A stretch of DNA of 64,000 nucleotides. It comes from Streptomyces sp. HUAS ZL42. Lineage in GTDB: Bacteria > Actinomycetota > Actinomycetes > Streptomycetales > Streptomycetaceae. Where the stretch lies: contig NZ_CP160403.1 of NCBI RefSeq assembly GCF_040782645.1, forward strand, positions 4,623,001 to 4,687,000, read 5' to 3'. The notes beneath the pieces are model-generated. The model was not told the DNA's origin, made no database searches, and saw nothing but the letters and a program-made list of their open reading frames with translations. A program made the position numbers and the translations under genes. Shown here one piece after another: positions 1 through 64,000 of the stretch (positions are counted from its first letter, which is position 1; every line of letters begins with the position of its first letter).

Positions 1-266
1 GCGCACAAGGAAAGAGGATGTGGGTCCGGCGCACACCCCGGTCGACACCGGGAGATTCGGCCCGGTCAGCCCAGTCGGGTAGGGGGGTGGTCCGCAGGAC
101 GCCCGAGGGCTGCTTGGTGATTTAGAGGGAATCATGAACTGTGGCGGCGCCACAGTGTTTTTACCCAAGTTCGTGGGGTTTCCATCCCTCAGAGGGCTCC
201 ACAGCTCAACTGTTCAACTACGGCGTGCGCCGGGGCGCTTCGGGCCTATTCATCGGGCCTATGCGC
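1..266. other. No supported gene at the left edge
   Basis: Open frames here are GC-rich shadows without a ribosome binding site or a recognisable product. I see no RNA gene. It is probably intergenic DNA downstream of the minus-strand gene that ends at 369. Confidence 0.5.
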
Positions 267-299
267 CCGCGGGGTCCGTGCCAGGCACGGACCCCGCGG
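267..299 (-). terminator. Strong hairpin downstream of the Gly/Cys-rich protein gene
   Basis: A perfect 14-bp stem (CCGCGGGGTCCGTG and its complement) encloses the loop CCAGG. It lies about 70 bases beyond the stop of the minus-strand gene at 369. There is no T run, which is usual for Streptomyces terminators. Confidence 0.6.
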
Positions 300-368
300 T
301 GCGGATGCGGTTTCCCCTCGGAGCTCGGGTCGGACCGCCCGGTGAGAGACGCCCCCTCAGGGCCTGCC

Positions 369-647
369 CTAGCTGCTTCCACCGCATCCGCCGCCGCCCC
401 CGCACGACGACCCGCCGCCCCCGCAGGAGGAGCCGCCGCCGCAGGAGTGGCCGCTCGAGCCGCAGGACGAGCCGCTGTCTCCCCCGCCGGCCCACCAGCT
501 GCTGCCGCTGTCGCTGCTCCCGCGGTGGCCGCCGACCCGCCCGGACCGGCCCCGGTACCGCTTGGCGTACCGGTCCTTGCGCGCGGCGGACACCAGTGCT
601 CCCACGAAGAGGACCGCGACGACCGCCAGGATGATGCCGATGACCAT
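369..647 (-). CDS. Small membrane-anchored Gly/Ser/Cys-rich protein
   Basis: 92 aa. Residues 1-20 form one hydrophobic segment (MVIGIILAVVAVLFVGALVS), followed by a basic stretch (RKDRYAKRYRGR) and a C-terminal tail that is almost entirely Gly, Ser and Cys with repeated SSCGGGG units ending CGGSS. The ATG at 647 has GGAGGG seven bases upstream, which fixes the start. The topology suggests a single-pass protein with a cysteine-rich tail. The tail could bind metal or form disulfides, but nothing in the sequence proves a function. The gene is divergent from the aminotransferase to its right and is followed by a hairpin. Family unknown to me. Confidence 0.7.
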   Translation of the reverse strand: MVIGIILAVVAVLFVGALVSAARKDRYAKRYRGRSGRVGGHRGSSDSGSSWWAGGGDSGSSCGSSGHSCGGGSSCGGGGSSCGGGGGCGGSS

Positions 648-785
648 GGCGTCACCCTCCTTCCGATTCCCCCGAAGCGGCCCCCCGTGGGCGCTCCGCT
701 CGTTGCGTGACCGGGGGATGCCCGGCCGCCCCACGGGCCAAAGCAGAGTTGAGGAACTCCAGAGCTTCGGCGCAGGATGGCCGGC

Positions 786-1970
786 ATGACCTCCAGCGCA
801 CGCCCCTTCCTGAACCGCCGCCTCGCCGAGTTCGGGACGACGATCTTCGCCGAGATGTCCGCCCTGGCGGTGCGGACCGGGTCCATCAACCTGGGCCAGG
901 GCTTCCCCGACACGGACGGCCCCGAGGAGGTCCGGGAGGCTGCCGTGCGCGCCCTGCGCGACGGGCGCGGCAACCAGTACCCGCCGGGCCCGGGCGTCCC
1001 CGAGCTGCGCACAGCGGTCGCCGGGCACCAGCAGCGCCTCTACGGGCTGACGTACGACCCGGACACGGAGGTCCTGGTCACGGCGGGGGCGACGGAGGCG
1101 ATCGCGGCCTCGCTGCTGGCGCTGGTGGAGCCCGGTGACGAGGTCGTCGCCCTCGAGCCGTACTACGACTCGTACGCGGCCTGCATCGCGATGGCGGGCG
1201 GCAGGCGGGTGCCGGTCACCCTGCGGCCGCACGAGGGAAGTTTCCGGCTGGACCTGGACGAGCTGCGCGACGCCGTCACCGACCGCACCCGGCTGCTGCT
1301 GATCAACACCCCGCACAACCCGACCGGGACCGTCCTCACCCGTGCGGAGCTGACCGCGGTCGCCGAGCTGGCCGTCGAGCGGGACCTGCTGGTCGTCACG
1401 GACGAGGTGTACGAGCACCTGGTCTTCGACGGCGTGGAGCACGTGCCGCTCGCCACCCTCCCCGGCATGCGGGAGCGGACGGTCACGATCGGCTCGGCCG
1501 GCAAGACGTTCTCGTTCACCGGCTGGAAGGTGGGGTGGGTTACCGGCGCCCCCGATCTCGTCGCCGCTGCCCGCTCGGCCAAGCAGTACCTGACGTACGT
1601 CGCCTCCGGGCCCTTCCAGTACGCCGTGGCCGAGGCCCTGCGCCTGCCCGACTCATACTTCGCCGACTTCCGCGCGGACATGCTGGCCAAACGGAACCTG
1701 CTCGCGGGCGGCCTGGAACAGGCAGGCTTCAAGGTCTTCCGCCCGGCCGGCACGTACTTCATCACCACCGACATCCGCCCCCTCGGCGAAAGCGACGGCT
1801 TTGCCTTCTGCCGCGCCCTGCCCGAACGGGCCGGTGTCGTCGCCATCCCCAACGCGGTCTTCTACGACCACCGGGAGGCGGGCGCGCCCTTCGTCAGATT
1901 CGCCTTCTGCAAACGCACCGAGGTGCTGACGGACGCGGCGGAACGGCTCCGCAAGGCATTCGCGCACTGA
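786..1970 (+). CDS. PLP-dependent class I/II aminotransferase
   Basis: 394 aa, full length for fold-type I aminotransferases. The visible family marks are NTPHNPTG (residues about 174-181), the PLP-contacting DEVYEHL, and the Schiff-base lysine in SAGKTFSFTGWKVGW (about residue 240). The C-terminal substrate-binding arginine lies in APFVRFAFCK. The motif set is that of the kynurenine/methionine/aspartate-type aminotransferases, so the amino donor cannot be named from sequence alone. I prefer the ATG at 786 because AGGA lies eight bases upstream; an in-frame ATG at 777 would add three residues. A second copy of its 3' third (3113-3562) lies beyond an intervening toxin-antitoxin pair, so the 3' end of this gene may be of different origin from its 5' end. 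Confidence 0.9.
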   Translation: MTSSARPFLNRRLAEFGTTIFAEMSALAVRTGSINLGQGFPDTDGPEEVREAAVRALRDGRGNQYPPGPGVPELRTAVAGHQQRLYGLTYDPDTEVLVTAGATEAIAASLLALVEPGDEVVALEPYYDSYAACIAMAGGRRVPVTLRPHEGSFRLDLDELRDAVTDRTRLLLINTPHNPTGTVLTRAELTAVAELAVERDLLVVTDEVYEHLVFDGVEHVPLATLPGMRERTVTIGSAGKTFSFTGWKVGWVTGAPDLVAAARSAKQYLTYVASGPFQYAVAEALRLPDSYFADFRADMLAKRNLLAGGLEQAGFKVFRPAGTYFITTDIRPLGESDGFAFCRALPERAGVVAIPNAVFYDHREAGAPFVRFAFCKRTEVLTDAAERLRKAFAH

Positions 1971-2104
1971 TCGCTCCCCGTGAGGCCGGCCGTCCTTAGC
2001 ACGCCGCCCTCAGATTCCAGTCGGCCCGCCGCCAGTACGGCAAGACCCCATCGCAGCCCGCGCCCCGGTTCGCTCCGCCCTCTGCAGGGGCGAAGCGCCG
2101 CATA

Positions 2105-2455
2105 CTATTCGGTGTCCTTCGGGTGCCGCGGGGAGGCGTACACCAGGATCACGGACGAGGTATCCGGGCTGACCAGGTAGCGAACCCGACCGCCGCTGGT
2201 GATCTCGTACTCCCACTGCTCCAGCTCGGAGCCCTTCCATTCCCTGGTGGCGTGCCTGCCTCGTAGCTGGTGCTGACGGTTCCAGTTGGCGCGCGACAGC
2301 GGGTCTGTGCGGAGGGCTTCCAGGCAGCGATGCGCGTTCGGCAACGCCACCCGGCACAGCTCCTCCCAACCGGTCGCGGCCTCCGTCGTCCCGTGGATGA
2401 CGTTCCAGCCGCTCAGCGGAGGGACGCTGACCCGATCGCCTTTCTTCGGGCTCAC
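2105..2455 (-). CDS. RelE/ParE-like toxin of a type II toxin-antitoxin pair
   Basis: 116 aa. The core matches small RelE/ParE-type RNases or gyrase toxins: an N-terminal helix pair with the 'W..LC..AL..A..CL.AL..DP' pattern, then basic RQHQLRGR, then the strand-rich segment EQWEYEITSGGRVRYLV and VILVYASPRHPK at the end. The ATG overlaps the stop of the upstream gene (ATGA, 2452-2455), so the two are translationally coupled. The order is antitoxin first, toxin second, the common arrangement. RelE-like mRNA cleavage is the best family-based guess, but the catalytic residues are not diagnostic. The alternative is a solitary ParE-fold protein. Confidence 0.7.
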   Translation of the reverse strand: MSPKKGDRVSVPPLSGWNVIHGTTEAATGWEELCRVALPNAHRCLEALRTDPLSRANWNRQHQLRGRHATREWKGSELEQWEYEITSGGRVRYLVSPDTSSVILVYASPRHPKDTE

Positions 2456-2937
2456 TCGTGCACCTCGACCGGGCCGAGGTCGACGCCACCAAGCGGACGG
2501 AGCGCTTCCCTCAGCTGGTCAGGGTCGGCGTTGATGCGGGCGGTGGCCCGCCACGAGACGATCGCTCGGTGCACGGCTTCCCTGGCGCCCAGCTCAGCGG
2601 CGTCGGACAGCGCCTCCAGAAGCTCGACAGTGAATTCCCGAACCTCCTCAGCGTCCAGGTGGCGCACCCACGGGAACACCTCGGGCAGCGCGAGCAAAAG
2701 CGACTTGGCGCCGTCGTCCTGCTTCAACAGCGCAAGGAACAGCCGGGACGCCGTGGTCAGGTTCTCCTCGGCGCGCTCTGCGTATATGGCCGTGGTCAAC
2801 ACCATGTCGGGCGCGTCTCGGTGCGTGACTCGCAGGCATCCCAGGGCAGCAGCCCTGGCCGCGACGGCCTTCGGGTTCCGCGACAGATCGGTGAACGAGA
2901 CAGACTCCGATTCGAATGCCAAGGGTGCGATGCTCAT
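2452..2937 (-). CDS. Phd/YefM-like antitoxin with a long C-terminal extension
   Basis: 161 aa. Residues about 12-60 resemble the Phd/YefM DNA-binding fold (SVSFTDLSRNPKAVAARAA, then a short strand and VLTTAIYAERAEENL). The remaining roughly 100 residues are helical and acidic and presumably wrap the toxin; simple Phd antitoxins are only about 80-90 aa. The gene starts at the ATG at 2937, which lies almost directly on a set of phased repeats (2939-2966), so transcription may start at or just before the ATG. It overlaps the toxin start by four bases. The module sits between two copies of an aminotransferase 3' end. Confidence 0.65.
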   Translation of the reverse strand: MSIAPLAFESESVSFTDLSRNPKAVAARAAALGCLRVTHRDAPDMVLTTAIYAERAEENLTTASRLFLALLKQDDGAKSLLLALPEVFPWVRHLDAEEVREFTVELLEALSDAAELGAREAVHRAIVSWRATARINADPDQLREALRPLGGVDLGPVEVHE

Positions 2938-2967
2938 ACTCAGACTGTACTCTGATTGTGCTCTGAT
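2938..2967 (-). promoter_or_regulatory. Phased repeats, probable autoregulatory operator of the TA pair
   Basis: Three half-sites CTC(A/T)GA begin at 2939, 2950 and 2961, exactly 11 bp apart and so on one face of the helix. They lie immediately upstream of the antitoxin ATG, where Phd/YefM-type antitoxins normally bind cooperatively with their toxin. Confidence 0.55.
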
Positions 2968-3112
2968 TTCTATCGCGCGAAGCGGGTAGCAGCTGGAGGT
3001 CCACTCCTGCGGCAGGACCCACCGCCCGCCGAAGCCGCCGCTCCTGCTGCCGCGCCGGCAACGAGTTCACCGGGGGTCGACCTGGGCCGACGCGGAGCCA
3101 GGAGACAAATAG

Positions 3113-3562
3113 GTGCATGAACACGGGGTCGCCTGGGTGACGGCGCCCCCCGAGCTGGTCGCGGCGGTGCGCTCGGCGAAGCAGTTCCTGACGTACGTCG
3201 CGTCGGGGCCGTTCCAGTACGCGGTCGCCGAGGCCCTCGCCCTGCCGGAGAGCTACTTCTCCGCCTTCCGCGCGGACATGCTGGCCAAACGGGACCTGCT
3301 GGCCGCGGGGCTCGCGGAGGCGGGCTTCGAGGTGTTCAGGACCGCGGGCACCTACTTCATCACCACCGACATCCGCCCCCTCGGCGAGAACGACGGCTTC
3401 GCCTTCTGCCGCGCCCTGCCGGAACGTGCGGGGGTCGTGGCCATCCCGAACGCCGTCTTCTACGACCACCGGGAGGCGGGCGCGCCCTTCGTCCGGTTCG
3501 CGTTCTGCAAGCGCTCGGAGGTGCTGGAGGAGGCGGTGAAGCGGCTGAAGTCGCTCGCGTAG
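3113..3562 (+). pseudogene. 5'-truncated copy of the aminotransferase (C-terminal third only)
   Basis: The 149 codons match the C-terminal portion of the aminotransferase at 786-1970, starting at the GW(V)T(A)PxLVAA segment just after the PLP lysine. Long runs are shared, such as KQ(F/Y)LTYVASGPFQYAVAEAL and FCRALPERAGVVAIPNAV. The N-terminal two thirds, including the lysine, are missing, so it cannot be an active aminotransferase. The final residues differ (EEAVKRLKSLA here, TDAAERLRKAFAH in the full gene), so this is a diverged copy and not a recent duplication. It probably represents the original chromosomal 3' end displaced when the TA module arrived. Confidence 0.75.
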
Positions 3563-3661
3563 ACCGCCGCGAAGTCACGCCGCCACGCCGGGCACCGCGA
3601 ATCACACCCACCCGGGTGTGTATTGCTCGCGTATGCACCCTTTCCACTGCAATGTGCCGGT

Positions 3662-4861
3662 GTGACGCACGCCAGCACTTTCGCTCCGCCCACCGTACCC
3701 ACGCAGTCCGGGCCGCCTCCCCCCACTCGCCGCAGGCCCGCCGTCACCGCGGCGACCGCGCTCGCCGTCTTCGCCGCCGCCCGGATCGCGGGAGCGGCCG
3801 TGCTCGCGGCGGTCGCCCGGGCCGACGGGAAACAGCCGCTCGCGCTGCTCGGCCGCTCCTGGGACTCCATGTGGTACCTGGGGATCGCCGCGCACGGGTA
3901 CGGCCGCACCCTGCGCTTCCCGCCGGACGCCGTCCAGAGCGACCTGGCGTTCTTCCCGCTCTACCCGGCGCTGGTCCGGGCGGCGACCACGCTCGCCCCG
4001 CTCAGCGGTGGCGCGGCGGGACTGCTCGTGTCGTGGACGGCGGCCGCGGTCGCCGCCTGCGGGATCCACGCCGTCGGGACGAGGCTGCACGGACCGGCGG
4101 TCGGCACCGCCCTCGTGCTGCTCTGGGGACTGCTGCCGCACTCCGTGGTGCTGACGATGGCGTACACGGAACCCTTGCTCACCGCCTTCGCCGCCTGGTC
4201 GCTGTACGCCGTGCTGAACCGCCACTGGCTGTGGGCGGGCGCCCTCGCCGCGCTGGCGGGGCTGGCCCGCCCCAACGGGCTGGCGGTCGCGGCGGCGGTG
4301 CTCGCGGCGGCCGCGTGCGAGATCTGGCGCGAGCGGAAGGGGATGCGCCGCATTACCCACAGGCTGTGGACGGGCGCCGCGCTCGCCCCGCTCGGCTGGG
4401 CCGCGTACGTGCTGTGGGTGGGCCGCAGGAAGGGCGACCTCCTCGGCGGGTACTTCGAGGTGCAGCGCATGTGGGGCTCGCGCTTCGACCTCGGGCGCGG
4501 CTCGCTCGGCTTCGTCCGCCACGTGCTGCTGAACGGGGAGCGCTTCGTCTTCCCCATGACGATGGTGATCGTCGCGGCGGCCCTCCTGCTGTACGCCCTC
4601 CTCCTCGCCGACCGCGCCCCGCTGCCGCTCCTCGTCCACAGCGGCGTCCTGCTGCTGATCACGCTCGGCGGCTCCGGCTACTTCGAGTGCAAGCCCCGCT
4701 TCCTGCTGCCTGCCTTCCCGCTGCTGCTGCCGCTGGCAAGGGCGCTGGTGCGAACGGCCAGAGCCCGACCCTGGCACGCGACCCTGGTGGTCGGCGCCCT
4801 GGCCGGGCTCTCGTTCGTGTACGGCGCGTATCTGGTCGTGGTGGCAGGCACGCCGCTGTGA
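3662..4861 (+). CDS. Polytopic membrane mannosyltransferase, PIG-V-like
   Basis: About 399 aa with roughly eight to ten hydrophobic segments. The N-terminal loop carries SWDSMWYLGIAAHGYG and, further on, DLAFFPLYPALVRA, the signature of actinobacterial PIG-V-type (GT-C) glycosyltransferases that use polyprenyl-phosphate sugars. The acidic residue of the SWDSMWY loop is the likely catalytic base by family analogy. The GTG at 3662 is the chosen start (VTHASTFAPP) since upstream codons would add a non-conserved stretch; no good ribosome binding site is seen. A CACACCC/GGGTGTG inverted repeat at 3603-3620 lies upstream. Substrate and acceptor are unknown. Confidence 0.75.
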   Translation: MTHASTFAPPTVPTQSGPPPPTRRRPAVTAATALAVFAAARIAGAAVLAAVARADGKQPLALLGRSWDSMWYLGIAAHGYGRTLRFPPDAVQSDLAFFPLYPALVRAATTLAPLSGGAAGLLVSWTAAAVAACGIHAVGTRLHGPAVGTALVLLWGLLPHSVVLTMAYTEPLLTAFAAWSLYAVLNRHWLWAGALAALAGLARPNGLAVAAAVLAAAACEIWRERKGMRRITHRLWTGAALAPLGWAAYVLWVGRRKGDLLGGYFEVQRMWGSRFDLGRGSLGFVRHVLLNGERFVFPMTMVIVAAALLLYALLLADRAPLPLLVHSGVLLLITLGGSGYFECKPRFLLPAFPLLLPLARALVRTARARPWHATLVVGALAGLSFVYGAYLVVVAGTPL

Positions 4862-4873
4862 GGGTTCCGGGGA

Positions 4874-5404
4874 CTACTCCTCGTCGTCCTCGGGCTTCTC
4901 CGCTTCGTTGATCTCCTGCTCGAGGCCGAGTTGTTCGACGAGCCACTTGTCGAACTCGATGGCCGCGCGCACCCAGCTGACGGTGGACGAGACGAAGTGC
5001 TCAAGGCTGACACCCGTGCCGATCAGCATCTGCGCCTCGCCGATGAGGCGGACGGTGCCGTCGTCGTGGGTGTGCGTGTAGACCTTGGGCCACAGGGTCC
5101 GGCGGTTCCAGTCGTCGACGGACTCCAGCAGCTGGGGCTTCTCGTCGATCTTGTGGGGCCGGTCGTAGAACGTCCGCACCGAGAAGACCTGCTGGTCACC
5201 CTCGCCGCGGAACATGAAGTACGTACGGAACTGCTCCCACGGCGCCGCGAGGTCACCCTCTTCGTCGACGACGTACTTCAGCTCCATCTGGTCGAGGAGC
5301 TGTTTCACAAGGTCCTGATCCGGGACGACGGGGCCCGCCGGTCCTTGGGGCTGCGGCTCGGGCTGGCCCCCGAAGTTCGGAATCGAGGACGGGTCGATGG
5401 TCAC
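4874..5404 (-). CDS. YbjN-domain protein
   Basis: 176 aa from GTG 5404, which has GAAGGGA about eight bases upstream; an in-frame ATG at 5497 would add 31 proline-rich residues and is less likely. The acidic soluble protein contains the YbjN/type-III-chaperone-like fold signature: DQMELKYVVDEEGDL, then FRTYFMFRGE, then LRTL-type strands and a C-terminal helix (VSWVRAAIEFDKWLVEQL) with an acidic tail (EKPEDDEE). YbjN proteins are small cytoplasmic proteins linked to stress phenotypes in enterobacteria; the role in actinomycetes is unknown. It converges with the mannosyltransferase gene, 12 bases apart. Confidence 0.75.
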   Translation of the reverse strand: MTIDPSSIPNFGGQPEPQPQGPAGPVVPDQDLVKQLLDQMELKYVVDEEGDLAAPWEQFRTYFMFRGEGDQQVFSVRTFYDRPHKIDEKPQLLESVDDWNRRTLWPKVYTHTHDDGTVRLIGEAQMLIGTGVSLEHFVSSTVSWVRAAIEFDKWLVEQLGLEQEINEAEKPEDDEE

Positions 5405-5542
5405 CGTGAATTTCCCTTCATGCGGATCCCGCCATCCTCCCCCATGCGGGGAGGGGGGTGGCAAGCCCGACGGGTCCGGTCGGCCGTCGGCTGACATGAT
5501 CTGGCCGGTAGGGAACGGACGTACGCGGAGGTGGGGGGGCTC

Positions 5543-6028
5543 ATGGCGCTGACACGCGACGTAACCACGGGGCGTACCAGATGGGGGGTGGTGGCCGCCA
5601 TCCTGGCACTGCCCGCTCTGGGAGTGATCGGTTTCGCCGTCCTGATCGCGGCCTGGATCTTCTCCGACGACCCGTTCGGGGCGGAGCCCAAGCCGGTCCC
5701 GTGCGCCGAGGCCCTGCACTACGGCGGCGCCGCCCTGCCCGCCGGCGCGCAAACCGTGGGCTGCACCGAGCAGGGCTTTCAGGACACCGAGTACAGCGCC
5801 ACCTTCCGGATGCCCCGCGCCGACGTCGGCTCCTGGCTGAGCGGCACCTATCCGGACGCCCCGGCACCCGGGACGGCGTACTGCGCCGACGAGGACGCCG
5901 ACCTGTGTCTCGCCCTGGACGCCACCAAGGGTCTGCCCGACGGCGTGTCCGCCGACGCCGTACGGATGAGCGTGGTGTACGAGGACGCCGACACCGCGCT
6001 GGTGCGCTTCTCGGCGTTCACCATGTGA
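5543..6028 (+). CDS. Single-pass membrane protein of unknown function
   Basis: 161 aa. The ATG at 5543 follows GGAGGT at 5528-5533. Residues about 16-42 form one transmembrane helix (VVAAILALPALGVIGFAVLI), and the remainder is an acidic extracytoplasmic domain with four cysteines (PVPCAEAL, VGCTEQG, AYCADED, DLCLAL) that could make two disulfides. No known domain is recognised. It is transcribed towards clpB, whose stop lies 49 bases beyond. Confidence 0.65.
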   Translation: MALTRDVTTGRTRWGVVAAILALPALGVIGFAVLIAAWIFSDDPFGAEPKPVPCAEALHYGGAALPAGAQTVGCTEQGFQDTEYSATFRMPRADVGSWLSGTYPDAPAPGTAYCADEDADLCLALDATKGLPDGVSADAVRMSVVYEDADTALVRFSAFTM

Positions 6029-6076
6029 CCCGGGCGGTGCGCGACCCGCACCGCCCGTGCCGCACGGTCACCCCGG

Positions 6077-8674
6077 TCACAGCGTCTTGCCGGTCGCCGG
6101 ACCCACGATCAGCCCGTCGCCGAAGGCGTCCACCCGGACCGTGTCGCCGTCCTTGACCTCGCCGGCCAGGATCTCCTTGGCGAGGCGGTCGCCGATGGTG
6201 GTCTGGACGAGGCGGCGCAGCGGCCGGGCTCCGTACGCCGGGTCGTTGCCCTCGTCGGCGAGCCAGGCCAGGGCCTCGGGCGTGATCTCCAGGGTGAGTC
6301 GCCGCTCTGCCAGCCGCTTGGCCAGCCGGTCGATCTGGAGCCGCGCGATACGGCCCAGCTCGTCCTTCGACAGGGCCGAGAAGACGACCAGGTCGTCGAG
6401 CCGGTTGAGGAACTCCGGCTTGAAGGAGGCCCGGACGACCTCCAGGACCTGCTCCTTCTTCTCCGCCTCGCTGGTGATCGGATCGACCAGGAACTGGCTG
6501 CCCAGGTTGGAGGTGAGGACCAGGATGGTGTTGCGGAAGTCGACCGTCCGGCCCTGACCGTCCGTCAGCCGCCCGTCGTCCAGCACCTGCAGAAGGATGT
6601 CGAAGACCTCGGGGTGCGCCTTCTCCACCTCGTCGAGCAGGATGACGCTGTACGGCCGCCGCCGCACCGCCTCCGTGAGCTGGCCGCCCTCCTCGTAACC
6701 GACGTACCCGGGAGGCGCGCCGACGAGCCGGGCCACGCTGTGCTTCTCGCCGTACTCCGACATGTCGATGCGGACCATGGCCCGCTCGTCGTCGAAGAGG
6801 AAGTCCGCGAGTGCCTTGGCCAGTTCGGTCTTGCCGACGCCGGTGGGGCCGAGGAAGAGGAAGGATCCGGTGGGCCGGTCCGGGTCGGCGATCCCGGCGC
6901 GGCTGCGGCGCACCGCGTCCGACACCGCGCGCACGGCCTCGGTCTGCCCGATGAGCCGCTTGCCGATCTCGTCCTCCATGCGCAGCAGCTTCTGCGTCTC
7001 GCCCTCCAGGAGGCGGCCGGCCGGGATCCCGGTCCAGGAGGCCACGACGTCGGCGATGTCGTCGGAGCCGACCTCCTCCTTGACCATCGTGTCCCTGGAG
7101 ACCTCCTCCTCGGCCTCGGAGGCGGCCTCAAGGTCGCGCTCCAGGGCCGGGATCTCGCCGTACAGCAGCTTGGAGGCGGTGTCGAAGTCGCCGTCGCGCT
7201 GGGCGCGTTCGGCCTGCCCGCGCAGATCGTCGAGCCGCTCCTTCAGCTCGCCCACCCGGTTGAGGGACTGCTTCTCCTTCTCCCAGCGGGCGGTGAGGCC
7301 CCGCAACTCCTCCTCCTTGTCGGCGAGGTCGCGGCGCAGCTTCTCCAGGCGCTCGCGGGAGGCCGGGTCGGTCTCCTTGCCGATCGCCAGTTCCTCCATC
7401 TTCAACCGGTCCACGGCGCGCTGGAGTTCGTCGATCTCGACGGGGGACGAGTCGATCTCCATGCGCAGCCGGGAGGCCGCCTCGTCGACGAGGTCGATGG
7501 CCTTGTCGGGGAGGAAGCGGGAGGTGATGTACCGGTCGGAGAGGGTCGCGGCCGCGACCAGCGCGCTGTCCGCGATCTGCACCTTGTGGTGGGCCTCGTA
7601 GCGGCCCTTGAGCCCGCGCAGGATGGCGATGGTGTCCTCGACCGTCGGCTCGGCGACCAGCACCTGCTGGAAACGCCGCTCCAGGGCGGGATCCTTCTCG
7701 ATCCGCTCCCGGTACTCGTCGAGCGTCGTGGCACCGACCATGCGCAGCTCGCCGCGGGCGAGCATGGGCTTGAGCATGTTCCCGGCGTCCATGGCGGAGT
7801 CGCCGCCGGCGCCGGCGCCCACGACGGTGTGCAGCTCGTCGATGAAGGTGATGATCTGCCCGTCGGAGTTCTTGATCTCGGCGAGGACGGTCTTCAGCCG
7901 CTCCTCGAACTCACCGCGGTACTTGGCGCCCGCGACCATGGCGCCCAGGTCGAGCGCGACGAGCCGCTTGTCCTTGAGGGACTCGGGCACGTCGCCCTTC
8001 ACGATGCGCTGGGCGAGCCCCTCGACGACGGCGGTCTTGCCGACGCCGGGCTCCCCGATGAGGACGGGGTTGTTCTTGGTGCGGCGGGAGAGGACCTGCA
8101 CCACGCGCCGGATCTCCTGGTCCCGCCCGATGACGGGGTCGAGCCTGCCCTCCCGCGCGGCGGCGGTGAAGTCCGTCCCGAACTTCTCCAGGGCCTTGTA
8201 CTGCCCCTCGGGGTCGGCGCTGGTCACCCGGCGCGCTCCCCTGGCCTTCTGGAAGGCGTCGAGCAGCTTCCTGGCGGTCGCTCCCTGCTGTGTGAGCACG
8301 TCGCCCGCCTGGCCGCCCTTGGCGGCGATGCCGATGAGGAGGTGCTCGGTGGAGAGGTACTCGTCGCCGAGCTCCTGAGCGCGCGTCTGCGCGTCGGCGA
8401 TGACGGCGAGCAGATCGCGGTTGGGCTGCGGGGGCGCGACGGTCGACCCGGTCACGCTGGGCAGCGAGGCGAGCACCTTCTCCGCGCCCGCGCGTACGGC
8501 GGCCTGGTCGGCGTCGACGGCGGCGAGCAGATCGACAATGTTCTCGTTGTCCTGGCCCTGGAGCAGAGCGAGGAGCAGGTGGGCGGGGGTGAGGTCCGGG
8601 TGCCCCTCCGTCACGGCGCGGTTGCTTGCCGCGTTGATCGCGTCCCGGCTCCGGTTGGTCAGCTCGGCGTCCAC
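6077..8674 (-). CDS. clpB: ClpB, AAA+ disaggregase
   Basis: 865 aa, the normal length for ClpB. An N domain (1-145, Clp repeats) is followed by NBD1 with Walker A GEPGVGKT (207-214) and IIFDELHT-type Walker B, a coiled-coil middle domain (about 400-530, rich in [18 protein letters not shown]), and NBD2 with Walker A GPTGVGKT (609-616) and [10 protein letters not shown] (about 679). The middle domain distinguishes it from ClpA/ClpC. It solubilises aggregated proteins together with DnaK/DnaJ/GrpE, also encoded in this window. An HspR-type inverted repeat precedes it at 8747-8767, so it should belong to the HspR heat-shock regulon. Confidence 0.97.
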
Positions 8675-8746
8675 GTTCGCGTTCTCCTCCTTGTACCGGC
8701 CGTCGATGGCGCGTCTTCCAGCGCTGACTCAATCAGCGTACACAAA

Positions 8747-8767
8747 GTTGAGTCTATTCCACTCAAG
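8747..8767 (-). promoter_or_regulatory. HAIR operator (HspR site) upstream of clpB
   Basis: GTTGAGT-N7-ACTCAAG matches the HspR-associated inverted repeat consensus CTTGAGT-N7-ACTCAAG at all but one base. It lies 73 bases upstream of the clpB ATG. A short palindrome GCTGACTCAATCAGC lies between it and the gene. Confidence 0.85.
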
Positions 8768-8806
8768 GTGGCCGTGGGAGGTGTACGGCGGCTAGGTTCC
8801 GGGCCC

Positions 8807-9220
8807 ATGGCGGCATACCCCCAAGATCCCGGCGCGCCGGACGCGCCGTACCTCTCCTTCTGGCGGGAGAGGCACCTGTGCACCCTGACGACCCCGCGGC
8901 CGGACGGCACTCCGCACGTGGTACCCGTCGGAGTGACGTACGACCCCGGGGCGCGGCTGGCTCGGGTGATCGCGAACAAGGCGAGCGCGAAGGTGGGGAA
9001 CGTCCTGGCGGCCGGCCCGGACGGGGCGCGGGTCGCGGTCTGCCAGGTGGACGGGCGACGCTGGGCCACGCTGGAGGGCCGCGCACGGGTCCGCGCCGAG
9101 CGGGAGCGGGTCGCGGAGGCGGAGCGGCGGTACGAGGAGCGGTACGGGCGTGCCCCGGCGCCGAATCCCGACCGGGTGGTGATCGAGATCGAACTGACGC
9201 GGGCGATGGGGCGAGGGTGA
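8807..9220 (+). CDS. PPOX-class flavin/F420-type oxidoreductase
   Basis: 137 aa, the typical length of single-domain PNPOx-like split-barrel proteins. The N-terminus has the family pattern FWRERHLCTLTTPRPDGTPHVVPVG followed by ANKASAKVGNV (phosphate-binding loop) and a basic segment DGRRWATLEGRARV. In actinobacteria such proteins bind F420 or FMN; TIGR-type F420-dependent PPOX enzymes share the 'TLTTPRPDGTPHVVPV' strand. The substrate is unknown. The ATG at 8807 lacks a strong ribosome binding site. The gene is divergent from clpB and close to its HAIR site, so its promoter may be influenced by HspR. Confidence 0.75.
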   Translation: MAAYPQDPGAPDAPYLSFWRERHLCTLTTPRPDGTPHVVPVGVTYDPGARLARVIANKASAKVGNVLAAGPDGARVAVCQVDGRRWATLEGRARVRAERERVAEAERRYEERYGRAPAPNPDRVVIEIELTRAMGRG

Positions 9221-9302
9221 CACAGGGTGCCGAGGCGCTTGTTTCCAGCCAGTACCTGTCGGCGCCCGATTGTGTCGATACCCGGAAATGTCCCGCAAAA
9301 CT

Positions 9303-9343
9303 GCAGCGGCGTCACCGTGTTCAGGTCACGGTGACGCCGCTGC
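9303..9343. terminator. Perfect 17-bp hairpin between convergent genes
   Basis: GCAGCGGCGTCACCGTG pairs perfectly with its complement around the loop TTCAGGT. It lies between the 3' ends of the PPOX gene (plus) and the Rieske-like gene (minus), and would serve both directions. Confidence 0.85.
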
Positions 9344-9386
9344 GGGGGGAAGCACCTGAGCGATCTGTTACGACGGGGGAATCGCG

Positions 9387-9722
9387 TCAGGCACTGCGGG
9401 GGGTGGCTATGGTCTGTGGGGCGGCCGGCGCGGCCGGTTCCGCCAGTGCGTGGTCCCGCTGGTCGAGATTGACGAAGATCATTCCGTACCGGATGGCACA
9501 CCGTACGGGCTGCGGCGCCCCCCGAGGCCGCCGCAGACACCGGTAGGCCCGCACGTCTCCGTCCTCGTCCCGCGTGACGACGACCGGCTCACCGAACACG
9601 GTCACCATCAGCGAGTCACCGCTGTGGGGGATGGCGGTGACCAGGTCGATGAAGTGCCAGCCGGAGCGGTAGGCGGTGGCCATTTCGCGGCGGAAGGAGC
9701 GGTCGTCGGGTGGTGTGGTCAT
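9387..9722 (-). CDS. Rieske-like protein lacking the cluster-binding motifs
   Basis: 111 aa. It begins like the alpha subunit of ring-hydroxylating oxygenases (GWHFIDLVTAIPHSGDSLMVTVFGEPVVVTRD, then DGDVRAYRC) and ends like one (YGMIFVNLDQRDHALAE). The segment that should hold the two CxH/CxxH iron-sulfur ligands is replaced by the short RCLRRPRGAPQPVRC, so only cysteines remain and no histidine ligand is visible. The ATG at 9722 (MTTPPDD) is preferred; a GTG at 9737 would add five residues. It starts six bases after the stop of the small peptide gene, so the two form an operon. It may be a non-catalytic binding protein derived from a Rieske domain. Confidence 0.6.
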   Translation of the reverse strand: MTTPPDDRSFRREMATAYRSGWHFIDLVTAIPHSGDSLMVTVFGEPVVVTRDEDGDVRAYRCLRRPRGAPQPVRCAIRYGMIFVNLDQRDHALAEPAAPAAPQTIATPRSA

Positions 9723-9727
9723 CGAGA

Positions 9728-9913
9728 TCAGTCCCACCTCGTGTCAAGAGGGATGACCGGCGTGCCGTCACCGTCCGCCGCGACGGTCACAGACTGTTCG
9801 CCACCCACCTTGTGCACGTCGCTCTTCGCACCGGAGAGGCCAGCCAGCGTTCCGAAGGCCACAACGGCGGAGACGGCGGCAACAAGCATCGAGCGAAGCA
9901 TTCTCTTACGCAT
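9728..9913 (-). CDS. Small secreted or membrane-anchored peptide
   Basis: 61 aa. The N-terminus is basic (MRKRMLRSM) followed by a hydrophobic stretch (LVAAVSAVVAFGTLAGLSGA), an Ala-Gly-type cleavage region, and an acidic roughly 35-residue mature part ending PVIPLDTRWD. It therefore looks like an exported peptide. It is encoded directly upstream of, and in operon with, the Rieske-like gene, and divergently from the first of three LuxR-type regulators. It has no cysteine, so it is not a disulfide-rich toxin. A signalling or modified-peptide precursor role is an inference from context. Confidence 0.6.
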   Translation of the reverse strand: MRKRMLRSMLVAAVSAVVAFGTLAGLSGAKSDVHKVGGEQSVTVAADGDGTPVIPLDTRWD

Positions 9914-10045
9914 AGTCGGCTTCGTCCTCACTTGAAGGTCCCCTCGTTCCCCCGTCGGATAAGACGATGGCTCATTCAGGCACGTCATGGCCACACAATC
10001 GGTGCATCATGTTCCTGCATGTTCAGGACCCTGGGGGGTGGAGAT

Positions 10046-11032
10046 TTGGCAACAAATGGGACTAAGGCGACACATCCCCATGCGGTGACCGAGCTGTGCG
10101 AAGACGGAAGCCGCCTCTACGCGAACGCCCTGCGCACCGGACGCATCCTGCGAACGGATGTCGAGCCCGCTCCTTGCCTCATGGAGTTCGCCCTCCTCCA
10201 CCCCGATCCCGACGACGCGAACTGGCTGCGCCCGGTTCCGCCGTCGGTCGCCCTGGCCCAGCGGCTCAACCCGATAGAGCGCGAGATCGCCGAGCAGCGA
10301 CGGCTGTCGATCACGCTCTCCGAGATCTTCGAACCGTTCATGGCCCTCAGCGCCCAGGAGACCGCCCCCACTCACTCCATCACGGTGCTCGAGGGCCTCG
10401 ACCGCATCAACGCGGCGCTCGACCTGGCGACCGCCCAGTGCCAGACCGAGGTACTCGCGGTCCAGCCGGGCGGCCGCCGCAGTCCGGAGAACAGGCTCCT
10501 CGAGGCGCTGGAACGCGACCGGCCGCTGATCGAACGCGGGGTGCGGATCCGCACCCTCTACCAGCACACGGCCAGGTACGTGCCCGACCGGCTGGCCTAC
10601 GTCGACCAGTTCACCGACGGCAAGGTGGAGTACCGCACCATCGACGAGCTCGTCGAACGGCTCATCATCTGCGACGAGGCCGTCGCGTTCATCCCGATAC
10701 GGGACGACCGGCAGGTCGCCCTGGAACTCCGTCACCCCGGACTGGTCCGCTACCTGATCAAGGTGTTCGAGTTCATGTGGAACCGCGCGGTGCCGCTGAG
10801 CGCCGGCGCGCCCTACGAAACCGCTCCCGACGGCATCACCGACATCCAGCACTCCATAGCCAAGCTCCTCGTGGAGGGCCACGTCGACGAGGCCATAGCC
10901 CGCCGCCTGGGCATGAACGTACGCACCTGCCGGGCGCACATAGCCAAGCTGGCATCCGCCCTGGGCAGCGGGAGCCGCGCCCAACTCGGCTACCTCATAG
11001 CCCAGTCGGGAATGCTGAACCCGGATCAGTGA
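10046..11032 (+). CDS. LuxR-type regulator 1 (N-terminal sensor-like domain plus C-terminal HTH)
   Basis: 328 aa from TTG 10046, chosen because it aligns with the other two paralogues (xATNGTKATHPHAVTELCEDG) and has a GGGGGGTGGAG ribosome site; an upstream ATG at 10019 is the alternative. Residues about 100-245 form a domain that resembles the phospholipase-D-like/TrmB effector fold (RIRTLYQHT, VEYRTIDELVERLIICDEAVAF, ALELRHPGLVRYL). The last 65 residues are a LuxR-family HTH (IARRLGMNVRTCRAHIAKL). It is divergent from the peptide/Rieske-like operon, probably sharing its promoter region. The effector is unknown. Confidence 0.8.
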   Translation: MATNGTKATHPHAVTELCEDGSRLYANALRTGRILRTDVEPAPCLMEFALLHPDPDDANWLRPVPPSVALAQRLNPIEREIAEQRRLSITLSEIFEPFMALSAQETAPTHSITVLEGLDRINAALDLATAQCQTEVLAVQPGGRRSPENRLLEALERDRPLIERGVRIRTLYQHTARYVPDRLAYVDQFTDGKVEYRTIDELVERLIICDEAVAFIPIRDDRQVALELRHPGLVRYLIKVFEFMWNRAVPLSAGAPYETAPDGITDIQHSIAKLLVEGHVDEAIARRLGMNVRTCRAHIAKLASALGSGSRAQLGYLIAQSGMLNPDQ

Positions 11033-11272
11033 GAGCCTGTGACTGAACCCCGGCCGGACCAGCGCGCGTCGTCCGATGCGTGCGATCGCACGGCGCCGGA
11101 AGGTCCTCGACGGGGGTCCCCCCGCTCGAGCGAAGCCAAGAGTGGCGGAGGAGCTACTGGGGCCGTGCGGCAACGCGGTGAGCGTGCGTGCCAGGCGGCG
11201 GCGCCCGGCCGGAGTTCAGACACAGGCTCCTGAGTCCGGATCAGTGAGTCGTCCGAGGGAAGAAGGCCGCGC

Positions 11273-12256
11273 GTGACATCACAGGCGCACATGCACGGAC
11301 CGGAGGCGCTGTGCGAGGCGGGTCTGGATCTGTACACCCGCGCCCTGCGCGAAGGCCGGATCCACCGTGCGGACGCCGAAGGGGCCACCTGCCTCGTCGA
11401 CCTGGGCCTGCTGCACCCGGCCGTCGACGACCTGGCCTGGCTGGAGCCCGTGGCACCGGTCGTCGCCCTCCACCGGCACCTGCGGACCTCGGAGGACCTG
11501 ATAGCGCGTGAGCGCCGCCGCGAGGCCCAGCTCGTCGACGCGTTCGAACCCCTCCTGCGGCTGGGTGCCGACCGTACGACGGCGCCGGACACCACGGCCA
11601 TCAGCCTCATCAGCGGCCGGCCGGCCATCAACCTGGCCATCACGCAGAGCATGGCGGAGGCGTCCACGGAACTCCTCGCCATCCACCCGCACACCAGCCA
11701 CGTGGGCAAGCCCCCGGGCATCCATGCCGAAGCCCTGGCCCGCGACCAGTCCATGCTGGACCGCGGCGGCCGTATCCGCACCCTCTACCAGCACACCCTC
11801 CGCCACGCGCCCACCGTCCTGGCCCGGTACGAGCGGCTCGAGGGCGACGTGCAGGCGCGCACGCTGGACGAGGTGACCGAGCGCCTCCTCGTCATCGACC
11901 GGACCGTGGCCTTCGTCCCCGCCACCGCCGACCGCACGCTCGCCCTGGAGATCCGTCAGCCCGCCCTCGTCAACTTCCTGGCCACCACCTTCGACCGGCT
12001 GTGGCGCCTGGCCACCCCGATGTACCCCCAGGCCGTCCAGCAGCCCACCCTCAACGGCATCACCCCCCGCCAGCGCGCCATCGCCGCCCTCCTCGTCGAG
12101 GGCCACACGGACAACGTCATCGCCGACCGCCTCGGCATGAACGTGCGCACGGCCCGCGTGCACATCGCGAAGCTCGCCGCGACGCTGGGCAGTGACAGCC
12201 GGGCCCAACTCGGCTATCTCATCGCGCGGTCGGAGATCCTTGATCCGGAAGGCTGA
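11273..12256 (+). CDS. LuxR-type regulator 2, paralogue of the preceding gene
   Basis: 327 aa from GTG 11273. Collinear with regulator 1 along its length (ALCEAGLDLYTRALREGRIHRADAE, RIRTLYQHTLRHAPTVL, HTH IADRLGMNVRTARVHIAKL). Conservation is strongest in the 'LYQHT' strand and in the HTH, so ligand recognition may differ while DNA recognition may overlap. It lies 240 bases downstream of regulator 1 and overlaps the 3' end of the convergent regulator 3 by 38 bases. Confidence 0.8.
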   Translation: MTSQAHMHGPEALCEAGLDLYTRALREGRIHRADAEGATCLVDLGLLHPAVDDLAWLEPVAPVVALHRHLRTSEDLIARERRREAQLVDAFEPLLRLGADRTTAPDTTAISLISGRPAINLAITQSMAEASTELLAIHPHTSHVGKPPGIHAEALARDQSMLDRGGRIRTLYQHTLRHAPTVLARYERLEGDVQARTLDEVTERLLVIDRTVAFVPATADRTLALEIRQPALVNFLATTFDRLWRLATPMYPQAVQQPTLNGITPRQRAIAALLVEGHTDNVIADRLGMNVRTARVHIAKLAATLGSDSRAQLGYLIARSEILDPEG

Positions 12257-13259
12257 CCGAGGCGACCTCGGCCGCCAGCGTCGATCCCGCCAGGCCGGCC
12301 TGCGCTATCCGCACGCCCAGCTGCGTCCGGCTGGCCGCCCCCAGCGTCTCCGACAGCCGGGCGATGTACGCCCGGCAGGTCCGCACACTGATCCCCAGCC
12401 GCTCCGCGATGACCGCGTCCTGGTGGCCCTCCGCCAGCAGGGCCGCAATGGACTGCTCGCGGTGGGAGATGCCGTCGATACCGGTGGCGGGGATCGGGGC
12501 CGTCAGCGGGATCGCCAGCCGCCACAGGCGTTCGAAGACGGTGACCAGGTAGGCGATCAGCGCGGGGTGGCGCAGTTCGAGGGCCATGGTGCGGTCGGCG
12601 TTCGCGGGGACGAAGGCGACCGTGCGGTCGAAGAGGATCAGACGGTCGATGACCTCGTCCAGGGTGCGGGCCTCCACCGCGTCGCCCATCAGGTCCAGGT
12701 AGTTGAGCAGGCCCTGGCCGTGGCGCGCCACGTGGTTGTAGAGGTCGCGCATGCGCACGCCCCGGCCGCGCAGTTCGAGCGCCCGGTGCAGGCCCTCGGA
12801 GAGTTCGTGCTCGCGGCGGATGCCGCCCGGCTGGACCGTCAGCACCTCCGTCGTGCACGCCTCCGTCGCCTCGTCCAGGGCCGCCTGGATACGGGAGGAA
12901 CCGTCCAGGACACGGATCGCCGTGCCCTCCCAGGCGCCGGAGGACGGGACCCGGCCGCGCAGGCCGGCGAAGCGTTCGACTGCCTCCACCGCCGAACCCA
13001 CCCGGCGCTGGCTCGCGCTGACCTCGTCGTACACCCCGCGCAGGAGGCGGGTCATGACCTCCTGCGGGGACGTGGGCACCAGCCAGTCCATGTCGTCGGG
13101 ATCGGGGTGCAGCAGGGCGAGTTCGAGCAGACAGGGGACCGGTTCGGCGTCGTGGCGCGGCACCCTGCCCCGCCGTACAGCGCGGGAATACACGCGATCC
13201 CCGGCGTCGCACAGTCGGTCAGCACCATGTGGATGCTCGTCCGTCCCGTGCCCGGCCAT
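12219..13259 (-). CDS. LuxR-type regulator 3, convergent paralogue
   Basis: 346 aa from ATG 13259 (MAGHGTDEHPHGADRLCDAG), which aligns with the starts of regulators 1 and 2 and has GGGTGGGA six bases upstream; GTG 13271 is an alternative. It has the same architecture: a central domain (VRMRDLYNHVARHGQGLL, VEARTLDEVIDRLILFDRTVAF, ALELRHPALIAYL) and a C-terminal HTH (IAERLGISVRTCRAYIARL). The C-terminal tail is about 20 residues longer than in the others. It converges on regulator 2 with a 38-base overlap and is divergent from the ATP-grasp operon. Confidence 0.8.
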   Translation of the reverse strand: MAGHGTDEHPHGADRLCDAGDRVYSRAVRRGRVPRHDAEPVPCLLELALLHPDPDDMDWLVPTSPQEVMTRLLRGVYDEVSASQRRVGSAVEAVERFAGLRGRVPSSGAWEGTAIRVLDGSSRIQAALDEATEACTTEVLTVQPGGIRREHELSEGLHRALELRGRGVRMRDLYNHVARHGQGLLNYLDLMGDAVEARTLDEVIDRLILFDRTVAFVPANADRTMALELRHPALIAYLVTVFERLWRLAIPLTAPIPATGIDGISHREQSIAALLAEGHQDAVIAERLGISVRTCRAYIARLSETLGAASRTQLGVRIAQAGLAGSTLAAEVASVSLPDQGSPTAR

Positions 13260-13612
13260 CGCCCATCCCACCCCGGTTTCCGCCTCTTCCGCAGCGCCAC
13301 TATGCGCGGCCCGGAACTGCTCCGCAACACGGCTCTCCCGGCCAGAACCGGGGAAAACCACCTGTATGCGGGAGTTTCTCCAGGCCTCCGTCCGTCGCGT
13401 TGCAACAAGCTGATGGTGGTGGACCGTACCCGCCGAGGGCATGGTGGAACCCGCTTCCCCACCGGGCCGCGCTTGCCCGGTGACGGCCCGGCCGGACAAC
13501 CCCCGTCCGGCCGGGCTGCCGGCCACGTGACGGCAACATCGGCCGTACGCACGTGAGCTGCCGGAAATCACCGAGTGACCGGCCTGTTACGAGCCGCACT
13601 TAACGTCCCCTC
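13260..13612. promoter_or_regulatory. Divergent intergenic region between LuxR regulator 3 and the ATP-grasp operon
   Basis: About 350 bases without a gene. It must hold the promoters for regulator 3 (leftward) and for the ATP-grasp/alpha-E/transglutaminase operon (rightward). I see no convincing operator palindrome. Confidence 0.4.
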
Positions 13613-15160
13613 ATGGCGGACATATTTGACGCATACGCGTTGGCCGATGCGTGGGACGAGATGTTCGAGCGGCCGGGTGAGGTCAGGACCGCCTATGAGC
13701 CGGTGCTGGCGGCACTTCAGCCGATCGAGCCGAGTGAACTGCGCTTCCGGGCCGACCAGATGGCCCGGGCGTTCACCGACCGGGGCGTGACCTACGCCTT
13801 CGCGGGCGAGGAGCGACCGTGGCCGCTGGATCTCGTGCCCAGGATCCTCGACGCCCTCGAATGGGATTTCATACAACGGGGAGTGGCGCAGCGGGTCAGA
13901 GCTCTCGAGGCGTACCTCGCGGACGCCTACGGGCCCTGCCGTGCGTTCGAGGACGGGGTCGTGCCCTGGCGGCTGCTGCTGTCCTCACCGCACTTCCACA
14001 GAGCCGCGCACGGCATGGAACCACCCGGCGGGGTGCGCATCCATGTCTCCGGCATCGACCTCGTACGGGACGAGGCCGGCGACTTCCGGGTGCTCGAGGA
14101 CAACGTGCGTGTGCCCAGCGGCGTTTCGTACGTCATCGAGAACCGGCGGGCCATGACCCGGGTGTTCCCCTCGCTCTTCGCGGAGCAGCACGTGCTGCCC
14201 GTCGACGGGTACGCCCAGCGGCTCCTGGCCGCCCTGCGCGCCGCCGCACCCGACGGGACCCGGGATCCGCGGGTCGTGGTCCTCACCCCCGGCCCCAGCA
14301 ACGCGGCCTACTTCGAACACGCCCTGCTCGCCCGGCTGATGGGCGTCCAGCTGGTCGAAGGGCACGACCTGGTCTGCCGCGCCAACCGGGTGTGGATGCG
14401 CACCACGCGCGGCGAGGTGCCCGTGCACGTCGTCTACCGGCGACTGGACGACGACTTCCTCGATCCGCTGCACTTCCGCCCCGACTCGGTGATCGGCTGC
14501 CCGGGCATCCTGAGCGCGGCCATGGCGGGGCACGTGACCCTCGCCAACGCGGTCGGCAACGGGATCGCCGACGACAAGCTGCTCTACACGTACGTACCGG
14601 ACCTGATCCGCTACTACCTCTCCGAGGAACCGATCCTGCCCAACGTCGAGTCCTACCGGCCGGACGAGCCGGGACAGTTGGAGGCCGTCCTCGACCAGAT
14701 CGACCAGCTGGTCGTCAAGCCCGTCGACGGCGCCGGCGGCTCCGGCATCGTCATCGGTCCGAAGGCCGACGCCGGGACCCTGGAACGAACCCGCAAGGCC
14801 GTCGCCGCCGACCCGCGCGGCTTCATCGCCCAGCGCCCCGTCGCCCTGTCGACCTCCCCCACCCTCGTCGGCGAGGGCATGGCGCCGCGCCACATCGACC
14901 TGCGGCCGTTCGCCGTCAACGACGGCAACGACGTCTGGGTACTGCCCGGCGGCCTCACCCGTGTCGCCCTGCAGGAGGGCAATTTGATCGTCAACTCCAG
15001 CCAGGGCGGCGGCTCCAAGGACACCTGGGTGCTCGCCGAGGGCCCCGCCGAAGGGCCCGGCCTGCAGCCGGCCGACGACGCGCCGCCGGCCGTCGCCCCG
15101 CGCCAGCTCGGTCCCGACGGCAACCGTACGGTCGTACAGGAAGGGGCGCAGCAGCAGTGA
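13613..15160 (+). CDS. Circularly permuted ATP-grasp type 2 protein (DUF404/DUF407 type)
   Basis: 515 aa, standard length. It shows the hallmarks of the permuted ATP-grasp family: DFRVLEDNVRVPSGVSYV, LVVKPVDGAGGSGIVIG (ATP-binding loop), HIDLRPFAVN and the terminal NSSQGGGSKDTWVL. Such proteins are predicted carboxylate-amine ligases (Iyer and Aravind amidoligase survey). The gene is followed, with a TGA/GTG overlap, by alpha-E and then a transglutaminase-like gene. This three-gene set recurs in bacteria, sometimes beside the Anbu proteasome-like protein, which is absent here. Substrate unknown. Confidence 0.9.
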   Translation: MADIFDAYALADAWDEMFERPGEVRTAYEPVLAALQPIEPSELRFRADQMARAFTDRGVTYAFAGEERPWPLDLVPRILDALEWDFIQRGVAQRVRALEAYLADAYGPCRAFEDGVVPWRLLLSSPHFHRAAHGMEPPGGVRIHVSGIDLVRDEAGDFRVLEDNVRVPSGVSYVIENRRAMTRVFPSLFAEQHVLPVDGYAQRLLAALRAAAPDGTRDPRVVVLTPGPSNAAYFEHALLARLMGVQLVEGHDLVCRANRVWMRTTRGEVPVHVVYRRLDDDFLDPLHFRPDSVIGCPGILSAAMAGHVTLANAVGNGIADDKLLYTYVPDLIRYYLSEEPILPNVESYRPDEPGQLEAVLDQIDQLVVKPVDGAGGSGIVIGPKADAGTLERTRKAVAADPRGFIAQRPVALSTSPTLVGEGMAPRHIDLRPFAVNDGNDVWVLPGGLTRVALQEGNLIVNSSQGGGSKDTWVLAEGPAEGPGLQPADDAPPAVAPRQLGPDGNRTVVQEGAQQQ

Positions 15161-16089
15161 ACGACGTGATCCTCTCCCGGATAGCGGAGGCTCTGACCTG
15201 GACCGGCCGCTATGTCGAGCGCGCGGACGCCACCGCGCGGATCCTCGACGCGTACCTGCACCGCATGCTGGAGGACCCCTGGCGCGACGAGGACGCGGCC
15301 TGCCGGTCGCTGTACGCGATCCTCGGCATGGACGCGGGCGGCGAGCCCGTCGACATGCAGCAGGTCCTCGACCAGCTCGCCTTCGACGCCCGCTCGACCG
15401 GCTCCATCGAGGGCGCCCTGGGCGCGGCGCGGCTGAACGCCCGCAGCGCCCGGGAGGCCGTCTCCTCCGAGATGTGGGAGTGCCTCAACGCCACCTGGCA
15501 CGCGCTCGCCGACCAGCGGCGCGCGGCCCGCCGTACCGGCCCGTACGCGTATCTGGAGCTGGTCCGCAGCCGTGCGGCCCTCTTCTTCGGACTCGCCGAC
15601 TCGACGATGAGCCGGGACGACAGCTGGCGGTTCGTCGTCCTCGGCCGGAGCCTGGAGCGGGTGGACATGACGGTACGTCTGCTGTCGGTCCGGGTGCTGG
15701 ACGCGGTGCACGCCCCCGACTGGCCGACGCTGCTCAGCGCGTCCGGAGCCGACGAGGCGTACGCCCGCGTGTACAGCGGCTTCGGCGACACCCCGCGGGT
15801 GGCCGAATTCCTGCTCCTGGACCGGGACTTCCCGCGCTCGGCCCTGCACGCCCTGACGACGGCCGAGGAGTGCCTGTCCGCCCTCGGCCGCCCCCGCCAG
15901 GACCCTGCCCGCCGCCCGATCGGCCGGCTGCGCACCCGCCTCGAATACCTGGACTCGCACACCCTTGAGGACCACCTCCCCGTGCTGCTGCGGGATCTGC
16001 AGCAGGCCTGCATGGCCTCTGCGGAGGCGGTCGCGGAGCGGTTCTTCCCGTACCAGGGGCCCGTTGAGTGGGCCCAGGAAGGAGCATGA
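15157..16089 (+). CDS. Alpha-E domain protein (DUF403)
   Basis: 310 aa, all-alpha. It begins VNDVILSRIAEALTWTGRYVERADATARILD, the family signature, with the repeated helical motifs ETIS.E-type (EAVSSEMWECLN) and DSWRFVVLGRSLERVDMTVRLL typical of alpha-E proteins. The GTG overlaps the stop of the ATP-grasp gene, so they are coupled. Alpha-E proteins are obligate neighbours of the permuted ATP-grasp and are thought to act with it; biochemistry is not established. Confidence 0.9.
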   Translation: MNDVILSRIAEALTWTGRYVERADATARILDAYLHRMLEDPWRDEDAACRSLYAILGMDAGGEPVDMQQVLDQLAFDARSTGSIEGALGAARLNARSAREAVSSEMWECLNATWHALADQRRAARRTGPYAYLELVRSRAALFFGLADSTMSRDDSWRFVVLGRSLERVDMTVRLLSVRVLDAVHAPDWPTLLSASGADEAYARVYSGFGDTPRVAEFLLLDRDFPRSALHALTTAEECLSALGRPRQDPARRPIGRLRTRLEYLDSHTLEDHLPVLLRDLQQACMASAEAVAERFFPYQGPVEWAQEGA

Positions 16090-16090
16090 G

Positions 16091-16933
16091 ATGACCCGCA
16101 GGCTCCGTATCCGTCACACCACCCACGTCTCCTACGCACAGGCCGCGGTCTCCTCGCACAACGAGGTCCGCATGACCCCTCTCACCCTCCCCGGCCAGAC
16201 GACGCTGGACGCCCGGGTGACGATCAGTCCGACCGCCACGACCTGGTCGTACTGGGACTACTGGGGCACGCAGGTCACCGGGTTCGAGCTGATGGACCCG
16301 CACGCGGATCTCACGATCACGGCGTCGAGCCTGGTGGAGACGTCCCCGCCGGGCGAGCTGCCGCCGGCGCCGACGTGGGACGAGGTGGCCGGACACACCG
16401 CGAACTCACGCCTGCTGGAGTTCCTGACACCGACGGCCCGTACGACGGTCCCGGCAAAGCTGGTGAGGAAGGCGAGGAAGGCTGTGGCGGGCCTGGACCC
16501 GCACGAGACGGCGGTCGCCGTGTCGTCGCTGGTCGCGGACCGGGTGGCGTACCTCCCCGGCACCACCGGCGTGACCACCTCCGCCGCCGAGGCGTGGGAC
16601 CAGGGCGCCGGCGTCTGCCAGGACATCGCCCACGTCACCATCGCGCTGCTGCGGGGCCTTGGCCTGCCGACCCGTTACGTCTCCGGCTATCTGCACCCGG
16701 AGCGGGAGGCGGAGCTGCACCGGCCGGTGGCGGGCCAGAGTCACGCCTGGATCGAGTACTGGGCGGGCGACTGGTGCGGCTACGACCCCACCAACCGCAA
16801 CCGGGCCGACGAGTCCCACGTCGTGGTCGGCCGTGGCCGGGACTACGACGACGTCACCCCGCACAAGGGGGTGTACCGGGGAGTGGCCGGCGGCCCGCCG
16901 GAGGTGACGGTGGAGTTCACGCGGGTGGCATGA
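16091..16933 (+). CDS. Transglutaminase-like cysteine peptidase
   Basis: 280 aa. The N-terminal beta domain (YAQAAVSSHNEVRMTPL) is followed by the transglutaminase core with the catalytic triad visible: Cys in GAGVCQDIAHVTIALLR, His in GQSHAWIEYW, Asp in GYDPTNRNRADESHV. The length and order are standard for the bacterial transglutaminase-like family. ATG 16091 has GGAG eight bases upstream and begins one base after the alpha-E stop. It is the third gene of the ATP-grasp operon and is expected to hydrolyse or ligate peptide bonds made by the ATP-grasp partner. Confidence 0.9.
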   Translation: MTRRLRIRHTTHVSYAQAAVSSHNEVRMTPLTLPGQTTLDARVTISPTATTWSYWDYWGTQVTGFELMDPHADLTITASSLVETSPPGELPPAPTWDEVAGHTANSRLLEFLTPTARTTVPAKLVRKARKAVAGLDPHETAVAVSSLVADRVAYLPGTTGVTTSAAEAWDQGAGVCQDIAHVTIALLRGLGLPTRYVSGYLHPEREAELHRPVAGQSHAWIEYWAGDWCGYDPTNRNRADESHVVVGRGRDYDDVTPHKGVYRGVAGGPPEVTVEFTRVA

Positions 16934-16942
16934 CGCGACCCA

Positions 16943-18049
16943 CTACTTCAGGTTGATCGCCTGGCAGTCCGCCTTGTACTTGTTCGTGCAGATGTCGGAC
17001 ACCTTGTAGATGCCGTCCGCGATCACCGTCTGCTTGATGTTGTCCTTCTGCAGGGCGACCACGGTGACCAGCTGGGCGGGGATCTTCTTGTTGGTGGGGC
17101 TGTCGACCCGGTCCGGGACGAGGGCGTCGAACTGGATGTTGTGGCCCTGGACCTTGGCGACGGCCATCTCCGCGGCGGCCTCGGCGAGGTCCGGGTACGG
17201 CTTGTAGACGCTCATGAACTGCTCGCCGGCGACGATCCGCTGCACCGCCGGCAGCTCCGCGTCCTGGCCGGTGATGGGCGGCAGGTCGGTCACACCCGCG
17301 GACTGGAAGGCCTTGATGATGGCGCCCGCCATGGCGTCGTTGGCGGAGTAGACGGCGGCGATGTTCTTCTTGCCGAGCTTCTTGATCGCCTCGGTCATCT
17401 CCTTCTCGGCGGTGTCCGGGCTCCAGGCGGCGGTGTCGTAGGACGCCGCGACGGTCACCTTGCCGTTCAGCTCGGAGAGCGCGCCCGTCTTGAACACCTT
17501 GGCGTTCGGGTCGGTGGGCGAACCGTTGATCATGACGATCTTGTCGGAGGTGTCCGCGCTTGAGCCCAGCGCCTCGAGCAGGGAGCGGCCCTGCACCTCG
17601 CCGACGAGCTCGCCGTCGAAGGAGACGTACGCGTCGATCGGGCCCTCGGCCAGCCGGTCGTAGGCGATGACCGGAATGCCCGCGTCCTTGGCCTTCGTCA
17701 CCGTCTCGGCGATGGCGTGGGAGTCGACCGCGTCGAGGACGATGACGTCGACCTTGTCGTCGATCATCTTCTCCATCTGGGTCTTCTGCTTCTTCGCGTC
17801 GGACTCGGCGTTGGCGTACTCCGTCTTGCCGCGGTTGCCGGTGAGGGAGGCGATCTTCTCCTTCATGATGGGGTAGTCGAACTGCTCGTACCGGGTGTTG
17901 GTCTTCTCCGGCATCAGAACGCCCACGGTGACGTCGCTGCCCTTGGTCGGGCCGGCGTCGCTGCTGGTCTCCGTCGCGTTCAGCATGCTGCAGCCGGCGA
18001 GCGAGAGGGTCATCGTGGTTGCGGCCACAACTATGGCGATACGACGCAT
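16943..18049 (-). CDS. Sugar-binding lipoprotein of an ABC transporter (XylF-like)
   Basis: 368 aa. A lipobox (SLAGC, cysteine about residue 20) follows a basic hydrophobic signal. The mature protein is a type I periplasmic-binding fold closest in pattern to XylF/ChvE: GVLMPEKTNTRYEQFDYPIM, DVIVLDAVDSHAIAETV, DAGIPVIAYDRL, VYSANDAMAGAII, ITGQDAELPAVQ. Xylose or another monosaccharide is the likely ligand. No ATPase or permease gene is nearby, so it is orphaned in this window. ATG 18049 is chosen; GTG 18058 is an alternative. It converges with the transglutaminase gene, nine bases apart. Confidence 0.85.
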   Translation of the reverse strand: MRRIAIVVAATTMTLSLAGCSMLNATETSSDAGPTKGSDVTVGVLMPEKTNTRYEQFDYPIMKEKIASLTGNRGKTEYANAESDAKKQKTQMEKMIDDKVDVIVLDAVDSHAIAETVTKAKDAGIPVIAYDRLAEGPIDAYVSFDGELVGEVQGRSLLEALGSSADTSDKIVMINGSPTDPNAKVFKTGALSELNGKVTVAASYDTAAWSPDTAEKEMTEAIKKLGKKNIAAVYSANDAMAGAIIKAFQSAGVTDLPPITGQDAELPAVQRIVAGEQFMSVYKPYPDLAEAAAEMAVAKVQGHNIQFDALVPDRVDSPTNKKIPAQLVTVVALQKDNIKQTVIADGIYKVSDICTNKYKADCQAINLK

Positions 18050-18351
18050 GCGGGGGCTCACTTCAGGTGCGTTTCGGACATGGGTACGGCGTGGTGGCCC
18101 ATGTGTCAGAAAAGCCAACGCGGCGGCAACCTCCGGCGTCAAGCCAAACTACTTAACGAGATAGCAACATCACACTCCGCATAACGCATGTCGCCGCGCC
18201 GGTGAGTTGTGCAGGTCATATGGAGAAGAACGGAAATCTCTCCGAACAACCCTTACGAATTGTTCACCCGACGACAGTTCACAGACTGCCGGGGATCCGC
18301 ATCAAGAGGCCGCCCACCAGGCCTACAACCATTCCCGCGCCTCAAGTGTCT

Positions 18352-18387
18352 TGATCGCCGACGGCTGCACCCTGCCGTCGGCGATCA
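18352..18387 (+). promoter_or_regulatory. Leader hairpin next to the ribosome site of the PA14/FnIII gene
   Basis: A perfect 14-bp stem (TGATCGCCGACGGC and complement) with loop TGCACCCT ends four bases before the GAAGGA ribosome site of the gene that starts at 18403. Its position suggests post-transcriptional control or mRNA protection. It could also be a terminator for upstream transcription, but no gene precedes it on this strand. Confidence 0.55.
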
Positions 18388-18402
18388 GGACCGAAGGAAC
18401 GT

Positions 18403-20124
18403 ATGTACCCAGCCAGACGCACGACCGCCGCGGTCTCCACCGCCGTCGTGCTCGCCACCGCGGGCGGCCTGCTCACCATGGCCTCCGCGCCCGCCTCCGC
18501 CGCCACGACGTGCACCTCGCCCGTCTACAAGCGGCAGTTCTTCGCCAACACGGCGTTCTCCGGCACGCCGAAGAAGACCGACTGCGACACCGCCGTCAAC
18601 GAGAGCTGGGGCACCGGCGCCCCCGCCTCCGGCCTGCCGAGCAACTACTTCGGCGTCCGCTGGACGGTGACGCGCGACTTCGGCTCCGGCGGCCCCTTCT
18701 CCTTCGCGGTCTCCGGCCAGGACGGCATCCGCGTCTATCTCGACGGCGTCCGCAAGGTCGACCTCTGGAAGAACGTCTCGACGACCGTCTCCAAGACCGT
18801 CAACGTCACGATCCCCTCCGGCAGGCACACCCTCCGGATCGACTACGTCAACTGGACCGGCTCCGCCGTCGTCAAGTTCGGCTACACGCCTCGCACTTCG
18901 GCGACCGTCGACACCGTCAAGCCGCTCACCCCGACGGGCATGGCGGTCTCGTACGACACGGTCCTCGGCCAGGCGAAGCTGACCTGGGCCAGGAACAAGG
19001 AGATGGACCTCGCCGGGTACAAGGTCTACCGGCGCCTCAACGGCACCTCGTTCGGCGGCACGCCGCTGGTGTCGACGGTCTCCACCTCGTTCACCGACAC
19101 CCCGCCGAAGACCGGCGAGACGTTCTACTACGAGGTCCGCGCCTACGACAAGGCCGGCAACGTCTCGACGGGCACGGCCGACATGCCCGTCACCACCGTC
19201 GACCGGACCGCCCCCGCCGTGCCCACAGGCCTGAGTACCGACTCCGAACCGGAGGGGCTGTCGGTCGGGTGGAGCGGGGTCGCGGGAGCGGCGTCGTACC
19301 GGGTGTACCGGGCGGCGACCGCGGACGGCACGTACACACAGGTCGGCGGTACGACGGATCAGGTCGTGTACGTCGACACCTCGGCCGCCGAGGACGTCAC
19401 CTACTACTACCGGGTGACCTCCCTCGACGCGGCGGGCAACGAGTCCCCGCGGTCTGCCGCCGTCAGCGGCGAGCGCCAGGACCTCACACCGCCGTCCGCC
19501 GTGACCGGGGTGACCGTCACCCCCACCGAGTACGGCTTCGAGGTGCACTGGGACGCCAACCCCACCGCCGACCTGGCGAGCTATGTCGTGCGCCGCGGTG
19601 AGCTGCTCGGGGACGAGGAGGAGCGGGTCTGCTCCCTCTACCCGGGCTACTACGTGTCGGCCGACACCACCTCGTACGCGTACACCACCCTCCCGGACGG
19701 CGAGGAGTCCTGCTTCATCGTCGATGCCGTCGACGACGCCGGGAACTCCTCCTTCAAGTGGACCGGCGAGGCCCAGATCGTGATCGCGACCGAACTCGAC
19801 ACCCCGCCGAGCGTGGCGACGCCGGAGGGTTCGCCGCTGACGCTCAACGCGACCGGCGCGGAGGGCGACGAGGGCAACCTGCTCGAGTGGTACGGGCTGG
19901 GCGAGGGCGCGCCGGAGCAGGCGGGCGGCTACCGCATCTACCGGTGGAACCCCGACACCTCGGCTTACGAGAAGATCGCCGACGCCGCTCCCGGCGCCTT
20001 CCAGTACTTCGACACCGGCGCCCGCCGCGGCACCACGTCGTACTACTGGGTGACCGCCGTGGCCGAGGACGGCACCGAGTCACTCCCGGCGGGCGACTGG
20101 GCGGTCACCGCGCCGGCCGCCTGA
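18403..20124 (+). CDS. Secreted PA14 and fibronectin type III protein
   Basis: 573 aa with a Sec signal peptide (residues 1-33: basic MYPARR, hydrophobic core, ASA cleavage). Residues 34-165 resemble a PA14/GLUG-type carbohydrate-binding jelly roll (NYFGVRWTVTRDF, VYLDGVRKVDLW, HTLRIDYVNWTG). Then come at least three fibronectin III repeats, each with the Y(R/K)VYR and YYYRV(T/R)(A/S) strand pair (about 190-280, 285-365, 380-470) and a fourth, weaker one at the C-terminus. No catalytic domain is seen, so it is likely an extracellular adhesin or polymer-binding protein. Confidence 0.8.
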   Translation: MYPARRTTAAVSTAVVLATAGGLLTMASAPASAATTCTSPVYKRQFFANTAFSGTPKKTDCDTAVNESWGTGAPASGLPSNYFGVRWTVTRDFGSGGPFSFAVSGQDGIRVYLDGVRKVDLWKNVSTTVSKTVNVTIPSGRHTLRIDYVNWTGSAVVKFGYTPRTSATVDTVKPLTPTGMAVSYDTVLGQAKLTWARNKEMDLAGYKVYRRLNGTSFGGTPLVSTVSTSFTDTPPKTGETFYYEVRAYDKAGNVSTGTADMPVTTVDRTAPAVPTGLSTDSEPEGLSVGWSGVAGAASYRVYRAATADGTYTQVGGTTDQVVYVDTSAAEDVTYYYRVTSLDAAGNESPRSAAVSGERQDLTPPSAVTGVTVTPTEYGFEVHWDANPTADLASYVVRRGELLGDEEERVCSLYPGYYVSADTTSYAYTTLPDGEESCFIVDAVDDAGNSSFKWTGEAQIVIATELDTPPSVATPEGSPLTLNATGAEGDEGNLLEWYGLGEGAPEQAGGYRIYRWNPDTSAYEKIADAAPGAFQYFDTGARRGTTSYYWVTAVAEDGTESLPAGDWAVTAPAA

Positions 20125-20137
20125 TCCGAACAGCACG

Positions 20138-20170
20138 AAGGGGCCGGGAGGTTCGCCTCCCGGCCCCTTT
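20138..20170 (+). terminator. Rho-independent terminator of the PA14/FnIII gene
   Basis: AAGGGGCCGGGAGG pairs with CCTCCCGGCCCCTTT around TTCG, immediately after the stop. A stable tetraloop and a short T run make this a canonical bidirectional terminator with hspR on the other strand. Confidence 0.9.
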
Positions 20171-20186
20171 CGTCTGCGTGTGGCCG

Positions 20187-20639
20187 TCAGTCCGACGGCC
20201 CCGGCCGCTTGGGCCGCCACACCACCAACGCGCCGGTCTGCTGCACCTCCTGGTACGGAACCAGGTCACGGCGGTAGGAGGCATGCACCGCCGCCTCCCG
20301 CTGCTGCATCGCCACGGCGGCACCCTCCAGCGCCGCCTCCAGCTCCGCGACACGGGACTGCAGCGCGACCACCTGGTTCTCCAGTTCGATGATCCGCTTG
20401 ATGCCGGCCAGGTTGATGCCCTCGTCCTGCGACAACGCCTGCACCTGGCGGAGCAGTTCGATGTCGCGGGCCGAGTAGCGGCGGCCCCGGCCGGCGGTGC
20501 GGTCGGGGGAGACCAGGCCCAGCCGGTCGTACTGCCGCAGCGTCTGCGGGTGCAGGCCGGAGAGCTGGGCCGCCACCGAGATGACGTAGACCGGGGTCTC
20601 CTCGGTCAGTTCATACGGGTTACGTCGACGGCCATCCAT
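20187..20639 (-). CDS. hspR: HspR, MerR-type heat-shock repressor
   Basis: 150 aa. N-terminal MerR helix-turn-helix (VYVISVAAQLSGLHPQTLRQYDRLGLV, then GRGRRYSARDIELL) and a coiled-coil C-terminal half. HspR represses the dnaK operon and clpB by binding HAIR sites with DnaK as co-repressor. It is the last gene of the dnaK-grpE-dnaJ-hspR operon, starting six bases after the dnaJ stop. The start MDGRRRNPYELTEETP matches known Streptomyces HspR; a TTG at 20648 is possible. Confidence 0.95.
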   Translation of the reverse strand: MDGRRRNPYELTEETPVYVISVAAQLSGLHPQTLRQYDRLGLVSPDRTAGRGRRYSARDIELLRQVQALSQDEGINLAGIKRIIELENQVVALQSRVAELEAALEGAAVAMQQREAAVHASYRRDLVPYQEVQQTGALVVWRPKRPGPSD

Positions 20640-20644
20640 CTCTG

Positions 20645-21820
20645 TCAAGCTCCCTTCGCGGCCTCGAACAGCTCCGCCCGCGGATCCTCGCCCACCGTCG
20701 CCTCGCGATACGCCTCGAGCGCGTCACGAGCCTTCCCCGTCAGGTCCTTGGGAACACTCACCTCGACGGTGACCAGCAGGTCTCCGCGGGTGCCGTCCTT
20801 GCGGACCGCGCCCTTGCCCCGGGCGCGCATGGTGCGGCCGTTGGGCGTGCCCGGCGGCAGCTTCAGGGTCAGCGCCGGTCCGCCCAGCGTGGGCACCCTG
20901 ACCTCGCCGCCCAGAGCCGCCTCCGCGAAGGTCACCGGCACGGTCACCGTCAGGTTGTCGCCCTTGCGGCCGAACACCGGGTGCGCGTCGACGTGCACCA
21001 CCACGTACAGGTCGCCCGCCGGGCCGCCCCGCTCGCCGGGCGCGCCCTTGCCGCGCAGACGGATGCGCTGGCTGTCGGTGACGCCCGCCGGGATGCGGAC
21101 CTGCATCGTGCGGGACGACTTCGCCCGCCCGCTGCCCTTGCACTCCAGGCAGGGGTGCTCGGCGATGAGGCCGCGGCCCTTGCAGTCCGGGCACGGGTCG
21201 GTCAGCGAGAAGCCACCGCCCGAGCCGCGGGCCACCTGGCCCGTGCCCACGCAGGTCGGGCACACCCTCGGCGTGCCGTTCTTGTCGCCGGTGCCCGAGC
21301 AGGCCTTGCACGGTGCCTGCGAGGACATCCTGAGCGGGACCGTCGCGCCCTCGATCGCCTCGGTGAAGCTGAGCGTGACCTCGGACTCGATGTCCTGGCC
21401 CCGGCGCGGCTGGGTCCGTGTGCCGGTGGTACCGCCGCGGTTGAACAGGCCCCCGAAGACGTCACCGAGACCGCCGCCGAAGCCGCCGGACCCGCCCCCC
21501 TGGGCGCCGCCTCCGAAGAGGTCGCCCAGGTCGAAGTTGAAGGAGCCGCCGCCCGCGCCCGGCCCCGGACGGAAGCCGCCGTTGCCGAAGAGGGTGCGGG
21601 CCTCGTCGTACTCCTTGCGCTTCTTGGGGTCACCGAGGACGTCGTTCGCCTCGGAGATCTCCTTGAAGCGCTCCTCCGCCTTGACGTTGCCCTTGTTGGC
21701 GTCCGGGTGGAACTCGCGGGCGAGCTTCCGGTACGCCTTCTTGATCTCGGCCTCGGTGGCGTCCTTGGGGACGCCGAGGACCTTGTAGTAGTCCTTCTCG
21801 ATGAAGTCCTTGGTGCTCAT
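20645..21820 (-). CDS. dnaJ: DnaJ co-chaperone
   Basis: 391 aa. J domain (1-75) with HPD at 38-40, a Gly/Phe-rich linker (FGGGAQGGGSGGFGGG), four CxxCxGxG zinc repeats (CKACSGTG, CPTCVGTG, CPDCKGRG, CLECKGSG), and the C-terminal substrate-binding domains. It delivers clients to DnaK and stimulates its ATPase. It is third in the heat-shock operon, 33 bases downstream of grpE. Confidence 0.97.
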   Translation of the reverse strand: MSTKDFIEKDYYKVLGVPKDATEAEIKKAYRKLAREFHPDANKGNVKAEERFKEISEANDVLGDPKKRKEYDEARTLFGNGGFRPGPGAGGGSFNFDLGDLFGGGAQGGGSGGFGGGLGDVFGGLFNRGGTTGTRTQPRRGQDIESEVTLSFTEAIEGATVPLRMSSQAPCKACSGTGDKNGTPRVCPTCVGTGQVARGSGGGFSLTDPCPDCKGRGLIAEHPCLECKGSGRAKSSRTMQVRIPAGVTDSQRIRLRGKGAPGERGGPAGDLYVVVHVDAHPVFGRKGDNLTVTVPVTFAEAALGGEVRVPTLGGPALTLKLPPGTPNGRTMRARGKGAVRKDGTRGDLLVTVEVSVPKDLTGKARDALEAYREATVGEDPRAELFEAAKGA

Positions 21821-21853
21821 CCTCGACGTCCCTCCTCCCTCGTTGGTTCAAGC

Positions 21854-24434
<2,581 letters not shown>

Positions 24435-24436
24435 TC

Positions 24437-25471
24437 TTATCCGTTCCTTACACGCAACTGGGGACTGACCTGCGACGATGTAACGCGGCGAGTGCCGTAA
24501 CGGGGTCCCAGAGGCTTGACGCGCAGCAGTGCGAACACGACGACGAGGGCTCCCCCCGCCACCCAGAACAACGCGGACGCCCCCACCCATCCCATGTGCA
24601 CGAGGACGCCCACGCCTACCCCGCAGAACGCTCCGATGCCCAGCAGGACCGTCGCCCCCTGCGGAGTCAGCCCGATCCGCCGCAGCCGGTGCGCGAGATG
24701 GTCGCTGCCGCCGCGCAGCAGGGGGCGCCCGGCCAGCCGCCGCGACAGCACGACGAGCACGACGTCGGCGCTCGCGACGGCGGTGAGCGCGAACAGCACC
24801 CCCGCACTGGAGGCGAGCCCGTGCCCGGCCCGGGTGAGCACGGCCGCCGAGGCGAGTACGAAGCCGGTGAACATCGACCCGCACGCGCCGAGCGCCACGC
24901 GCGCGGGAGGCCAGTTGTGCATGAGGAACCCGGTCAGCGCGGCCGCCAGCACGCTCAGCAGCACCTCGAGGCCGTCCATCACCTCCGCGGCGGCACAGGC
25001 GCCCACCCCGAAGGCGGTGACGACGCCGACGGTGCCCGCGAGCGCATCGGCGTGGTCGAGCGCCCTGAATCCGACGACCACGAAGACGATCCAGCCGACG
25101 GCCAGCAGCCCGGCGGGCAGCCCGGTCTCGTCGTACGGCACCACACAGGCCGCCGCGACCGCCGTACCGCCGGCCAGGACCCGCGTTCCGACCCGCCGCA
25201 CGTCGGCCATCAGCCCGAGGCCGGCGACGGCCGCCCCGGCGACCAGCAGTTCCCTGATGGCGGACCCCAGGGGCGCCACACCCGTCCAGTCGCCCGCCGC
25301 CGTCACGAGACAGGTGGCGAGCACGACGGCGGCCCCGCACACCGGAAGGGGCCGCTGCCGCCGCGGCCGGCGGTCGGCGTCCCGCAGGCGCCGGGCGGGC
25401 AGGCTTCGCACGGCCGTGAGCACGGCGGAGAGCAGCAGGGCGGCGGTGGCGGCGGTGATCCCGTAGAGCAC
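24437..25471 (-). CDS. MraY/WecA-family membrane protein with lost catalytic residues
   Basis: 344 aa, about ten transmembrane helices, arranged like polyprenyl-phosphate sugar-1-phosphate transferases. The family motifs are recognisable but altered: GLMADVRRV in place of GxxDDxxxL, FRALDHADALAG in place of NxxxxxDGxDGLA, GACGSMFTGF in place of GDxGSLFLGF, and SDHLAHRLRR in place of the HIHHRL loop. The aspartates that bind Mg2+ and the nucleophile position are thus gone or changed. It is probably a transport or scaffolding derivative, or uses another mechanism. GTG 25471 has no ribosome site. The gene lies next to the dnaK promoter. Confidence 0.7.
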   Translation of the reverse strand: MLYGITAATAALLLSAVLTAVRSLPARRLRDADRRPRRQRPLPVCGAAVVLATCLVTAAGDWTGVAPLGSAIRELLVAGAAVAGLGLMADVRRVGTRVLAGGTAVAAACVVPYDETGLPAGLLAVGWIVFVVVGFRALDHADALAGTVGVVTAFGVGACAAAEVMDGLEVLLSVLAAALTGFLMHNWPPARVALGACGSMFTGFVLASAAVLTRAGHGLASSAGVLFALTAVASADVVLVVLSRRLAGRPLLRGGSDHLAHRLRRIGLTPQGATVLLGIGAFCGVGVGVLVHMGWVGASALFWVAGGALVVVFALLRVKPLGPRYGTRRVTSSQVSPQLRVRNG

Positions 25472-25720
25472 AGCTATAAATTAAGCGGGATGTCATGATT
25501 TGCGGTGAATAACACCACCCACTCGGCGCGCCGCCCGCGCACCCAGACTGAGGGCCGCCTCAGTAGCACAGATCACCGACCACCCGGCTACAGTGCAGCG
25601 CAAGATGGGGGTAGTCTCAGAGGACCGCATAAGTTACCGCTTAGTAATCTCGAGGGCTCACCGCGGATCGCCTCCGCGGACACCCTCGACGAACCCCTCG
25701 CAGGCCCGAGGAGCCCCGAA

Positions 25721-28015
25721 ATGCAACTCGCCGCGATCATCGTGTCGCTGGTCCTGACCGTGGTCGGCGTTGCGCTGCTCGCACGCGCCATCGGCCAGTT
25801 CGTCCGGTACTTCAAGCTCGGCCAGCCGATGCCGGCCGGCGCCCGGACCGACAACCCCTACCAGCGCAGCGTGACGCTCGTGAAGGAGTTCCTCGGCCAC
25901 ACGCGGATGAACCGCTGGGGCATCGTGGGCGTCGCCCACTGGTTCGTGGCGATCGGCTTCCTGACGCTGCCGCCGACCCTGGCGCAGGCGTTCGGCCAGC
26001 TCTTCCAGGCCGACTGGACACTGCCGGTCATCGGCGAGTTCCTGCCGTTCGAGATGTACATCGAGTTCATCGGCGTGATGACGGTCCTGGGCATCGCCGT
26101 CCTGATGGTGATCCGCCTGCTGAACCTGCCGTCGCGCCCGGGCCGCAAGTCCCGGTTCGCGGGCTCCAAGGCCGGCCAGGCGTACTTCGTCGAGTACGTC
26201 ATCCTCACCATCGGCCTGGCCATCTACGTCCTGCGCGGCCTCGAGGGCGCGCTGCACCACGTGGAGGGCTACGAGGCCGGGTACTTCGCGTCGTACCCGC
26301 TGGTCCTGGCCTTCAAGGGCCTGAGCGTCACCGCGCTTCAGAACCTCGTCTACCTGACCGCGATGGTCAAGATCGGCACCTCGTTCGTCTGGATGATCGT
26401 GGTCTCGCTGAACACCAACATGGGTGTGGCCTGGCACCGCTTCCTGGCCTTCCCGAACATCTGGTTCAAGCGCAACGCGACCGGCGAGACGGCCCTCGGC
26501 GCCCTGCAGCCGATGACCTCGGGCGGCAAGCCCATCGACTTCACCGACCCCGGCGACGACGACGTCTTCGGCGTCTCCCAGGTCGAGCAGTTCTCCTGGA
26601 AGGGCCTGCTGGACTTCTCCACCTGCACGGAGTGCGGCCGCTGCCAGTCGCAGTGCCCCGCCTGGAACACGGGCAAGCCCCTCTCCCCCAAGCTGCTGAT
26701 CATGTCGCTGCGGGACCACGCCCACGCCAAGGCGCCCTACCTGCTGGCGGGCGGCGGCAAGACGATGGAGGGCGAGGAGAAGGCGTCGGCCGAGGCTTTG
26801 AAGGACGTCCCGGCGCCGGCGCTGGCCGAGGCCGAGCGCCCGCTGATCGGCACCGCCGAGGACAACGGCGTCATCGACCCTGACGTCCTGTGGTCCTGCA
26901 CCACCTGCGGCGCCTGCGTCGAGCAGTGCCCGGTGGACATCGAGCACGTCGACCACATCGTCGACATGCGCCGCTACCAGGTCATGATCGAGAGCTCCTT
27001 CCCGTCCGAGGCGGGCACGATGCTCAAGAACCTGGAGAAGAAGGGCAACCCCTGGGGCCTGGCCAAGAAGCAGCGCCTGGAGTGGCTGAAGGAAGTCGAC
27101 TTCGAGGTGCCGGTCGTCGGCCAGGACATCGAGGACCTCACCGAGGTCGAGTACCTGTACTGGGTCGGCTGCGCGGGCGCCCTGGAGGACCGCGCCAAGA
27201 AGACCACCAAGGCCTTCGCGGAACTCCTCCACATCGCGGGCGTGAAGTTCGCGATCATGGGCGGCGACGAGAAGTGCACCGGTGACTCCGCCCGCCGCCT
27301 CGGCAACGAGCCCCTGTTCCAGGAGCTCGGCATGGAGAACGTCATGGCCCTGAACATGGCGTTCGGCGAGGAGCTGGACGACGACGGCAAGGTCGTTCCC
27401 GAGTCGGCGAAGCCCAGGTCGGCCAAGAAGATCGTCGCCACCTGCCCGCACTGCCTCAACACCATCGGCAACGAGTACCCGCAGCTCGGCGGCGACTACG
27501 AGGTCATCCACCACACCCAGCTGCTCCAGCACCTGGTGGACGAGGGCAAGCTGATCCCCGTCACCCCGGTCGAGGGCATCATCACCTACCACGACCCCTG
27601 CTACCTGGGCCGCCACAACAAGATCTACACGCCCCCGCGCGAGATCATCGCAGGCGTCCCCGGACTGCGCAACGAGGAGATGCACCGCCACAAGGAGCGC
27701 GGCTTCTGCTGCGGCGCCGGCGGCGCGCGCATGTGGATGGAGGAGCGGATCGGCAAGCGCATCAACGACGAGCGCGTCGACGAGGCCCTCTCCCTCAACC
27801 CCGACATCGTCTCCACCGCCTGCCCCTTCTGCCTGGTCATGCTCACGGACTCCGTGAACGGCAAGAAGAACGACGGCAAGGCGAAGGAGTCCATCCAGGT
27901 CGTGGACGTCGCCCAGCTGCTCCTCGAGTCCGTCAAGACACCGGCCACGGACGACGAGCCCCCGGCGGGCTCGTCGGAGACGGAGAGCGAGCCGGAGCCC
28001 GCGCCCGCGAAGTAG
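25721..28015 (+). CDS. Large Fe-S oxidoreductase (membrane heme-b/4Fe-4S, HdrD/GlpC-like)
   Basis: 764 aa. Residues 1-260 are membrane-embedded (about five to six helices: IIVSLVLTVVGVALLARA, GVMTVLGIAVLMVI and more) with conserved histidines (HWF, LHHVEGY) that could bind heme. Two 4Fe-4S motifs, CTECGRCQSQCP and CTTCGACVEQCP, follow, then two CCG-type domains (ATCPHCLNTIGNEYP, CCGAGGARMW, ACPFCLVMLT) as in heterodisulfide reductase HdrD and glycerol-3-phosphate dehydrogenase GlpC. It likely passes electrons from a soluble donor to the quinone pool. ATG 25721 has GAGGAG 12 bases upstream. Well terminated. Confidence 0.9.
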   Translation: MQLAAIIVSLVLTVVGVALLARAIGQFVRYFKLGQPMPAGARTDNPYQRSVTLVKEFLGHTRMNRWGIVGVAHWFVAIGFLTLPPTLAQAFGQLFQADWTLPVIGEFLPFEMYIEFIGVMTVLGIAVLMVIRLLNLPSRPGRKSRFAGSKAGQAYFVEYVILTIGLAIYVLRGLEGALHHVEGYEAGYFASYPLVLAFKGLSVTALQNLVYLTAMVKIGTSFVWMIVVSLNTNMGVAWHRFLAFPNIWFKRNATGETALGALQPMTSGGKPIDFTDPGDDDVFGVSQVEQFSWKGLLDFSTCTECGRCQSQCPAWNTGKPLSPKLLIMSLRDHAHAKAPYLLAGGGKTMEGEEKASAEALKDVPAPALAEAERPLIGTAEDNGVIDPDVLWSCTTCGACVEQCPVDIEHVDHIVDMRRYQVMIESSFPSEAGTMLKNLEKKGNPWGLAKKQRLEWLKEVDFEVPVVGQDIEDLTEVEYLYWVGCAGALEDRAKKTTKAFAELLHIAGVKFAIMGGDEKCTGDSARRLGNEPLFQELGMENVMALNMAFGEELDDDGKVVPESAKPRSAKKIVATCPHCLNTIGNEYPQLGGDYEVIHHTQLLQHLVDEGKLIPVTPVEGIITYHDPCYLGRHNKIYTPPREIIAGVPGLRNEEMHRHKERGFCCGAGGARMWMEERIGKRINDERVDEALSLNPDIVSTACPFCLVMLTDSVNGKKNDGKAKESIQVVDVAQLLLESVKTPATDDEPPAGSSETESEPEPAPAK

Positions 28016-28030
28016 TCCTCACGGCGGTCC

Positions 28031-28066
28031 GACGCCCCCGGGTTCGATCCTGAACCCGGGGGCGTC
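28031..28066 (+). terminator. Terminator of the Fe-S oxidoreductase gene
   Basis: GACGCCCCCGGGTTC pairs perfectly with its complement around GATCCT, starting 15 bases after the stop. Strong stem of 15 bp. Confidence 0.9.
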
Positions 28067-28095
28067 GCCGTACGCATGGACCTGGCGGTCCCGCG

Positions 28096-28770
28096 GTGGT
28101 CCTGCTGTTCTCCCGCTGCTGCGCGCGGTGGGGGGAGGCTCCACACGTTCCTGGGGGCTCCGAGCACGCCGACCTGGTCGCCCGTGACGGCAGCGGTGTG
28201 CTGTGGCTCTACCGCGGCAACGGCACCGGTGGCTTCGCGAGCCGCATCAAGATCGGCGGCGGCTGGCAGATCTACAACAAGATCACCGGTGGCACCGACT
28301 ACACCAGGGACGGCCGGGCCGACCTGCTCGCCACCGACACCTCCGGGGTGCTCTGGCTGTACAAGGGCACCGGCAACTACGCCGCTCCCTTCGCGACCAG
28401 GGTGAAGATCAGCGGCGGCTGGGGCGTCTACAACAAGATCACCGCTGTGGGGAACGTCGGCGGCACCGCCGCGGGCGACCTGATCGCCCGTGACAGCAGC
28501 GGTGTGCTGTGGCTCTACCCCGGCTACGGCAGTGGCACATTCTCCCCGCGCGTCAGGATCGGCAGCGGCTGGAACATCTACAGCGACCTCATCGGCATCG
28601 GCGACGCCAACCGTGACGGCCGCCCCGACCTGTTCGCATACGACAAGAGCACGAACTGGACGTACCTCTACCGCGGCACCGGCAACTCCGCGGCGCCTTT
28701 CGCTACGCGGTTCGCCTGCACGACCCCCGACCCCCTCGGCAATCCCTACCCCTACAACCTCATGGCCTGA
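28096..28770 (+). pseudogene. Truncated FG-GAP/VCBS repeat protein
   Basis: The reading frame encodes tandem repeats of the FG-GAP/VCBS beta-propeller type (RDGSGVLWLYRGNGTGGF, DGRADLLATDTSGVLWLYKG, DSSGVLWLYPGYGSGTFS, DGRPDLFAYDKSTNW), normally part of long secreted proteins. No signal peptide or start with a ribosome site is present and the first repeat begins abruptly near 28150, so the N-terminus is missing. It is best read as the tail of a deleted gene that follows the terminator of the Fe-S oxidoreductase. Confidence 0.65.
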
Positions 28771-28987
28771 CACCTCCGTGGCCGGAAGGGACCGCCCGGG
28801 ACCGCTCGTCCGGCGACACGGTGAAATCGACGACGTACGGGGGCGTGGAAGGCCCTGCACTTCTCCAACTGGGCCCCCTACGCGCCCCTTAGACATCCCG
28901 TAAGGGATGTCACAGCTCGGCAGCAAAGCCGGGCCCGGAAGGCCAGGCCCGGCCCACCGCTCCCCGGGACCAGGTACGTTCGAGAAC

Positions 28988-29938
28988 GTGGCTGGATTCA
29001 GGATCGGACGCGGCGGCCGGGACGACCGCGCCCCGCAAGCGCGACCGCAACACCCCCCATACCGGCAGCAGGCGCCCCAGGGCCCGTCGCACGGCTACCC
29101 GCCCGCGCCTCAGCCGTACCCGCAGCAGCAACCGCAGTACCGGGGCGGGCAGCAGCCGCCCTACGGCGGTGGCGGCGGAGGCGGCGGGCGGTGGCCGCAG
29201 TCGAACGGCGGCGGTTACGGCGGCGAGCCGGAGTACTTCGGCGACGGCGGCGACCACCCGCCGGGGCACGGCGCCCCGGACCCGTACGCGGCCAACAATC
29301 CCGGCCACACCCAGGCCTTCTCCATCGACGAGCAGGCCCCCTACAACCAGGGCGGGACCTACCACGCCGGCTCGACGCCCCCGCCGGGCCCGATCGGCCC
29401 GCGCCTGCACTGGAAGGAACTGCTGCGCGGGATCGTCCTGGCCCCCAGCCAGACGTTCCTCCAGATGCGCGACTACGCGATGTGGGCCCCCGCCCTGATC
29501 GTGACGTTCCTCTACGGCCTGCTGGCGGTCTTCGGCTTCGACGGCGCGCGGGAAGAAGCGATCAACGCGACGCTCTCGAACGCGATACCGATCGTCCTGA
29601 CGACGGCCGTCGCGATGGTGCTGAGCGCCTTCGTCCTGGGCGTGGTCACCCACACCCTGGCCCGCCAGCTCGGCGGCGACGGCGCGTGGCAGCCCACGGT
29701 GGGCCTCTCCATGCTGATCATGTCCATCACGGACGCCCCCCGCCTCGTCTTCGCCATGTTCTTCGGCGGCGACGCGACCTTCGTCCAGGGCCTGGGCTGG
29801 GCGACCTGGGTGGCGGCCGGAGCCCTCCTGACCATGATGGTCAGCCGCTCCCACGACCTGCCCTGGCCGAAGGCACTGGGCGCGTCGTCGATCCAGCTGA
29901 TCGCGCTGCTGTCGATCGTGAAGCTGGGCACGTTCTAG
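28988..29938 (+). CDS. Yip1-domain membrane protein with a proline/glycine-rich N-terminus
   Basis: 316 aa from GTG 28988. The first 130 residues are disordered and rich in P, Q, G and Y (QPYPQQQPQYRGGQQPPYGG) and are cytoplasmic. The remainder has five to six transmembrane segments (LIVTFLYGLLAVFGF, IPIVLTTAVAMVLSAFVLG, LSMLIMSITDAPRLVFAMF) and matches the Yip1 family. Yip1 proteins in bacteria are of unknown function. The start lacks a strong ribosome site. A canonical terminator follows. Confidence 0.75.
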   Translation: MAGFRIGRGGRDDRAPQARPQHPPYRQQAPQGPSHGYPPAPQPYPQQQPQYRGGQQPPYGGGGGGGGRWPQSNGGGYGGEPEYFGDGGDHPPGHGAPDPYAANNPGHTQAFSIDEQAPYNQGGTYHAGSTPPPGPIGPRLHWKELLRGIVLAPSQTFLQMRDYAMWAPALIVTFLYGLLAVFGFDGAREEAINATLSNAIPIVLTTAVAMVLSAFVLGVVTHTLARQLGGDGAWQPTVGLSMLIMSITDAPRLVFAMFFGGDATFVQGLGWATWVAAGALLTMMVSRSHDLPWPKALGASSIQLIALLSIVKLGTF

Positions 29939-29979
29939 AAGCTGGGCACGTTCCAGCGGCTTTCGCCGTACGACACGAG

Positions 29980-30010
29980 GGGCTCCCGGGTTCGCCCGGG
30001 AGCCCTTTGG
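29980..30010 (+). terminator. Terminator downstream of the Yip1 gene
   Basis: GGGCTCCCGGG-TTCG-CCCGGGAGCCC followed by TTTGG. Perfect 11-bp stem with a UUCG tetraloop. Confidence 0.92.
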
Positions 30011-30136
30011 TTCATGCCTCGGCTCTTGCGCCTCGGCTCTTGCGCCTCGGCTCGAACGGCGTACGAGGACAGGCGGCCGACGACGGAGGTCGCTCTACTG
30101 GGACGGGACGGAAAGCCGAACCGAGGAGGGATTCCC

Positions 30137-30436
30137 ATGGCCGTTGTCTTGTCCTTGCGCTGGGCAGGGGTGACGCCCGAGCAGTACGACGCCGTGCGGG
30201 ACGCGGTGGGCTGGGAGGAACAGGCACCGGAGGGTGCCGTCCTGCACGCGGCCTGGTTCGAGGGCGGCGCCCTGCACGTGATCGATGTGTGGAACGCCCA
30301 GACGGACTTCGAGCGCTTCTTCGCCGAGCGGCTCACGCCGGCGGTCAAGGAAGCCGGCATCACCGGTGAGCCCGAGGCCCGGTTCTCGCCCCTCCACCGG
30401 CGCTTCGTCGCACCTGGCGTCAGCGGAGCCGCCTGA
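30137..30436 (+). CDS. Small dimeric alpha/beta-barrel-type protein
   Basis: 99 aa. ATG 30137 has GAGGAGGG upstream. The sequence (VLSLRWAGVTPEQYDAVRDAVG, then AAWFEGGALHVIDVW, FERFFAERLTPAV) matches the ferredoxin-like antibiotic-biosynthesis-monooxygenase (ABM) fold of small actinomycete proteins. The catalytic function is unknown; many are non-enzymatic. The following gene is convergent. Confidence 0.65.
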   Translation: MAVVLSLRWAGVTPEQYDAVRDAVGWEEQAPEGAVLHAAWFEGGALHVIDVWNAQTDFERFFAERLTPAVKEAGITGEPEARFSPLHRRFVAPGVSGAA

Positions 30437-30461
30437 TCCCGCAGGTCAGCAGATCAGGAGG

Positions 30462-30971
30462 TCAGAGGGCTTCCTTGGACGGAGTGACCGGCTCGCCGGA
30501 CCTGCGCACCGTAGGCAGCACACTCCACGGGAAGTTGATCCAGGCGTCCGTCCGGCTCCACACGTACTCGCACTTCACGAGCGAGTGGGACTTCTCGTAG
30601 ATCACCGCGGTGCGCACCTCGGCGACGGTGTCGAGGCAGAAGTCGCGGACGAGTTTGAGCGTCTTGCCGGTGTCGGCGACGTCGTCGGTGATGAGGACCT
30701 TCTTGTCGGAGAAGTCGATGACGTTCGGGACGGGCGCGAGCATGACGGGCATGTCGAGGGTGGTGCCGACGCCCGTATAGAACTCCACGTTGACCAGGTG
30801 GATGTTCTTGCAGTCCAGGGCGTAGGCGATCCCGCCGGCGACGAAGACGCCCCCGCGGGCGATGCTGAGCACTATGTCGGGCTCGTACCCGTCGTCGGCG
30901 ATGACCTGCGCAAGCTCGCGCACCGCGTCCCCGAACCGCTCGTAGGTCAGGTTCTCCCGTATGTCGCTCAT
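30462..30971 (-). CDS. Phosphoribosyltransferase, xanthine/hypoxanthine type
   Basis: 169 aa. The PRPP-binding motif VLITDDVADTGKTL (about residues 92-105) and an N-terminal ARGGVFVAG loop are those of type I purine phosphoribosyltransferases; the length suits xanthine-guanine or hypoxanthine enzymes. It would convert a free purine base plus PRPP to a nucleotide in salvage. The specificity-determining hood region is not conclusive. It lies 29 bases downstream of dcd on the same strand, so the two may be cotranscribed. Confidence 0.85.
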   Translation of the reverse strand: MSDIRENLTYERFGDAVRELAQVIADDGYEPDIVLSIARGGVFVAGGIAYALDCKNIHLVNVEFYTGVGTTLDMPVMLAPVPNVIDFSDKKVLITDDVADTGKTLKLVRDFCLDTVAEVRTAVIYEKSHSLVKCEYVWSRTDAWINFPWSVLPTVRRSGEPVTPSKEAL

Positions 30972-31000
30972 GCCACCCGTCCCCGTGCCCCGGCGGTTGC

Positions 31001-31576
31001 TCAGACCTGCGTCCGATGGAAGTTGATGAAGGACCGGGAGGCGGTGGGCCCGCGCTGCCCCTGGTAGCGGGAGCCGTACCGCTCACTGCCGTACGGGAAC
31101 TCGGCCGGCGAGCTCAGCCGGAACATGCACAGCTGGCCGATCTTCATGCCGGGCCAGAGCTTGATGGGCAGGGTGGCGAGGTTGGACAGCTCGAGCGTCA
31201 CGTGCCCGGAGAAGCCGGGGTCGATGAAGCCGGCCGTGGAGTGGGTGACGAGCCCGAGCCGCCCGAGCGAGCTCTTCCCCTCGAGCCGCGAGGCAAGATC
31301 CTCGGGGAGCGTGATGACCTCGTACGTCGAGGCGAGGACGAACTCCCCGGGATGCAGGATGAACGGCTCGTCGCCCTCGGGCTCGACGAGCCGCGTGAGG
31401 TCCGGCTGCTCGACGGAGGGGTCGATGTGCGGGTACCGGTGGTTCTCGAACACCCGGAAGTAGCGGTCGAGGCGCACGTCGATACTCGACGGCTGCACCA
31501 TGGATTCGTCGTAGGGATCGATCACGACCCGCCCGGCGTCGATCTCGGCCCGGATGTCCTTGTCTGAGAGAAGCAC
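31001..31576 (-). CDS. dcd: dCTP deaminase
   Basis: 191 aa, close to the E. coli enzyme. The signature [21 protein letters not shown] and [10 protein letters not shown] includes the catalytic Glu; the C-terminal Q(G)xRGPTxSRSF is the nucleotide-binding lid. It makes dUTP from dCTP, feeding thymidylate synthesis; some actinobacterial relatives also have dUTPase activity and sequence alone does not exclude this. The GTG at 31576 has only a weak GGGG ribosome site. Confidence 0.95.
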
Positions 31577-31655
31577 GCCCCGAGGATACGCAAGGCGCGC
31601 GGACCCGCCACAATCGCGACGGCTCCGCGCGCCAGCCACCTGCTGCTGTCCGTCC

Positions 31656-31814
31656 CTACCGCTTCTCGAGGGTCACCGGCACCACACTGCGGAGCCGGGC
31701 ACACCGAGGACACCGGACGAGACGTCCGGGGCCGAGTCGCTCGGCCTGCTGCATCGGGAACGAAGCGGTGCTGAACACGTGCCCATCGGCACAGCGGACG
31801 ACGGTGCGTTCCAT
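31656..31814 (-). CDS. Small zinc-ribbon-like protein
   Basis: 52 aa from ATG 31814 ([22 protein letters not shown]). Two Cys motifs, VRCADGHVF and RCPRCARL, could bind a zinc ion; the basic tail ends TLEKR. Several in-frame TTG codons upstream (to 31838) leave the start uncertain. No known partner; it lies 79 bases upstream of dcd on the same strand. Confidence 0.5.
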
Positions 31815-32085
31815 CAAGTCCAAGAGTCCCTTCCCCAAGAGCCGCGTCTGGCTGCTGCTCGCCCGACGACGAAATCCACATTACGGGATGAAAGGGACGG
31901 CCCTCCAGGCGGCACTCCGACCTCTCCCGGACCCTCGCCCACCCCACACCGTACGCCCCAACTCCCGCCCCCCGCAGCCCCATCACTCCCCCGAAACACG
32001 GTCGGGCCCCACGGCGTCAGCGCCGGGGACCCGGGATGAGGTACACTGACCAGGCGATCGAACACCGGCCCAGCCGGCGTCTTAC

Positions 32086-32159
32086 GCGGGTGTAGTTTAA
32101 TGGTAGAACATCAGCTTCCCAAGCTGAGAGCGCGAGTTCGATTCTCGTCACCCGCTCCA
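32086..32159 (+). tRNA. tRNA-Gly (anticodon CCC)
   Basis: A complete cloverleaf. Acceptor GCGGGTG pairs with CACCCGC, the D arm contains TTTAATGGTAGAAC, the anticodon stem TCAGC/GCTGA holds loop TTCCCAA (anticodon CCC), the T arm is CGAGTTCGATTCTCG, and CCA is encoded. The T-arm-to-3' end half is a common integration site; an integrase gene lies just downstream. Confidence 0.95.
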
Positions 32160-32164
32160 CGCGA

Positions 32165-32196
32165 AACCCCCAGGTCGGAGACCCGGGGGTTCTTTG
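32165..32196 (+). terminator. Terminator of tRNA-Gly
   Basis: AACCCCCAGGTC pairs with GACCCGGGGGTT with one mismatch, starting six bases after the tRNA CCA. It is followed by TCTTTGTTGT. Confidence 0.85.
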
Positions 32197-32199
32197 TTG

Positions 32200-33413
32200 T
32201 CTAGACCGGTGTGCGGCGCGTGCACCACAACCGCACCATAAGGCCGCCGTCAACTGCCGGTGGGCTTCTCCTTGTGGTGCGCGGTCGCCGCTGTCGTGCT
32301 TCGCCCTCTCGGCACGAACCGTGTCGTCGAGCCCGGCCGCCACGTCACGCTGCCGCTCCTCGTCGGAGTGCTGATAGATCAGCGCGGCCTTCTCAGTGGA
32401 CTGGCCCGCGCGAACCATCGTGTCCTTCAGGGTGGCCCCCGAGCGGGTCGAAAGAGTGTGTCCGGTATGACGAAGGTCGTAGAACCTGAACCCGTCCGGA
32501 AGACCGACGGCAGCGCGTGCACGCTTCCACTTCCGACCGAAGGAGGTCCGCCGAAACGGCGCGCCTTTCTCACCGACGAAGACCAGCCGCCAGGCCCCTT
32601 CTCTGAGAACCAGGCGAGATGCTGCTTCACCTCCTTGTGGAGAAAGCCTGGCAGGACGACGGCACGGACGCCCGCGTCCGACTTGGTCTCGCCCGGAGCC
32701 CGCTTGCCGTTTGTCCGCTCCGGCTCGGCCACATGGACACGGATCACCATGTTGTCGACGTCGACGTCCCGTCGGCGAAGGCCGGCCAGCTCTTCAGGCC
32801 GCATCGGACCGTACGCGCCGAGGTAGACCATCAAGCGCCAGCGAATACCGATCGCGTCGGCGAGTGCGTCGACCTGGGCGACGGTGGCGATCCGCCGCTC
32901 AGCAGCGGACTCCTTGCCTGCGCCCTTGATCCGGCACGGATTGCGGCTGATCAGTTCGTCGTCGACGGCTGTCTCAAGGATGCCCTTTAGGAGGCGGTAG
33001 GCCTTGACAACGGCGGTCTTGGCCTGCGTGGTGCGAAGCCGCTCGGCACGCCACTCACGGACGCGAGGGGCCGTGATCTCGTCGAGGTCGAGCGCGCCGA
33101 AGGTGGGAAGGATGTAGAGCCGCAGGAGATGCTTGTACAGGTCCTCGGTGCGAACGGCCAGCTCCCGCTCTTCGACCCACTTCTCGGCGTAGACACGGAA
33201 ATTGACGGCCCCGGCATCGGGAGCGCGCCAGTCACCGCGGGTCAGGTCCGCCTCAACCTGGGACAGCCAGACCTCTGCATCCTTCTTGGTCTCGAAGGTC
33301 TCCTCCGCACGGATGCGCTCACCGTCGGGCCCGAGGTACGACGCCGTCCAACGGCCGGACCGATACTGCCGCACCGCGCCAAAGCGCCGACGCCTGCCTT
33401 TCTTGTTGGCCAT
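32200..33413 (-). pseudogene. int: Tyrosine-recombinase integrase with a frameshift (pSAM2-type element)
   Basis: The N-terminal 280 residues (MANKKGRRRRFGAVRQYRSGRW, core-binding domain, GAYGPMRPEELAGLRRRDVD with the first catalytic Arg) are in one frame. At the CCCC run 32595-32598 (minus GGGG) the frame shifts, and the rest (RKWKRARAAVG..., FYDLRHTGHT, then ALIYQHSDEERQ) continues in the next frame. Restoring one G makes a complete integrase. In the restored frame there is no stop until 32017, so the peptide runs through the tRNA-Gly antisense strand; that tail (RIELALSAWEADVLPLNYTR) is attachment-site read-through and not part of the enzyme. Start overlaps the xis stop. Confidence 0.85.
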
Positions 33414-33625
33414 CAGGCGGCCCTCCGGAGTCCACTACTACGGAGCCTGATCGGCTGGACCGTGCGCGCGGCGATGTACTCGTCCACGGCGCTCTGCGGG
33501 ATGCGGACGTGTCGGCCGACCTTCACGTACCGGATGCGCCGCTCCTCGATCAGCCGCCGCGGGAAGCGGGCGGAGGTGCCGAGCAGCTCGGCGACCTCGT
33601 CGACGGACAGGTAGCGATCGGTCAT
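33413..33625 (-). CDS. xis: Excisionase-like small DNA-binding protein
   Basis: 70 aa. A MerR/Xis winged helix: YLSVDEVAELLGTSARFPRRLIEERRIRYVKVGRHVRIPQSAVDEYI. It overlaps the repSA stop at its start (ATGA) and the int start at its end (TGATG), the usual repSA-xis-int order of pSAM2-like elements. It would direct excision by Int, but int is frameshifted here. Confidence 0.85.
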   Translation of the reverse strand: MTDRYLSVDEVAELLGTSARFPRRLIEERRIRYVKVGRHVRIPQSAVDEYIAARTVQPIRLRSSGLRRAA

Positions 33626-34922
33626 GTGGTGGGCTCTCCTTCCGTTCCGGGGGCGGGTTCAAGTGAGGCGGTGAGCCACCTCTCGGCGGTGCTGAGGCCC
33701 GTTCCGGCGAACACCCAGTGGGCGAGCACGAGCGTGGTTTCGCCGTCCTGCGGGACGGTCGGTGTGGCTTGGGCACGCCGCCAGTCGGCACGGGCGTCAC
33801 GGAGGGCACCGAGGGTCGTCGAGTAGCGGCGGGACTTGGTCGAGAAATGGCCGCGGAAGCCGAGCATGTGGGCCCAGGCCCGAAGGCGGAGGTCTGCCAG
33901 CTCGGGGCGAGCGCCGAGAGCCACGCGGTACGGATCATGCGCTGGGCATGATCGGTGATCCGAGCTTGCGCTAGCTCGGCCAGGAAGCGAATCGAGCGAT
34001 CCAGGGTGCCCGTCGCCGTCTCGGCGCCCTTGGTGGCGTACTTGGCGATATACGCCGCTACGGCCCGCTCGGTCAGTTCCTGGCTGTCGTCGAAGTCCGC
34101 GGAACGGATCGGGCGAACGTCGAGCTGTCGGCCGAAGACGAAGATGTGGGCCCGGCCGTCGACATCCGGCCCGTTGACGCGCGCGGCGGTGGTAGCGGAG
34201 CGGATGGCGTCCGTCAGCAGCTCGGCCGACGCCCATGGCGGGGGTGTGGTGTCTGCGCCCTCCGGGCCGTCCAGGCGGATGACAGCGTGGAAGTGGACGG
34301 CACCGCGCTTCTGGTACTCGGCCACCTTCGCGAAGGAGATCCGAGCGTGATCGCGGAACTCTCGTTGGGTGAGGCCGGCGCGCTTGGCGACTTCCCGGCG
34401 GAGGTAGATGGAGAAGCGCCGCCACAGGGCACCGGCGTGTGCGTTCCAGAGGACGGCCGCTTCGTAGTCGTACGAGTCCGGGTCGAGTGGCGTGCCCAGC
34501 TTGGGATCCTGCTCGTCGTGGCGGATGCCGCAGCGGCAATCCCGGCCGCTGGAGGGGCGGTTGTGGACCGGCCCGAAGCTCGGGGCGGTGAAGGTGGCGA
34601 AGACGCGCGGGTGGGTTGCGACCTGTTCCGACGTGCCCTTGCCGCCGCGCAGTCCGGCGGTGATCAGGTGGTAGGTGTCGCGGCGGTACGTCTCGGCGCA
34701 GGCCGCACACCGCGTTGCACGGCGGTTGTTGCAGCGGACGAGGAGCTGACCTGCGGGGAGGGTGGCGGAGTCCAGGTGATGCAGGACTCGGCCGATCTCG
34801 CCGGTTGCCGTGTCGACTTCGTATTCGGTGCGGTGGCCGTCGAGGCGGACGGGGTGGGTACAGCCGCCCAGGCCGGAGAGTTGGCGAGCCAGCTCGGGCA
34901 TGTTGCCGAGTGAGGCCAGCAT
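33622..34922 (-). pseudogene. repSA: RepSA-type replication initiator with a one-base frameshift
   Basis: The frame beginning at ATG 34922 (MLASLGNMPELARQLSGLGGC) carries the RepSA features of pSAM2-like elements: VRCNNRRATRCAACAETYRRD (zinc-finger cysteines) and KRGAVHFHAVIRLDGP (HUH-like). Near 33921 one G is missing (GCGTGGCTCTC instead of GCGTGGGCTCTC), and the last third (LGARPELADLRLRAWAHMLG..., FSTKSRRYSTT) lies in the next frame. The restored protein would be about 430 aa. Conjugative and replicative functions of the element are thus lost twice, here and in int. Confidence 0.8.
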
Positions 34923-35051
34923 GGAGAGTTCCGCCAGCGGGGGCGGAGTCTGCCGGGTGAAGATGGAAGTCCTTTCGGCTGTTTCAGCAGTTGGAAGGGA
35001 CGGCCCCGGGGCGGCGGGATGCTTGGCGGCTTTTGCCGCCCCGGAGGCCGG

Positions 35052-35300
35052 TCAGCGCTTGTTGGCGCCGTTGAGCAGGGAGCGCAGGACTACGGCGGCG
35101 ATGGCCACGGACACGGCCGATATGGCGATGGCCGCAAGGAGCGCGGTGAGGACGATGCCGACGACGACCAGGGCGGCGACCGTGGCCACATAAGGCGTGA
35201 GCGACCGGCCCGTGGAGGGCACCGGAGCCTGCACCTGGTGCTGGTTGGTGAGGGTCGTGGGAACGTTCGGAGCGTCGGGAAGCTGGGGGCGGAACAACAC
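35052..35300 (-). CDS. SpdD-like intramycelial spread protein
   Basis: 82 aa from GTG 35300 with AGGAGG nine bases upstream. The N-terminus FRPQLPDAPNVPTTLTNQHQ is the usual opening of actinomycete SpdD proteins; two hydrophobic helices follow (VATVAALVVVGIVLTALLAA, IAISAVSVAIAAVVL). Spd proteins help plasmid spread between mycelial compartments. Confidence 0.7.
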   Translation of the reverse strand: MLFRPQLPDAPNVPTTLTNQHQVQAPVPSTGRSLTPYVATVAALVVVGIVLTALLAAIAISAVSVAIAAVVLRSLLNGANKR

Positions 35301-35314
35301 GGCGTGCCTCCTGG

Positions 35315-35510
35315 TCACTTGTCGGTGCCGTTGACGACGCCGACCCCCGGTGCGGGTGCCGGTCTCAATGGCGGGGGCGAGGAAGGTGTGCGAGAGCCAG
35401 AAGCCGAACAGCGCGATCACGACGGCGACCCAGAGCCGAACGCCGAGGAACTTGATCGCGGCCCAGGCAATGACGCCCAGGACGAAGACGAGCGGGAGCG
35501 AGACGGTCAC
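35315..35510 (-). pseudogene. SpdB-like small membrane protein with a one-base insertion
   Basis: 65 codons beginning MTVSLPLVFVLGVIAWAAIKFLG, matching small membrane proteins upstream of spdD in actinomycete integrative elements. A G run (five at 35344-35348 on the plus-strand complement) shifts the frame just before the natural end (GVGVVNGTDK stop at 35315), and the shifted frame reads on into spdD as an apparent 152-aa fusion. The fusion is an artefact of the indel. Confidence 0.65.
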
Positions 35511-35519
35511 GGGATCTCC

Positions 35520-35711
35520 TCAGCGGACGCGGCATCGGTGAGTGCGGGCGGCCAGCTCGGTGGCGGCTCGGCTCTCGTAGTCGGCGGAGAAGCCGCAGCG
35601 CGGAGCCGTGCAGACCGCGGCGTGTTTCTCGCGGCCCCGACCGTCGTAGTACGTGCCGACCTGGACGGGTCCGATCCGGACGACCCGGCGGAAGCGGGGG
35701 TTGGCGGGCAT
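35520..35711 (-). CDS. Small mobile-element transfer-type protein
   Basis: 63 aa from ATG 35711 (MPANPRFRRVVRIGPVQVGTYY). The sequence (AVCTAPRCGFSADYESRAATELAARTHRCRVR) has three Cys plus a His arranged like a short zinc-binding fold. Such 60-70 aa proteins accompany spd genes in pSAM2-like elements. It overlaps the stop of the upstream gene (TGATG). Function unknown. Confidence 0.6.
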   Translation of the reverse strand: MPANPRFRRVVRIGPVQVGTYYDGRGREKHAAVCTAPRCGFSADYESRAATELAARTHRCRVR

Positions 35712-35911
35712 CAGGGCAGCTCCTTCGAGTCCTGGAGGTTTTCGCCGGTGAAGTCGGCGACGTGGTCGAGCAGCCACCGCCGGATCTCCTCGCCCTCGAC
35801 GAAGTCCGCGGTGAGGATCACGGGTTCGGCGATGAGCATCGCTTCGGTGAGGCGGTGCTGGCGGGTCAGCTCGGCGGCGCGTTTCAGCGCACGGAGCGTG
35901 GTCGGGCGCAT
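35711..35911 (-). CDS. Small helical protein of the integrative element
   Basis: 66 aa from ATG 35911 (MRPTTLRALKRAAELTRQHRL). An amphipathic helical N-terminus is followed by an acidic half (EGEEIRRWLLDHVADFTGENLQDSKELP). No known domain. Coupled to the next gene by a TGATG overlap; 19 bases after the DUF2637 remnant. Confidence 0.5.
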   Translation of the reverse strand: MRPTTLRALKRAAELTRQHRLTEAMLIAEPVILTADFVEGEEIRRWLLDHVADFTGENLQDSKELP

Positions 35912-35930
35912 TTGCGGAAGTTGGTCCGGA

Positions 35931-36382
35931 TCAAGCGAGTTGGGCGGCGATGGCTTCGGCGAGCGGCAGCGGGACGCCGAGCCGGGCGCGAAGCGTCAAG
36001 GCGTCGATGGGTGTTCCGGTCCGGGCCCGGTGTTCGTCGGCGACCTTGTGGGCGTGGGCGACGAGAGCGGGCGGCACGGGAGTTGTGGAGGGCAGAGCCA
36101 GTTGCGGTGCCGGTTCTGCGACGGGCGGTTGAGCCGTCTGAGCCGCTGTTTCGGGCTCTGCCGGTGCGCCGTGGGCGAGGAGCGTTCCGCCGAGGAAGGC
36201 GACGGCGGGCCATCCGGCGACGAGGATGCGCAGCCAGGCCGGTACGGCGTCGAGTGCGAGCAGTCCGGCCGTGGCGACGTTGGCGCCGAGGGACGCGGTC
36301 AGCGCCACGAGGAACCAGCACCACCCGGCCGCTTTCGACCCGCCGGTGCGCAGCCGCCGCCAGGCCGCCACCAACAGCAGGT
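35931..36382 (-). pseudogene. 5'-truncated DUF2637 gene at the element's broken end
   Basis: The residual frame (LLLVAAWRRLRTGGSKAAGW, then ASLGANVATAGLL and VPAWLRILVAGWPAVAFLGGTL) is the C-terminal part of DUF2637, a multi-pass membrane protein found just upstream of repSA-type operons. About 50 N-terminal residues are missing. At about 36382 the sequence changes abruptly to a plus-strand DUF1152 frame. The transfer gene (FtsK/TraB-like) that normally lies further on is therefore gone. Confidence 0.7.
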
Positions 36383-37407
36383 ACGCCGCCCTCTACGGCG
36401 ACGACGACCAGGCGGTGATCCTCACGTATGCGTGGGACCGCTTGCTGATCGACCCGGTACCAGGCCCTCGAGGGACAGACGACTTCACCGGTCTCGAACC
36501 AATCATCCCAGCCGTCTGGAAAGTGCCGGGGGAAGCCCGCCCGATTGCTCCAGCCGGTTCCACGCTCCCCCGACTCGCAGCAGAGCTCCCGCACACGTTC
36601 GCGCTGATCGATCCGCGGCACGGCGCCCAGGGCGTCACACACGAACTCGAAGATCTCATCAGCCACTTGCAGCCAAGCTCGCTTGATCTCCTGGACGTAG
36701 GCGGAGATGTACTGGCGCGAGGAAACGAGCCAGCGCTGAAGAGCCCGCTTGCCGACGCCCTCACGCTGGCGGCGTGCGCCCAGGCGAACGCACCGATCCG
36801 ACTGTTGATTGCAGGCCCCAGCCTGGACGGCGAACTTCCGCTCAAGGACTTGCACGGCATACTCGGCCCGCTTGTCCACACCTTCACGGCGAAGGACGTT
36901 GAGCCGGTCAGCTCGGTCCTGGAGTGGCACCCCTCCGAAGCAACCGGGATGCTCGCGGCGACGGCCCGAGGGGTACGAGACACGTGCGAGGTCCGGGATG
37001 CAGGACTTCCCATCCCCCTCACCGACGAGGGCCCGACGGTCCACGAAGTCGACCTGGACGAGGCGCTGAGCCGCAACGAACTGGCTCGCGCAGTCATGGC
37101 GACGACCACGCTGGACGAGGTGGAAGCACTGAGCCGCGAAATCTGTGGCTTCTCGGAGATCGACTACGAACGCAACAAGGCCCTTTGGCTCAAGGAGCAA
37201 CCGCCGGCCAAGCTCGACGCCGAGTCAGTGCTGCCCCAGCTCGACCAGTTCGAGACCGAGGCCCGAAGCCGCGGAGTCACCCACACAACGTTCCGCCACC
37301 TCACCGAGGTCCTGCACCTCGACGGCTCACAGCTCGACGACTTGCGCCAACTCCTGATCCACAGCCGTCGAGAACAGTACACAGCGCCGCTGTGGCGAAT
37401 CGCCTAG
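36383..37407 (+). pseudogene. 5'-truncated DUF1152 family gene
   Basis: The frame begins inside the family: ALYGDDDQAVILTYAWDRLLIDPVPGPRG is the middle of DUF1152 (about 340-aa proteins with an N-terminal Rossmann-like half). No start with a ribosome site is present. The remaining domain is intact to the natural C-terminus (RREQYTAPLWRIA). The N-terminal nucleotide-binding part has been lost at the same junction that truncates the DUF2637 gene. It is joined head-on to the element remnant. Confidence 0.75.
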
Positions 37408-37424
37408 GAAGCTAGTTGTATTTG

Positions 37425-37994
37425 CTACTCGGCTGTCACAGCCATTGTGCCTTCGTAGGCGGTGCTCGCTGTGGTACCGATCGGGTGGTCGTTTATCACT
37501 GCTCCGTAACCGGCACCGGATGCGACGGTCATCGTCATCGTGGAGCGTGAGGCATCCAAACTTCCAACGATCTCAACGAAGGAACGGTTGCCGCCGATCG
37601 CCACTGAGTTGTTCCCTATGAAGTCCCATTGCGAGCCTGACACTGTAAACGTTCCTTGTACCGGAAGTAGGTCAGTTCGAAAACCCTCGGTTGACCACGC
37701 AAACGTACCGTCGGGATTGAACTGCCAGACCGAGTTGGACAGGTACTGCTGCTGCTGCTCAACCCATTGGGGCTTACCTTCTAGTTGCTTGAACTTGGTC
37801 AGCTGCACGACGCGAACTGTCACCGCCCCTGAGGGCTGCGAGAGAGTCGCGTGAGAGCCAATCAATGCGGTGCCGGTGTCGACCGTCGCGCCAGTGGCTG
37901 CAGGAGCGCCGATCACGACACCCGTGCACAGAAGCAAGCCGATACAGGGTCCAGCTCCATAACGCCGAAAGCGTCTTGGTTCGTGAAGTGCCAT
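37425..37994 (-). CDS. Secreted protein of unknown function
   Basis: 189 aa from ATG 37994 with GAGGGG nine bases upstream. A Sec signal (RYGAGPCIGLLLCTGVVIGAPAATGAT) is followed by a beta-rich domain with Trp and Asn (WVEQQQQYLSNSVWQFNPDGTFAW, SQWDFIGNNSV). No homologous domain recognised. Codon use is less GC-biased than in the core genes, suggesting transfer. Confidence 0.65.
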   Translation of the reverse strand: MALHEPRRFRRYGAGPCIGLLLCTGVVIGAPAATGATVDTGTALIGSHATLSQPSGAVTVRVVQLTKFKQLEGKPQWVEQQQQYLSNSVWQFNPDGTFAWSTEGFRTDLLPVQGTFTVSGSQWDFIGNNSVAIGGNRSFVEIVGSLDASRSTMTMTVASGAGYGAVINDHPIGTTASTAYEGTMAVTAE

Positions 37995-38271
37995 TGTTTT
38001 CCCCTCACAACTTGCGTGGGGCAAATCTGTTTCGACCGGTCTAGCGTTGCCGAACACAGCGTCCTGGCATTGCTTCCTCAACCTATCCGAAGCGGCCAGG
38101 AGTCAGTGCTCATGCCCTGAACTCGCCATCATGATACGGCCAAGGGGTTTCCTGGTCAGACCTGTCGCCGTACATAGATACCAAATCCATTATGCTCCGG
38201 CCTGTTCTCTCGTGTCGAACGGAGCCAGGACGGCAGGGCTTCGGCATAGCCAGCCGCTTGACCCATGGACG

Positions 38272-38474
38272 CAAGCCCCATACCGGGCCGCAACTCTGTC
38301 TTCGACGCGCCAGCGGCCTCCACGTCCATGACCACGTGGCTGCTCGACCACGCTCAACTCCACCAGCACGCCCCCTCACTGCACGCGCCGATCAGACGCG
38401 CACAGCCAAGCCGAGGCAAGCCGTGTTAAGCATCAGGTGAAGCCGCAGTGTCAACCATCAACCGAGACAGGACA
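38272..38474. repeat. Old remnant of an IS481-type element end
   Basis: This stretch matches, with scattered changes, the right end of the IS481 copy at 38489-40752 (compare 40545-40752: CCCCATACCGGGCCGC..., GCTCGACCACGCTCAACTC, CACAGCCAAGCCGAGGCAAG, and the terminal GTCAACCATCAACCGAGACA). It is directly followed by the intact IS. It represents an earlier insertion of the same type. Confidence 0.8.
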
Positions 38475-38595
38475 GACCCACGCGACCGTGTCGAGTCTCA
38501 GTTGATGCTTGACGGGTTGGCGTCGGGTGATGCTTGACGTCTGCCCTAGACGATCAAGTGACGTAATTGCCTCCCTTCATAACCAGCGGTTCGGC

Positions 38596-38826
38596 ATGCT
38601 TGCAGGTGTGAGCGCCTTCAGCAGCGACAAGGACCTGTCCGCCACCGACGTGACGGGCAATGGTGTGGAGGTGGATGTCGCTACCAACCTCCTCAACGGC
38701 ACCGTCCGGCTGTCGCTGCTGTGGACGCAGGAAATCCATCTGACCCCCGATGATGCGGAACAGGTGGCCTTTGCTCTGCTGCGGGCAGCCGAACGGGGCC
38801 GTGGGCTGGGGCCCGCGCCAGCGTGA
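38596..38826 (+). CDS. Small ORF carried inside the IS481 element
   Basis: 76 aa from ATG 38596. The sequence (DLSATDVTGNGVEVDVATN, TVRLSLLWTQEIHLTPDDAEQVAFALLRAAERGRG) is acidic and strand-rich. It lies between the left terminal repeat and the 3' end of the transposase and reads in the opposite direction. IS481 elements usually carry only a transposase, so this may be a passenger gene. No homologue recognised. Confidence 0.4.
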   Translation: MLAGVSAFSSDKDLSATDVTGNGVEVDVATNLLNGTVRLSLLWTQEIHLTPDDAEQVAFALLRAAERGRGLGPAPA

Positions 38827-38846
38827 GGAGTCCGCCCGTCTGGTCA

Positions 38847-40648
38847 TCACACGACCTTGCGGCGATGGTGCTCACCGGACTTCTGCACCACCAGGTCTTT
38901 GCGCGTGGTGCGGGGAACGGTGGTGATCAGGGCCTCGCCCTGGAAGATGCGGACCACGTCTTCGCCCAGGTGGACGGTGACGACCTGGTGGGCATAGCCA
39001 CGGCCGAGCTGGATGCGCTGTCCGGCGACTATGAAGCCGTCGACACTGCTGACCGTCCGCTCGGCGATCTGCTCACCGGGCGGAGGCAGCAATGGTGACG
39101 GCCCGGCCGGACGGGCTCCTTGCAGACGGCCGCAGGCGGAGGCCGGCAGCGGGCTGGGCAAGGTGGCCTGCAGGACACGCTGCTCGTTCAGGACCTGGAG
39201 GACTCTGCCGTCCAGCCGCAGGGTGACCCGCTGCCCGGCGAACGGCCAGCCGATCAGCACCTTGTCGCCGCCCAGGCCGACGTAGCCGACCGCGTTGACT
39301 GTGCGGTCCACCTCCACCGCCCCACTCGTGTCCTTTGCTGGGCCGGGGTCGTCCGCCCATGACGCGGCGGGACGAGCGCCGCCGCCCGCCAGCAGGGCTT
39401 TGAGGTCCCGGCCGGACAGCTTCGAGGGCAGGGTTTTGTGCCGGCCGCCGCCGATGAGCACGTGCAGCCGGTTCACGTCGACCCGCAAGGTCACCGTGAT
39501 GCCGGCCAGGGCCGGGCCGAACCAGATCTGCTGCCCGCGCAGGCTCAGGTTCCCCGACGCGGGAACCACCCGTTCCAGCTCGATCGCACCAACCTCCCCC
39601 TCCGCCATCGGCCAGACCATGGCGACCGGCTCGGGCGGAGGCTGCTCAGGCGGCGCTGGTGTCGGCGGCGTGAGCAGATCGAGGCGGGCGGGCAGGACCA
39701 CCGGCAGCGCATTCTGCTCGGACCGCGGCTTGGGCACGAACCTGCTGGCCGGGACCGCCATGTCCAGGGCTTGATGCGGCCGCATCCGGTTGTAGTCCTC
39801 CAACCAGCCGTCCACCGCCGCCTGCGCGGCCACGACATCGGCGAACGGGTCGCAGTCATCAAGGAGTTCACGTCGCAACGTCTGATGGAACCGCTCGATC
39901 TTCCCCGTGGTGGTCGGAGACTGCGGCCGGGTGAGCCGGTGGGCTATGCCGTTCTCCCGGCAGATCCGGTCGAACATCGTCTCTCCCGGCTTGCCGGATC
40001 CGAACCGGGCGGTGAACTGCTTGCCGTTGTCCGTCAGCACCTCTTCGGGCACTCCGAACCGCATCAGCGCTTCCCCGAAGGCCAGACACACCGCTCGGCC
40101 AGTGGCTCGCTGCACCACCTTCGCGATCACCACGAACCGCGAGTGGTCGTCGATGCCAGTGACCATCTTGCACTCGCCGCCACCGGCCAGCAGCACGCCG
40201 CCGACGATGTCCATCTGCCACAGCTCCATCGCCGCCGACCGCTCCCACCTGCGGTAATCCGACCGGCGTCGCCTGCGCACCCCCGGCTCGATGAGCCCGT
40301 TGCGCACCAGCACCCGATAGACCGTCGCCCGCGAAGGCACCGGGGACAAACCCCGACGCTCCAGCTCGTGCACCAACCGACGCGGACCCCAGCCGGGATG
40401 CCGACGCCGAAGCTCACACACCACCGCCTCCACCTCCCCGGCGATCCGGTGCGGACACGAGGCCGGCCGAGCGACCGATCCGCCAACCCCGCCAGACCCG
40501 ACTGCTCGTACTTGCGCACCCAGGAATGCACCGACTGCCGTGACACCCCATACCGGGCCGCGACCTGAGTGACCGGAACCCCCGCGGCGACCTCCATGAC
40601 CGCGTGATACCGCTGCTCGACCACGCTCAACTCCACCAGCACGGCCAC
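38847..40648 (-). pseudogene. IS481 transposase with a frameshift near residue 60
   Basis: GTG 40648 begins MAVLVELSVVEQRYHAVMEV and continues with the HTH (TQVAARYGVSRQSVHSWVRKYE) to GLADRS near 40470. A one-base loss there shifts to a second frame that holds the DDE core: MELWQMDIVGG (first Asp), VLTDNGKQFTARF (second) and KIERFHQTLRREL (Glu), then a long C-terminal beta-rich extension with three internal repeats. The reading frame after the shift runs to 38847. Translation of the complete enzyme needs either correction of the indel or ribosomal frameshifting. Confidence 0.75.
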
Positions 40649-40752
40649 GGCCCTCCCTGCACGCGCCGATCAGACGCGCACAGCCAAGCCGAGGCAAGCG
40701 GTGTCAAGCATCAGGTGAAGCCACAACGTCAAGCATCAACCGAGACAAGACA

Positions 40753-41284
40753 AGACCCACGCGACCGACTGAGTAACAACCTTCTCTACGGGTTCAAGGC
40801 CCGCGCACGGCGCGGGCGCGCGCCGCCTCTGCGGCGCGGCCTGCCTCCTAATGGCGCGGTAAGACGATGGGCTTCTCATGCCGAGCGTCTTGGGCGGGTC
40901 TGTATGTGGTGATCCGTAATCGCTCCTGAGGCCTGACCTCTCAAGACAGAGTCGGCCCCCACGTGCCTGCTCGCCCATGTGCAGCATCGCGGGGGTGGCG
41001 GGGCCGGTCCGCGCTCATGCCTTCGTCCCGCGCGGACCGGCACCGCCACCCCCGCTCGCACACAAGCAGCGGCATCGTTGGCTCTCGTGGTCCAAGCCGC
41101 CGCCAGGGAACACCTCTCACCGCTCGGCGAACGCCCCAGTTCCGCAGCTGACCGAGACCCCTGACGGCCGCTGGGATTGCGAACGGCTAATCGGATGACG
41201 GGCCCGTGAGCCCTGCCATTAGGGAGACGCGCAACCCCGCCACGGCGACCACCACACCACCGGCACCCACCCAAGGACACCCCT
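40753..41284. other. Non-coding DNA between IS481 and the IS110 transposase, with a 26-bp hairpin
   Basis: No gene. A striking inverted repeat lies at 40989-41055: 26 bp with one mismatch (left arm GCGGGGGTGGCGGGGCCGGT...), loop of 15 bases. The 230 bases between the hairpin and the IS110 start at 41285 are the probable left end of the IS110 element, where elements of this group encode a bridge RNA. Confidence 0.55.
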
Positions 41285-42505
41285 ATGACCAGCGTGTTCT
41301 GCGGCATCGACTGGGCCACCGACCACCACGACATCGCACTGCTCGACGAGGCCGGCACCCTCCTGGACAAGCTCCGCATCGACGACACCCCAGCCGGCCT
41401 GAGCCAGCTCCTTCAGCTGCTGGCCCAACACGGCGACAGCCCAGACAACCCGATCCCCGTCGCCATCGAGACCTCTCACGGCCTCCTGGTCGCCTGCTTA
41501 CGCACCACCAGCAGACCCATCTACGTGATCAACCCGCTCACCGCCGCCCGCTACCGCGACCGCTACGCCCTCAGCCGCAAGAAGTCCGACCACCTCGACG
41601 CCAAGGTCCTGGCCCACATCCTGCGCACCGACCCCGCAGAACACCGCCCTCTGCCCGCAGACAGCCACCTTGCCCAGGCCGTCGCCGTCCTGGCCCGAGC
41701 CCAGCAGGACGCCGTCTGGGACCGCGTCCAGACCGGCAACCGCCTCCGCTCCCACCTGCGCCAGTACTTCCCCGGCTTCCTCACCGTCTTCAAGCACTTC
41801 CGCGAAGGCCTCGCCTCACCCGTCACCCGCACCCTGCTCGCCGCGGCCCCCACGCCCACCCAGGCCGCCCAGCTCACCCGCCCCCAACTGCGAGCCATCC
41901 TCAAAAAGGCCGGCCGCCAACGCGAGATCACCGGCGAAGTCGAACGCCTCCACACCTTGCTGCGCGAACCCCAGATGCAGCAACCGCCCCTGGTCGAGCA
42001 GGCCATGGGCACCAAAGCCCTTGCTCTGCTGCGGCAGTTCGACGCCGCCTGCACCAGCGCCGACGAGCTCGAAGCCGCCACCACAGCCGCCTTCACCACC
42101 CACCCAGACGCCGAAATCATCACCAGCTTCCCCGGCCTCGGCGCCCTCACCGGCGCCCGCATCCTGGCCGAACTCGGCGACGACCACACCCGTTTCCCCA
42201 CCGCCCGCGCACTTAAGGCCTACGCCGGATCAGCCCCCATCACCAGATCCTCCGGACGCAAGACCACCGTCCTGGCCCGCCACATCAAGAACCAGCGCCT
42301 CGCCTCAGCCGGCTACATCTGGGCCTTCGCCGCCCTCACCGCATCCACCGGAGCCCGAGCCCACTACGACCGCCGCCGAGCGGCCGAAGAACGACACGTC
42401 GCAGCCCAACGCAACCTCTTCAACCGCCTACTCGGCTGCCTCCACCACTGCCTCACCCACCACATCCCCTACGACGAACAGACCGCCTTCCCCGACACGG
42501 CTTGA
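41285..42505 (+). mobile_element. IS110-family element, transposase coding region
   Basis: 406 aa. N-terminal DEDD (RuvC-like) domain with the first Asp in CGIDWATDHHDIALLD, Glu in VAIETSHG, and SDHLDAKVLAHIL later; C-terminal transposase-20 domain (ITSFPGLGALTGARILAELGD, AGSAPITRSSGRK, HIKNQRLASAGYIWAF) with the Ser in 'GSAPITRS'. IS110 elements use a serine-dependent recombinase guided by a bridge RNA from a non-coding end. The ORF is uninterrupted, so it may be active. The ends of the element could not be fixed from sequence alone. Confidence 0.85.
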
Positions 42506-42896
42506 CTGATCAACCGCATCGGATGTCTGTCTTCGCCCCGGCTGGCCGCGCCAGGCGGCGCGCTGGCGAGCTGCGGGCACGTAGTGGGAGACACCCTCCG
42601 TGGCTGGGGCGGTCGGTTCCATGGCTTTAGGCAGCCACTTTGGCGCGAGCCTCGAAGATCATGGCCCCCACGTCGCGCTTTACCGGGCAGGTCCACAGAC
42701 TGCCCGACGCGCCGGAAGCTTACGGGGCCATGATCACTCACGCCAAGGCAGCTCCAGCCCAAAGCCGCTCCGCCGACCTCGTTCATACGTTTGGGCCGTT
42801 CGACCCCTTTCCAGGCGACGAGTGGCCTGGCAGTGTGAACAGGATTCTGGGTTCTCATCACTCGAAATCGATCAACATGGGCCGGGGGGAGGGACG
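42506..42896. other. No supported gene downstream of the IS110 transposase
   Basis: The only overlapping frames are without ribosome sites. The right end of IS110 should lie here. One stretch (42630-42790) reads weakly like the tail of a broken gene, but I cannot name it. Confidence 0.4.
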
Positions 42897-43637
42897 ATGG
42901 TCTCCGATAAACCGAGATCCTCCTACGGTGGTTCCAAAGAACCTAAACGCGAGCGTCCTATCGAGGGTACGGGGAGCGTCCAAGCGTTCTACATAAAGGG
43001 GGATAAGTTTTCAACTCGGATATCCGATTCCAGCAATCTGGGAATACTCCTCTCGGAATCCGCGCACCCCGAGGACTCCAGAGAGCGTTCCAACGAGTAT
43101 GAGGAAAAGCCCATCCAGCGCGAGAATCGCGAACAAGGACCCGAGGGACGTGGTGAAGTCCGTCAAGAACAACTTGCGGTCGCCCGCGAGCACGCGGAGC
43201 GCGCGAAGGCGTCCCTCTCTGAGATGCGTAAGTGTATGGACGAGAACCCTGCGGCCTGGGAGGAGCTGGCACGGGAACCGGGTATGTCTCAGCAGTTCAT
43301 CCCGCAGCTCAAGAGTTCCACGGACGATATCATGAGGGACATCGAACGCATAACCGGTGATGGATACGCGCCCACACCGCAAGATGGCCTCATCATGGTG
43401 ACGACGGTGACCGCCGTGCGGGGAGACGTGGACACGGCGCAGCGAGTGGCCGCCGAATCGGGCAAGCCCCGGATTGCCAAGATAGTTGCGAAGATTAGGG
43501 CTCTCCTTGATCGGGCGGCGGAGTGGATCCAAAGTCTGATATCTCGACTGCTCACACCAAAGGAGTGGACAATCTCTGGAGGGATAACTTTCGCAGGCAT
43601 GGCCAACGCCAGCATTTCGATCACGTTCGGAGAGTAA
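42897..43637 (+). CDS. Hypothetical coiled-coil protein
   Basis: 246 aa from ATG 42897, which has GGGAGGGACG upstream. The N-terminus is hydrophilic, the middle is a charged helical segment (REVRQEQLAVAREHAERAKASLSEMRKCM), and the C-terminus holds an amphipathic helix (AKIVAKIRALLDRAAEWIQSLISRLL) followed by a short beta end (EWTISGGITFAGMANASISITFGE). It could be a small membrane-active or effector protein. No homologue recognised; lower GC than the core. Confidence 0.5.
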   Translation: MVSDKPRSSYGGSKEPKRERPIEGTGSVQAFYIKGDKFSTRISDSSNLGILLSESAHPEDSRERSNEYEEKPIQRENREQGPEGRGEVRQEQLAVAREHAERAKASLSEMRKCMDENPAAWEELAREPGMSQQFIPQLKSSTDDIMRDIERITGDGYAPTPQDGLIMVTTVTAVRGDVDTAQRVAAESGKPRIAKIVAKIRALLDRAAEWIQSLISRLLTPKEWTISGGITFAGMANASISITFGE

Positions 43638-43879
43638 TTCGTCGCCCTCGGTCGACATCCGATGCGTGGACTACACGCCTCCCCGAATTAGTACCTTGCT
43701 TGGCCATGCATCGACAGGGCGGTCTTCTCCTCAAAACACGGGTGTTGCTTGCCCCGTTGGGACGTCGTGGACCATCCGCGGACAGGCCCCACTCAACCAC
43801 TCGCACACCTGGCCCTGACCAGCGACGTTTCCTGGGCCCGAAGCGGCCTCCGGAGCCGTGTGCCCGGACTGCTGCAGGG

Positions 43880-44728
43880 TTAGGGGTTCCCCGTAGGTTC
43901 ACCGCCGGAAGCCGCTACGGGCGATGGCCAAGCTCGAGCAACGCGCCCCCACGTCTCATTTGGCATGTAATCAGTGATCTTCAGGGCTGACATCCAAGCC
44001 GTCACGAAGTGCATATTCAAGTGAGCAACAAGGGGCATCAGCATCTCCTGGGGTGTCGCTTCAATTGCAACAAGACCCGCCTTCGGTTCGGGAGAAACGT
44101 CAACATTATCGTTATGCGGACAGCACCAGTTAACGAAGCCCTTATTCAATACCCAGACACTATCGACCCGCAACTCGGGAGGCCGAGTCTCGGAAATATC
44201 TCTCAGCGCTTCAGCCAAGCTATCAATATTCGCTCCATCGTAGGCAAATATGATGCCTACTGTTGGCACGTAATGCCACGACCTACCATAGACCCATCGC
44301 GTCTGGCCAACCTTATCCCAGTGATAAGCCGTCTTCGGGAAGGCCTTTAGCCGCGCAATTTTCTCGCAAGCCGAGCGCAGCTCTTCACGGTCCAAGAACG
44401 ACTTGACTTCGATCACCCCGTAGAGGCATTCGACAGGGACGATTCGATAATCCTCTTCATCCCAAAACGGGGGCGTACTGGGATCCATTATGAGAATGTC
44501 ACATTGTCCGGACACTTCTCCATTCGTAGCAACTACCTCGCCACTGTGTTCTGCAATAACTGTGCGAGGCAGGTACTTCCGCAGAAAGGTACTCAAGAGT
44601 TGAGCTTCCCGGACGGTTCCCTTTGAACCTCGATGCTTAGCAATGCCACTTGCTTTAAAGTCAGCCAACATCCTGTCGGCAACGGACGCGAGGATCTTTG
44701 CGAGCGCGGAAGGCGGAGGATCAGACAC
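43880..44728 (-). CDS. DUF6602-type putative nuclease
   Basis: 282 aa. The core has the order expected of a PD-(D/E)XK nuclease fold: HSGEVVATNGEVSGQCDILIMD (Asp in strand), YRIVPVECLYGVIEVKSFLD (Glu-x-Lys) then helices. It resembles DUF6602 proteins. GC content around 44.0-44.6 kb is clearly below the surrounding genome, indicating recent transfer. Proteins of this fold occur in defence systems and restriction modules, but no partner methyltransferase is present. Confidence 0.6.
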   Translation of the reverse strand: MSDPPPSALAKILASVADRMLADFKASGIAKHRGSKGTVREAQLLSTFLRKYLPRTVIAEHSGEVVATNGEVSGQCDILIMDPSTPPFWDEEDYRIVPVECLYGVIEVKSFLDREELRSACEKIARLKAFPKTAYHWDKVGQTRWVYGRSWHYVPTVGIIFAYDGANIDSLAEALRDISETRPPELRVDSVWVLNKGFVNWCCPHNDNVDVSPEPKAGLVAIEATPQEMLMPLVAHLNMHFVTAWMSALKITDYMPNETWGRVARAWPSPVAASGGEPTGNP

Positions 44729-44795
44729 GGCAACAGTGTGCCATCAAGACGGGGCGGCCCCTGTACATGCGAAGGCGCCCTCCCGGGCCTTCCTC

Positions 44796-44890
44796 GGGCC
44801 GTGGAAGGGCGCTCAACGATGACCAACGCCGACAACTGCCGACAGCTCGATAGCAGGTCAAGACGTTGATCGCTAAGGCGGCCGCAGGTC
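44796..44890. repeat. Attachment-scar-like repeat, family 1, copy A
   Basis: Contains GGGCCGTGG, then GCTCAACGATGACCAACGCC and CGCAGGTCACGGCC. The GATGACCAACGC..GACAA..CCGAC block and the CGCAGGTC end are nearly the same as in copy D. Probably the arm region of a lost integrase attachment site. Confidence 0.5.
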
Positions 44891-45031
44891 ACGGCCAGCA
44901 GTGATCAGTTGTGGCTGCTCTGAGACAGAGGCGCCTGCGGCCGTGCAGTGGCCGGATCGCTCCCTTGTGAGCTCTTCGTGTGCGTGTCACACAGTTGAAA
45001 GGCGGGGTGATCTGGGGGAGGGGGACGCTGC

Positions 45032-45658
45032 ATGTCCGTGTTTGGTGGCGATCCGGGCGCGCCGTCGGCCTGGGCGGTCGAGCGGTTCGGGCAGCAGGCC
45101 GGCAGACTCGCGGCCGCGGTTCCGATGCAACTGGCCAAGGCTCATGCGACAGCTCACGCCGCGCACCTCGCAGCTGGGCTGAAGAAGCGAAGCCCGTACG
45201 GTGTCACCCTGGCGGAGGCCGTGCGCGAGGGCCTGGCGGACCTGGCGCGCGAGCTGGACGAGTCCGTGCGGGAAGTACTGGGGTACGAGTACGCCGTGAT
45301 CAACGATCACGCTCTCTTCCCCTTCAAGTACGCAGACAAGCCGAGGCCGCTCGATCGTGCTCGGTTGCCCGCCAAGGCTTCCTACACGCGACGCCGGATG
45401 TTCCGGGCGCACGGGCCGAAGGCACGGCCCGCGTTGTTCGACCTCGACGACGACCTGACAACAGAGGAGTACCTACAGCTCCACGAAGCCTTCGAGGAGC
45501 TGGGGGCCTCGACGCAACTCGTGTGCCTGTTCTTCACGGCCGACGTCGAGAGCGGCATCCACGCCATCTACTGGGGGCAAGCCCACCTCGAACCCGACCG
45601 CACCTTCGACTGGCTCCACAGCGAACAGCTCCCAGTCGCTACCCAACCGCTTGAGTGA
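45032..45658 (+). CDS. Hypothetical cargo protein
   Basis: 208 aa. ATG 45032 follows GGGGGAGGGGGACGCTGC. Alternating helical segments (WAVERFGQQAGRLAAAVPMQLAKAH, LADLARELDESVREVLGYEYAVIND), a Lys-rich middle and an acidic C-terminal half (LFDLDDDLTTEEYLQLHEAFEELGAS). No domain recognised. It lies between repeats A and B. Confidence 0.5.
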   Translation: MSVFGGDPGAPSAWAVERFGQQAGRLAAAVPMQLAKAHATAHAAHLAAGLKKRSPYGVTLAEAVREGLADLARELDESVREVLGYEYAVINDHALFPFKYADKPRPLDRARLPAKASYTRRRMFRAHGPKARPALFDLDDDLTTEEYLQLHEAFEELGASTQLVCLFFTADVESGIHAIYWGQAHLEPDRTFDWLHSEQLPVATQPLE

Positions 45659-45708
45659 TCGGCGAGCCGTGACGGCGGCTCCGGTGCGAGGGCGAGCGGC
45701 CGATTCCT

Positions 45709-45808
45709 GGGCCGTCCCTGGGCCGTCCGCGGGCCCCCGAGGCCGACCAATGACGACCGACAGCGACAGTCGAGCTACCGCAGCGATCACTGAAACACCA
45801 GGTCAGAG
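45709..45808. repeat. Attachment-scar-like repeat, family 1, copy B
   Basis: GGGCCGTCCCTGGGCCGTCC, then GACCAATGACGACCGACAGC and CCAGGTCAGAG. The tandem GGGCCGT pair and the terminal CAGGTCAGAG recur in copies C and D. Confidence 0.5.
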
Positions 45809-45929
45809 CCGCTCGACCATACGGGTTTCCCCCAAGGGGTAGCCGTCCGGCAAGATGGGGTGTTGTCGCCAGTCGGCGCCCCCGGAAACGCCGCCGCATC
45901 GTCCGTGTCCCGTCGATAGGCTCGGCGCC

Positions 45930-46328
45930 GTGAGCAAAGACGCCCGTCTCATAGCAAACCATCGAGTCCACGTCGTACCCGCGGTCCTGGCTCTGGCCAA
46001 TCCACCCTGGCAGCGGAACGTCTGGCTCGACCCATCGGCGTTCGAGAACCTGGACCACGTCGTCCACACGCTCTTTGACGACTTCTGTGACGCCGACGAG
46101 CCCGAGCGATTCCTCGGCGTCAGCCTGAGAACTGAGGAAGAGGTCACTCTCATGCGCGAGTTGGGCGTCGCGCTCAACGCCGCAGCGGCCCAGGCGTCCA
46201 ACGACACGGACGAGGCGTATCTAAAGTCGCCCTCTTGGCCAGAGGTCGTTGCCGTCGCCGGGCGCCTCGCTCAGGTCATGGTCGCGAACGACCTGGAGGA
46301 ACTCGCTGCGCTGTACGAGTCCACCTGA
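45930..46328 (+). CDS. SCO4402-family protein
   Basis: 132 aa from GTG 45930. The pattern VLALANPPWQRNVWLD, then FDDFCDADEPERFLGVSLRTEEEVTLMRELGVAL and a YLKSPSWPEVVAVAGRLA end matches the SCO4402 family of small Streptomyces proteins of unknown function. It lies between repeats B and C. An alternative ATG at 45855 adds 25 residues without a ribosome site. Confidence 0.6.
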   Translation: MSKDARLIANHRVHVVPAVLALANPPWQRNVWLDPSAFENLDHVVHTLFDDFCDADEPERFLGVSLRTEEEVTLMRELGVALNAAAAQASNDTDEAYLKSPSWPEVVAVAGRLAQVMVANDLEELAALYEST

Positions 46329-46488
46329 GCCCCGAAACTCGACATGAGCCGCAGCATTGAGCGTCTAACTGCGCGACAAAGCGGACGGACAGCGGCGGAC
46401 ACGCACGGACACCTACGGACCATCGCAGCGGTCTGATGCGCAGTGGCCCAAGGTCTGCAGCCCGCCCCAGTTGCTTCGGGACGAAAAC

Positions 46489-46994
46489 TCAGTCATCCAT
46501 GTCTTCTGGACCGACGTCGCGGAAGACAATTCTGTAGTCACCGCTCCGAACAAGGTCATCGACGACCTCGACCATCCCGGCTATGCCTCGATCGCGGACG
46601 ATCAGTCCATCCCAGACGTAGAAGTATTTGTCGCCAAGGCATTCACCGGTCTGTCGCCAACGGTCCATGGTGCGGTGGACATTGTCCAGGGTGTAGATCG
46701 TCCCCGACCAGCGTTCCCCGTTGTCGAAGACCACCCACATGTCGACGTCATCGACCTCGTCGAGGGGTACCCCGCCATCGGGGACGAAGCAGATCTCATA
46801 GCCGTCACGTTGAACGCGGTAGAACGCCCCGTCCCACACCAGGTTGGCTCCCCACCACTTGGCCGCTCAAAGCGGATGTCAGCCCACCTGGCCGGCTCGA
46901 ACAGGCTGGCCCCCTCCACAACGGGCCAGTGCTGCGGGTCTACAGCTGCCGGCAGACGCAGGCAGAGCGATCGTAGAGCAGCGTTGCGCGCCAC
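46489..46994 (-). pseudogene. Frameshifted hypothetical gene
   Basis: The C-terminal 110 residues (VWDGAFYRVQRDGYEICFVPDGG, VDMWVVFDNGERWSGTIYT, DRGIAGMVEVVDDLVRSGDYRIVF) are continuous to 46489. The N-terminal 48 (LPAAVDPQHWPVVEGASLFEPARWADIRFERPSGG) lie in a second frame that ends near 46845. Joined, they make one globular protein of about 155 aa, so a one-base indel near 46845-46855 seems to have split it. Family unknown. Confidence 0.5.
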
Positions 46995-47029
46995 CGCATT
47001 GCGGTTTCCTGCGAAGTCAGCCCCAGCCC

Positions 47030-47110
47030 GGGCCGTCCCTGGGCCGTGCGAGGTCGCCCGACGTCGACCGACAACGACGGAAGCTCACGGCATATGAACT
47101 GGTCAGAGTC
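47030..47110. repeat. Attachment-scar-like repeat, family 1, copy C
   Basis: GGGCCGTCCCTGGGCCGTGC, then GACGTCGACCGACAACGACGG and CTGGTCAGAG. The opening 16 bases equal those of copy B. Confidence 0.5.
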
Positions 47111-47376
47111 GTGGGCTCCTTCAGCCTTGCTGGTCAGCCGGAGGGATGTTTAGTACGCCGGCTACTGATCACCCTTGGCGGCGCTTGACTCTCCCATTGA
47201 GACTGCGCCCACCTGTGCATCATGTTCCTGCTACAGCAGCTTCCTGATCCCCCTGCCACCGTGAAACCCGACAGGCCGTCAGCCACACTCGACAGAGGTG
47301 AACGAAAAGCCCACCTAGTCACGCAGGCTTCCCAGCGAGAGTGACGAGGTGGGCACGAACCTTCTGGAGGCTCAAC

Positions 47377-47589
47377 ATGAGTGTGACTCTGTCCCCGTGG
47401 GGTCTGTCAAACCCTGGTCTCAAACCGGGGGTGATCACAGTGGTCATCATCGTTGTGCTCACGTGGGGCGCAGCGGGGGAGGTGGTAAGTGCGTGCTCCG
47501 ACATCCTCGGACTGGTAGCAGTCCTCTTCGCCGGACACGTACAGCAGCGGAGTACAGCAACCACCCCGATCGTCAGCGAGCGTCGATAA
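47377..47589 (+). CDS. Small membrane protein
   Basis: 70 aa. ATG 47377 follows CTGGAGGCTCAAC. A hydrophobic segment (LKPGVITVVIIVVLTWGAAGEVVSACSDILGLVAVLFAG) gives two short or one long helix; the tail is polar. It lies between repeats C and D. Function unknown. Confidence 0.5.
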   Translation: MSVTLSPWGLSNPGLKPGVITVVIIVVLTWGAAGEVVSACSDILGLVAVLFAGHVQQRSTATTPIVSERR

Positions 47590-47679
47590 ACATCAAGGGC
47601 TGACTGATCAGGCCTGCAGACCTGAGCGACCTTCGTGCCTGTAGTTCGCATCGAGGGGCATACCTCGACACCCCCGCTC

Positions 47680-47790
47680 GGGCCGTCTGTGGGCCGTGCG
47701 GGGGTGCTCGACGATGACCAACGCTGACAACCACCGACGGCTAAGTCGCAGGTCGCAGCGCTGATCCAATATGTGGCCGCAGGTCAGAGA
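47680..47790. repeat. Attachment-scar-like repeat, family 1, copy D
   Basis: GGGCCGTCTGTGGGCCGTGC, then GCTCGACGATGACCAACGCT, GACAACCACCGACGG and CGCAGGTCAGAGACCC. The most complete copy; it resembles the stretch that follows integrase genes in tRNA-site elements. Confidence 0.55.
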
Positions 47791-47855
47791 CCCGGCCCTT
47801 CACTTCTTCGGCTACTAACCTGCTGTGCCAAGGGCTGTCCACCAGTGGAGGCACG

Positions 47856-48197
47856 ATGGAACCCGGAGAACTCGTAGCAGCTGTTCGTCGCGGAACCCCT
47901 TTGGTCGCTGCCTGCTCTGCTGTGGAACCGGCGTGGCAGGCCTGGGTCGCTGCGACTCCCGCCATCCGCGTCGAAGATCGCCCTGGCCTACGGAACGCTC
48001 AACTGGACCTAATCTGGGTCATCCGCGAATGGCACCCCCACTACATAGCCAACGATCTCTGTTGGGCGGAAGGCGACGGCATGCACACGCTCCGCCGCTC
48101 CACCTCACGAGGAGAGGATGAGCTCTGGGCGGCGCTGGCGCAGTTCGGCGGCGTCGAAGCCTTCGACTATCCCTGGCGCACCGACTACCCGGGATGA
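47856..48197 (+). CDS. Hypothetical cargo protein
   Basis: 113 aa. ATG 47856 follows GGAGGCACG. Short soluble protein with a Trp-rich middle (WQAWVAATPAIRVEDRPG, LDLIWVIREWHPHYIANDLCWAEG) and a terminal FDYPWRTDYPG. No domain recognised. It lies between copy D and repeat F, the attachment-type stretch before the tRNA-Ser fragment. Confidence 0.5.
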   Translation: MEPGELVAAVRRGTPLVAACSAVEPAWQAWVAATPAIRVEDRPGLRNAQLDLIWVIREWHPHYIANDLCWAEGDGMHTLRRSTSRGEDELWAALAQFGGVEAFDYPWRTDYPG

Positions 48198-48199
48198 CC

Positions 48200-48259
48200 G
48201 TGCCCCATCCGTGCCCGATCTGCCGGGGAATCACGGGTAACGACGGTTGGCGACGGTCA
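48200..48259. repeat. Attachment-scar-like repeat, family 2, copy F
   Basis: GTGCCCCATCCGTGCCCGATC then CGGGGAATCACGGGTAACGAC and GGCGACGGTCATTCG. The CGGGGAATCA block recurs in copies G and H. Directly followed by a hairpin and the tRNA-Ser 3' half, which is the order int-arm-att of an integrase attachment site. Confidence 0.6.
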
Positions 48260-48270
48260 TTCGACAGCAG

Positions 48271-48307
48271 AACGACCCCCGACCATTTCACCTGGTCAGG
48301 GGTCGTT
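48271..48307. terminator. Hairpin at the 3' side of the tRNA-Ser fragment
   Basis: AACGACCCC(C)GACCA pairs with TGGTC(A)GGGGTCGTT around TTTCACC. On the minus strand it lies downstream of the tRNA-Ser 3' end and is probably the tRNA terminator. Confidence 0.75.
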
Positions 48308-48315
48308 CACCTGCG

Positions 48316-48369
48316 CGGTGGGTGTGGGATTTGAACCCACGGTGGCTTGCGCCACGACGGTTTTCAAGA
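48316..48369 (-). other. 3' half of tRNA-Ser(TGA): attachment-site fragment
   Basis: Reading right to left: CTTGAAAACC (anticodon TGA), then the long variable arm, then the T arm GTGGGTTCAAATCCCAC and acceptor strand ACCCACC with discriminator G. The 5' half of the tRNA is absent; the sequence departs just before the anticodon loop. This anticodon-to-3'-end segment is what tRNA-site integrases exchange, so it is an attP/attR relic. An intact tRNA-Ser copy is not in this window. Confidence 0.85.
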
Positions 48370-48428
48370 CTGCTCACGAGCTTGACTCGCCCATCGAGAA
48401 TTCACCGACCCTACCGCCGCGCCGGGCA

Positions 48429-49538
48429 TTACACTTGCCTCCAGTTCATTCGCGTACCCGTCTCATCGGTTTGAGCTTCCAGGTGGCGCGCTGGACTCAG
48501 CACATCATGCGGAAACTGTCGCTCTGCCCATGGATTGTCGAATCGCAACAGAGTCGGAAGATCCTGCGCACCAGGGCGCCATCCGCGCATGAGAACAAAA
48601 ACACAGCTCAGGCGCCTGTTTCGACCCTCCGGATGTGCGGCCGAGATCGAAAAGACGCCGTTTCTCTTTCGTATCGGCGTCACCGCATCGGGGTTTGCCA
48701 AGTCGATAGCGATTGCATCATCTCCGTACAAGGCATTAATGACATCCTCAGTGTCACAAAGAGCGTCTCGTACGCTAACCAAGACAGCAAAAGGCTTGTC
48801 GCGGTGCTCGTACCTTCCCCCCGCCTTACTGCTGACTGCGGAACGCAGCCTACGATCAGATGCCACAAACCCTCCGACGCTCGGGCCAGCAGCCACGATC
48901 GGTTCGCTATCTGTAGGCGGCTCGGCCCGACGCCTGGGAACGAACGTGAATACAAGCTCGACGGCGGGCGTGGAGTATTGAGCCTTGGGAAAATATCCCG
49001 GAGTCATCTCAGGAGGAGGATCGGGAAGCGCATCAATCTCACTCTGCAGCCATCGGGCCAAATCGTTAAGGCTAGGTTGTCGATTCCAAGCCACAACCTC
49101 CGGCGTCACGTACCACTTGTTCGGTCGAACTCGACGGTTTATCTCCTTCACGAAAGAGCTGTTCCTTGAGATTTCAGAGGCGAAGCCCTTCTCCATGAAC
49201 AGCGTCATGAGCTCGACACCGGCAACGTATTCCCCGCCCCGATAGAGACGGAAATCCGGACTACCTTCATCTTCTTCATATCGAGCCAGACAATTACGCG
49301 AGAACAGGTCATGCGCGTACAGCTCATCCAGAGCCTGGAGTAGCCCGATTTCATCTTCACCTCGAAGGCGACTGAGGACCATCGAGCTACGGTCGGTGAA
49401 AGTGGAATACCAGGCGTTAATCAGCCCCCGTGCACCGACTGCTTCAGGCGCCCCGGCGCTGCGCAGCCAGGATGACAGGCCGTCAAAAGGGCCAGTGCTT
49501 GGCTCCTCGGGTTCGGGGAAAACCCACTGTGAACTCAT
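48429..49538 (-). CDS. Hypothetical protein with a possible nuclease-like region
   Basis: 369 aa from ATG 49538. A central stretch (YEEDEGSPDFRLYRGGEYVAGVELMTLF) has the order Asp-x-x-x...Glu-Leu that occurs in PD-(D/E)XK folds, then an acidic domain with a Pro-rich loop. Its GC content is below the core. It lies just outside the tRNA-Ser fragment, a typical spot for cargo at the far end of an integrated element. No firm family. Confidence 0.5.
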   Translation of the reverse strand: MSSQWVFPEPEEPSTGPFDGLSSWLRSAGAPEAVGARGLINAWYSTFTDRSSMVLSRLRGEDEIGLLQALDELYAHDLFSRNCLARYEEDEGSPDFRLYRGGEYVAGVELMTLFMEKGFASEISRNSSFVKEINRRVRPNKWYVTPEVVAWNRQPSLNDLARWLQSEIDALPDPPPEMTPGYFPKAQYSTPAVELVFTFVPRRRAEPPTDSEPIVAAGPSVGGFVASDRRLRSAVSSKAGGRYEHRDKPFAVLVSVRDALCDTEDVINALYGDDAIAIDLANPDAVTPIRKRNGVFSISAAHPEGRNRRLSCVFVLMRGWRPGAQDLPTLLRFDNPWAERQFPHDVLSPARHLEAQTDETGTRMNWRQV

Positions 49539-49781
49539 CCTTAGAGACTATTGAGCCCCTGCGCTCAAGAATCAAGGCGTTTGCGCGTGGATCATGCGGC
49601 GAGTGATCGGCCGTGTCGGCGGCCTGCCCCTGTCCAACCATGCTGCGACAAGCAGCCGTCAGAGCGGACACCATCAGTGCCCCTAGACCCCCCTAGACCA
49701 CGACTGGGCTGCGCCGCTCAAGCCAGCTGACCAGCTCACCGGGCCTCAACGACCACCCCGCCGTAGTTCGGGACGAGGCCA
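49539..49781. other. No supported gene
   Basis: About 240 bases without ribosome sites or conserved frames, separating the hypothetical gene from repeat copy G. Confidence 0.4.
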
Positions 49782-49840
49782 TGCCAGATGCGTGCAAGAT
49801 CGTACAGGGCACCGCGGGGAACACCGGGGAATCAGAGGAC
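49782..49840. repeat. Attachment-scar-like repeat, family 2, copy G
   Basis: TGCCAGATGCGTGCAAGATCG then CGCGGGGAACACCGGGGAATC. Shares the GGGGAACA.CGGGGAATC block with copy H and GTGC-GATC spacing with copy F. Confidence 0.5.
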
Positions 49841-50018
49841 CCGTCACCAAGAGTCGACGCCCTTCCGCTCCAGGTCAGTCCCCAAGCGAGGTCCGAGTCA
49901 CCTCAGCTTCCCAAGCTCAGATGCTCGTGGTCAGGCGGACAGTTCCAGTTCGCCTCGCATCCTCGTCGACGGCGGCGCAGTCTGAAGGAAGTAAGCCTCA
50001 TGCCGTGAGGTGAGGCCC

Positions 50019-50651
50019 ATGAACCGCCTCGTTCATGTGGGAGTAGTGCCGCTGCTGGTAGCCGCAGTGATCGGCACGAGCGGCTGTGGAGGCACAGACT
50101 CAACGCCCGCGCAGACCCCGACCACAGTGACCAAGACAGTCACCGAGTCCACGACATCGGCATCCGAGCCATCAACGCCGGCGCCCGTGTCCTCCCGGCC
50201 GACGGCTCCATCGACGGTCGCCGACGCGTCATCCGTCGTCCGCGAGTACTTCGCTGCCATCAACGCTCACGACTACCGACGGGCCTGGGACCTCGGGGGC
50301 AAGAACCTCTCGGGCTCCTACACAGCCTTCGTTGACGGGTTCGCCACCACGGCCCACGACACAGTTCACATCCTCGGTGCGGACAGCGATACCGTCTCGA
50401 TCGGGTTGGAGGCCGCACAAACCGACGGCTCACTGCGAATCTTCGAAGGCACCTACACCGTTCACAGCGGCACAATCGTCGCGGCGGACGTACGCGAGGT
50501 GACGGGCCCGGAGCCACGACCCAGCGGGGCCTCGCCCTACTACGAAAACTGCGACGAAGTGCGAGCCGCAGGCGCCGCTCCCCTCTATTGGTGGGAGCCT
50601 GGCTACGCGCCACATCTTGACCGAGACGGCGACGGAGTGGCATGCGAATAG
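50019..50651 (+). CDS. Lipoprotein with a C-terminal excalibur calcium-binding domain
   Basis: 210 aa. The lipobox (GTSGC, Cys about residue 23) follows a hydrophobic signal. A Ser/Thr/Pro linker, a globular middle (SVVREYFAAINAHDYRRAWDLGG, NTF2-like) and the excalibur motif at the end (YYENCDEVRAAGAAPLYWWEPGY then LDRDGDGVACE). The last part is a conserved calcium-binding knot found in secreted proteins of actinomycetes. ATG 50019 follows GAGGTGAGG. Likely a cell-surface protein. Confidence 0.75.
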   Translation: MNRLVHVGVVPLLVAAVIGTSGCGGTDSTPAQTPTTVTKTVTESTTSASEPSTPAPVSSRPTAPSTVADASSVVREYFAAINAHDYRRAWDLGGKNLSGSYTAFVDGFATTAHDTVHILGADSDTVSIGLEAAQTDGSLRIFEGTYTVHSGTIVAADVREVTGPEPRPSGASPYYENCDEVRAAGAAPLYWWEPGYAPHLDRDGDGVACE

Positions 50652-50736
50652 CCACTGTGAGCCACACAGTGTCGCCGTCCGCGGCCATCGTACGGCCGAC
50701 TGACCAGTTCAGTAGATCAATGAGCGCACCACAACC

Positions 50737-50780
50737 GCACCAGATCGAGCGGGGAACAGCGGGGAATCACGGTGAACGCA
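50737..50780. repeat. Attachment-scar-like repeat, family 2, copy H
   Basis: GCACCAGATCGAGCGGGGAAC then AGCGGGGAATCACGGTGAACG. The GGGGAACA.CGGGGAATC block is shared with copy G; copies F and H share CGGGGAATCACGG. Confidence 0.5.
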
Positions 50781-50831
50781 GTAGCCTAATGCGCCCAAAC
50801 CAGCGAACACGACCCTCACCTGATGGCCGCC

Positions 50832-51472
50832 ATGCGCATCCGCATCGACGCCGTCGACCTGCCCGGCCTAGCCTGCCCAGCCTCCGTCGATGGCACGGTC
50901 CCGGCGTACGGCGACATCCACGTCGCCGTGCAACGCCGCCACCGTCCGGCCGAACTTCTCGCGGCGCAGCCCGGCGACGCACCGTCCGCGACATGGACCC
51001 TGGAGTGCACCACGAGCGCTTCGCCGACGGGCACCGAGGTCAAAGGCCCCACGTGCAGGACCGTTTGGGCCGGCGGTTCATCTACCTGTCGTGGGGCACG
51101 GTCGACGAGTCGGGCACCTTCACGATGTTCCGCCGCGCCAAGCTCCTGCTCGACGTCATACCCGCCGACGTACTCGCCGCCGCCGCACGCGACGGGCTGC
51201 TGGTCGGACGCCTCGGCCTGACCGACGCGCAGGGCGGGCCCCTGTGCGCACGAGTCGAGCCCCCGCACATCACTTGGACCGCCGAACGCGCCGGCTGGGA
51301 GAGGTTGCACGCCGCCCCCGGCCCCTCAGAGTGCAGGAGTCGTGATGTGGCGCTCTCTCGTCTCTCCGATGCCGCACACGAAGGACGACGTGACACGGTG
51401 CCATCGGCGAACAAGCCGACCGAGCCGGGACCGCGCGCTGCCATCGGCGTCGTCTCTTCGGGGCCGATGTGA
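50832..51472 (+). pseudogene. DUF5990-family gene with a one-base frameshift
   Basis: ATG 50832 (MRIRIDAVDLPGLACPASVDG) begins a DUF5990 protein. After GTEVKGP the frame ends at the CCCC run 51047-51050, which should be CCCCC; the remainder (HVQDRLGRRFIYLSWGTVDESG, FTMFRRAKLLLDVIPADVLAA) continues in the next frame. With one C restored the gene would give about 160 aa matching the family. It is probably inactive. Confidence 0.7.
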
Positions 51473-51700
51473 CCTTCATCGCGATAGTGAGGTCTCGGCG
51501 CGTTCGCCGTTGTCCCGTCCGTTGATGACGATGGCAGCGGCGCACAGCTCATTGACGGAGGTCATGACCCTGTGACCGGAAACATTCGGCAGGAACACTA
51601 CATCCGCGCGGATCAATATCTATATCCGTGAAGTGAGAAATAGGTTCGGCACACGGCGAGTATTCCTGGACCGCCAACCCGAGCGGAATTATTGACCACG

Positions 51701-51843
51701 CAGAGCCGACCGCGTCATGCTAATGTCGATCTCAGTTGCAGGTGTGGTTGCCAGAAGGTTCATTTTCCGACGGGGTAATCAGCACGGCGACGCGGGATCC
51801 GCACAGGGCGAATTCCGGACATCGTCTCCGAAGGAGAAATGAC
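51701..51843 (+). promoter_or_regulatory. Long 5' leader of the first cold-shock gene
   Basis: The leader closely resembles that of the second cold-shock gene (57360-57500): GTGGTTGCCA(G/A)AAGG then TTTTCCGACGGG, CACGGCGAC and the shared CCGAAGGAGAAATGAC ribosome region. Long conserved leaders of this kind control csp translation at low temperature in other bacteria. Confidence 0.6.
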
Positions 51844-52047
51844 ATGGCTACTGGCACCGTTAAGTGGTTCAACGCGGAAAAGGGATTCGGCTTCATCGAG
51901 CAGGACGGCGGCGGCGCCGACGTCTTCGCCCACTACTCGAACATCGCCACCCAGGGCTTCCGCGAGCTGCTGGAAGGCCAGAAGGTGTCGTTCGACATCA
52001 CGCAGGGCCAGAAGGGCCCGACGGCGGAGAACATCGTTCCGGCCTGA
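51844..52047 (+). CDS. CspA-type cold-shock protein
   Basis: 67 aa, full length. RNP-1 GFGFIEQ and RNP-2 DVFAHYS are both present in the five-strand OB fold ([32 protein letters not shown]). ATG 51844 has AAGGAGAAATGAC upstream. It binds single-stranded RNA and DNA and melts structure. It opens the first of two cold-shock cassettes, followed by a hairpin and a DEAD-box helicase. Confidence 0.95.
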
Positions 52048-52071
52048 CACCGGCAGCAACGCATACTTCGC

Positions 52072-52107
52072 AGCTGGGGCCCGCACCTTGGGGTGCGGGC
52101 CCCAGCT
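52072..52107 (+). terminator. Perfect hairpin between the first csp and helicase genes
   Basis: AGCTGGGGCCCGCACC-TTGG-GGTGCGGGCCCCAGCT, a 16-bp perfect stem. The same hairpin, with one wobble, follows the second csp at 57729-57764. It probably ends most csp transcripts while allowing some read-through into the helicase. Confidence 0.85.
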
Positions 52108-52291
52108 CGCTGCATTTCAGGGCGTGTGACAGGAAGGCCCCGCCACATCACCGAAGGGTGACGCATTCCCCGGTCGATACGACTCGGCGCCCATCAACCC
52201 CGGCTCGTTCTCGCGATTCTCTGCGCCGTTCATCTTGCTGCGGAAATTCCTTGCTACGTGCCTACGTGCTCACATCGAGGAAAGGTTCCGC

Positions 52292-53917
52292 TTGAACCGC
52301 GCACGCACCACGCGCACGACCCGTACCAACGACCGCTCCCGGGGTTTTGCCGCCAAGCGCTCGGGGGCTCACCGGCGTTCCAGGGGCAACGATCGCCGGC
52401 AGACCGCACCCCAGGGCGAGTTCGCGCTGCCGGTGACGGTCACGCCCGCGCTGCCCGCCGTCGACTCGTTCGCCGACCTCGTCCTGCCGGCCTCGTTGCT
52501 GACCGCGCTGGGTCGTCAGGGCGTGACGACGCCGTTCCCAATCCAGGGGGCGACCCTGCCGAACTCCCTCGCCGGACGTGACGTGCTCGGCCGTGGCCGC
52601 ACCGGATCGGGCAAGACCCTCGCCTTCGGCCTGGCCGTGCTGACCCGTACAGCGGGCCGGCGCGCCGAGCCACGGCAGCCACTGGCCCTCGTCCTCGTAC
52701 CCACCCGAGAGCTCGCCCAGCAGGTCACCGACGCGCTCGCTCCGTACGCCCGTGCCGTGAAGCTGCGGCTGGCCACCGTGGTCGGCGGGATGTCGATCGG
52801 CAAGCAGGCCGGTGCACTCCGCGCCGGCGCGGAGGTCGTCGTCGCGACCCCGGGGCGCCTCAAGGACCTCATCGTCCGGGGCGACTGCCGGCTGGACGAC
52901 GTCGACATCACTGTCCTCGACGAGGCAGACCAGATGGCCGACATGGGCTTCATGCCCCAGGTCACCGCCCTGCTCGACCAGGTCCGCCCCGCAGGACAGC
53001 GCTTGCTCTTCTCCGCCACCCTGGACGGCAACGTCGACCTGCTGGTCCGCCGCTACCTGATCGACCCGGTGGTCCACTCCGTCGACCCGTCCGCGGGCGC
53101 GGTCACCACCATGGAACACCACGTCCTCCACGTGCACGAAGCAGACAAGCACCGGACGACCACCGAGATCGCGGCACGAGACGGCCGCGTGATCATGTTC
53201 CTGGACACCAAGCACGCCGTGGACCGGCTGACCAAGCACCTGCTGAACAGCGGCGTCCGCGCCGCGGCCCTGCACGGTGGCAAGTCCCAACCGCAGCGCA
53301 CGCAGACCCTCGCCCAGTTCAAGACCGGACACGTGACGGTACTGGTGGCGACCAACGTCGCGGCCCGCGGCATCCACATCGCGGGCCTCGACCTCGTCGT
53401 CAACGTCGATCCGCCCACCGACCACAAGGACTACCTGCACCGCGGCGGCCGTACCGCTCGCGCCGGGGAGTCCGGCAGCGTCGTCACCCTGGTGACCCCC
53501 GGCCAGCGTCGCGGCATGAACCGGCTGATGGCTTCGGCCGGCATCACCCCGCAGATCATCGCCGTACGGTCCGGTGAGGCGGAGCTGACCCGCATCACAG
53601 GCGCCCAGGCCCCTTCCGGTGTCCCCGTCGTCATCACCGCACCGGCCGTGCGGCGTCCCCGCCGCGCCGTGTCCTCCGCGACTCCCTCACCCGAGGCCGC
53701 CGCGACCGCTCCGCCCAAGGGCGCCCCACCGGACAAGCGAAGCGGCGCAGGGCACAGCGGCCCGCCTTCGACTCGGCGGGCTAGGGGCATCGATCAGAAG
53801 CTCACCCAACTCCGAGGAGGCAGCTTTGACACCGGTTCAGACGCAGCGACAACAGGCGGTTCGCTCCCCCATGAGCGCGGTCGACGACATGGAGGCAGCC
53901 GGACCCCGGGTCAGTGA
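52292..53917 (+). CDS. DEAD-box RNA helicase (cassette 1)
   Basis: 541 aa from TTG 52292, chosen because GAGGAAAGG precedes it and the second copy begins at the same place (MNRARPSRSSRTTR). Motifs in order: Q motif FPIQGATLPNSL, I GRGRTGSGKT, Ia PTRELAQQ, Ib TPGRL, II DEAD (VLDEADQMADMGF), III SAT, V ARGIH, VI HRGGRTARAG. Basic Arg/Ser-rich N- and C-terminal tails suggest RNA binding. It unwinds RNA at low temperature. The C-terminal frame overlaps the next gene by about 90 bases. Confidence 0.9.
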   Translation: MNRARTTRTTRTNDRSRGFAAKRSGAHRRSRGNDRRQTAPQGEFALPVTVTPALPAVDSFADLVLPASLLTALGRQGVTTPFPIQGATLPNSLAGRDVLGRGRTGSGKTLAFGLAVLTRTAGRRAEPRQPLALVLVPTRELAQQVTDALAPYARAVKLRLATVVGGMSIGKQAGALRAGAEVVVATPGRLKDLIVRGDCRLDDVDITVLDEADQMADMGFMPQVTALLDQVRPAGQRLLFSATLDGNVDLLVRRYLIDPVVHSVDPSAGAVTTMEHHVLHVHEADKHRTTTEIAARDGRVIMFLDTKHAVDRLTKHLLNSGVRAAALHGGKSQPQRTQTLAQFKTGHVTVLVATNVAARGIHIAGLDLVVNVDPPTDHKDYLHRGGRTARAGESGSVVTLVTPGQRRGMNRLMASAGITPQIIAVRSGEAELTRITGAQAPSGVPVVITAPAVRRPRRAVSSATPSPEAAATAPPKGAPPDKRSGAGHSGPPSTRRARGIDQKLTQLRGGSFDTGSDAATTGGSLPHERGRRHGGSRTPGQ

Positions 53918-54167
53918 CGACATGACCGTCGAGGTCGCCCTGTCCGTCATGGCCAGTGCCCGTGTCGAGTACCTCCTCCTGTCCGACGGAGACGACCAGT
54001 GCACGGGCTCGATCACCCTGCCCGAACTCGCCGTCCACTGCGGCAGTTCCACGTACACGGACCAGATCCAGCTGCGGGACGTCCTCGCTGATCGCCTCCC
54101 CCGATCAGCCAGTTTTCCTTCTCCCAGCCCATGCGCTGTGTCATCGCCCGGTACCCGTTCGACCTGA
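53826..54167 (+). CDS. CBS-like accessory protein of cold-shock cassette 1
   Basis: 113 aa from TTG 53826 with AGGAGG upstream; the second copy has GTG at the same place (TPVQTQR). The core SDDMTVEVALSVMASARVEYLLLSDGDDQCTGSITLPEL is CBS-like. The C-terminal end (RLPRSASFPSPSPCAVSSPG) differs from that of the second copy and seems frameshifted. It overlaps the helicase end and the start of the SCO5918-family gene. Confidence 0.6.
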   Translation: MTPVQTQRQQAVRSPMSAVDDMEAAGPRVSDDMTVEVALSVMASARVEYLLLSDGDDQCTGSITLPELAVHCGSSTYTDQIQLRDVLADRLPRSASFPSPSPCAVSSPGTRST

Positions 54168-54442
54168 CCGAGAGCGGAGTGCTGGCCTCGTTGAAGGGCG
54201 TCACGCCCGAGCTCATCACGGGTGAGTCCGTGACCATCGGCCGCCGCCGCCACCCCGTCAAGCAAGTAGGTCAAGCCATCACCCGACAGGACCGCCGCGA
54301 CTTCACCAGCGGCGAAGTCGTCCGGGCCATGACCCGCCTCGGCTTCACCTGCCACGCCCACCCCGACGCCACGCCCGTGCGTGTCCCCTCTCCCCTCCAG
54401 TCCGCGTCGGCAGTGCTCGGCGCCGCCTCCCTGGACGGATGA
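54131..54442 (+). CDS. SCO5918-family protein
   Basis: 103 aa from ATG 54131. MRCVIARYPFDLTESGVLASLKGVTPE, ESVTIGRRRHPVKQVGQAITRQDRRDFTSGEV and RLGFTCH are the family core. Members sit next to csp/DEAD/CBS genes in Streptomyces. No ribosome site is seen, but it overlaps the preceding gene by 37 bases, suggesting translational coupling. Function unknown. Confidence 0.75.
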   Translation: MRCVIARYPFDLTESGVLASLKGVTPELITGESVTIGRRRHPVKQVGQAITRQDRRDFTSGEVVRAMTRLGFTCHAHPDATPVRVPSPLQSASAVLGAASLDG

Positions 54443-55128
54443 GGACGGGCGGCAAACCGCCATCACGATCCCGGTGAGGGCCCTGCCGACAGGTGTCGAC
54501 AGGGTCCTCACGGCTGTCTCGCCGTCCGTTCTCCGCGGCTGGACCGCGGGCCGCGACACTCAGTGACACCTGACGGCCTGACCCGGATTGCACGCGCGTA
54601 AGGCGACTCACGACGACTGCGCCATCCGTTGCTGCAGGTCGGAGGCTATCTGTTCCCCCACAGGACTTAAATCTGTTCTTGTCAGAGTAGACATTGAGCT
54701 CTGACACGGTTAGCCTTTTTCTCGTTGACACCGGTCAAGCGAAGCCCGGCAGACACGAACTGGCGGGTTGCAGTACATGAAGTTCGCAGGCCAGTGCGGT
54801 TCTGAAGTCCCGAAGCCAAGGTGTTCGCAGGACGGTGACGGGGCTGGGGACCGCACTGGCGCCTGGCAGGCCAAAGGGCCGCCAGCAGCACCACCGAGCA
54901 GTACCGCAAGTACCAGTTCACCAAGTTCAGAGAAAGGACGGAGGAGCAGACGCCATCAGGATCGCCCGGTCCGAGAAGCACTCGCCCCGGGTACCGCAAG
55001 ACCCCGGATTGGAAGGTGGTCCCCGGTCACGCAGCCGCGATCCCCGCACTCCCCTGTCTGCAGGGCTGGTAGCGGAAACAGAAGGTCGGCACAGCATTAG
55101 GGCCGACAGATGGTGTTGAATTTCCTTC
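54443..55128. other. Non-coding stretch between cassette 1 and the MerR gene
   Basis: About 690 bases with no convincing reading frame. An AT-richer patch (54655-54730) with TTGTCAGAG and CTCTGACACGG could hold a promoter and a small hairpin. Nothing else recognised. Confidence 0.4.
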
Positions 55129-55160
55129 GGGGCCCTGGTGCCGTACGGCACCAGGGCCCC
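55129..55160 (+). promoter_or_regulatory. 32-bp perfect palindrome in the leader of the MerR gene
   Basis: GGGGCCCTGGTGCC-GTAC-GGCACCAGGGCCCC is a perfect palindrome, so both a 14-bp hairpin in RNA and a dyad in DNA. It is centred 41 bases before the MerR start, so it is either a terminator of upstream reads, an attenuator, or a large operator. Confidence 0.6.
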
Positions 55161-55185
55161 TCGACGCGTTGCACAACGAGGTGAC

Positions 55186-55530
55186 ATGACAGCAGATATC
55201 CCCCTCAGTGATCGTCTGGACGACGACGACTACCCCGCATACACGATGGGGCGGGCCGCCGAGATGCTTGGCACCACCCCGGCCTTCCTCCGAGCCATCG
55301 GTGAGGCTCGTCTGATCACGCCGCTGCGCTCGGAGGGCGGACACCGCCGGTACTCCCGCTACCAGCTCCGTATCGCGGCGCGCGCCCGCGAGCTCGTCGA
55401 CAGGGGCACCCCGATCGAGGCCGCTTGCCGCATCGTCATCCTTGAGGACCAACTCGAGGAAGCTCAGCGCATCAACGCCGAGTACCGCCGGGCCGGGCAT
55501 GAAGCGCCCGGCAATTCCGCGAGACGGTAA
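55186..55530 (+). CDS. MerR-type regulator
   Basis: 114 aa. ATG 55186 has AACGAGGTGAC upstream. MerR winged helix ([49 protein letters not shown]) and a short dimer helix. No cysteine effector site. It lies between the two csp cassettes, so it may control them. DNA target unknown; the palindrome just upstream is a candidate. Confidence 0.8.
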
Positions 55531-55721
55531 GCCGCAACTTCGTCCACGAACGTGCCGAGCCACTCGCCCACTAGGGGATCACCGGTAGACAGACGTTGAT
55601 CCAGCAGACGGCAAAGCGCCTCCCGCCCCGTGTCTTCGCCTGCTCGGCAGAAGAAAGACAGCCGATACGCCCCTGGTCCGCCTCCTGACAATCCAAAGTC
55701 GATGTCCTGCGCTCGCTGAGG

Positions 55722-56192
55722 TCAAGTCAGGGCAGGCATGAAGCCGCCGCGGGCGGTGCCCGCGGACAGCAAGGCAGACCAGTCGAGCACTTCAGGCAGT
55801 TGGTCCAAGGACAGGACGACTGCTCCGCCGGCCTGCTCGACATCCATGCACCAGGCCGCCATGTCACCCGATGCCGCGCCCCCGTCGGCGCCGCCGAGCA
55901 CCGGCGCAGCGAGAGCGGGGACGACGACTCCGTGTTCCCCGGGTCCGTCCACGACACACAGGGTGAGTCGTGGGACGATGCTCCACCCCTCGCACTGGGG
56001 CACCGCCCCGTCGGGGGCCGTCAGGAGCGGCAGGGCATCCTGGACAGGCGCGTCGGCCAGCAGGAGCACCGGCGTGACACCACGGACGAACAGAGTGTTC
56101 TCAGGATCCAGCAGCACGGGACCACTCTCGCAGGCTGGGGCACAGGAGCGGCAGGCAGGTGCCGTGAAGGGCAGCGAGCACGCATTGGCCAC
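55722..56192 (-). CDS. Hypothetical protein
   Basis: 156 aa from GTG 56192 (MANACSLPFTAPACRSCAPACESG). The N-terminus is Cys-rich, then a globular alpha/beta domain (VTPVLLLADAPVQDALPLLTAPDGAV, LTLCVVDGPGEHGVVVPALAAPVLGG). It resembles small Streptomyces proteins of unknown function (possibly DUF5949). The Cys pattern PACRSCAPAC could bind metal. Confidence 0.5.
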   Translation of the reverse strand: MANACSLPFTAPACRSCAPACESGPVLLDPENTLFVRGVTPVLLLADAPVQDALPLLTAPDGAVPQCEGWSIVPRLTLCVVDGPGEHGVVVPALAAPVLGGADGGAASGDMAAWCMDVEQAGGAVVLSLDQLPEVLDWSALLSAGTARGGFMPALT

Positions 56193-56315
56193 GGCCCTCG
56201 AACCAACGCCTGACGTCCATCGTTGACATCAACGACCGCGGACAGCGGCGTACCTGCTGGAAACCGACGTACGACGCGCGGCAGCAAGACACCGAGTCCG
56301 CAGAGGTCTGATCGA

Positions 56316-56360
56316 ACTCCTGAAGCGGGTCTCGCAGGTTCGAATCCTGTCGGGGCACCA
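56316..56360 (+). other. 3' half of tRNA-Arg(CCT): attachment-site fragment
   Basis: CTCCTGAAGCGGGTCTCGCAG then GGTTCGAATCCTGTCGGGGC and ACCA match the anticodon-loop-to-CCA half of tRNA-Arg(CCT). No 5' half with TGCCCCG or a D arm lies upstream. A native-type terminator follows immediately. This is an attR relic of an element integrated at tRNA-Arg. Confidence 0.8.
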
Positions 56361-56363
56361 GGG

Positions 56364-56399
56364 AAAGGGCCCCGGACCTATCAAGGTCTGGGGCCCTTT
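56364..56399 (+). terminator. Terminator after the tRNA-Arg fragment
   Basis: AAAGGGCCCCGGACC pairs with GGTCTGGGGCCCTTT around TATCAA (one wobble). Probably the original tRNA terminator, left behind at the native side of the attachment site. Confidence 0.85.
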
Positions 56400-56420
56400 G
56401 GAACCAAGGTCTGACATGCC

Positions 56421-56717
56421 TCAACCAGCGGCCTTGGCGATGATGCGATCCATCTCTTCTCGGCCAAAGGCCCGCAGGGTCGTGGTGCGGACGTTGCCCA
56501 CCCCGCCGAGCTGCAGAAGCGCCGCGGTGGCGGTTTCGTCGTCGGGTGCCTCGACAACGGCCACGAGGTCGTACGAACCGACGGTCCAGTACAGGTTCAG
56601 GAGCTTCGCCCCGAGCTTCTGTGCCGCTGCGGTGAAGGCCTCGGCGCGCTTTGCGGTGTCCTTGTAGTTTCTGATCCCTTGATCGGTCCAGTTCAGCAAC
56701 GTGACATACGTCGGCAT
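56421..56717 (-). CDS. GYD-domain protein
   Basis: 98 aa. TYVTLLNWTDQGIRNYKDTAKRAEAF, then LYWTVGSYDLVAVVEAPDDETATA and RTTTLRAF match the GYD family, ferredoxin-like dimers of unknown function. ATG 56717 begins the family-specific MPTYV. Convergent with the tRNA-Arg terminator. Confidence 0.8.
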   Translation of the reverse strand: MPTYVTLLNWTDQGIRNYKDTAKRAEAFTAAAQKLGAKLLNLYWTVGSYDLVAVVEAPDDETATAALLQLGGVGNVRTTTLRAFGREEMDRIIAKAAG

Positions 56718-56969
56718 GGTCTTTCACCTTCATGAGGGAACACATCTCGAGATCAATCCTGGGCAAGATGGCCGAAACCTGCACAAGGTGTGCACCCGAA
56801 TGAGCAACAAGCAGACCGTTTCTGGTATCCGGACCGGGATTCACGGCCGGCAAGCACGCAGGATGCCTTGGACGCGGCCCGCACGTATTTGGCCAAGGTC
56901 CCCGTGATGGTGCCGATCTCACGGAACCCAACCGCTCCCCGGCCGAGGCCGCGTCCGCGCACACCACGT

Positions 56970-57212
56970 ATGCCCTTGCCCCGCCTGGTCCTCACCCAGG
57001 GCGTCGGTCACGGCCCGCCGGACGGAGCCTGGTCGCCTCGCTGCGACGCGCTGGAACTGCCCTCGTTCTTCGCCTCGTTGCAGCTGGGGTGGGACACGGC
57101 CGTGCGCGTCACCGTGGACGCCGCCCAATGGCCCGACGCACCGCCCACGGTCATGGCACCCGGCCGCGTGATCACCGTGGAGCCGGCCGGATCCGCCGAC
57201 GAAGCGCACTGA
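56970..57212 (+). pseudogene. Fragment of a DUF5994-family gene
   Basis: 80 codons match the N-terminal half of DUF5994 proteins (PRLVLTQGVGHGPPDGAWSPRCDALELPSFFASL, VTVDAAQWPDAPPTVMAPGRVI), and then the frame ends at a TGA before the conserved C-terminal half. The upstream roughly 60 codons are not family-like. Likely a truncated remnant. Confidence 0.6.
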
Positions 57213-57359
57213 TCACACTGGACTGCGACACCGCGGGAGGTTGGGTGCTCCTGGTCGACGGTCCGGGGAGCCCGCCGACACGGTCGTCCCGCTGCCGGCC
57301 GCCGCATGACGGTAAAAGCGTGCCGAACAAGAAGCGTGCGGAAAATGCTCCCGGCTCGT

Positions 57360-57500
57360 GATCGAGCACGCCGTGCTACTGTCGAGACGGGTTGCAGTTG
57401 TGGTTGCCAAAAGGGTTCGTTTTCCGACGGGTTGATCATCACGGCGACACGGAGTCCGCACCAGGCGGACTCCGAGCACCGTTTCCGAAGGAGAAATGAC
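57360..57500 (+). promoter_or_regulatory. Long 5' leader of the second cold-shock gene
   Basis: Matches the leader of the first csp along most of its length (GTGGTTGCCAAAAGG, TTTTCCGACGGG, CACGGCGACACGG, CCGAAGGAGAAATGAC). The two leaders are far more alike than the flanking DNA, so they are under selection. Confidence 0.65.
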
Positions 57501-57704
57501 ATGGCTACCGGCACTGTGAAGTGGTTCAACGCCGAAAAGGGCTTCGGCTTCATCGCGCAGGACGGCGGCGGCGCCGACGTCTTCGCCCACTACTCGAACA
57601 TCGCCACCCAGGGCTTCCGCGAGCTGCAGGAAGGCCAGAAGGTGTCATTCGACGTCGCCCAGGGCCAGAAGGGCCCCACCGCCGAGAACATCGTTCCGGC
57701 CTGA
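57501..57704 (+). CDS. CspA-type cold-shock protein (cassette 2)
   Basis: 67 aa. Differs from the first Csp in only a few places (IAQ for IEQ, LQE for LLE, VAQ for ITQ). RNP-1 GFGFIAQ and RNP-2 DVFAHYS are present. Same ribosome site AAGGAGAAATGAC. It opens the second csp-DEAD cassette. Confidence 0.95.
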
Positions 57705-57728
57705 CACCGGCTCCGACGCATATTTCGC

Positions 57729-57764
57729 AGCTGGGGCCCGCACCTTGGGGTGCGGGCCCCGGCT
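57729..57764 (+). terminator. Hairpin between the second csp and helicase genes
   Basis: AGCTGGGGCCCGCACC-TTGG-GGTGCGGGCCCCGGCT, 16 bp with one G-U pair. Same position and almost the same sequence as the hairpin at 52072. Confidence 0.85.
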
Positions 57765-57882
57765 CGCAGCATTTCCAGGGGGATTCACCCCTGTTGTCTT
57801 CGGCCCGTTCTCGCGATTCTCAGCGCCGTTCATCGTGCTGCGGGAATTCCTTGATACGCGCCTGCATCGAGGAAGGTCCCGC

Positions 57883-59361
57883 ATGAACCGAGCACGCCCG
57901 TCACGCAGTTCACGCACCACCCGCACCTATGAACGCTCCGAGGGCTCCGCCGCAGGCAGCTCCGGCACGCGGCACCGGCTCAAGTCCAAGCCCGAGCCCA
58001 AGCCCAAGGGCCACGGTGGCCGATCCACCACGCCCGGCGCCGAGTTCACGCCACCGAACACGATCGAGCCCGCGTTGCCCGCCGTAGGGTCGTTCGCCGA
58101 ACTCGCCATGCCGGCACCACTGCTGGCCGTACTCGGCCACGAGGGCGTGACCGTGCCCTTCCCGATCCAGGGGGCCACCCTGCCGAACTCCCTGGCCGGC
58201 CGCGACGTACTCGGCCGTGGCCGTACCGGTTCCGGCAAGACCCTCGCCTTCGGCCTCCCGCTGCTGGCCCGTACGACGGGCCGGCGCGCCGAACCGCAGC
58301 AGCCGCTGGCCCTCGTCCTGGTACCCACCCGCGAACTCGCCCAGCAGGTCACCGACGCACTCACGCCGTACGCCCGCGCCGTACAGCTGCGGCTGGCCGC
58401 CGTGGTCGGCGGGATGTCGATCGGCAGGCAGGCGCATGCGCTGCGGAACGGGGCAGAGATCGTCGTGGCAACGCCGGGGCGGCTCAAGGACCTCATCGAC
58501 CGAGGTGACTGCCGATTGCGCGACGTCGCCATCACCGTCCTGGACGAGGCGGACCAGATGACCGACATGGGGTTCATGCCCCAGGTAACCGCACTGCTGG
58601 ACCAGGTGCGGCCCGGCGGCCAGCGGATGCTCTTCTCGGCCACCCTGGACCGCAACGTCGACCTGCTCGTCCGCCGCTACCTGAGCGACCCGGTTGTTCA
58701 CTCCGTCGACCCGTCGGCGGGTGCCGTCATCACGATGGAGCATCACGTCCTCCATGTACACGAGGCGGACAAGTACCGCACGACCACCGAGATCGCGGCA
58801 CGGGACGGCCGGGTGATCATGTTCCTGGACACCAAGCACGCGGTGGACCGGCTGACCAAGCACCTCCTCAGCAGTGGCGTCCCTGCCGCAGCACTGCACG
58901 GCGGCAGGTCCCAGCCGCAGCGCACCCGGACTCTCGCTCAGTTCAAGAGCGGGCAGGTGACGGTGCTGGTGGCGACCAATGTCGCGGCGCGCGGCATCCA
59001 CGTCGACGATCTCGACCTGGTCGTCAACGTGGATCCGCCCGGCGACCACAAGGACTACCTGCACCGCGGTGGCCGTACGGCCCGCGCCGGCGCGTCCGGC
59101 AGCGTCGTCACCCTCGTGACCCCCGGCCAACGCCGCGACGTGGCCCGGCTGATGGCCACGGCCGGCATCAATCCGACGATCACCGCCGTCCGTTCGGGCG
59201 AGGCGGAGCTGAGCCGCATCACGGGCGCCAAGGCCCCGTCCGGTGTCCCGGTCGTCATCGCCGCGCCGACCGCGGAGCCGCCCCGCAAGGCGGCCGCGAC
59301 CCGGAGCCGTCGAGGGCGCACCGCTCGGGGCCGGTCCGCGGGGCGGCGCCGCGCCGCGTGA
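57883..59361 (+). CDS. DEAD-box RNA helicase (cassette 2)
   Basis: 492 aa from ATG 57883 with GAGGAAGG upstream. Same motif set as the first (GRGRTGSGKT, PTRELAQQ, TPGRL, LDEADQMTDMGF, SAT, ARGIH, HRGGRTARAG), with a shorter basic C-terminal tail (RSRRGRTARGRSAGRRRAA). The two helicases are strongly alike in the core but differ in the tails, so they may have divided roles. Confidence 0.92.
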   Translation: MNRARPSRSSRTTRTYERSEGSAAGSSGTRHRLKSKPEPKPKGHGGRSTTPGAEFTPPNTIEPALPAVGSFAELAMPAPLLAVLGHEGVTVPFPIQGATLPNSLAGRDVLGRGRTGSGKTLAFGLPLLARTTGRRAEPQQPLALVLVPTRELAQQVTDALTPYARAVQLRLAAVVGGMSIGRQAHALRNGAEIVVATPGRLKDLIDRGDCRLRDVAITVLDEADQMTDMGFMPQVTALLDQVRPGGQRMLFSATLDRNVDLLVRRYLSDPVVHSVDPSAGAVITMEHHVLHVHEADKYRTTTEIAARDGRVIMFLDTKHAVDRLTKHLLSSGVPAAALHGGRSQPQRTRTLAQFKSGQVTVLVATNVAARGIHVDDLDLVVNVDPPGDHKDYLHRGGRTARAGASGSVVTLVTPGQRRDVARLMATAGINPTITAVRSGEAELSRITGAKAPSGVPVVIAAPTAEPPRKAAATRSRRGRTARGRSAGRRRAA

Positions 59362-59444
59362 CGTATCGGTGGTCCGCCGTCGATGCGGCGACCTGTCCGG
59401 AGCCATCTCGACCAGAACATCCGCCCGTACTGCAGGAGGCGACC

Positions 59445-59750
59445 GTGACACCGGTTCAGACGCAGCGAAGCCCGACCGCTCCCGACCACACGACCCGGGC
59501 CGGCCACCCGGACACGACCGAGCTGCGGGTCGGTGAGGACATGACGGTCGAGGTCGCCCTGTCCGTCATGGCCGGTGCCGATGTGGAGCACCTGCTCCTG
59601 TGCGACGGGGACGACGAGCGCATCGGCTCGGTCACCCGGGCCGAACTCGTCGTGCACCGCGACAGCCCCGCCTACACGGACCGCGTCCGCCTGCGGGACG
59701 TCCTCGGCGCGCTGTGCCCGGTCGCCGGCCTGCCCTGCCTCCCACTGTGA
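59445..59750 (+). CDS. CBS-like accessory protein of cassette 2
   Basis: 101 aa from GTG 59445 with AGGAGG upstream. VGEDMTVEVALSVMAGADVEHLLLCDGDDERIGSVTRAELVVHRDSPAYTDRVRLRDVL is the CBS-like core shared with the first copy. It starts 84 bases after the helicase stop, so the three genes probably form one unit. Confidence 0.7.
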   Translation: MTPVQTQRSPTAPDHTTRAGHPDTTELRVGEDMTVEVALSVMAGADVEHLLLCDGDDERIGSVTRAELVVHRDSPAYTDRVRLRDVLGALCPVAGLPCLPL

Positions 59751-59751
59751 T

Positions 59752-59790
59752 GCGTCAGCGCCGGATACCCGTTCGAACCAGCGCTCACCG
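59752..59790 (+). pseudogene. Remnant of a second SCO5918-family gene
   Basis: ATGCGTCAGCGCCGGATACC and the following CGTTCGAACC match the first 12 codons of the SCO5918-family gene in cassette 1 with small deletions; the rest has been lost. Confidence 0.5.
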
Positions 59791-59965
59791 GACCGGCATC
59801 ATCGATCGTGAATCGGAGCAGGCTCTCGCCGGAGCCGTCGACCAACGTCCGCTGCAGATCGTGCAGTTCCCCGAAGTGGGCTCCGTCGTACCGGCTCGCG
59901 GCCACCACGATCCGATCGATGCCGTCCGGGATCGCGGTCAGGTCGAAGCTGATCCGGTCCTTGTT
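59780..59965 (-). pseudogene. Fragment of a TerD-domain gene
   Basis: About 62 codons (NKDRISFDLTAIPDGIDRIVVAASRYDG, FGELHDLQ.TLVD.SGESLLRFTIDD) match the middle of TerD/TerZ stress proteins. The flanking codons do not, so both ends of the gene are missing. Confidence 0.6.
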
Positions 59966-60013
59966 GCCGCTGCCGTGGGCGTCTTGCAGCCCACACCACA
60001 CCAGAACGACCTC

Positions 60014-60271
60014 ATGGCCGCGATCAGTACGGCCAACACCGCAAGCGAGATGGTGCGCTCGGCCACGAGCACCGCGTTGCGGGTGGCTGCGCGCGAGCCG
60101 GAGCTCTACGACACTGGCAACCTCGCCGGGGCGGACAAGATGTTCGCCCCAGATGTGATCGACCACAACCCCGCTGCCGATCCCGAGGCCGCCTCGGGCA
60201 TCGACAGCATGCGGGCGTCGATCGCCGCGGTCCGCGACGGGTTCACCGACACACAGCACCGGGGCCCGTAG
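60014..60271 (+). pseudogene. Fragment of a SnoaL-like/NTF2-family gene
   Basis: The frame YDTGNLAGADKMFAPDVIDHNPAADPEAASG and DSMRASIAAVRDGFTD is the N-terminal half of SnoaL-like polyketide-cyclase-fold proteins. It stops before the second half of the fold. A remnant. Confidence 0.6.
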
Positions 60272-60342
60272 ACATCCGCGCGCAGTTCCGTGCCATCAGG
60301 CATCTGCGCCGGAGCGTCGACCTCGATCTGGATCTCCGCCAT
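60265..60342 (-). pseudogene. N-terminal fragment of a CocE/NonD-type hydrolase gene
   Basis: MAEIQIEVDAPAQMPDGTEL then RADVYG is the usual start of X-Pro peptidase/CocE hydrolases. No further family sequence follows. The ATG lies at 60342. Confidence 0.4.
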
Positions 60343-60374
60343 GCGCTGCTCCTCAGGTCAGTGGTCCCGGCGGG

Positions 60375-61253
60375 TCAGGCCACCGGGTTCAACAGGTCGG
60401 CCAGCACGTCGGGCCGTTCCAGGGCGATGAAGTGGCCTGCCTTGGGGACCTGTGTGAACTCGGAGGCCGGCAGCAGCCGCTTGTTGGCTTCCCGGTCAGA
60501 GGGCCGGGACCAGTCCTTCTCCCCGTAGACGAGGTGGACGGGCGCCTTGACCTCGGGGTAGCGCGAGCGGGCGGCGATGAGGCTGGGCAGGGACTGGTAC
60601 ACGGCCCGGGCGACGGTCGGGTAGCCGGGGCGGCCGCCCACCCGGAGGAGCTCGTCCACGTAGTCCGCCCGCAGTGCGCTCTTGTCGCCGAGGCCGCCCT
60701 GCAGGATCTTGCGGAGGGCGGGCTTGGGCTCCACCCCGGCGATCACCGGGCCCACTCCGGGCGTGAGGACACCGGTGACCACCACACGGGCGAGGAGACC
60801 GGAGCGGGCGATTCCGCCGCGGAAGTCGTAGGTGTTGACCGCGACGACGCGTCGTACCCGCTCCGGGATATCGGCTGCGGTGGTCAGGGCGAGCACCGCC
60901 CCCATGGATTCCCCGGCCAACGTCACGTCATGGAGGTCGAGTTCGGTGAGGAGCCGCTTGACGCCTGCGCGCATGGCCGGTTCGTCGTACGAGGCGCCGG
61001 GCACGATCTCGGAGTAGCCCATCCCCGGCAGGTCGAGGGCGTACACGGTGTAGTGGTCCGCGATCAACGGTATGAGGTGGCGGAAATGCTCGGCCTGCGT
61101 GCGCACGGTGTGCAGCAGGACCAGGGGGGCACCGGTGCCCGCCTTGAGGTAGCGCAGCGTTCCCTCGCGGCCGTCAAGTCCCGCGCGCTGGGCGATGGTG
61201 TGGCTGGTGGTCCCCGGAATGTGGATCGTGGGACGTGACTCGTGGCTGGGCAT
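60375..61253 (-). CDS. Alpha/beta hydrolase
   Basis: 292 aa. Nucleophile elbow GESMGAVLALT (Ser about residue 115), oxyanion segment LLHTVRTQAEHF, acid near YGEKDWSRP, and His in KAGHFIALE. Cap domain between 150 and 215. The substrate is not predictable, though similar enzymes hydrolyse small esters, lactones or haloalkanes. It is downstream of the SDR gene (27 bases) and in one operon with it, behind TetR-type operators. Confidence 0.85.
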   Translation of the reverse strand: MPSHESRPTIHIPGTTSHTIAQRAGLDGREGTLRYLKAGTGAPLVLLHTVRTQAEHFRHLIPLIADHYTVYALDLPGMGYSEIVPGASYDEPAMRAGVKRLLTELDLHDVTLAGESMGAVLALTTAADIPERVRRVVAVNTYDFRGGIARSGLLARVVVTGVLTPGVGPVIAGVEPKPALRKILQGGLGDKSALRADYVDELLRVGGRPGYPTVARAVYQSLPSLIAARSRYPEVKAPVHLVYGEKDWSRPSDREANKRLLPASEFTQVPKAGHFIALERPDVLADLLNPVA

Positions 61254-61280
61254 CTCGCCGACTCCCTGGGTGTGCAGTGG

Positions 61281-61982
61281 TTACTTGGCCAGCTGGGCGT
61301 ACAGCCCAGCCAGGTCGCCGGCCAGGCCCGCCTTGACCTGCCGCGAGATGTCGTCGGCAAGCACCTCGTACGCGCCCGTCTCGACTCCGTCGAGGGCGAG
61401 TGCGGCGACGTCACGGGGGTCGGACTTGGGTGCGTCGACGTCCGCCGCCAGGTCCGTGTCCACGTACCCCACGTGCAGTCCGGTGACAGCGATGCCGCGC
61501 GGCTGCAGCTCCAGGCGCAGGGAGTTGGTCTGCGACCACAGGGCGGCCTTGGAGGCGCTGTAGGAGCCGCCCAGTGCCAGCCAGGAGAGCACGGAGTGCA
61601 CGTTGAGGAGGTGGCCGCCGCCGTTGCGCTCGATGACCGGTACGAAGGCCCGGGTGACCAGCAGCGGGCCGTAGAAGTTGGTCTCGAACTCCCGGCGTAC
61701 GTCGTCGACCGGGGAGTCGAGGAAGGACGCGCCGACCGCGGCGCCGGCGTTGTTGATCAGTACGGTGACGTCTCCCGCCTGCGCTGCGGCGGCCGCCACG
61801 GAGGCCGGGTCGGTGACCTCCAGCGCGACCGGGACGGCGTCGGGGTGCGTCACGCCGCGCGGGTCGCGGGCCGTGGCGTAGACCTTGCCGGCACCGCGCG
61901 CGTACAGCTCCTCCACCAGCGCCTTGCCTATGCCTCGGCTGCCGCCGGTGACGAAGACGTTCGCGCCCTTCAATGCGGTCAT
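61281..61982 (-). CDS. Short-chain dehydrogenase/reductase
   Basis: 233 aa. NAD(P) motif TGGSRGIGKAL (residues 12-22), NNAG, catalytic Ser in NVHSVLSW, YSASK. The ATG at 61982 has GGAGAG six bases upstream; GTG 61994 is an alternative. First gene of the SDR-hydrolase operon, with two AAACCGATCGGTTT palindromes directly upstream. Confidence 0.9.
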   Translation of the reverse strand: MTALKGANVFVTGGSRGIGKALVEELYARGAGKVYATARDPRGVTHPDAVPVALEVTDPASVAAAAAQAGDVTVLINNAGAAVGASFLDSPVDDVRREFETNFYGPLLVTRAFVPVIERNGGGHLLNVHSVLSWLALGGSYSASKAALWSQTNSLRLELQPRGIAVTGLHVGYVDTDLAADVDAPKSDPRDVAALALDGVETGAYEVLADDISRQVKAGLAGDLAGLYAQLAK

Positions 61983-62001
61983 GACTCTCTCCACAAAATG
62001 A

Positions 62002-62040
62002 GAAACCGATCGGTTTCCACCACAGTAAACCGATCGGTTT
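62002..62040 (-). promoter_or_regulatory. Two TetR-type operators before the SDR operon
   Basis: GAAACCGATCGGTTTC (62002-62017, perfect palindrome) and AAACCGATCGGTTT (62027-62040), centres 24 bp apart. Their position 20-58 bases before the SDR start suits repression. Confidence 0.85.
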
Positions 62041-62220
62041 CCAGGCGCAAGCCGGGCAGGGACCAGGCCGGGTTGGTGCTTGAGGCCGAGCTTCCCAACC
62101 GCGCCGTAGAGCCACTCCGGGACGGCGTCGGGCGTGAGGTGGAATCGGAGGACCGGGGCAGGGGGTCGCCGAAGCGCCAGTCAGGTGTTCGTGCACCGTC
62201 CATGCGACGCCCTCGGCGCA

Positions 62221-62256
62221 CACCGATCGGCTTCCGGCGCACCCCGATCGGTTTCC
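62221..62256. promoter_or_regulatory. Degenerate copies of the TetR-type operator
   Basis: CACCGATCGGCTTCC (62221-62235) and CCCCGATCGGTTTCC (62242-62256) keep the CCGATCGG core. They lie between the divergent genes, roughly midway, and may be weaker sites. Confidence 0.5.
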
Positions 62257-62408
62257 TACCGTGACCCGGCGGGCTCGCGGAACAGTGCGAGACCGTTCCC
62301 GCAAGTCGCCGCCAGCTCCGTGACGGCGGCAAGTGCACAGCCGACCCCTTTCGCCGGGCGGCGAGGTGCGGGTCGAGGGGGCGGACCCACCCTTGGCCTT
62401 GCAAGCGA

Positions 62409-62446
62409 AAACCGATCGGTTTACGGTGGTGAAACTGATCGGTTTC
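62409..62446 (+). promoter_or_regulatory. Two TetR-type operators before the 4Fe-4S gene
   Basis: AAACCGATCGGTTT (62409-62422) and GAAACTGATCGGTTTC (62431-62446), centres 23 bp apart, the same spacing as before the SDR gene. They lie 46-83 bases before the ATG at 62492. Confidence 0.85.
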
Positions 62447-62491
62447 TCGCCGTTGGGCGAGTCTCGCCACCAGACTCACGAGGAGCATTGG

Positions 62492-63586
62492 ATGACTACC
62501 GCGCGCGACGTCGAGGGGCAGTCGGCGAATCCCAGGCTTCCGGCGAAGCTGGCTGCGCACCCGTCGGTGCAGGCCGTGCTGGCCCGGCGCGCGGCGGGCG
62601 ACGTAACGAGCCCGCCGGCCCCGATCGACGCGGCCTGGCTGCGCGAGCTGTGTCTGGCGGCCGGTGCGGACGACGCGGCCGCGGTCAGCCTGGACCACCC
62701 CGACCTGGCCGGCGAGCGCGAGTCCGTGCAGTCCGCGCTGCCCGGTACCCGCACCCTGATCGCGATGGCGGTCCGGATGAACCGCGACAGCTGCCGCTCC
62801 CCCGCCCGCAGCGTGGCCAACCAGGAATTCCACCAGGCCGACGAGCAGGCCAACCACGCCGCCCGCAGCGTCACCCAGGCCCTGCAGGACGCCGGCCACC
62901 GCGCACTCAATCCCTCCGTCGGCTTCCCCCAGGAGATGGACCGCTTCCCCAGCGAGCGGATCTGGGTGGTGGCGCACAAGACGGTCGCGGTGGCCGCGGG
63001 GCTCGGCGTGATGGGCCTGCACCGCAACGTCATCCACCCGAAGTTCGGCAGCTTCATCCTGCTCGTGACCGTCCTGGTGGACGCGGAGGTGAGCGCGTAC
63101 GGGCAGGCGCTGGACTACAACCCCTGCATCGACTGCAAGTTGTGCGTCGCCGCCTGCCCGGTCGGCGCCATCGCCAAGGACGGCGCCTTCGACGCGCTGG
63201 CCTGCACCACGCACAACTACCGCGAGTTCATGAGCGGGTTCACCGACTGGGCGCAGACCGTGGCCGACAGCGAGGACGCCGCCGACTACCGTTCCCGGGT
63301 CACCGATTCCGAGAACGCGTCGCTGTGGCAGAGCCTGGCCTACCCTCCCGGCTACAAGTCCGGCTACTGCCTTGCCGTCTGCCCCGGCGGCGAAGACGTC
63401 CTGGGTCCCTACCTGGACGACCGCAAGACCTTCATGGACACCGTCCTGCGACCGCTCCAGGACAAGAAGGAACCTCTCTACGTCCTACCAGGCTCACACG
63501 CGCAGGAATACGCCCAGCGGCGCTTCCCCCACAAACCCGTCAAGGAAGTCACCGGCGGCTGGCGGCCCCCGGTAAAGCGCTCCTAG
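62492..63586 (+). CDS. QueG-like 4Fe-4S protein
   Basis: 364 aa. ATG 62492 follows ACGAGGAGCATTGG. The cluster motif CIDCKLCVAACPVGAI and a second CLAVCPGG are visible; the N-terminal half (VSLDHPDLAGERESVQ, TRTLIAMAVRMNRD, FGSFILLVTVLVDAEV) resembles epoxyqueuosine reductase QueG and related reductive dehalogenase-fold enzymes. It may use a corrinoid, but no separate B12-binding motif is visible. It shares operators with the SDR operon and the TetR gene. Confidence 0.75.
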   Translation: MTTARDVEGQSANPRLPAKLAAHPSVQAVLARRAAGDVTSPPAPIDAAWLRELCLAAGADDAAAVSLDHPDLAGERESVQSALPGTRTLIAMAVRMNRDSCRSPARSVANQEFHQADEQANHAARSVTQALQDAGHRALNPSVGFPQEMDRFPSERIWVVAHKTVAVAAGLGVMGLHRNVIHPKFGSFILLVTVLVDAEVSAYGQALDYNPCIDCKLCVAACPVGAIAKDGAFDALACTTHNYREFMSGFTDWAQTVADSEDAADYRSRVTDSENASLWQSLAYPPGYKSGYCLAVCPGGEDVLGPYLDDRKTFMDTVLRPLQDKKEPLYVLPGSHAQEYAQRRFPHKPVKEVTGGWRPPVKRS

Positions 63587-63893
63587 ATGTTGATGAACGT
63601 TCCGAGAGCCGCCGGCCCGCAACGACGCCGTCCGCCCGAGGCTGGGTGATGACGGCGGCCGGCCTCGTGGCGGCCGGACTGTTCAGCTTCGGCGTACTGG
63701 GGCGGGAAGACCGCAAGGGACCGCACCGCATCCCGGCGGAGACGAAGCCCGAGAAGACCGCCGTCCCGGCGTGGCGGCAGGTCACCCAGAACGGGCCGTT
63801 ACTCGGAGTGACCCCGGCGTGCGTCGCCCTGCCGGGGACGACAGGCGCGCACACCGTCATGACTCGGCGACGGTCTTTCCCCCAGGCCGCCGG
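63587..63893 (+). other. Stretch with one open but unsupported frame
   Basis: A plus-strand frame from 63649 (MTAAGLVAAGLFSFGVLGRED) reads through to the end of the window and overlaps the TetR start. It has a short hydrophobic start, no ribosome site and no family match. I regard it as non-coding or as a gene fragment. Confidence 0.4.
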
Positions 63894-63910
63894 GAAACCG
63901 ATCGGTTTTC
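63894..63910 (+). promoter_or_regulatory. TetR-type operator before the TetR gene
   Basis: GAAACCGATCGGTTTTC, the same palindrome as at 62002 and 62409. It lies 31 bases before the TetR ATG, so autoregulation is likely. Confidence 0.85.
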
Positions 63911-63940
63911 ATTTCGTCCGCTTCGGGTTAACCTCGCGGT

Positions 63941-64000
63941 ATGACCACCGAAGTGAAACCAAGCCCCAGGGAGCGACTGCTGGAGGCGGCGGCCACGCTC
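63941..64000 (+). CDS. TetR-type regulator (start only; runs off the window)
   Basis: 20 codons, MTTEVKPSPRERLLEAAATL, the usual opening of a TetR HTH (RERLLEAAATLF). The ATG at 63941 is preceded by its own palindromic operator. The remainder is outside the window. Likely regulator of the three operons that share this palindrome. Confidence 0.75.
   Translation, partial: MTTEVKPSPRERLLEAAATL

Follow-up and report, generated by a model that had tools for sequence, protein, structure and literature searches.

At positions 44778 to 50780 of the window, by which is meant the whole 64,000-nucleotide stretch of Streptomyces sp. HUAS ZL42 DNA analysed here, small genes alternate with repeats that resemble integrase attachment sites. 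The locus raises the question of whether this layout represents a cassette system comparable to an integron, or the residue of integrase elements that have stacked and decayed. Judged from sequence comparison, it is probably, if by no means securely, a mosaic accretion array of integrase-less modules with an integron-like layout.

Attachment sites of the array

The array has eight sites in the window (44778, 45706, 46368, 47027, 47673, 48196, 49778 and 50724), which fall into three families of arm plus core marked by a GGGCCGT pair, by CGTGCC/CGGGGAA (CG family) or by GGCGGAC (GA family):

44778..44917, + strand: L-type arm and core (core 44905-44917, TCAGTTGTGGCTG)
45706..45863, + strand: A-type arm and core (core 45849-45863, GGCAAGATGGGGTGT)
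46368..46486, + strand: GA-type arm and core (core 46469-46486, tRNA-Pro-like anticodon loop)
47027..47171, + strand: C-type arm and core (core 47158-47171, CCGGCTACTGATCA)
47673..47817, + strand: D-type arm and core (core 47803-47817, CTTCTTCGGCTACTA)
48196..48372, + strand: S-type (CG family) arm and 3' part of tRNA-Ser (core 48357-48372)
49778..49918, + strand: Y-type (CG family) arm and tRNA-Gly(CCC) anticodon-loop core (core 49904-49918)
50724..50780, + strand: CG-family arm, core not recognisable

Conserved chromosome picks up again at 50821. The first-pass annotation had listed seven repeats in two families; all of the listed stretches exist, but a further site at 46368-46486 had been overlooked, and it carries the third family, GGCGGAC. 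The 9.87 Mb genome contains exactly 8 copies of the GGGCCGTNNNTGGGCCGT pattern, three of them inside 44796..50780.

Seven core motifs are found in the window, two of them similar, and the D core has CGGCTACT in common with the C core. The cores at 44905, 45849 and 47158 copy the ends of protein-coding genes, as the 47803 core probably does; we take the chromosomal target of the A-type core to be the 5' region of ettA and that of the C-type core to be the 3' end of moeZ. Pieces of tRNA, which had been credited to a single site, end three of them, at 48318-48372 (tRNA-Ser), 49904-49918 (a copy of the tRNA-Gly(CCC) anticodon stem-loop) and 46469-46486 (a tRNA-Pro-like loop). The S-type stretch is 79% identical over 176 bp to a stretch including part of an intact tRNA-Ser(TGA). 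The tRNA-Gly and tRNA-Ser labels were obtained with ARAGORN; ettA, moeZ, rlmN, tRNA-Pro, tRNA-Arg and tRNA-Val are presumptive core labels, assigned from sequence. The idea that tRNA-site integrases built the array would cover only some of the cores, since others copy the ends of protein genes. The repeats do contain arms, as expected if they resembled the region between an integrase gene and its tRNA, but mainly the arm found at an element's far (target) end; on the integrase side the GGGCCGT pair is present too, within the 3' end of int.

Cargo genes between the sites

The following genes lie beside or between the sites:

43880..44728, - strand: DUF6602 / NucC-like PD-(D/E)xK nuclease cargo gene
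45032..45658, + strand: cargo gene A, 208 aa, widespread in Streptomyces
45930..46328, + strand: cargo gene B, SCO4402 family / DUF7945, with a presumed start codon
46489..46839, - strand: cargo gene C, 116 aa
47377..47589, + strand: possible small cargo gene D, with a homologue in locus L105 (66% amino-acid identity)
47856..48197, + strand: cargo gene E, 113 aa
48429..49538, - strand: cargo gene F, 369 aa
50010..50651, + strand: cargo gene G, Excalibur calcium-binding domain

The longest open reading frame of gene B starts at 45855, inside the A-type core. Gene C with its C-type arm stands alone beside moeZ in another genome, the gene D homologue in L105 likewise has a D arm after it, and gene F has a homologue (70% amino-acid identity) in the array locus L096. 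Copies of gene A are followed across loci by at least four different arms, so that gene and arm do not form a fixed pair; this rules out fixed gene-plus-site cassettes of the integron kind. Position 44948, the left edge of the gene-A unit, was not accepted as a recombination point, since at 75-80% identity it may just mark a conserved promoter.

The host element at tRNA-Gly(CCC)

A degraded pSAM2-type / AICE-like element at tRNA-Gly(CCC) has the array as its right end; its left end comprises:

32086..32159, + strand: tRNA-Gly(CCC), left-end target site of the host element (ARAGORN, Rfam tRNA match)
32219..32237, + strand: CG-family arm-like pair CGTGCACCACAACCGCACC, between tRNA-Gly and the integrase
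32427..33413, - strand: tyrosine integrase with arm-DNA-binding domain
33438..34922, - strand: RepSA, pSAM2-type replication initiator (Pfam E=3.9e-121)

An integrase gene and a RepSA-type replication gene thus lie beside the tRNA, and the presence of RepSA makes the element AICE-like. The integrase frame is interrupted: it stops before the catalytic C-terminus, and the remainder, read by eye, lies in another frame. Against the integron integrase model this protein scored 15.6 bits, with a cut-off of 265. No TraB/FtsK-like transfer gene was found among the window proteins scanned, which represent part of the open reading frames of the element, and no match pointing to a phage origin was obtained in the phage collection searched.

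Relation of the arms to integrases

Sites of the GGGCCGT family bound intact elements on either side and also lie within the 3' end of three int genes, a direct link between this family and intact integrase genes of the same genome. Its arms and cores match those of intact elements, which bears out the proposal that these repeats are attachment sites, arm plus core, used by tyrosine integrases. The L arm shares 90% identity over 140 bp with the far-end arm of an integrase element at 7480.5-7492.2 kb of the same genome. The genome has an intact L-type integrase gene with an arm matching 44778-44917. An integrase could use a matching arm-plus-core site in trans, and the L-type integrase could so act on 44778-44917.

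The extension of this proposal to all of the repeats is direct for GGGCCGT, but the CG and GA families are only similar to such sites, through their cores and position. Their tRNA-derived cores, and the arm-like pair next to the tRNA-Gly integrase (which has 17 bp in common with the arm at 50724), suggest that they also belong to integrases. A search of four loci (L074, L078, L101 and L126) for an intact element of the CG or GA type that still had its integrase yielded none. At L074 and L078 the ORF listing shows no recognisable integrase ORF next to tRNA-Gly; the L101 integrase adjoins what is presumably tRNA-Arg and has a different arm.

Arrays in other Streptomyces genomes and plasmids

In 79 Streptomyces loci, picked for matches to window units or to ettA/tRNA-Gly regions, profile searches for the three arm families returned 65, 70 and 21 matches at E<0.01, and sequence-reversed controls gave none at this threshold and three at E<1 for the GGGCCGT family. 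Neighbouring arms less than 6 kb apart, counted with integrase-side arms left out, had the same orientation in 93 of 93 pairs (35 of the 79 loci). The same was true for all 17 neighbouring pairs of four giant-plasmid regions outside profile building; these are 4 of the 29 matching plasmid records, and all contain stretches matching the window query. The gene-repeat-gene layout recurs, with uniform orientation, in other genomes and giant plasmids. In one of the plasmid regions (L195) an annotated integrase gene lies more than 10 kb from the first arm.

The inter-arm intervals (n=94) have a median length of 1.1 kb and hold mostly 0-2 small genes. When searched with three GG-type integrases, the window integrase and RepSA as seeds, none of the 94 gave a match (E<=1e-3); the seeds were few, and transfer genes were covered only through 35 ORFs of three elements. 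In this seed search the stretches between repeats are free of integrases, and each repeat adjoins one or two small genes, as had been noticed at the outset. The ORFs surveyed, in the 84 intervals of up to 3.5 kb, run with the arm in 56 cases and against it in 48. Pfam and PADLOC scans covered 100 of these 104 ORFs, those of at least 80 residues and free of unknown residues, with 48429-49538 replacing the script-listed 48318-49169 in the window; they rest on the first 25 of 56 Pfam and the first 25 of 36 PADLOC families, so that a single rare match could be missed.

Both cores could be assigned by script for 44 neighbouring pairs, a few assignments being evidently wrong, and in 34 of these pairs the cores differ. 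Of the ten same-core pairs, two are zero-length rows and in one an arm was assigned the core of its neighbour; seven clean pairs bound units of 0.7-1.8 kb that would nominally be excisable. Plain serial insertion at one tRNA does not agree with these differences, and simple tandem accretion at tRNA-Gly is ruled out as the whole story.

A mosaic of different specificities would account for them. Each module would usually carry a single small cargo gene and, after it, the far-end arm and core belonging to one integrase specificity, with six or seven specificities represented in the array. The cores copy different targets (tRNA-Gly, tRNA-Ser, a tRNA-Pro-like loop and protein-gene ends), so ordinary stacking at a single site does not describe the array. 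Elements of different specificity may have been joined by integrase-dependent insertion or by co-integration via shared sequence, both of which preserve polarity. Integrase, replication and transfer genes would have been lost afterwards, and cargo and arm would have stayed. Against accretion speaks the tidiness of such deletions, which spare cargo and arm and leave no integrase remnant, unlike the expected product of random decay. The failure to find an intact CG- or GA-type element, the interrupted frame of the host integrase and boundaries due to plain erosion count against it as well.

Gain, loss and possible exchange of modules

At moeZ, where 13 of 57 matching genomes were examined in detail, single gene-plus-arm units occupy two genomes (G267 and G016) and nine sites are empty, which at this one site agrees with the expectation that gene and repeat are gained or lost as units. 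The 31 ettA loci comprise empty sites, an integrase element that looks intact, and multi-arm elements lacking an integrase.

Comparison of loci bears on whether such units still move. The strongest, though doubtful, alternative to accretion is an active multi-integrase cassette system, in which resident AICE integrases, working in trans, would at present be swapping modules of cargo, arm and core at the cores. The arrays would then behave as integrons do, though with several recombinases and more than one type of site. Such a system would explain why homology between loci L102 and L117 begins exactly at the tRNA-Gly core (93% over 965 bp to the right, 160 bp at the shuffled level to the left), as does that between L102 and L143 (88% over 590 bp; 0.62 to the left, shuffled 0.53). 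Homology of L102 with the window and with L103 begins 7-9 bp before the tRNA-Pro-like core, and in L090 a 217-bp block present twice (99.5% identity) has cores at both ends. The seven clean same-core pairs and the intact integrase with a matching arm in the same genome are further points in its favour. However, a general test for breakpoints at cores, with 52 of 156 arms lacking a recognised core, was not significant (6 of 238 endpoints, or 5 of 144 distinct positions; expectation 1.15% by length; p=0.058; endpoints near ettA cores excluded beforehand). The loose pairing of cargo and arm also argues against active exchange, as does the fact that single units of the window lack matching cores on both sides, since most neighbouring cores differ.

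Homologous or illegitimate recombination alone, with ends swapped at shared GGGCCGT or related motifs and no integrase acting at the array sites, is rather improbable. L088 and L092 share gene A (92%) until just past the GGGCCGT pair and then have different arms, and L090 and L092 break at the same kind of place; the L102/L117 block, in contrast, starts at the core next to an unrelated left side and needs no shared arm sequence. Breakpoints showed no enrichment at arm starts (1 of 238). Since L107 and L113 diverge within a truncated gene and not at a core, some array boundaries are evidently plain erosion.

That the repeats are ordinary terminators or promoters flanking small genes is hardly credible and was rejected: several hold hairpins (for example 48265-48313) and the A site provides the region upstream of ettA, but the GGGCCGT sites delimit integrase elements and include copies of their targets instead of tracking gene ends irrespective of element boundaries, and the three families have a polarity that adjoining ORFs of either orientation do not follow.

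Implications

Even as a mere fossil, the mosaic accretion array would mean that Streptomyces hotspots can arise from one-gene modules marked by attachment sites, and its fixed polarity is not given by random insertion and decay. With arm profiles, accessory genes that escape searches based on integrases can be located, candidate defence genes among them. Should the modules still be mobile, a dedicated integron integrase would not be required for gene cassettes, and the view of gene flow in these antibiotic producers would change. Co-oriented, many-specificity arrays on chromosomes and giant plasmids might then form a diffuse cassette system that resembles an integron but has no integrase of its own, an idea that we put forward only tentatively. 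Exchange would take place at anticodon-loop and gene-end cores by whichever AICE integrases are present, so that several recombinases would serve each array and modules would reach several chromosomal targets.

Comparison with known systems

In integrons, small genes stand in a row with recombination sites of one orientation between them. The single orientation of sites is shared by the arrays described here (93/93 and 17/17 neighbouring pairs), but in place of a common attC-type site these have three arm families and several cores. They also differ in having no single known integron integrase, genes in either orientation, and integrase-type arms with cores.

The island PAISt is split by an internal att site into excising modules, and its authors invoke the integron comparison (PMC4057263). 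Both PAISt and the array are modular through internal att sites and integron-like; PAISt has, unlike the array, a single core sequence, its own integrase and modules that measure 105 and 569 kb (PMC4057263).

Accretion of Streptomyces AICEs has been described, including defective AICEs that have lost int/rep and left cargo with direct repeats, as well as switching of integrases and several targets including rlmN (PMC9513070). The array is alike in the loss of int/rep with cargo left, in integrase switching and in having several targets, but accreted AICEs are flanked by identical repeats, and the relevant part of that account describes no multi-specificity, co-oriented single-gene arrays (PMC9513070).

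In tandem accretion of ICEs and IMEs with CIMEs, integrase elements stack at a hotspot via a shared att site, and CIMEs are decayed elements that keep att sites and may be mobilised by a helper integrase (PMC5704250). Hotspot stacking and att sites retained in decayed elements recur in our array, and helper-integrase mobilisation might occur there too, a matching integrase gene being present in the genome. Attachment sites of an integrase element are kept there by the GGGCCGT family and presumably by CG and GA, and integration and transfer genes are lost within units, as judged by the seed searches of 94 intervals and, for transfer genes, by the 35 ORFs of three elements. The tandem units do not all have the same core: set against the accretion outlined in that source, neighbouring cores and arm families mostly differ, a module holds roughly one gene, and as many as eight sites stand in a row. 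No report of mixed-specificity, co-oriented arm arrays was found among the published papers searched. The array is best read as a variant of the accretion/CIME kind, new in its mixed specificity and its co-oriented one-gene modules.

Repeat sites of the array and the element that carries it

The source genome (genus Streptomyces) is a single contig of 9.87 Mb, and eight repeat sites were found between 44.7 and 50.8 kb of the window. All seven sites listed in the first-pass annotation are present, but the count has to be raised by one, at 46368-46486. Four sites carry arms of the GGGCCGT family, three of the CG family (CGTGCC/CGGGGAA), and the additional one belongs to a third family, GA (GGCGGAC). 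At most sites, the arm is followed by a short core copied from a chromosomal target.

Repeat sites, cores and cargo genes of the array
44778-44917, site L
45032-45658 (+), gene A, cargo
45706-45863, site A; core from the 5' region of a gene that we take to be ettA
46368-46486, site with GA arm; core presumably a tRNA-Pro-like loop
46489-46839 (-), gene C, cargo
47027-47171, site C; core from the 3' end of a gene assumed to be moeZ
47673-47817, site D
48196-48372, site S; core from tRNA-Ser(TGA)
49778-49918, site Y; core from the anticodon stem-loop of tRNA-Gly(CCC), whose intact gene is at 32086

For site A, 11 of the 16 fetched aligned rows run on into ettA. The cores of sites D (47803) and C have CGGCTACT in common, and a motif scan of the window found just one core, that of tRNA-Gly, in two good copies (32112 and 49904). 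Upstream of gene C, about 140 bp of noncoding sequence (46850-47013) show 82-94% identity to seven other loci, several of which have no match to the gene itself, and this stretch has no Rfam match at the gathering cut-off. In several genomes, cores of the C, D and S types are followed by the motif CTTGACTC-CCCATTGAGACT, which may be a promoter or an additional attachment part (47183-47213 and 48380-48410 in the window).

The tRNA-Gly(CCC) gene is followed by an arm-like pair of the CG family at 32219, an integrase gene with an interrupted frame, and RepSA, the pSAM2-type replication initiator. On the right, the array stops near 50.78 kb, with conserved chromosome from 50821 on (genomes G007, G009 and G013). 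Among relatives, the region between tRNA-Gly and the cspA/DEAD-box pair forms a variable hotspot. Taken together, this arrangement identifies the array as the right part of a decayed AICE-like element at tRNA-Gly. The cold-shock/DEAD-box pair bordering the hotspot (51840-53917) has a similar second copy a few kb away (57363-59706). The array's left end holds a DUF6602 / NucC-like nuclease gene (43880-44728), a possible defence effector.

Ties of the arm families to integrases

The exact sequence GGGCCGTNNNTGGGCCGT occurs in eight copies genome-wide, and those at 4467 and 6876 kb, outside the window, are each located at the 3' end of an open tyrosine-integrase gene. Copies with one mismatch lie at both ends of an element at 7480-7492 kb. 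In three of three integrases the pair encodes part of the coding end (GPQTA or GPDTA), and site L shares 90% identity over 140 bp with the far-end arm and core of the 7480-7492 kb element. Thus, the GGGCCGT family is directly tied to integrases. Since the genome has an open integrase gene whose arm and core match site L, use of this site in trans would be possible. IS110-type transposases that share their length (406 aa) and N-terminus occur next to the array (41285-42505) and within the own-genome L-type element (L040:7877-9097).

The CG family is linked to tRNA targets, with copies of tRNA-Gly and tRNA-Ser coming after its arms, and to the arm-like pair beside the interrupted integrase. No intact CG element with its own integrase was found at L074, L078, L101 or L126: ORF listings of L074 and L078 contain no recognised integrase beside tRNA-Gly, and the integrase of L101 adjoins what we take to be tRNA-Arg, where the arm differs. 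For the GA family, the only links are a tRNA-Pro-like core and its occurrence within the same arrays.

Presence and absence of units in relatives

With 44930-48200 as the query, a DNA search (E<=1e-10) gave matches in 223 of the 392 members of the genus, in blocks with recurrent boundaries, and 53 stretches plus 20 further ettA loci were fetched. Among the 31 ettA loci, some have the conserved 5' region only (e.g. L127, L135, L140), L131 carries an apparently intact integrase element of 16.7 kb, and L134, L142, L143 and L146 have additional arms of other types. Gene A adjoins ettA-type, moeZ-type, presumably rlmN-type and other arms; its copies in L088 and L092 share 92% identity to just past the GGGCCGT pair, and from there on the arms diverge.

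The moeZ site was matched in 57 genomes, 13 of which were compared in detail. In nine, the neighbouring hydrolase gene and moeZ are separated by just a short gap, whereas G267 has a single gene C and G016 a single 143-codon ORF, each with a C-type arm lacking the GGGCCGT pair; in G267 a tRNA-Pro-like core lies at the left. G033 and G020 have larger insertions. The presence/absence check called for in the first-pass annotation thus comes out positive at this one site.

Orientation and content of the arrays

At a cut-off of E<0.01, profiles of the three arm families run over 79 loci (1.49 Mb) recovered 65, 70 and 21 sites and matched nothing in sequence-reversed controls, which gave three matches at E<1. 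Among neighbouring far-end arms within 6 kb of each other, 93 of 93 pairs over 35 loci were co-oriented. Four plasmid regions outside profile building yielded 21 arms and 17 of 17 co-oriented pairs, with zero control and zero integrase-seed matches; one has an annotated integrase >10 kb from the first arm. Where a script recognised both cores of neighbouring pairs, they were different in 34 and the same in 10, the latter including two zero-length artefacts and one misassigned pair. A second array in the same genome (L041, 9303-9322 kb, some 0.55 Mb short of the contig end) has four co-oriented arms (CG, GG, GA, CG).

The inter-arm intervals (n=94, <8 kb) have a start-to-start median of 1.1 kb. 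Eight match any of 35 proteins from three integrase elements; the nine proteins matched include GntR-type, NUDIX, IS110 and unnamed ones, with no integrase among them. None of the 94 matched three GGGCCGT-type integrases, the window integrase or RepSA (E<=1e-3). The 84 intervals of up to 3.5 kb hold 104 ORFs in 81 families, 56 running with the arm and 48 against it, and 74 contain 0-2 ORFs. When 100 ORFs were scanned, the first 25 families each from Pfam and PADLOC included GntR, TerD, SMI1/KNR4, Imm32, GIY-YIG, PD-T4-6 models and transposases among the matches listed. A defence-like set of cargo is annotated in the array region of L195 (positions 705000-750000 of NZ_CP109170.1, a linear plasmid of 791 kb): AbiV, AIPR, restriction endonuclease, PIN and growth-inhibition immunity genes.

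Origin of the arrays

Random insertion followed by decay is argued against by the uniform polarity across different specificities. Such polarity would be expected if elements joined by integrase-aligned insertion or, alternatively, by recombination through shared, equally oriented sequence. Several junctions point to exchange at cores. L102 and L117 are 93% identical over 965 bp rightwards of the tRNA-Gly core, with the left 160 bp at shuffled level (0.54 vs 0.51). L102 matches L143 (88% over 590 bp; left side 0.62 vs 0.53 shuffled) and the window at gene C (89% over 525 bp; 0.64 vs 0.53), both left sides being same-family arms with residual similarity. L090 contains two copies of a 217-bp block (99.5% identity), bounded by two different cores, outside which the sequence differs. 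Core exchange is thus likely at some junctions. It is not demonstrated as a general mechanism, because homology endpoints in array territory fall at cores in 6 of 238 cases versus 1.15% expected by length (p=0.058) and other boundaries, such as that of L107/L113, clearly stem from erosion. The recurrent outcome, one or two genes plus an arm without integrase remnants, is least well explained.

Previous work, as excerpted, deals with CIMEs and accretion (PMC5704250), with how AICEs accrete, decay and switch integrases (PMC9513070), with the diversity of AICEs and the sites at which they integrate (PMC3218068), and with PAISt, which was likened to an integron (PMC4057263). Mixed-specificity, co-oriented, one-gene arrays had no description in the literature searched at the level of listings. 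In contrast to such arrays, the excerpts of these four papers describe elements stacked at a shared site, or very large modules.
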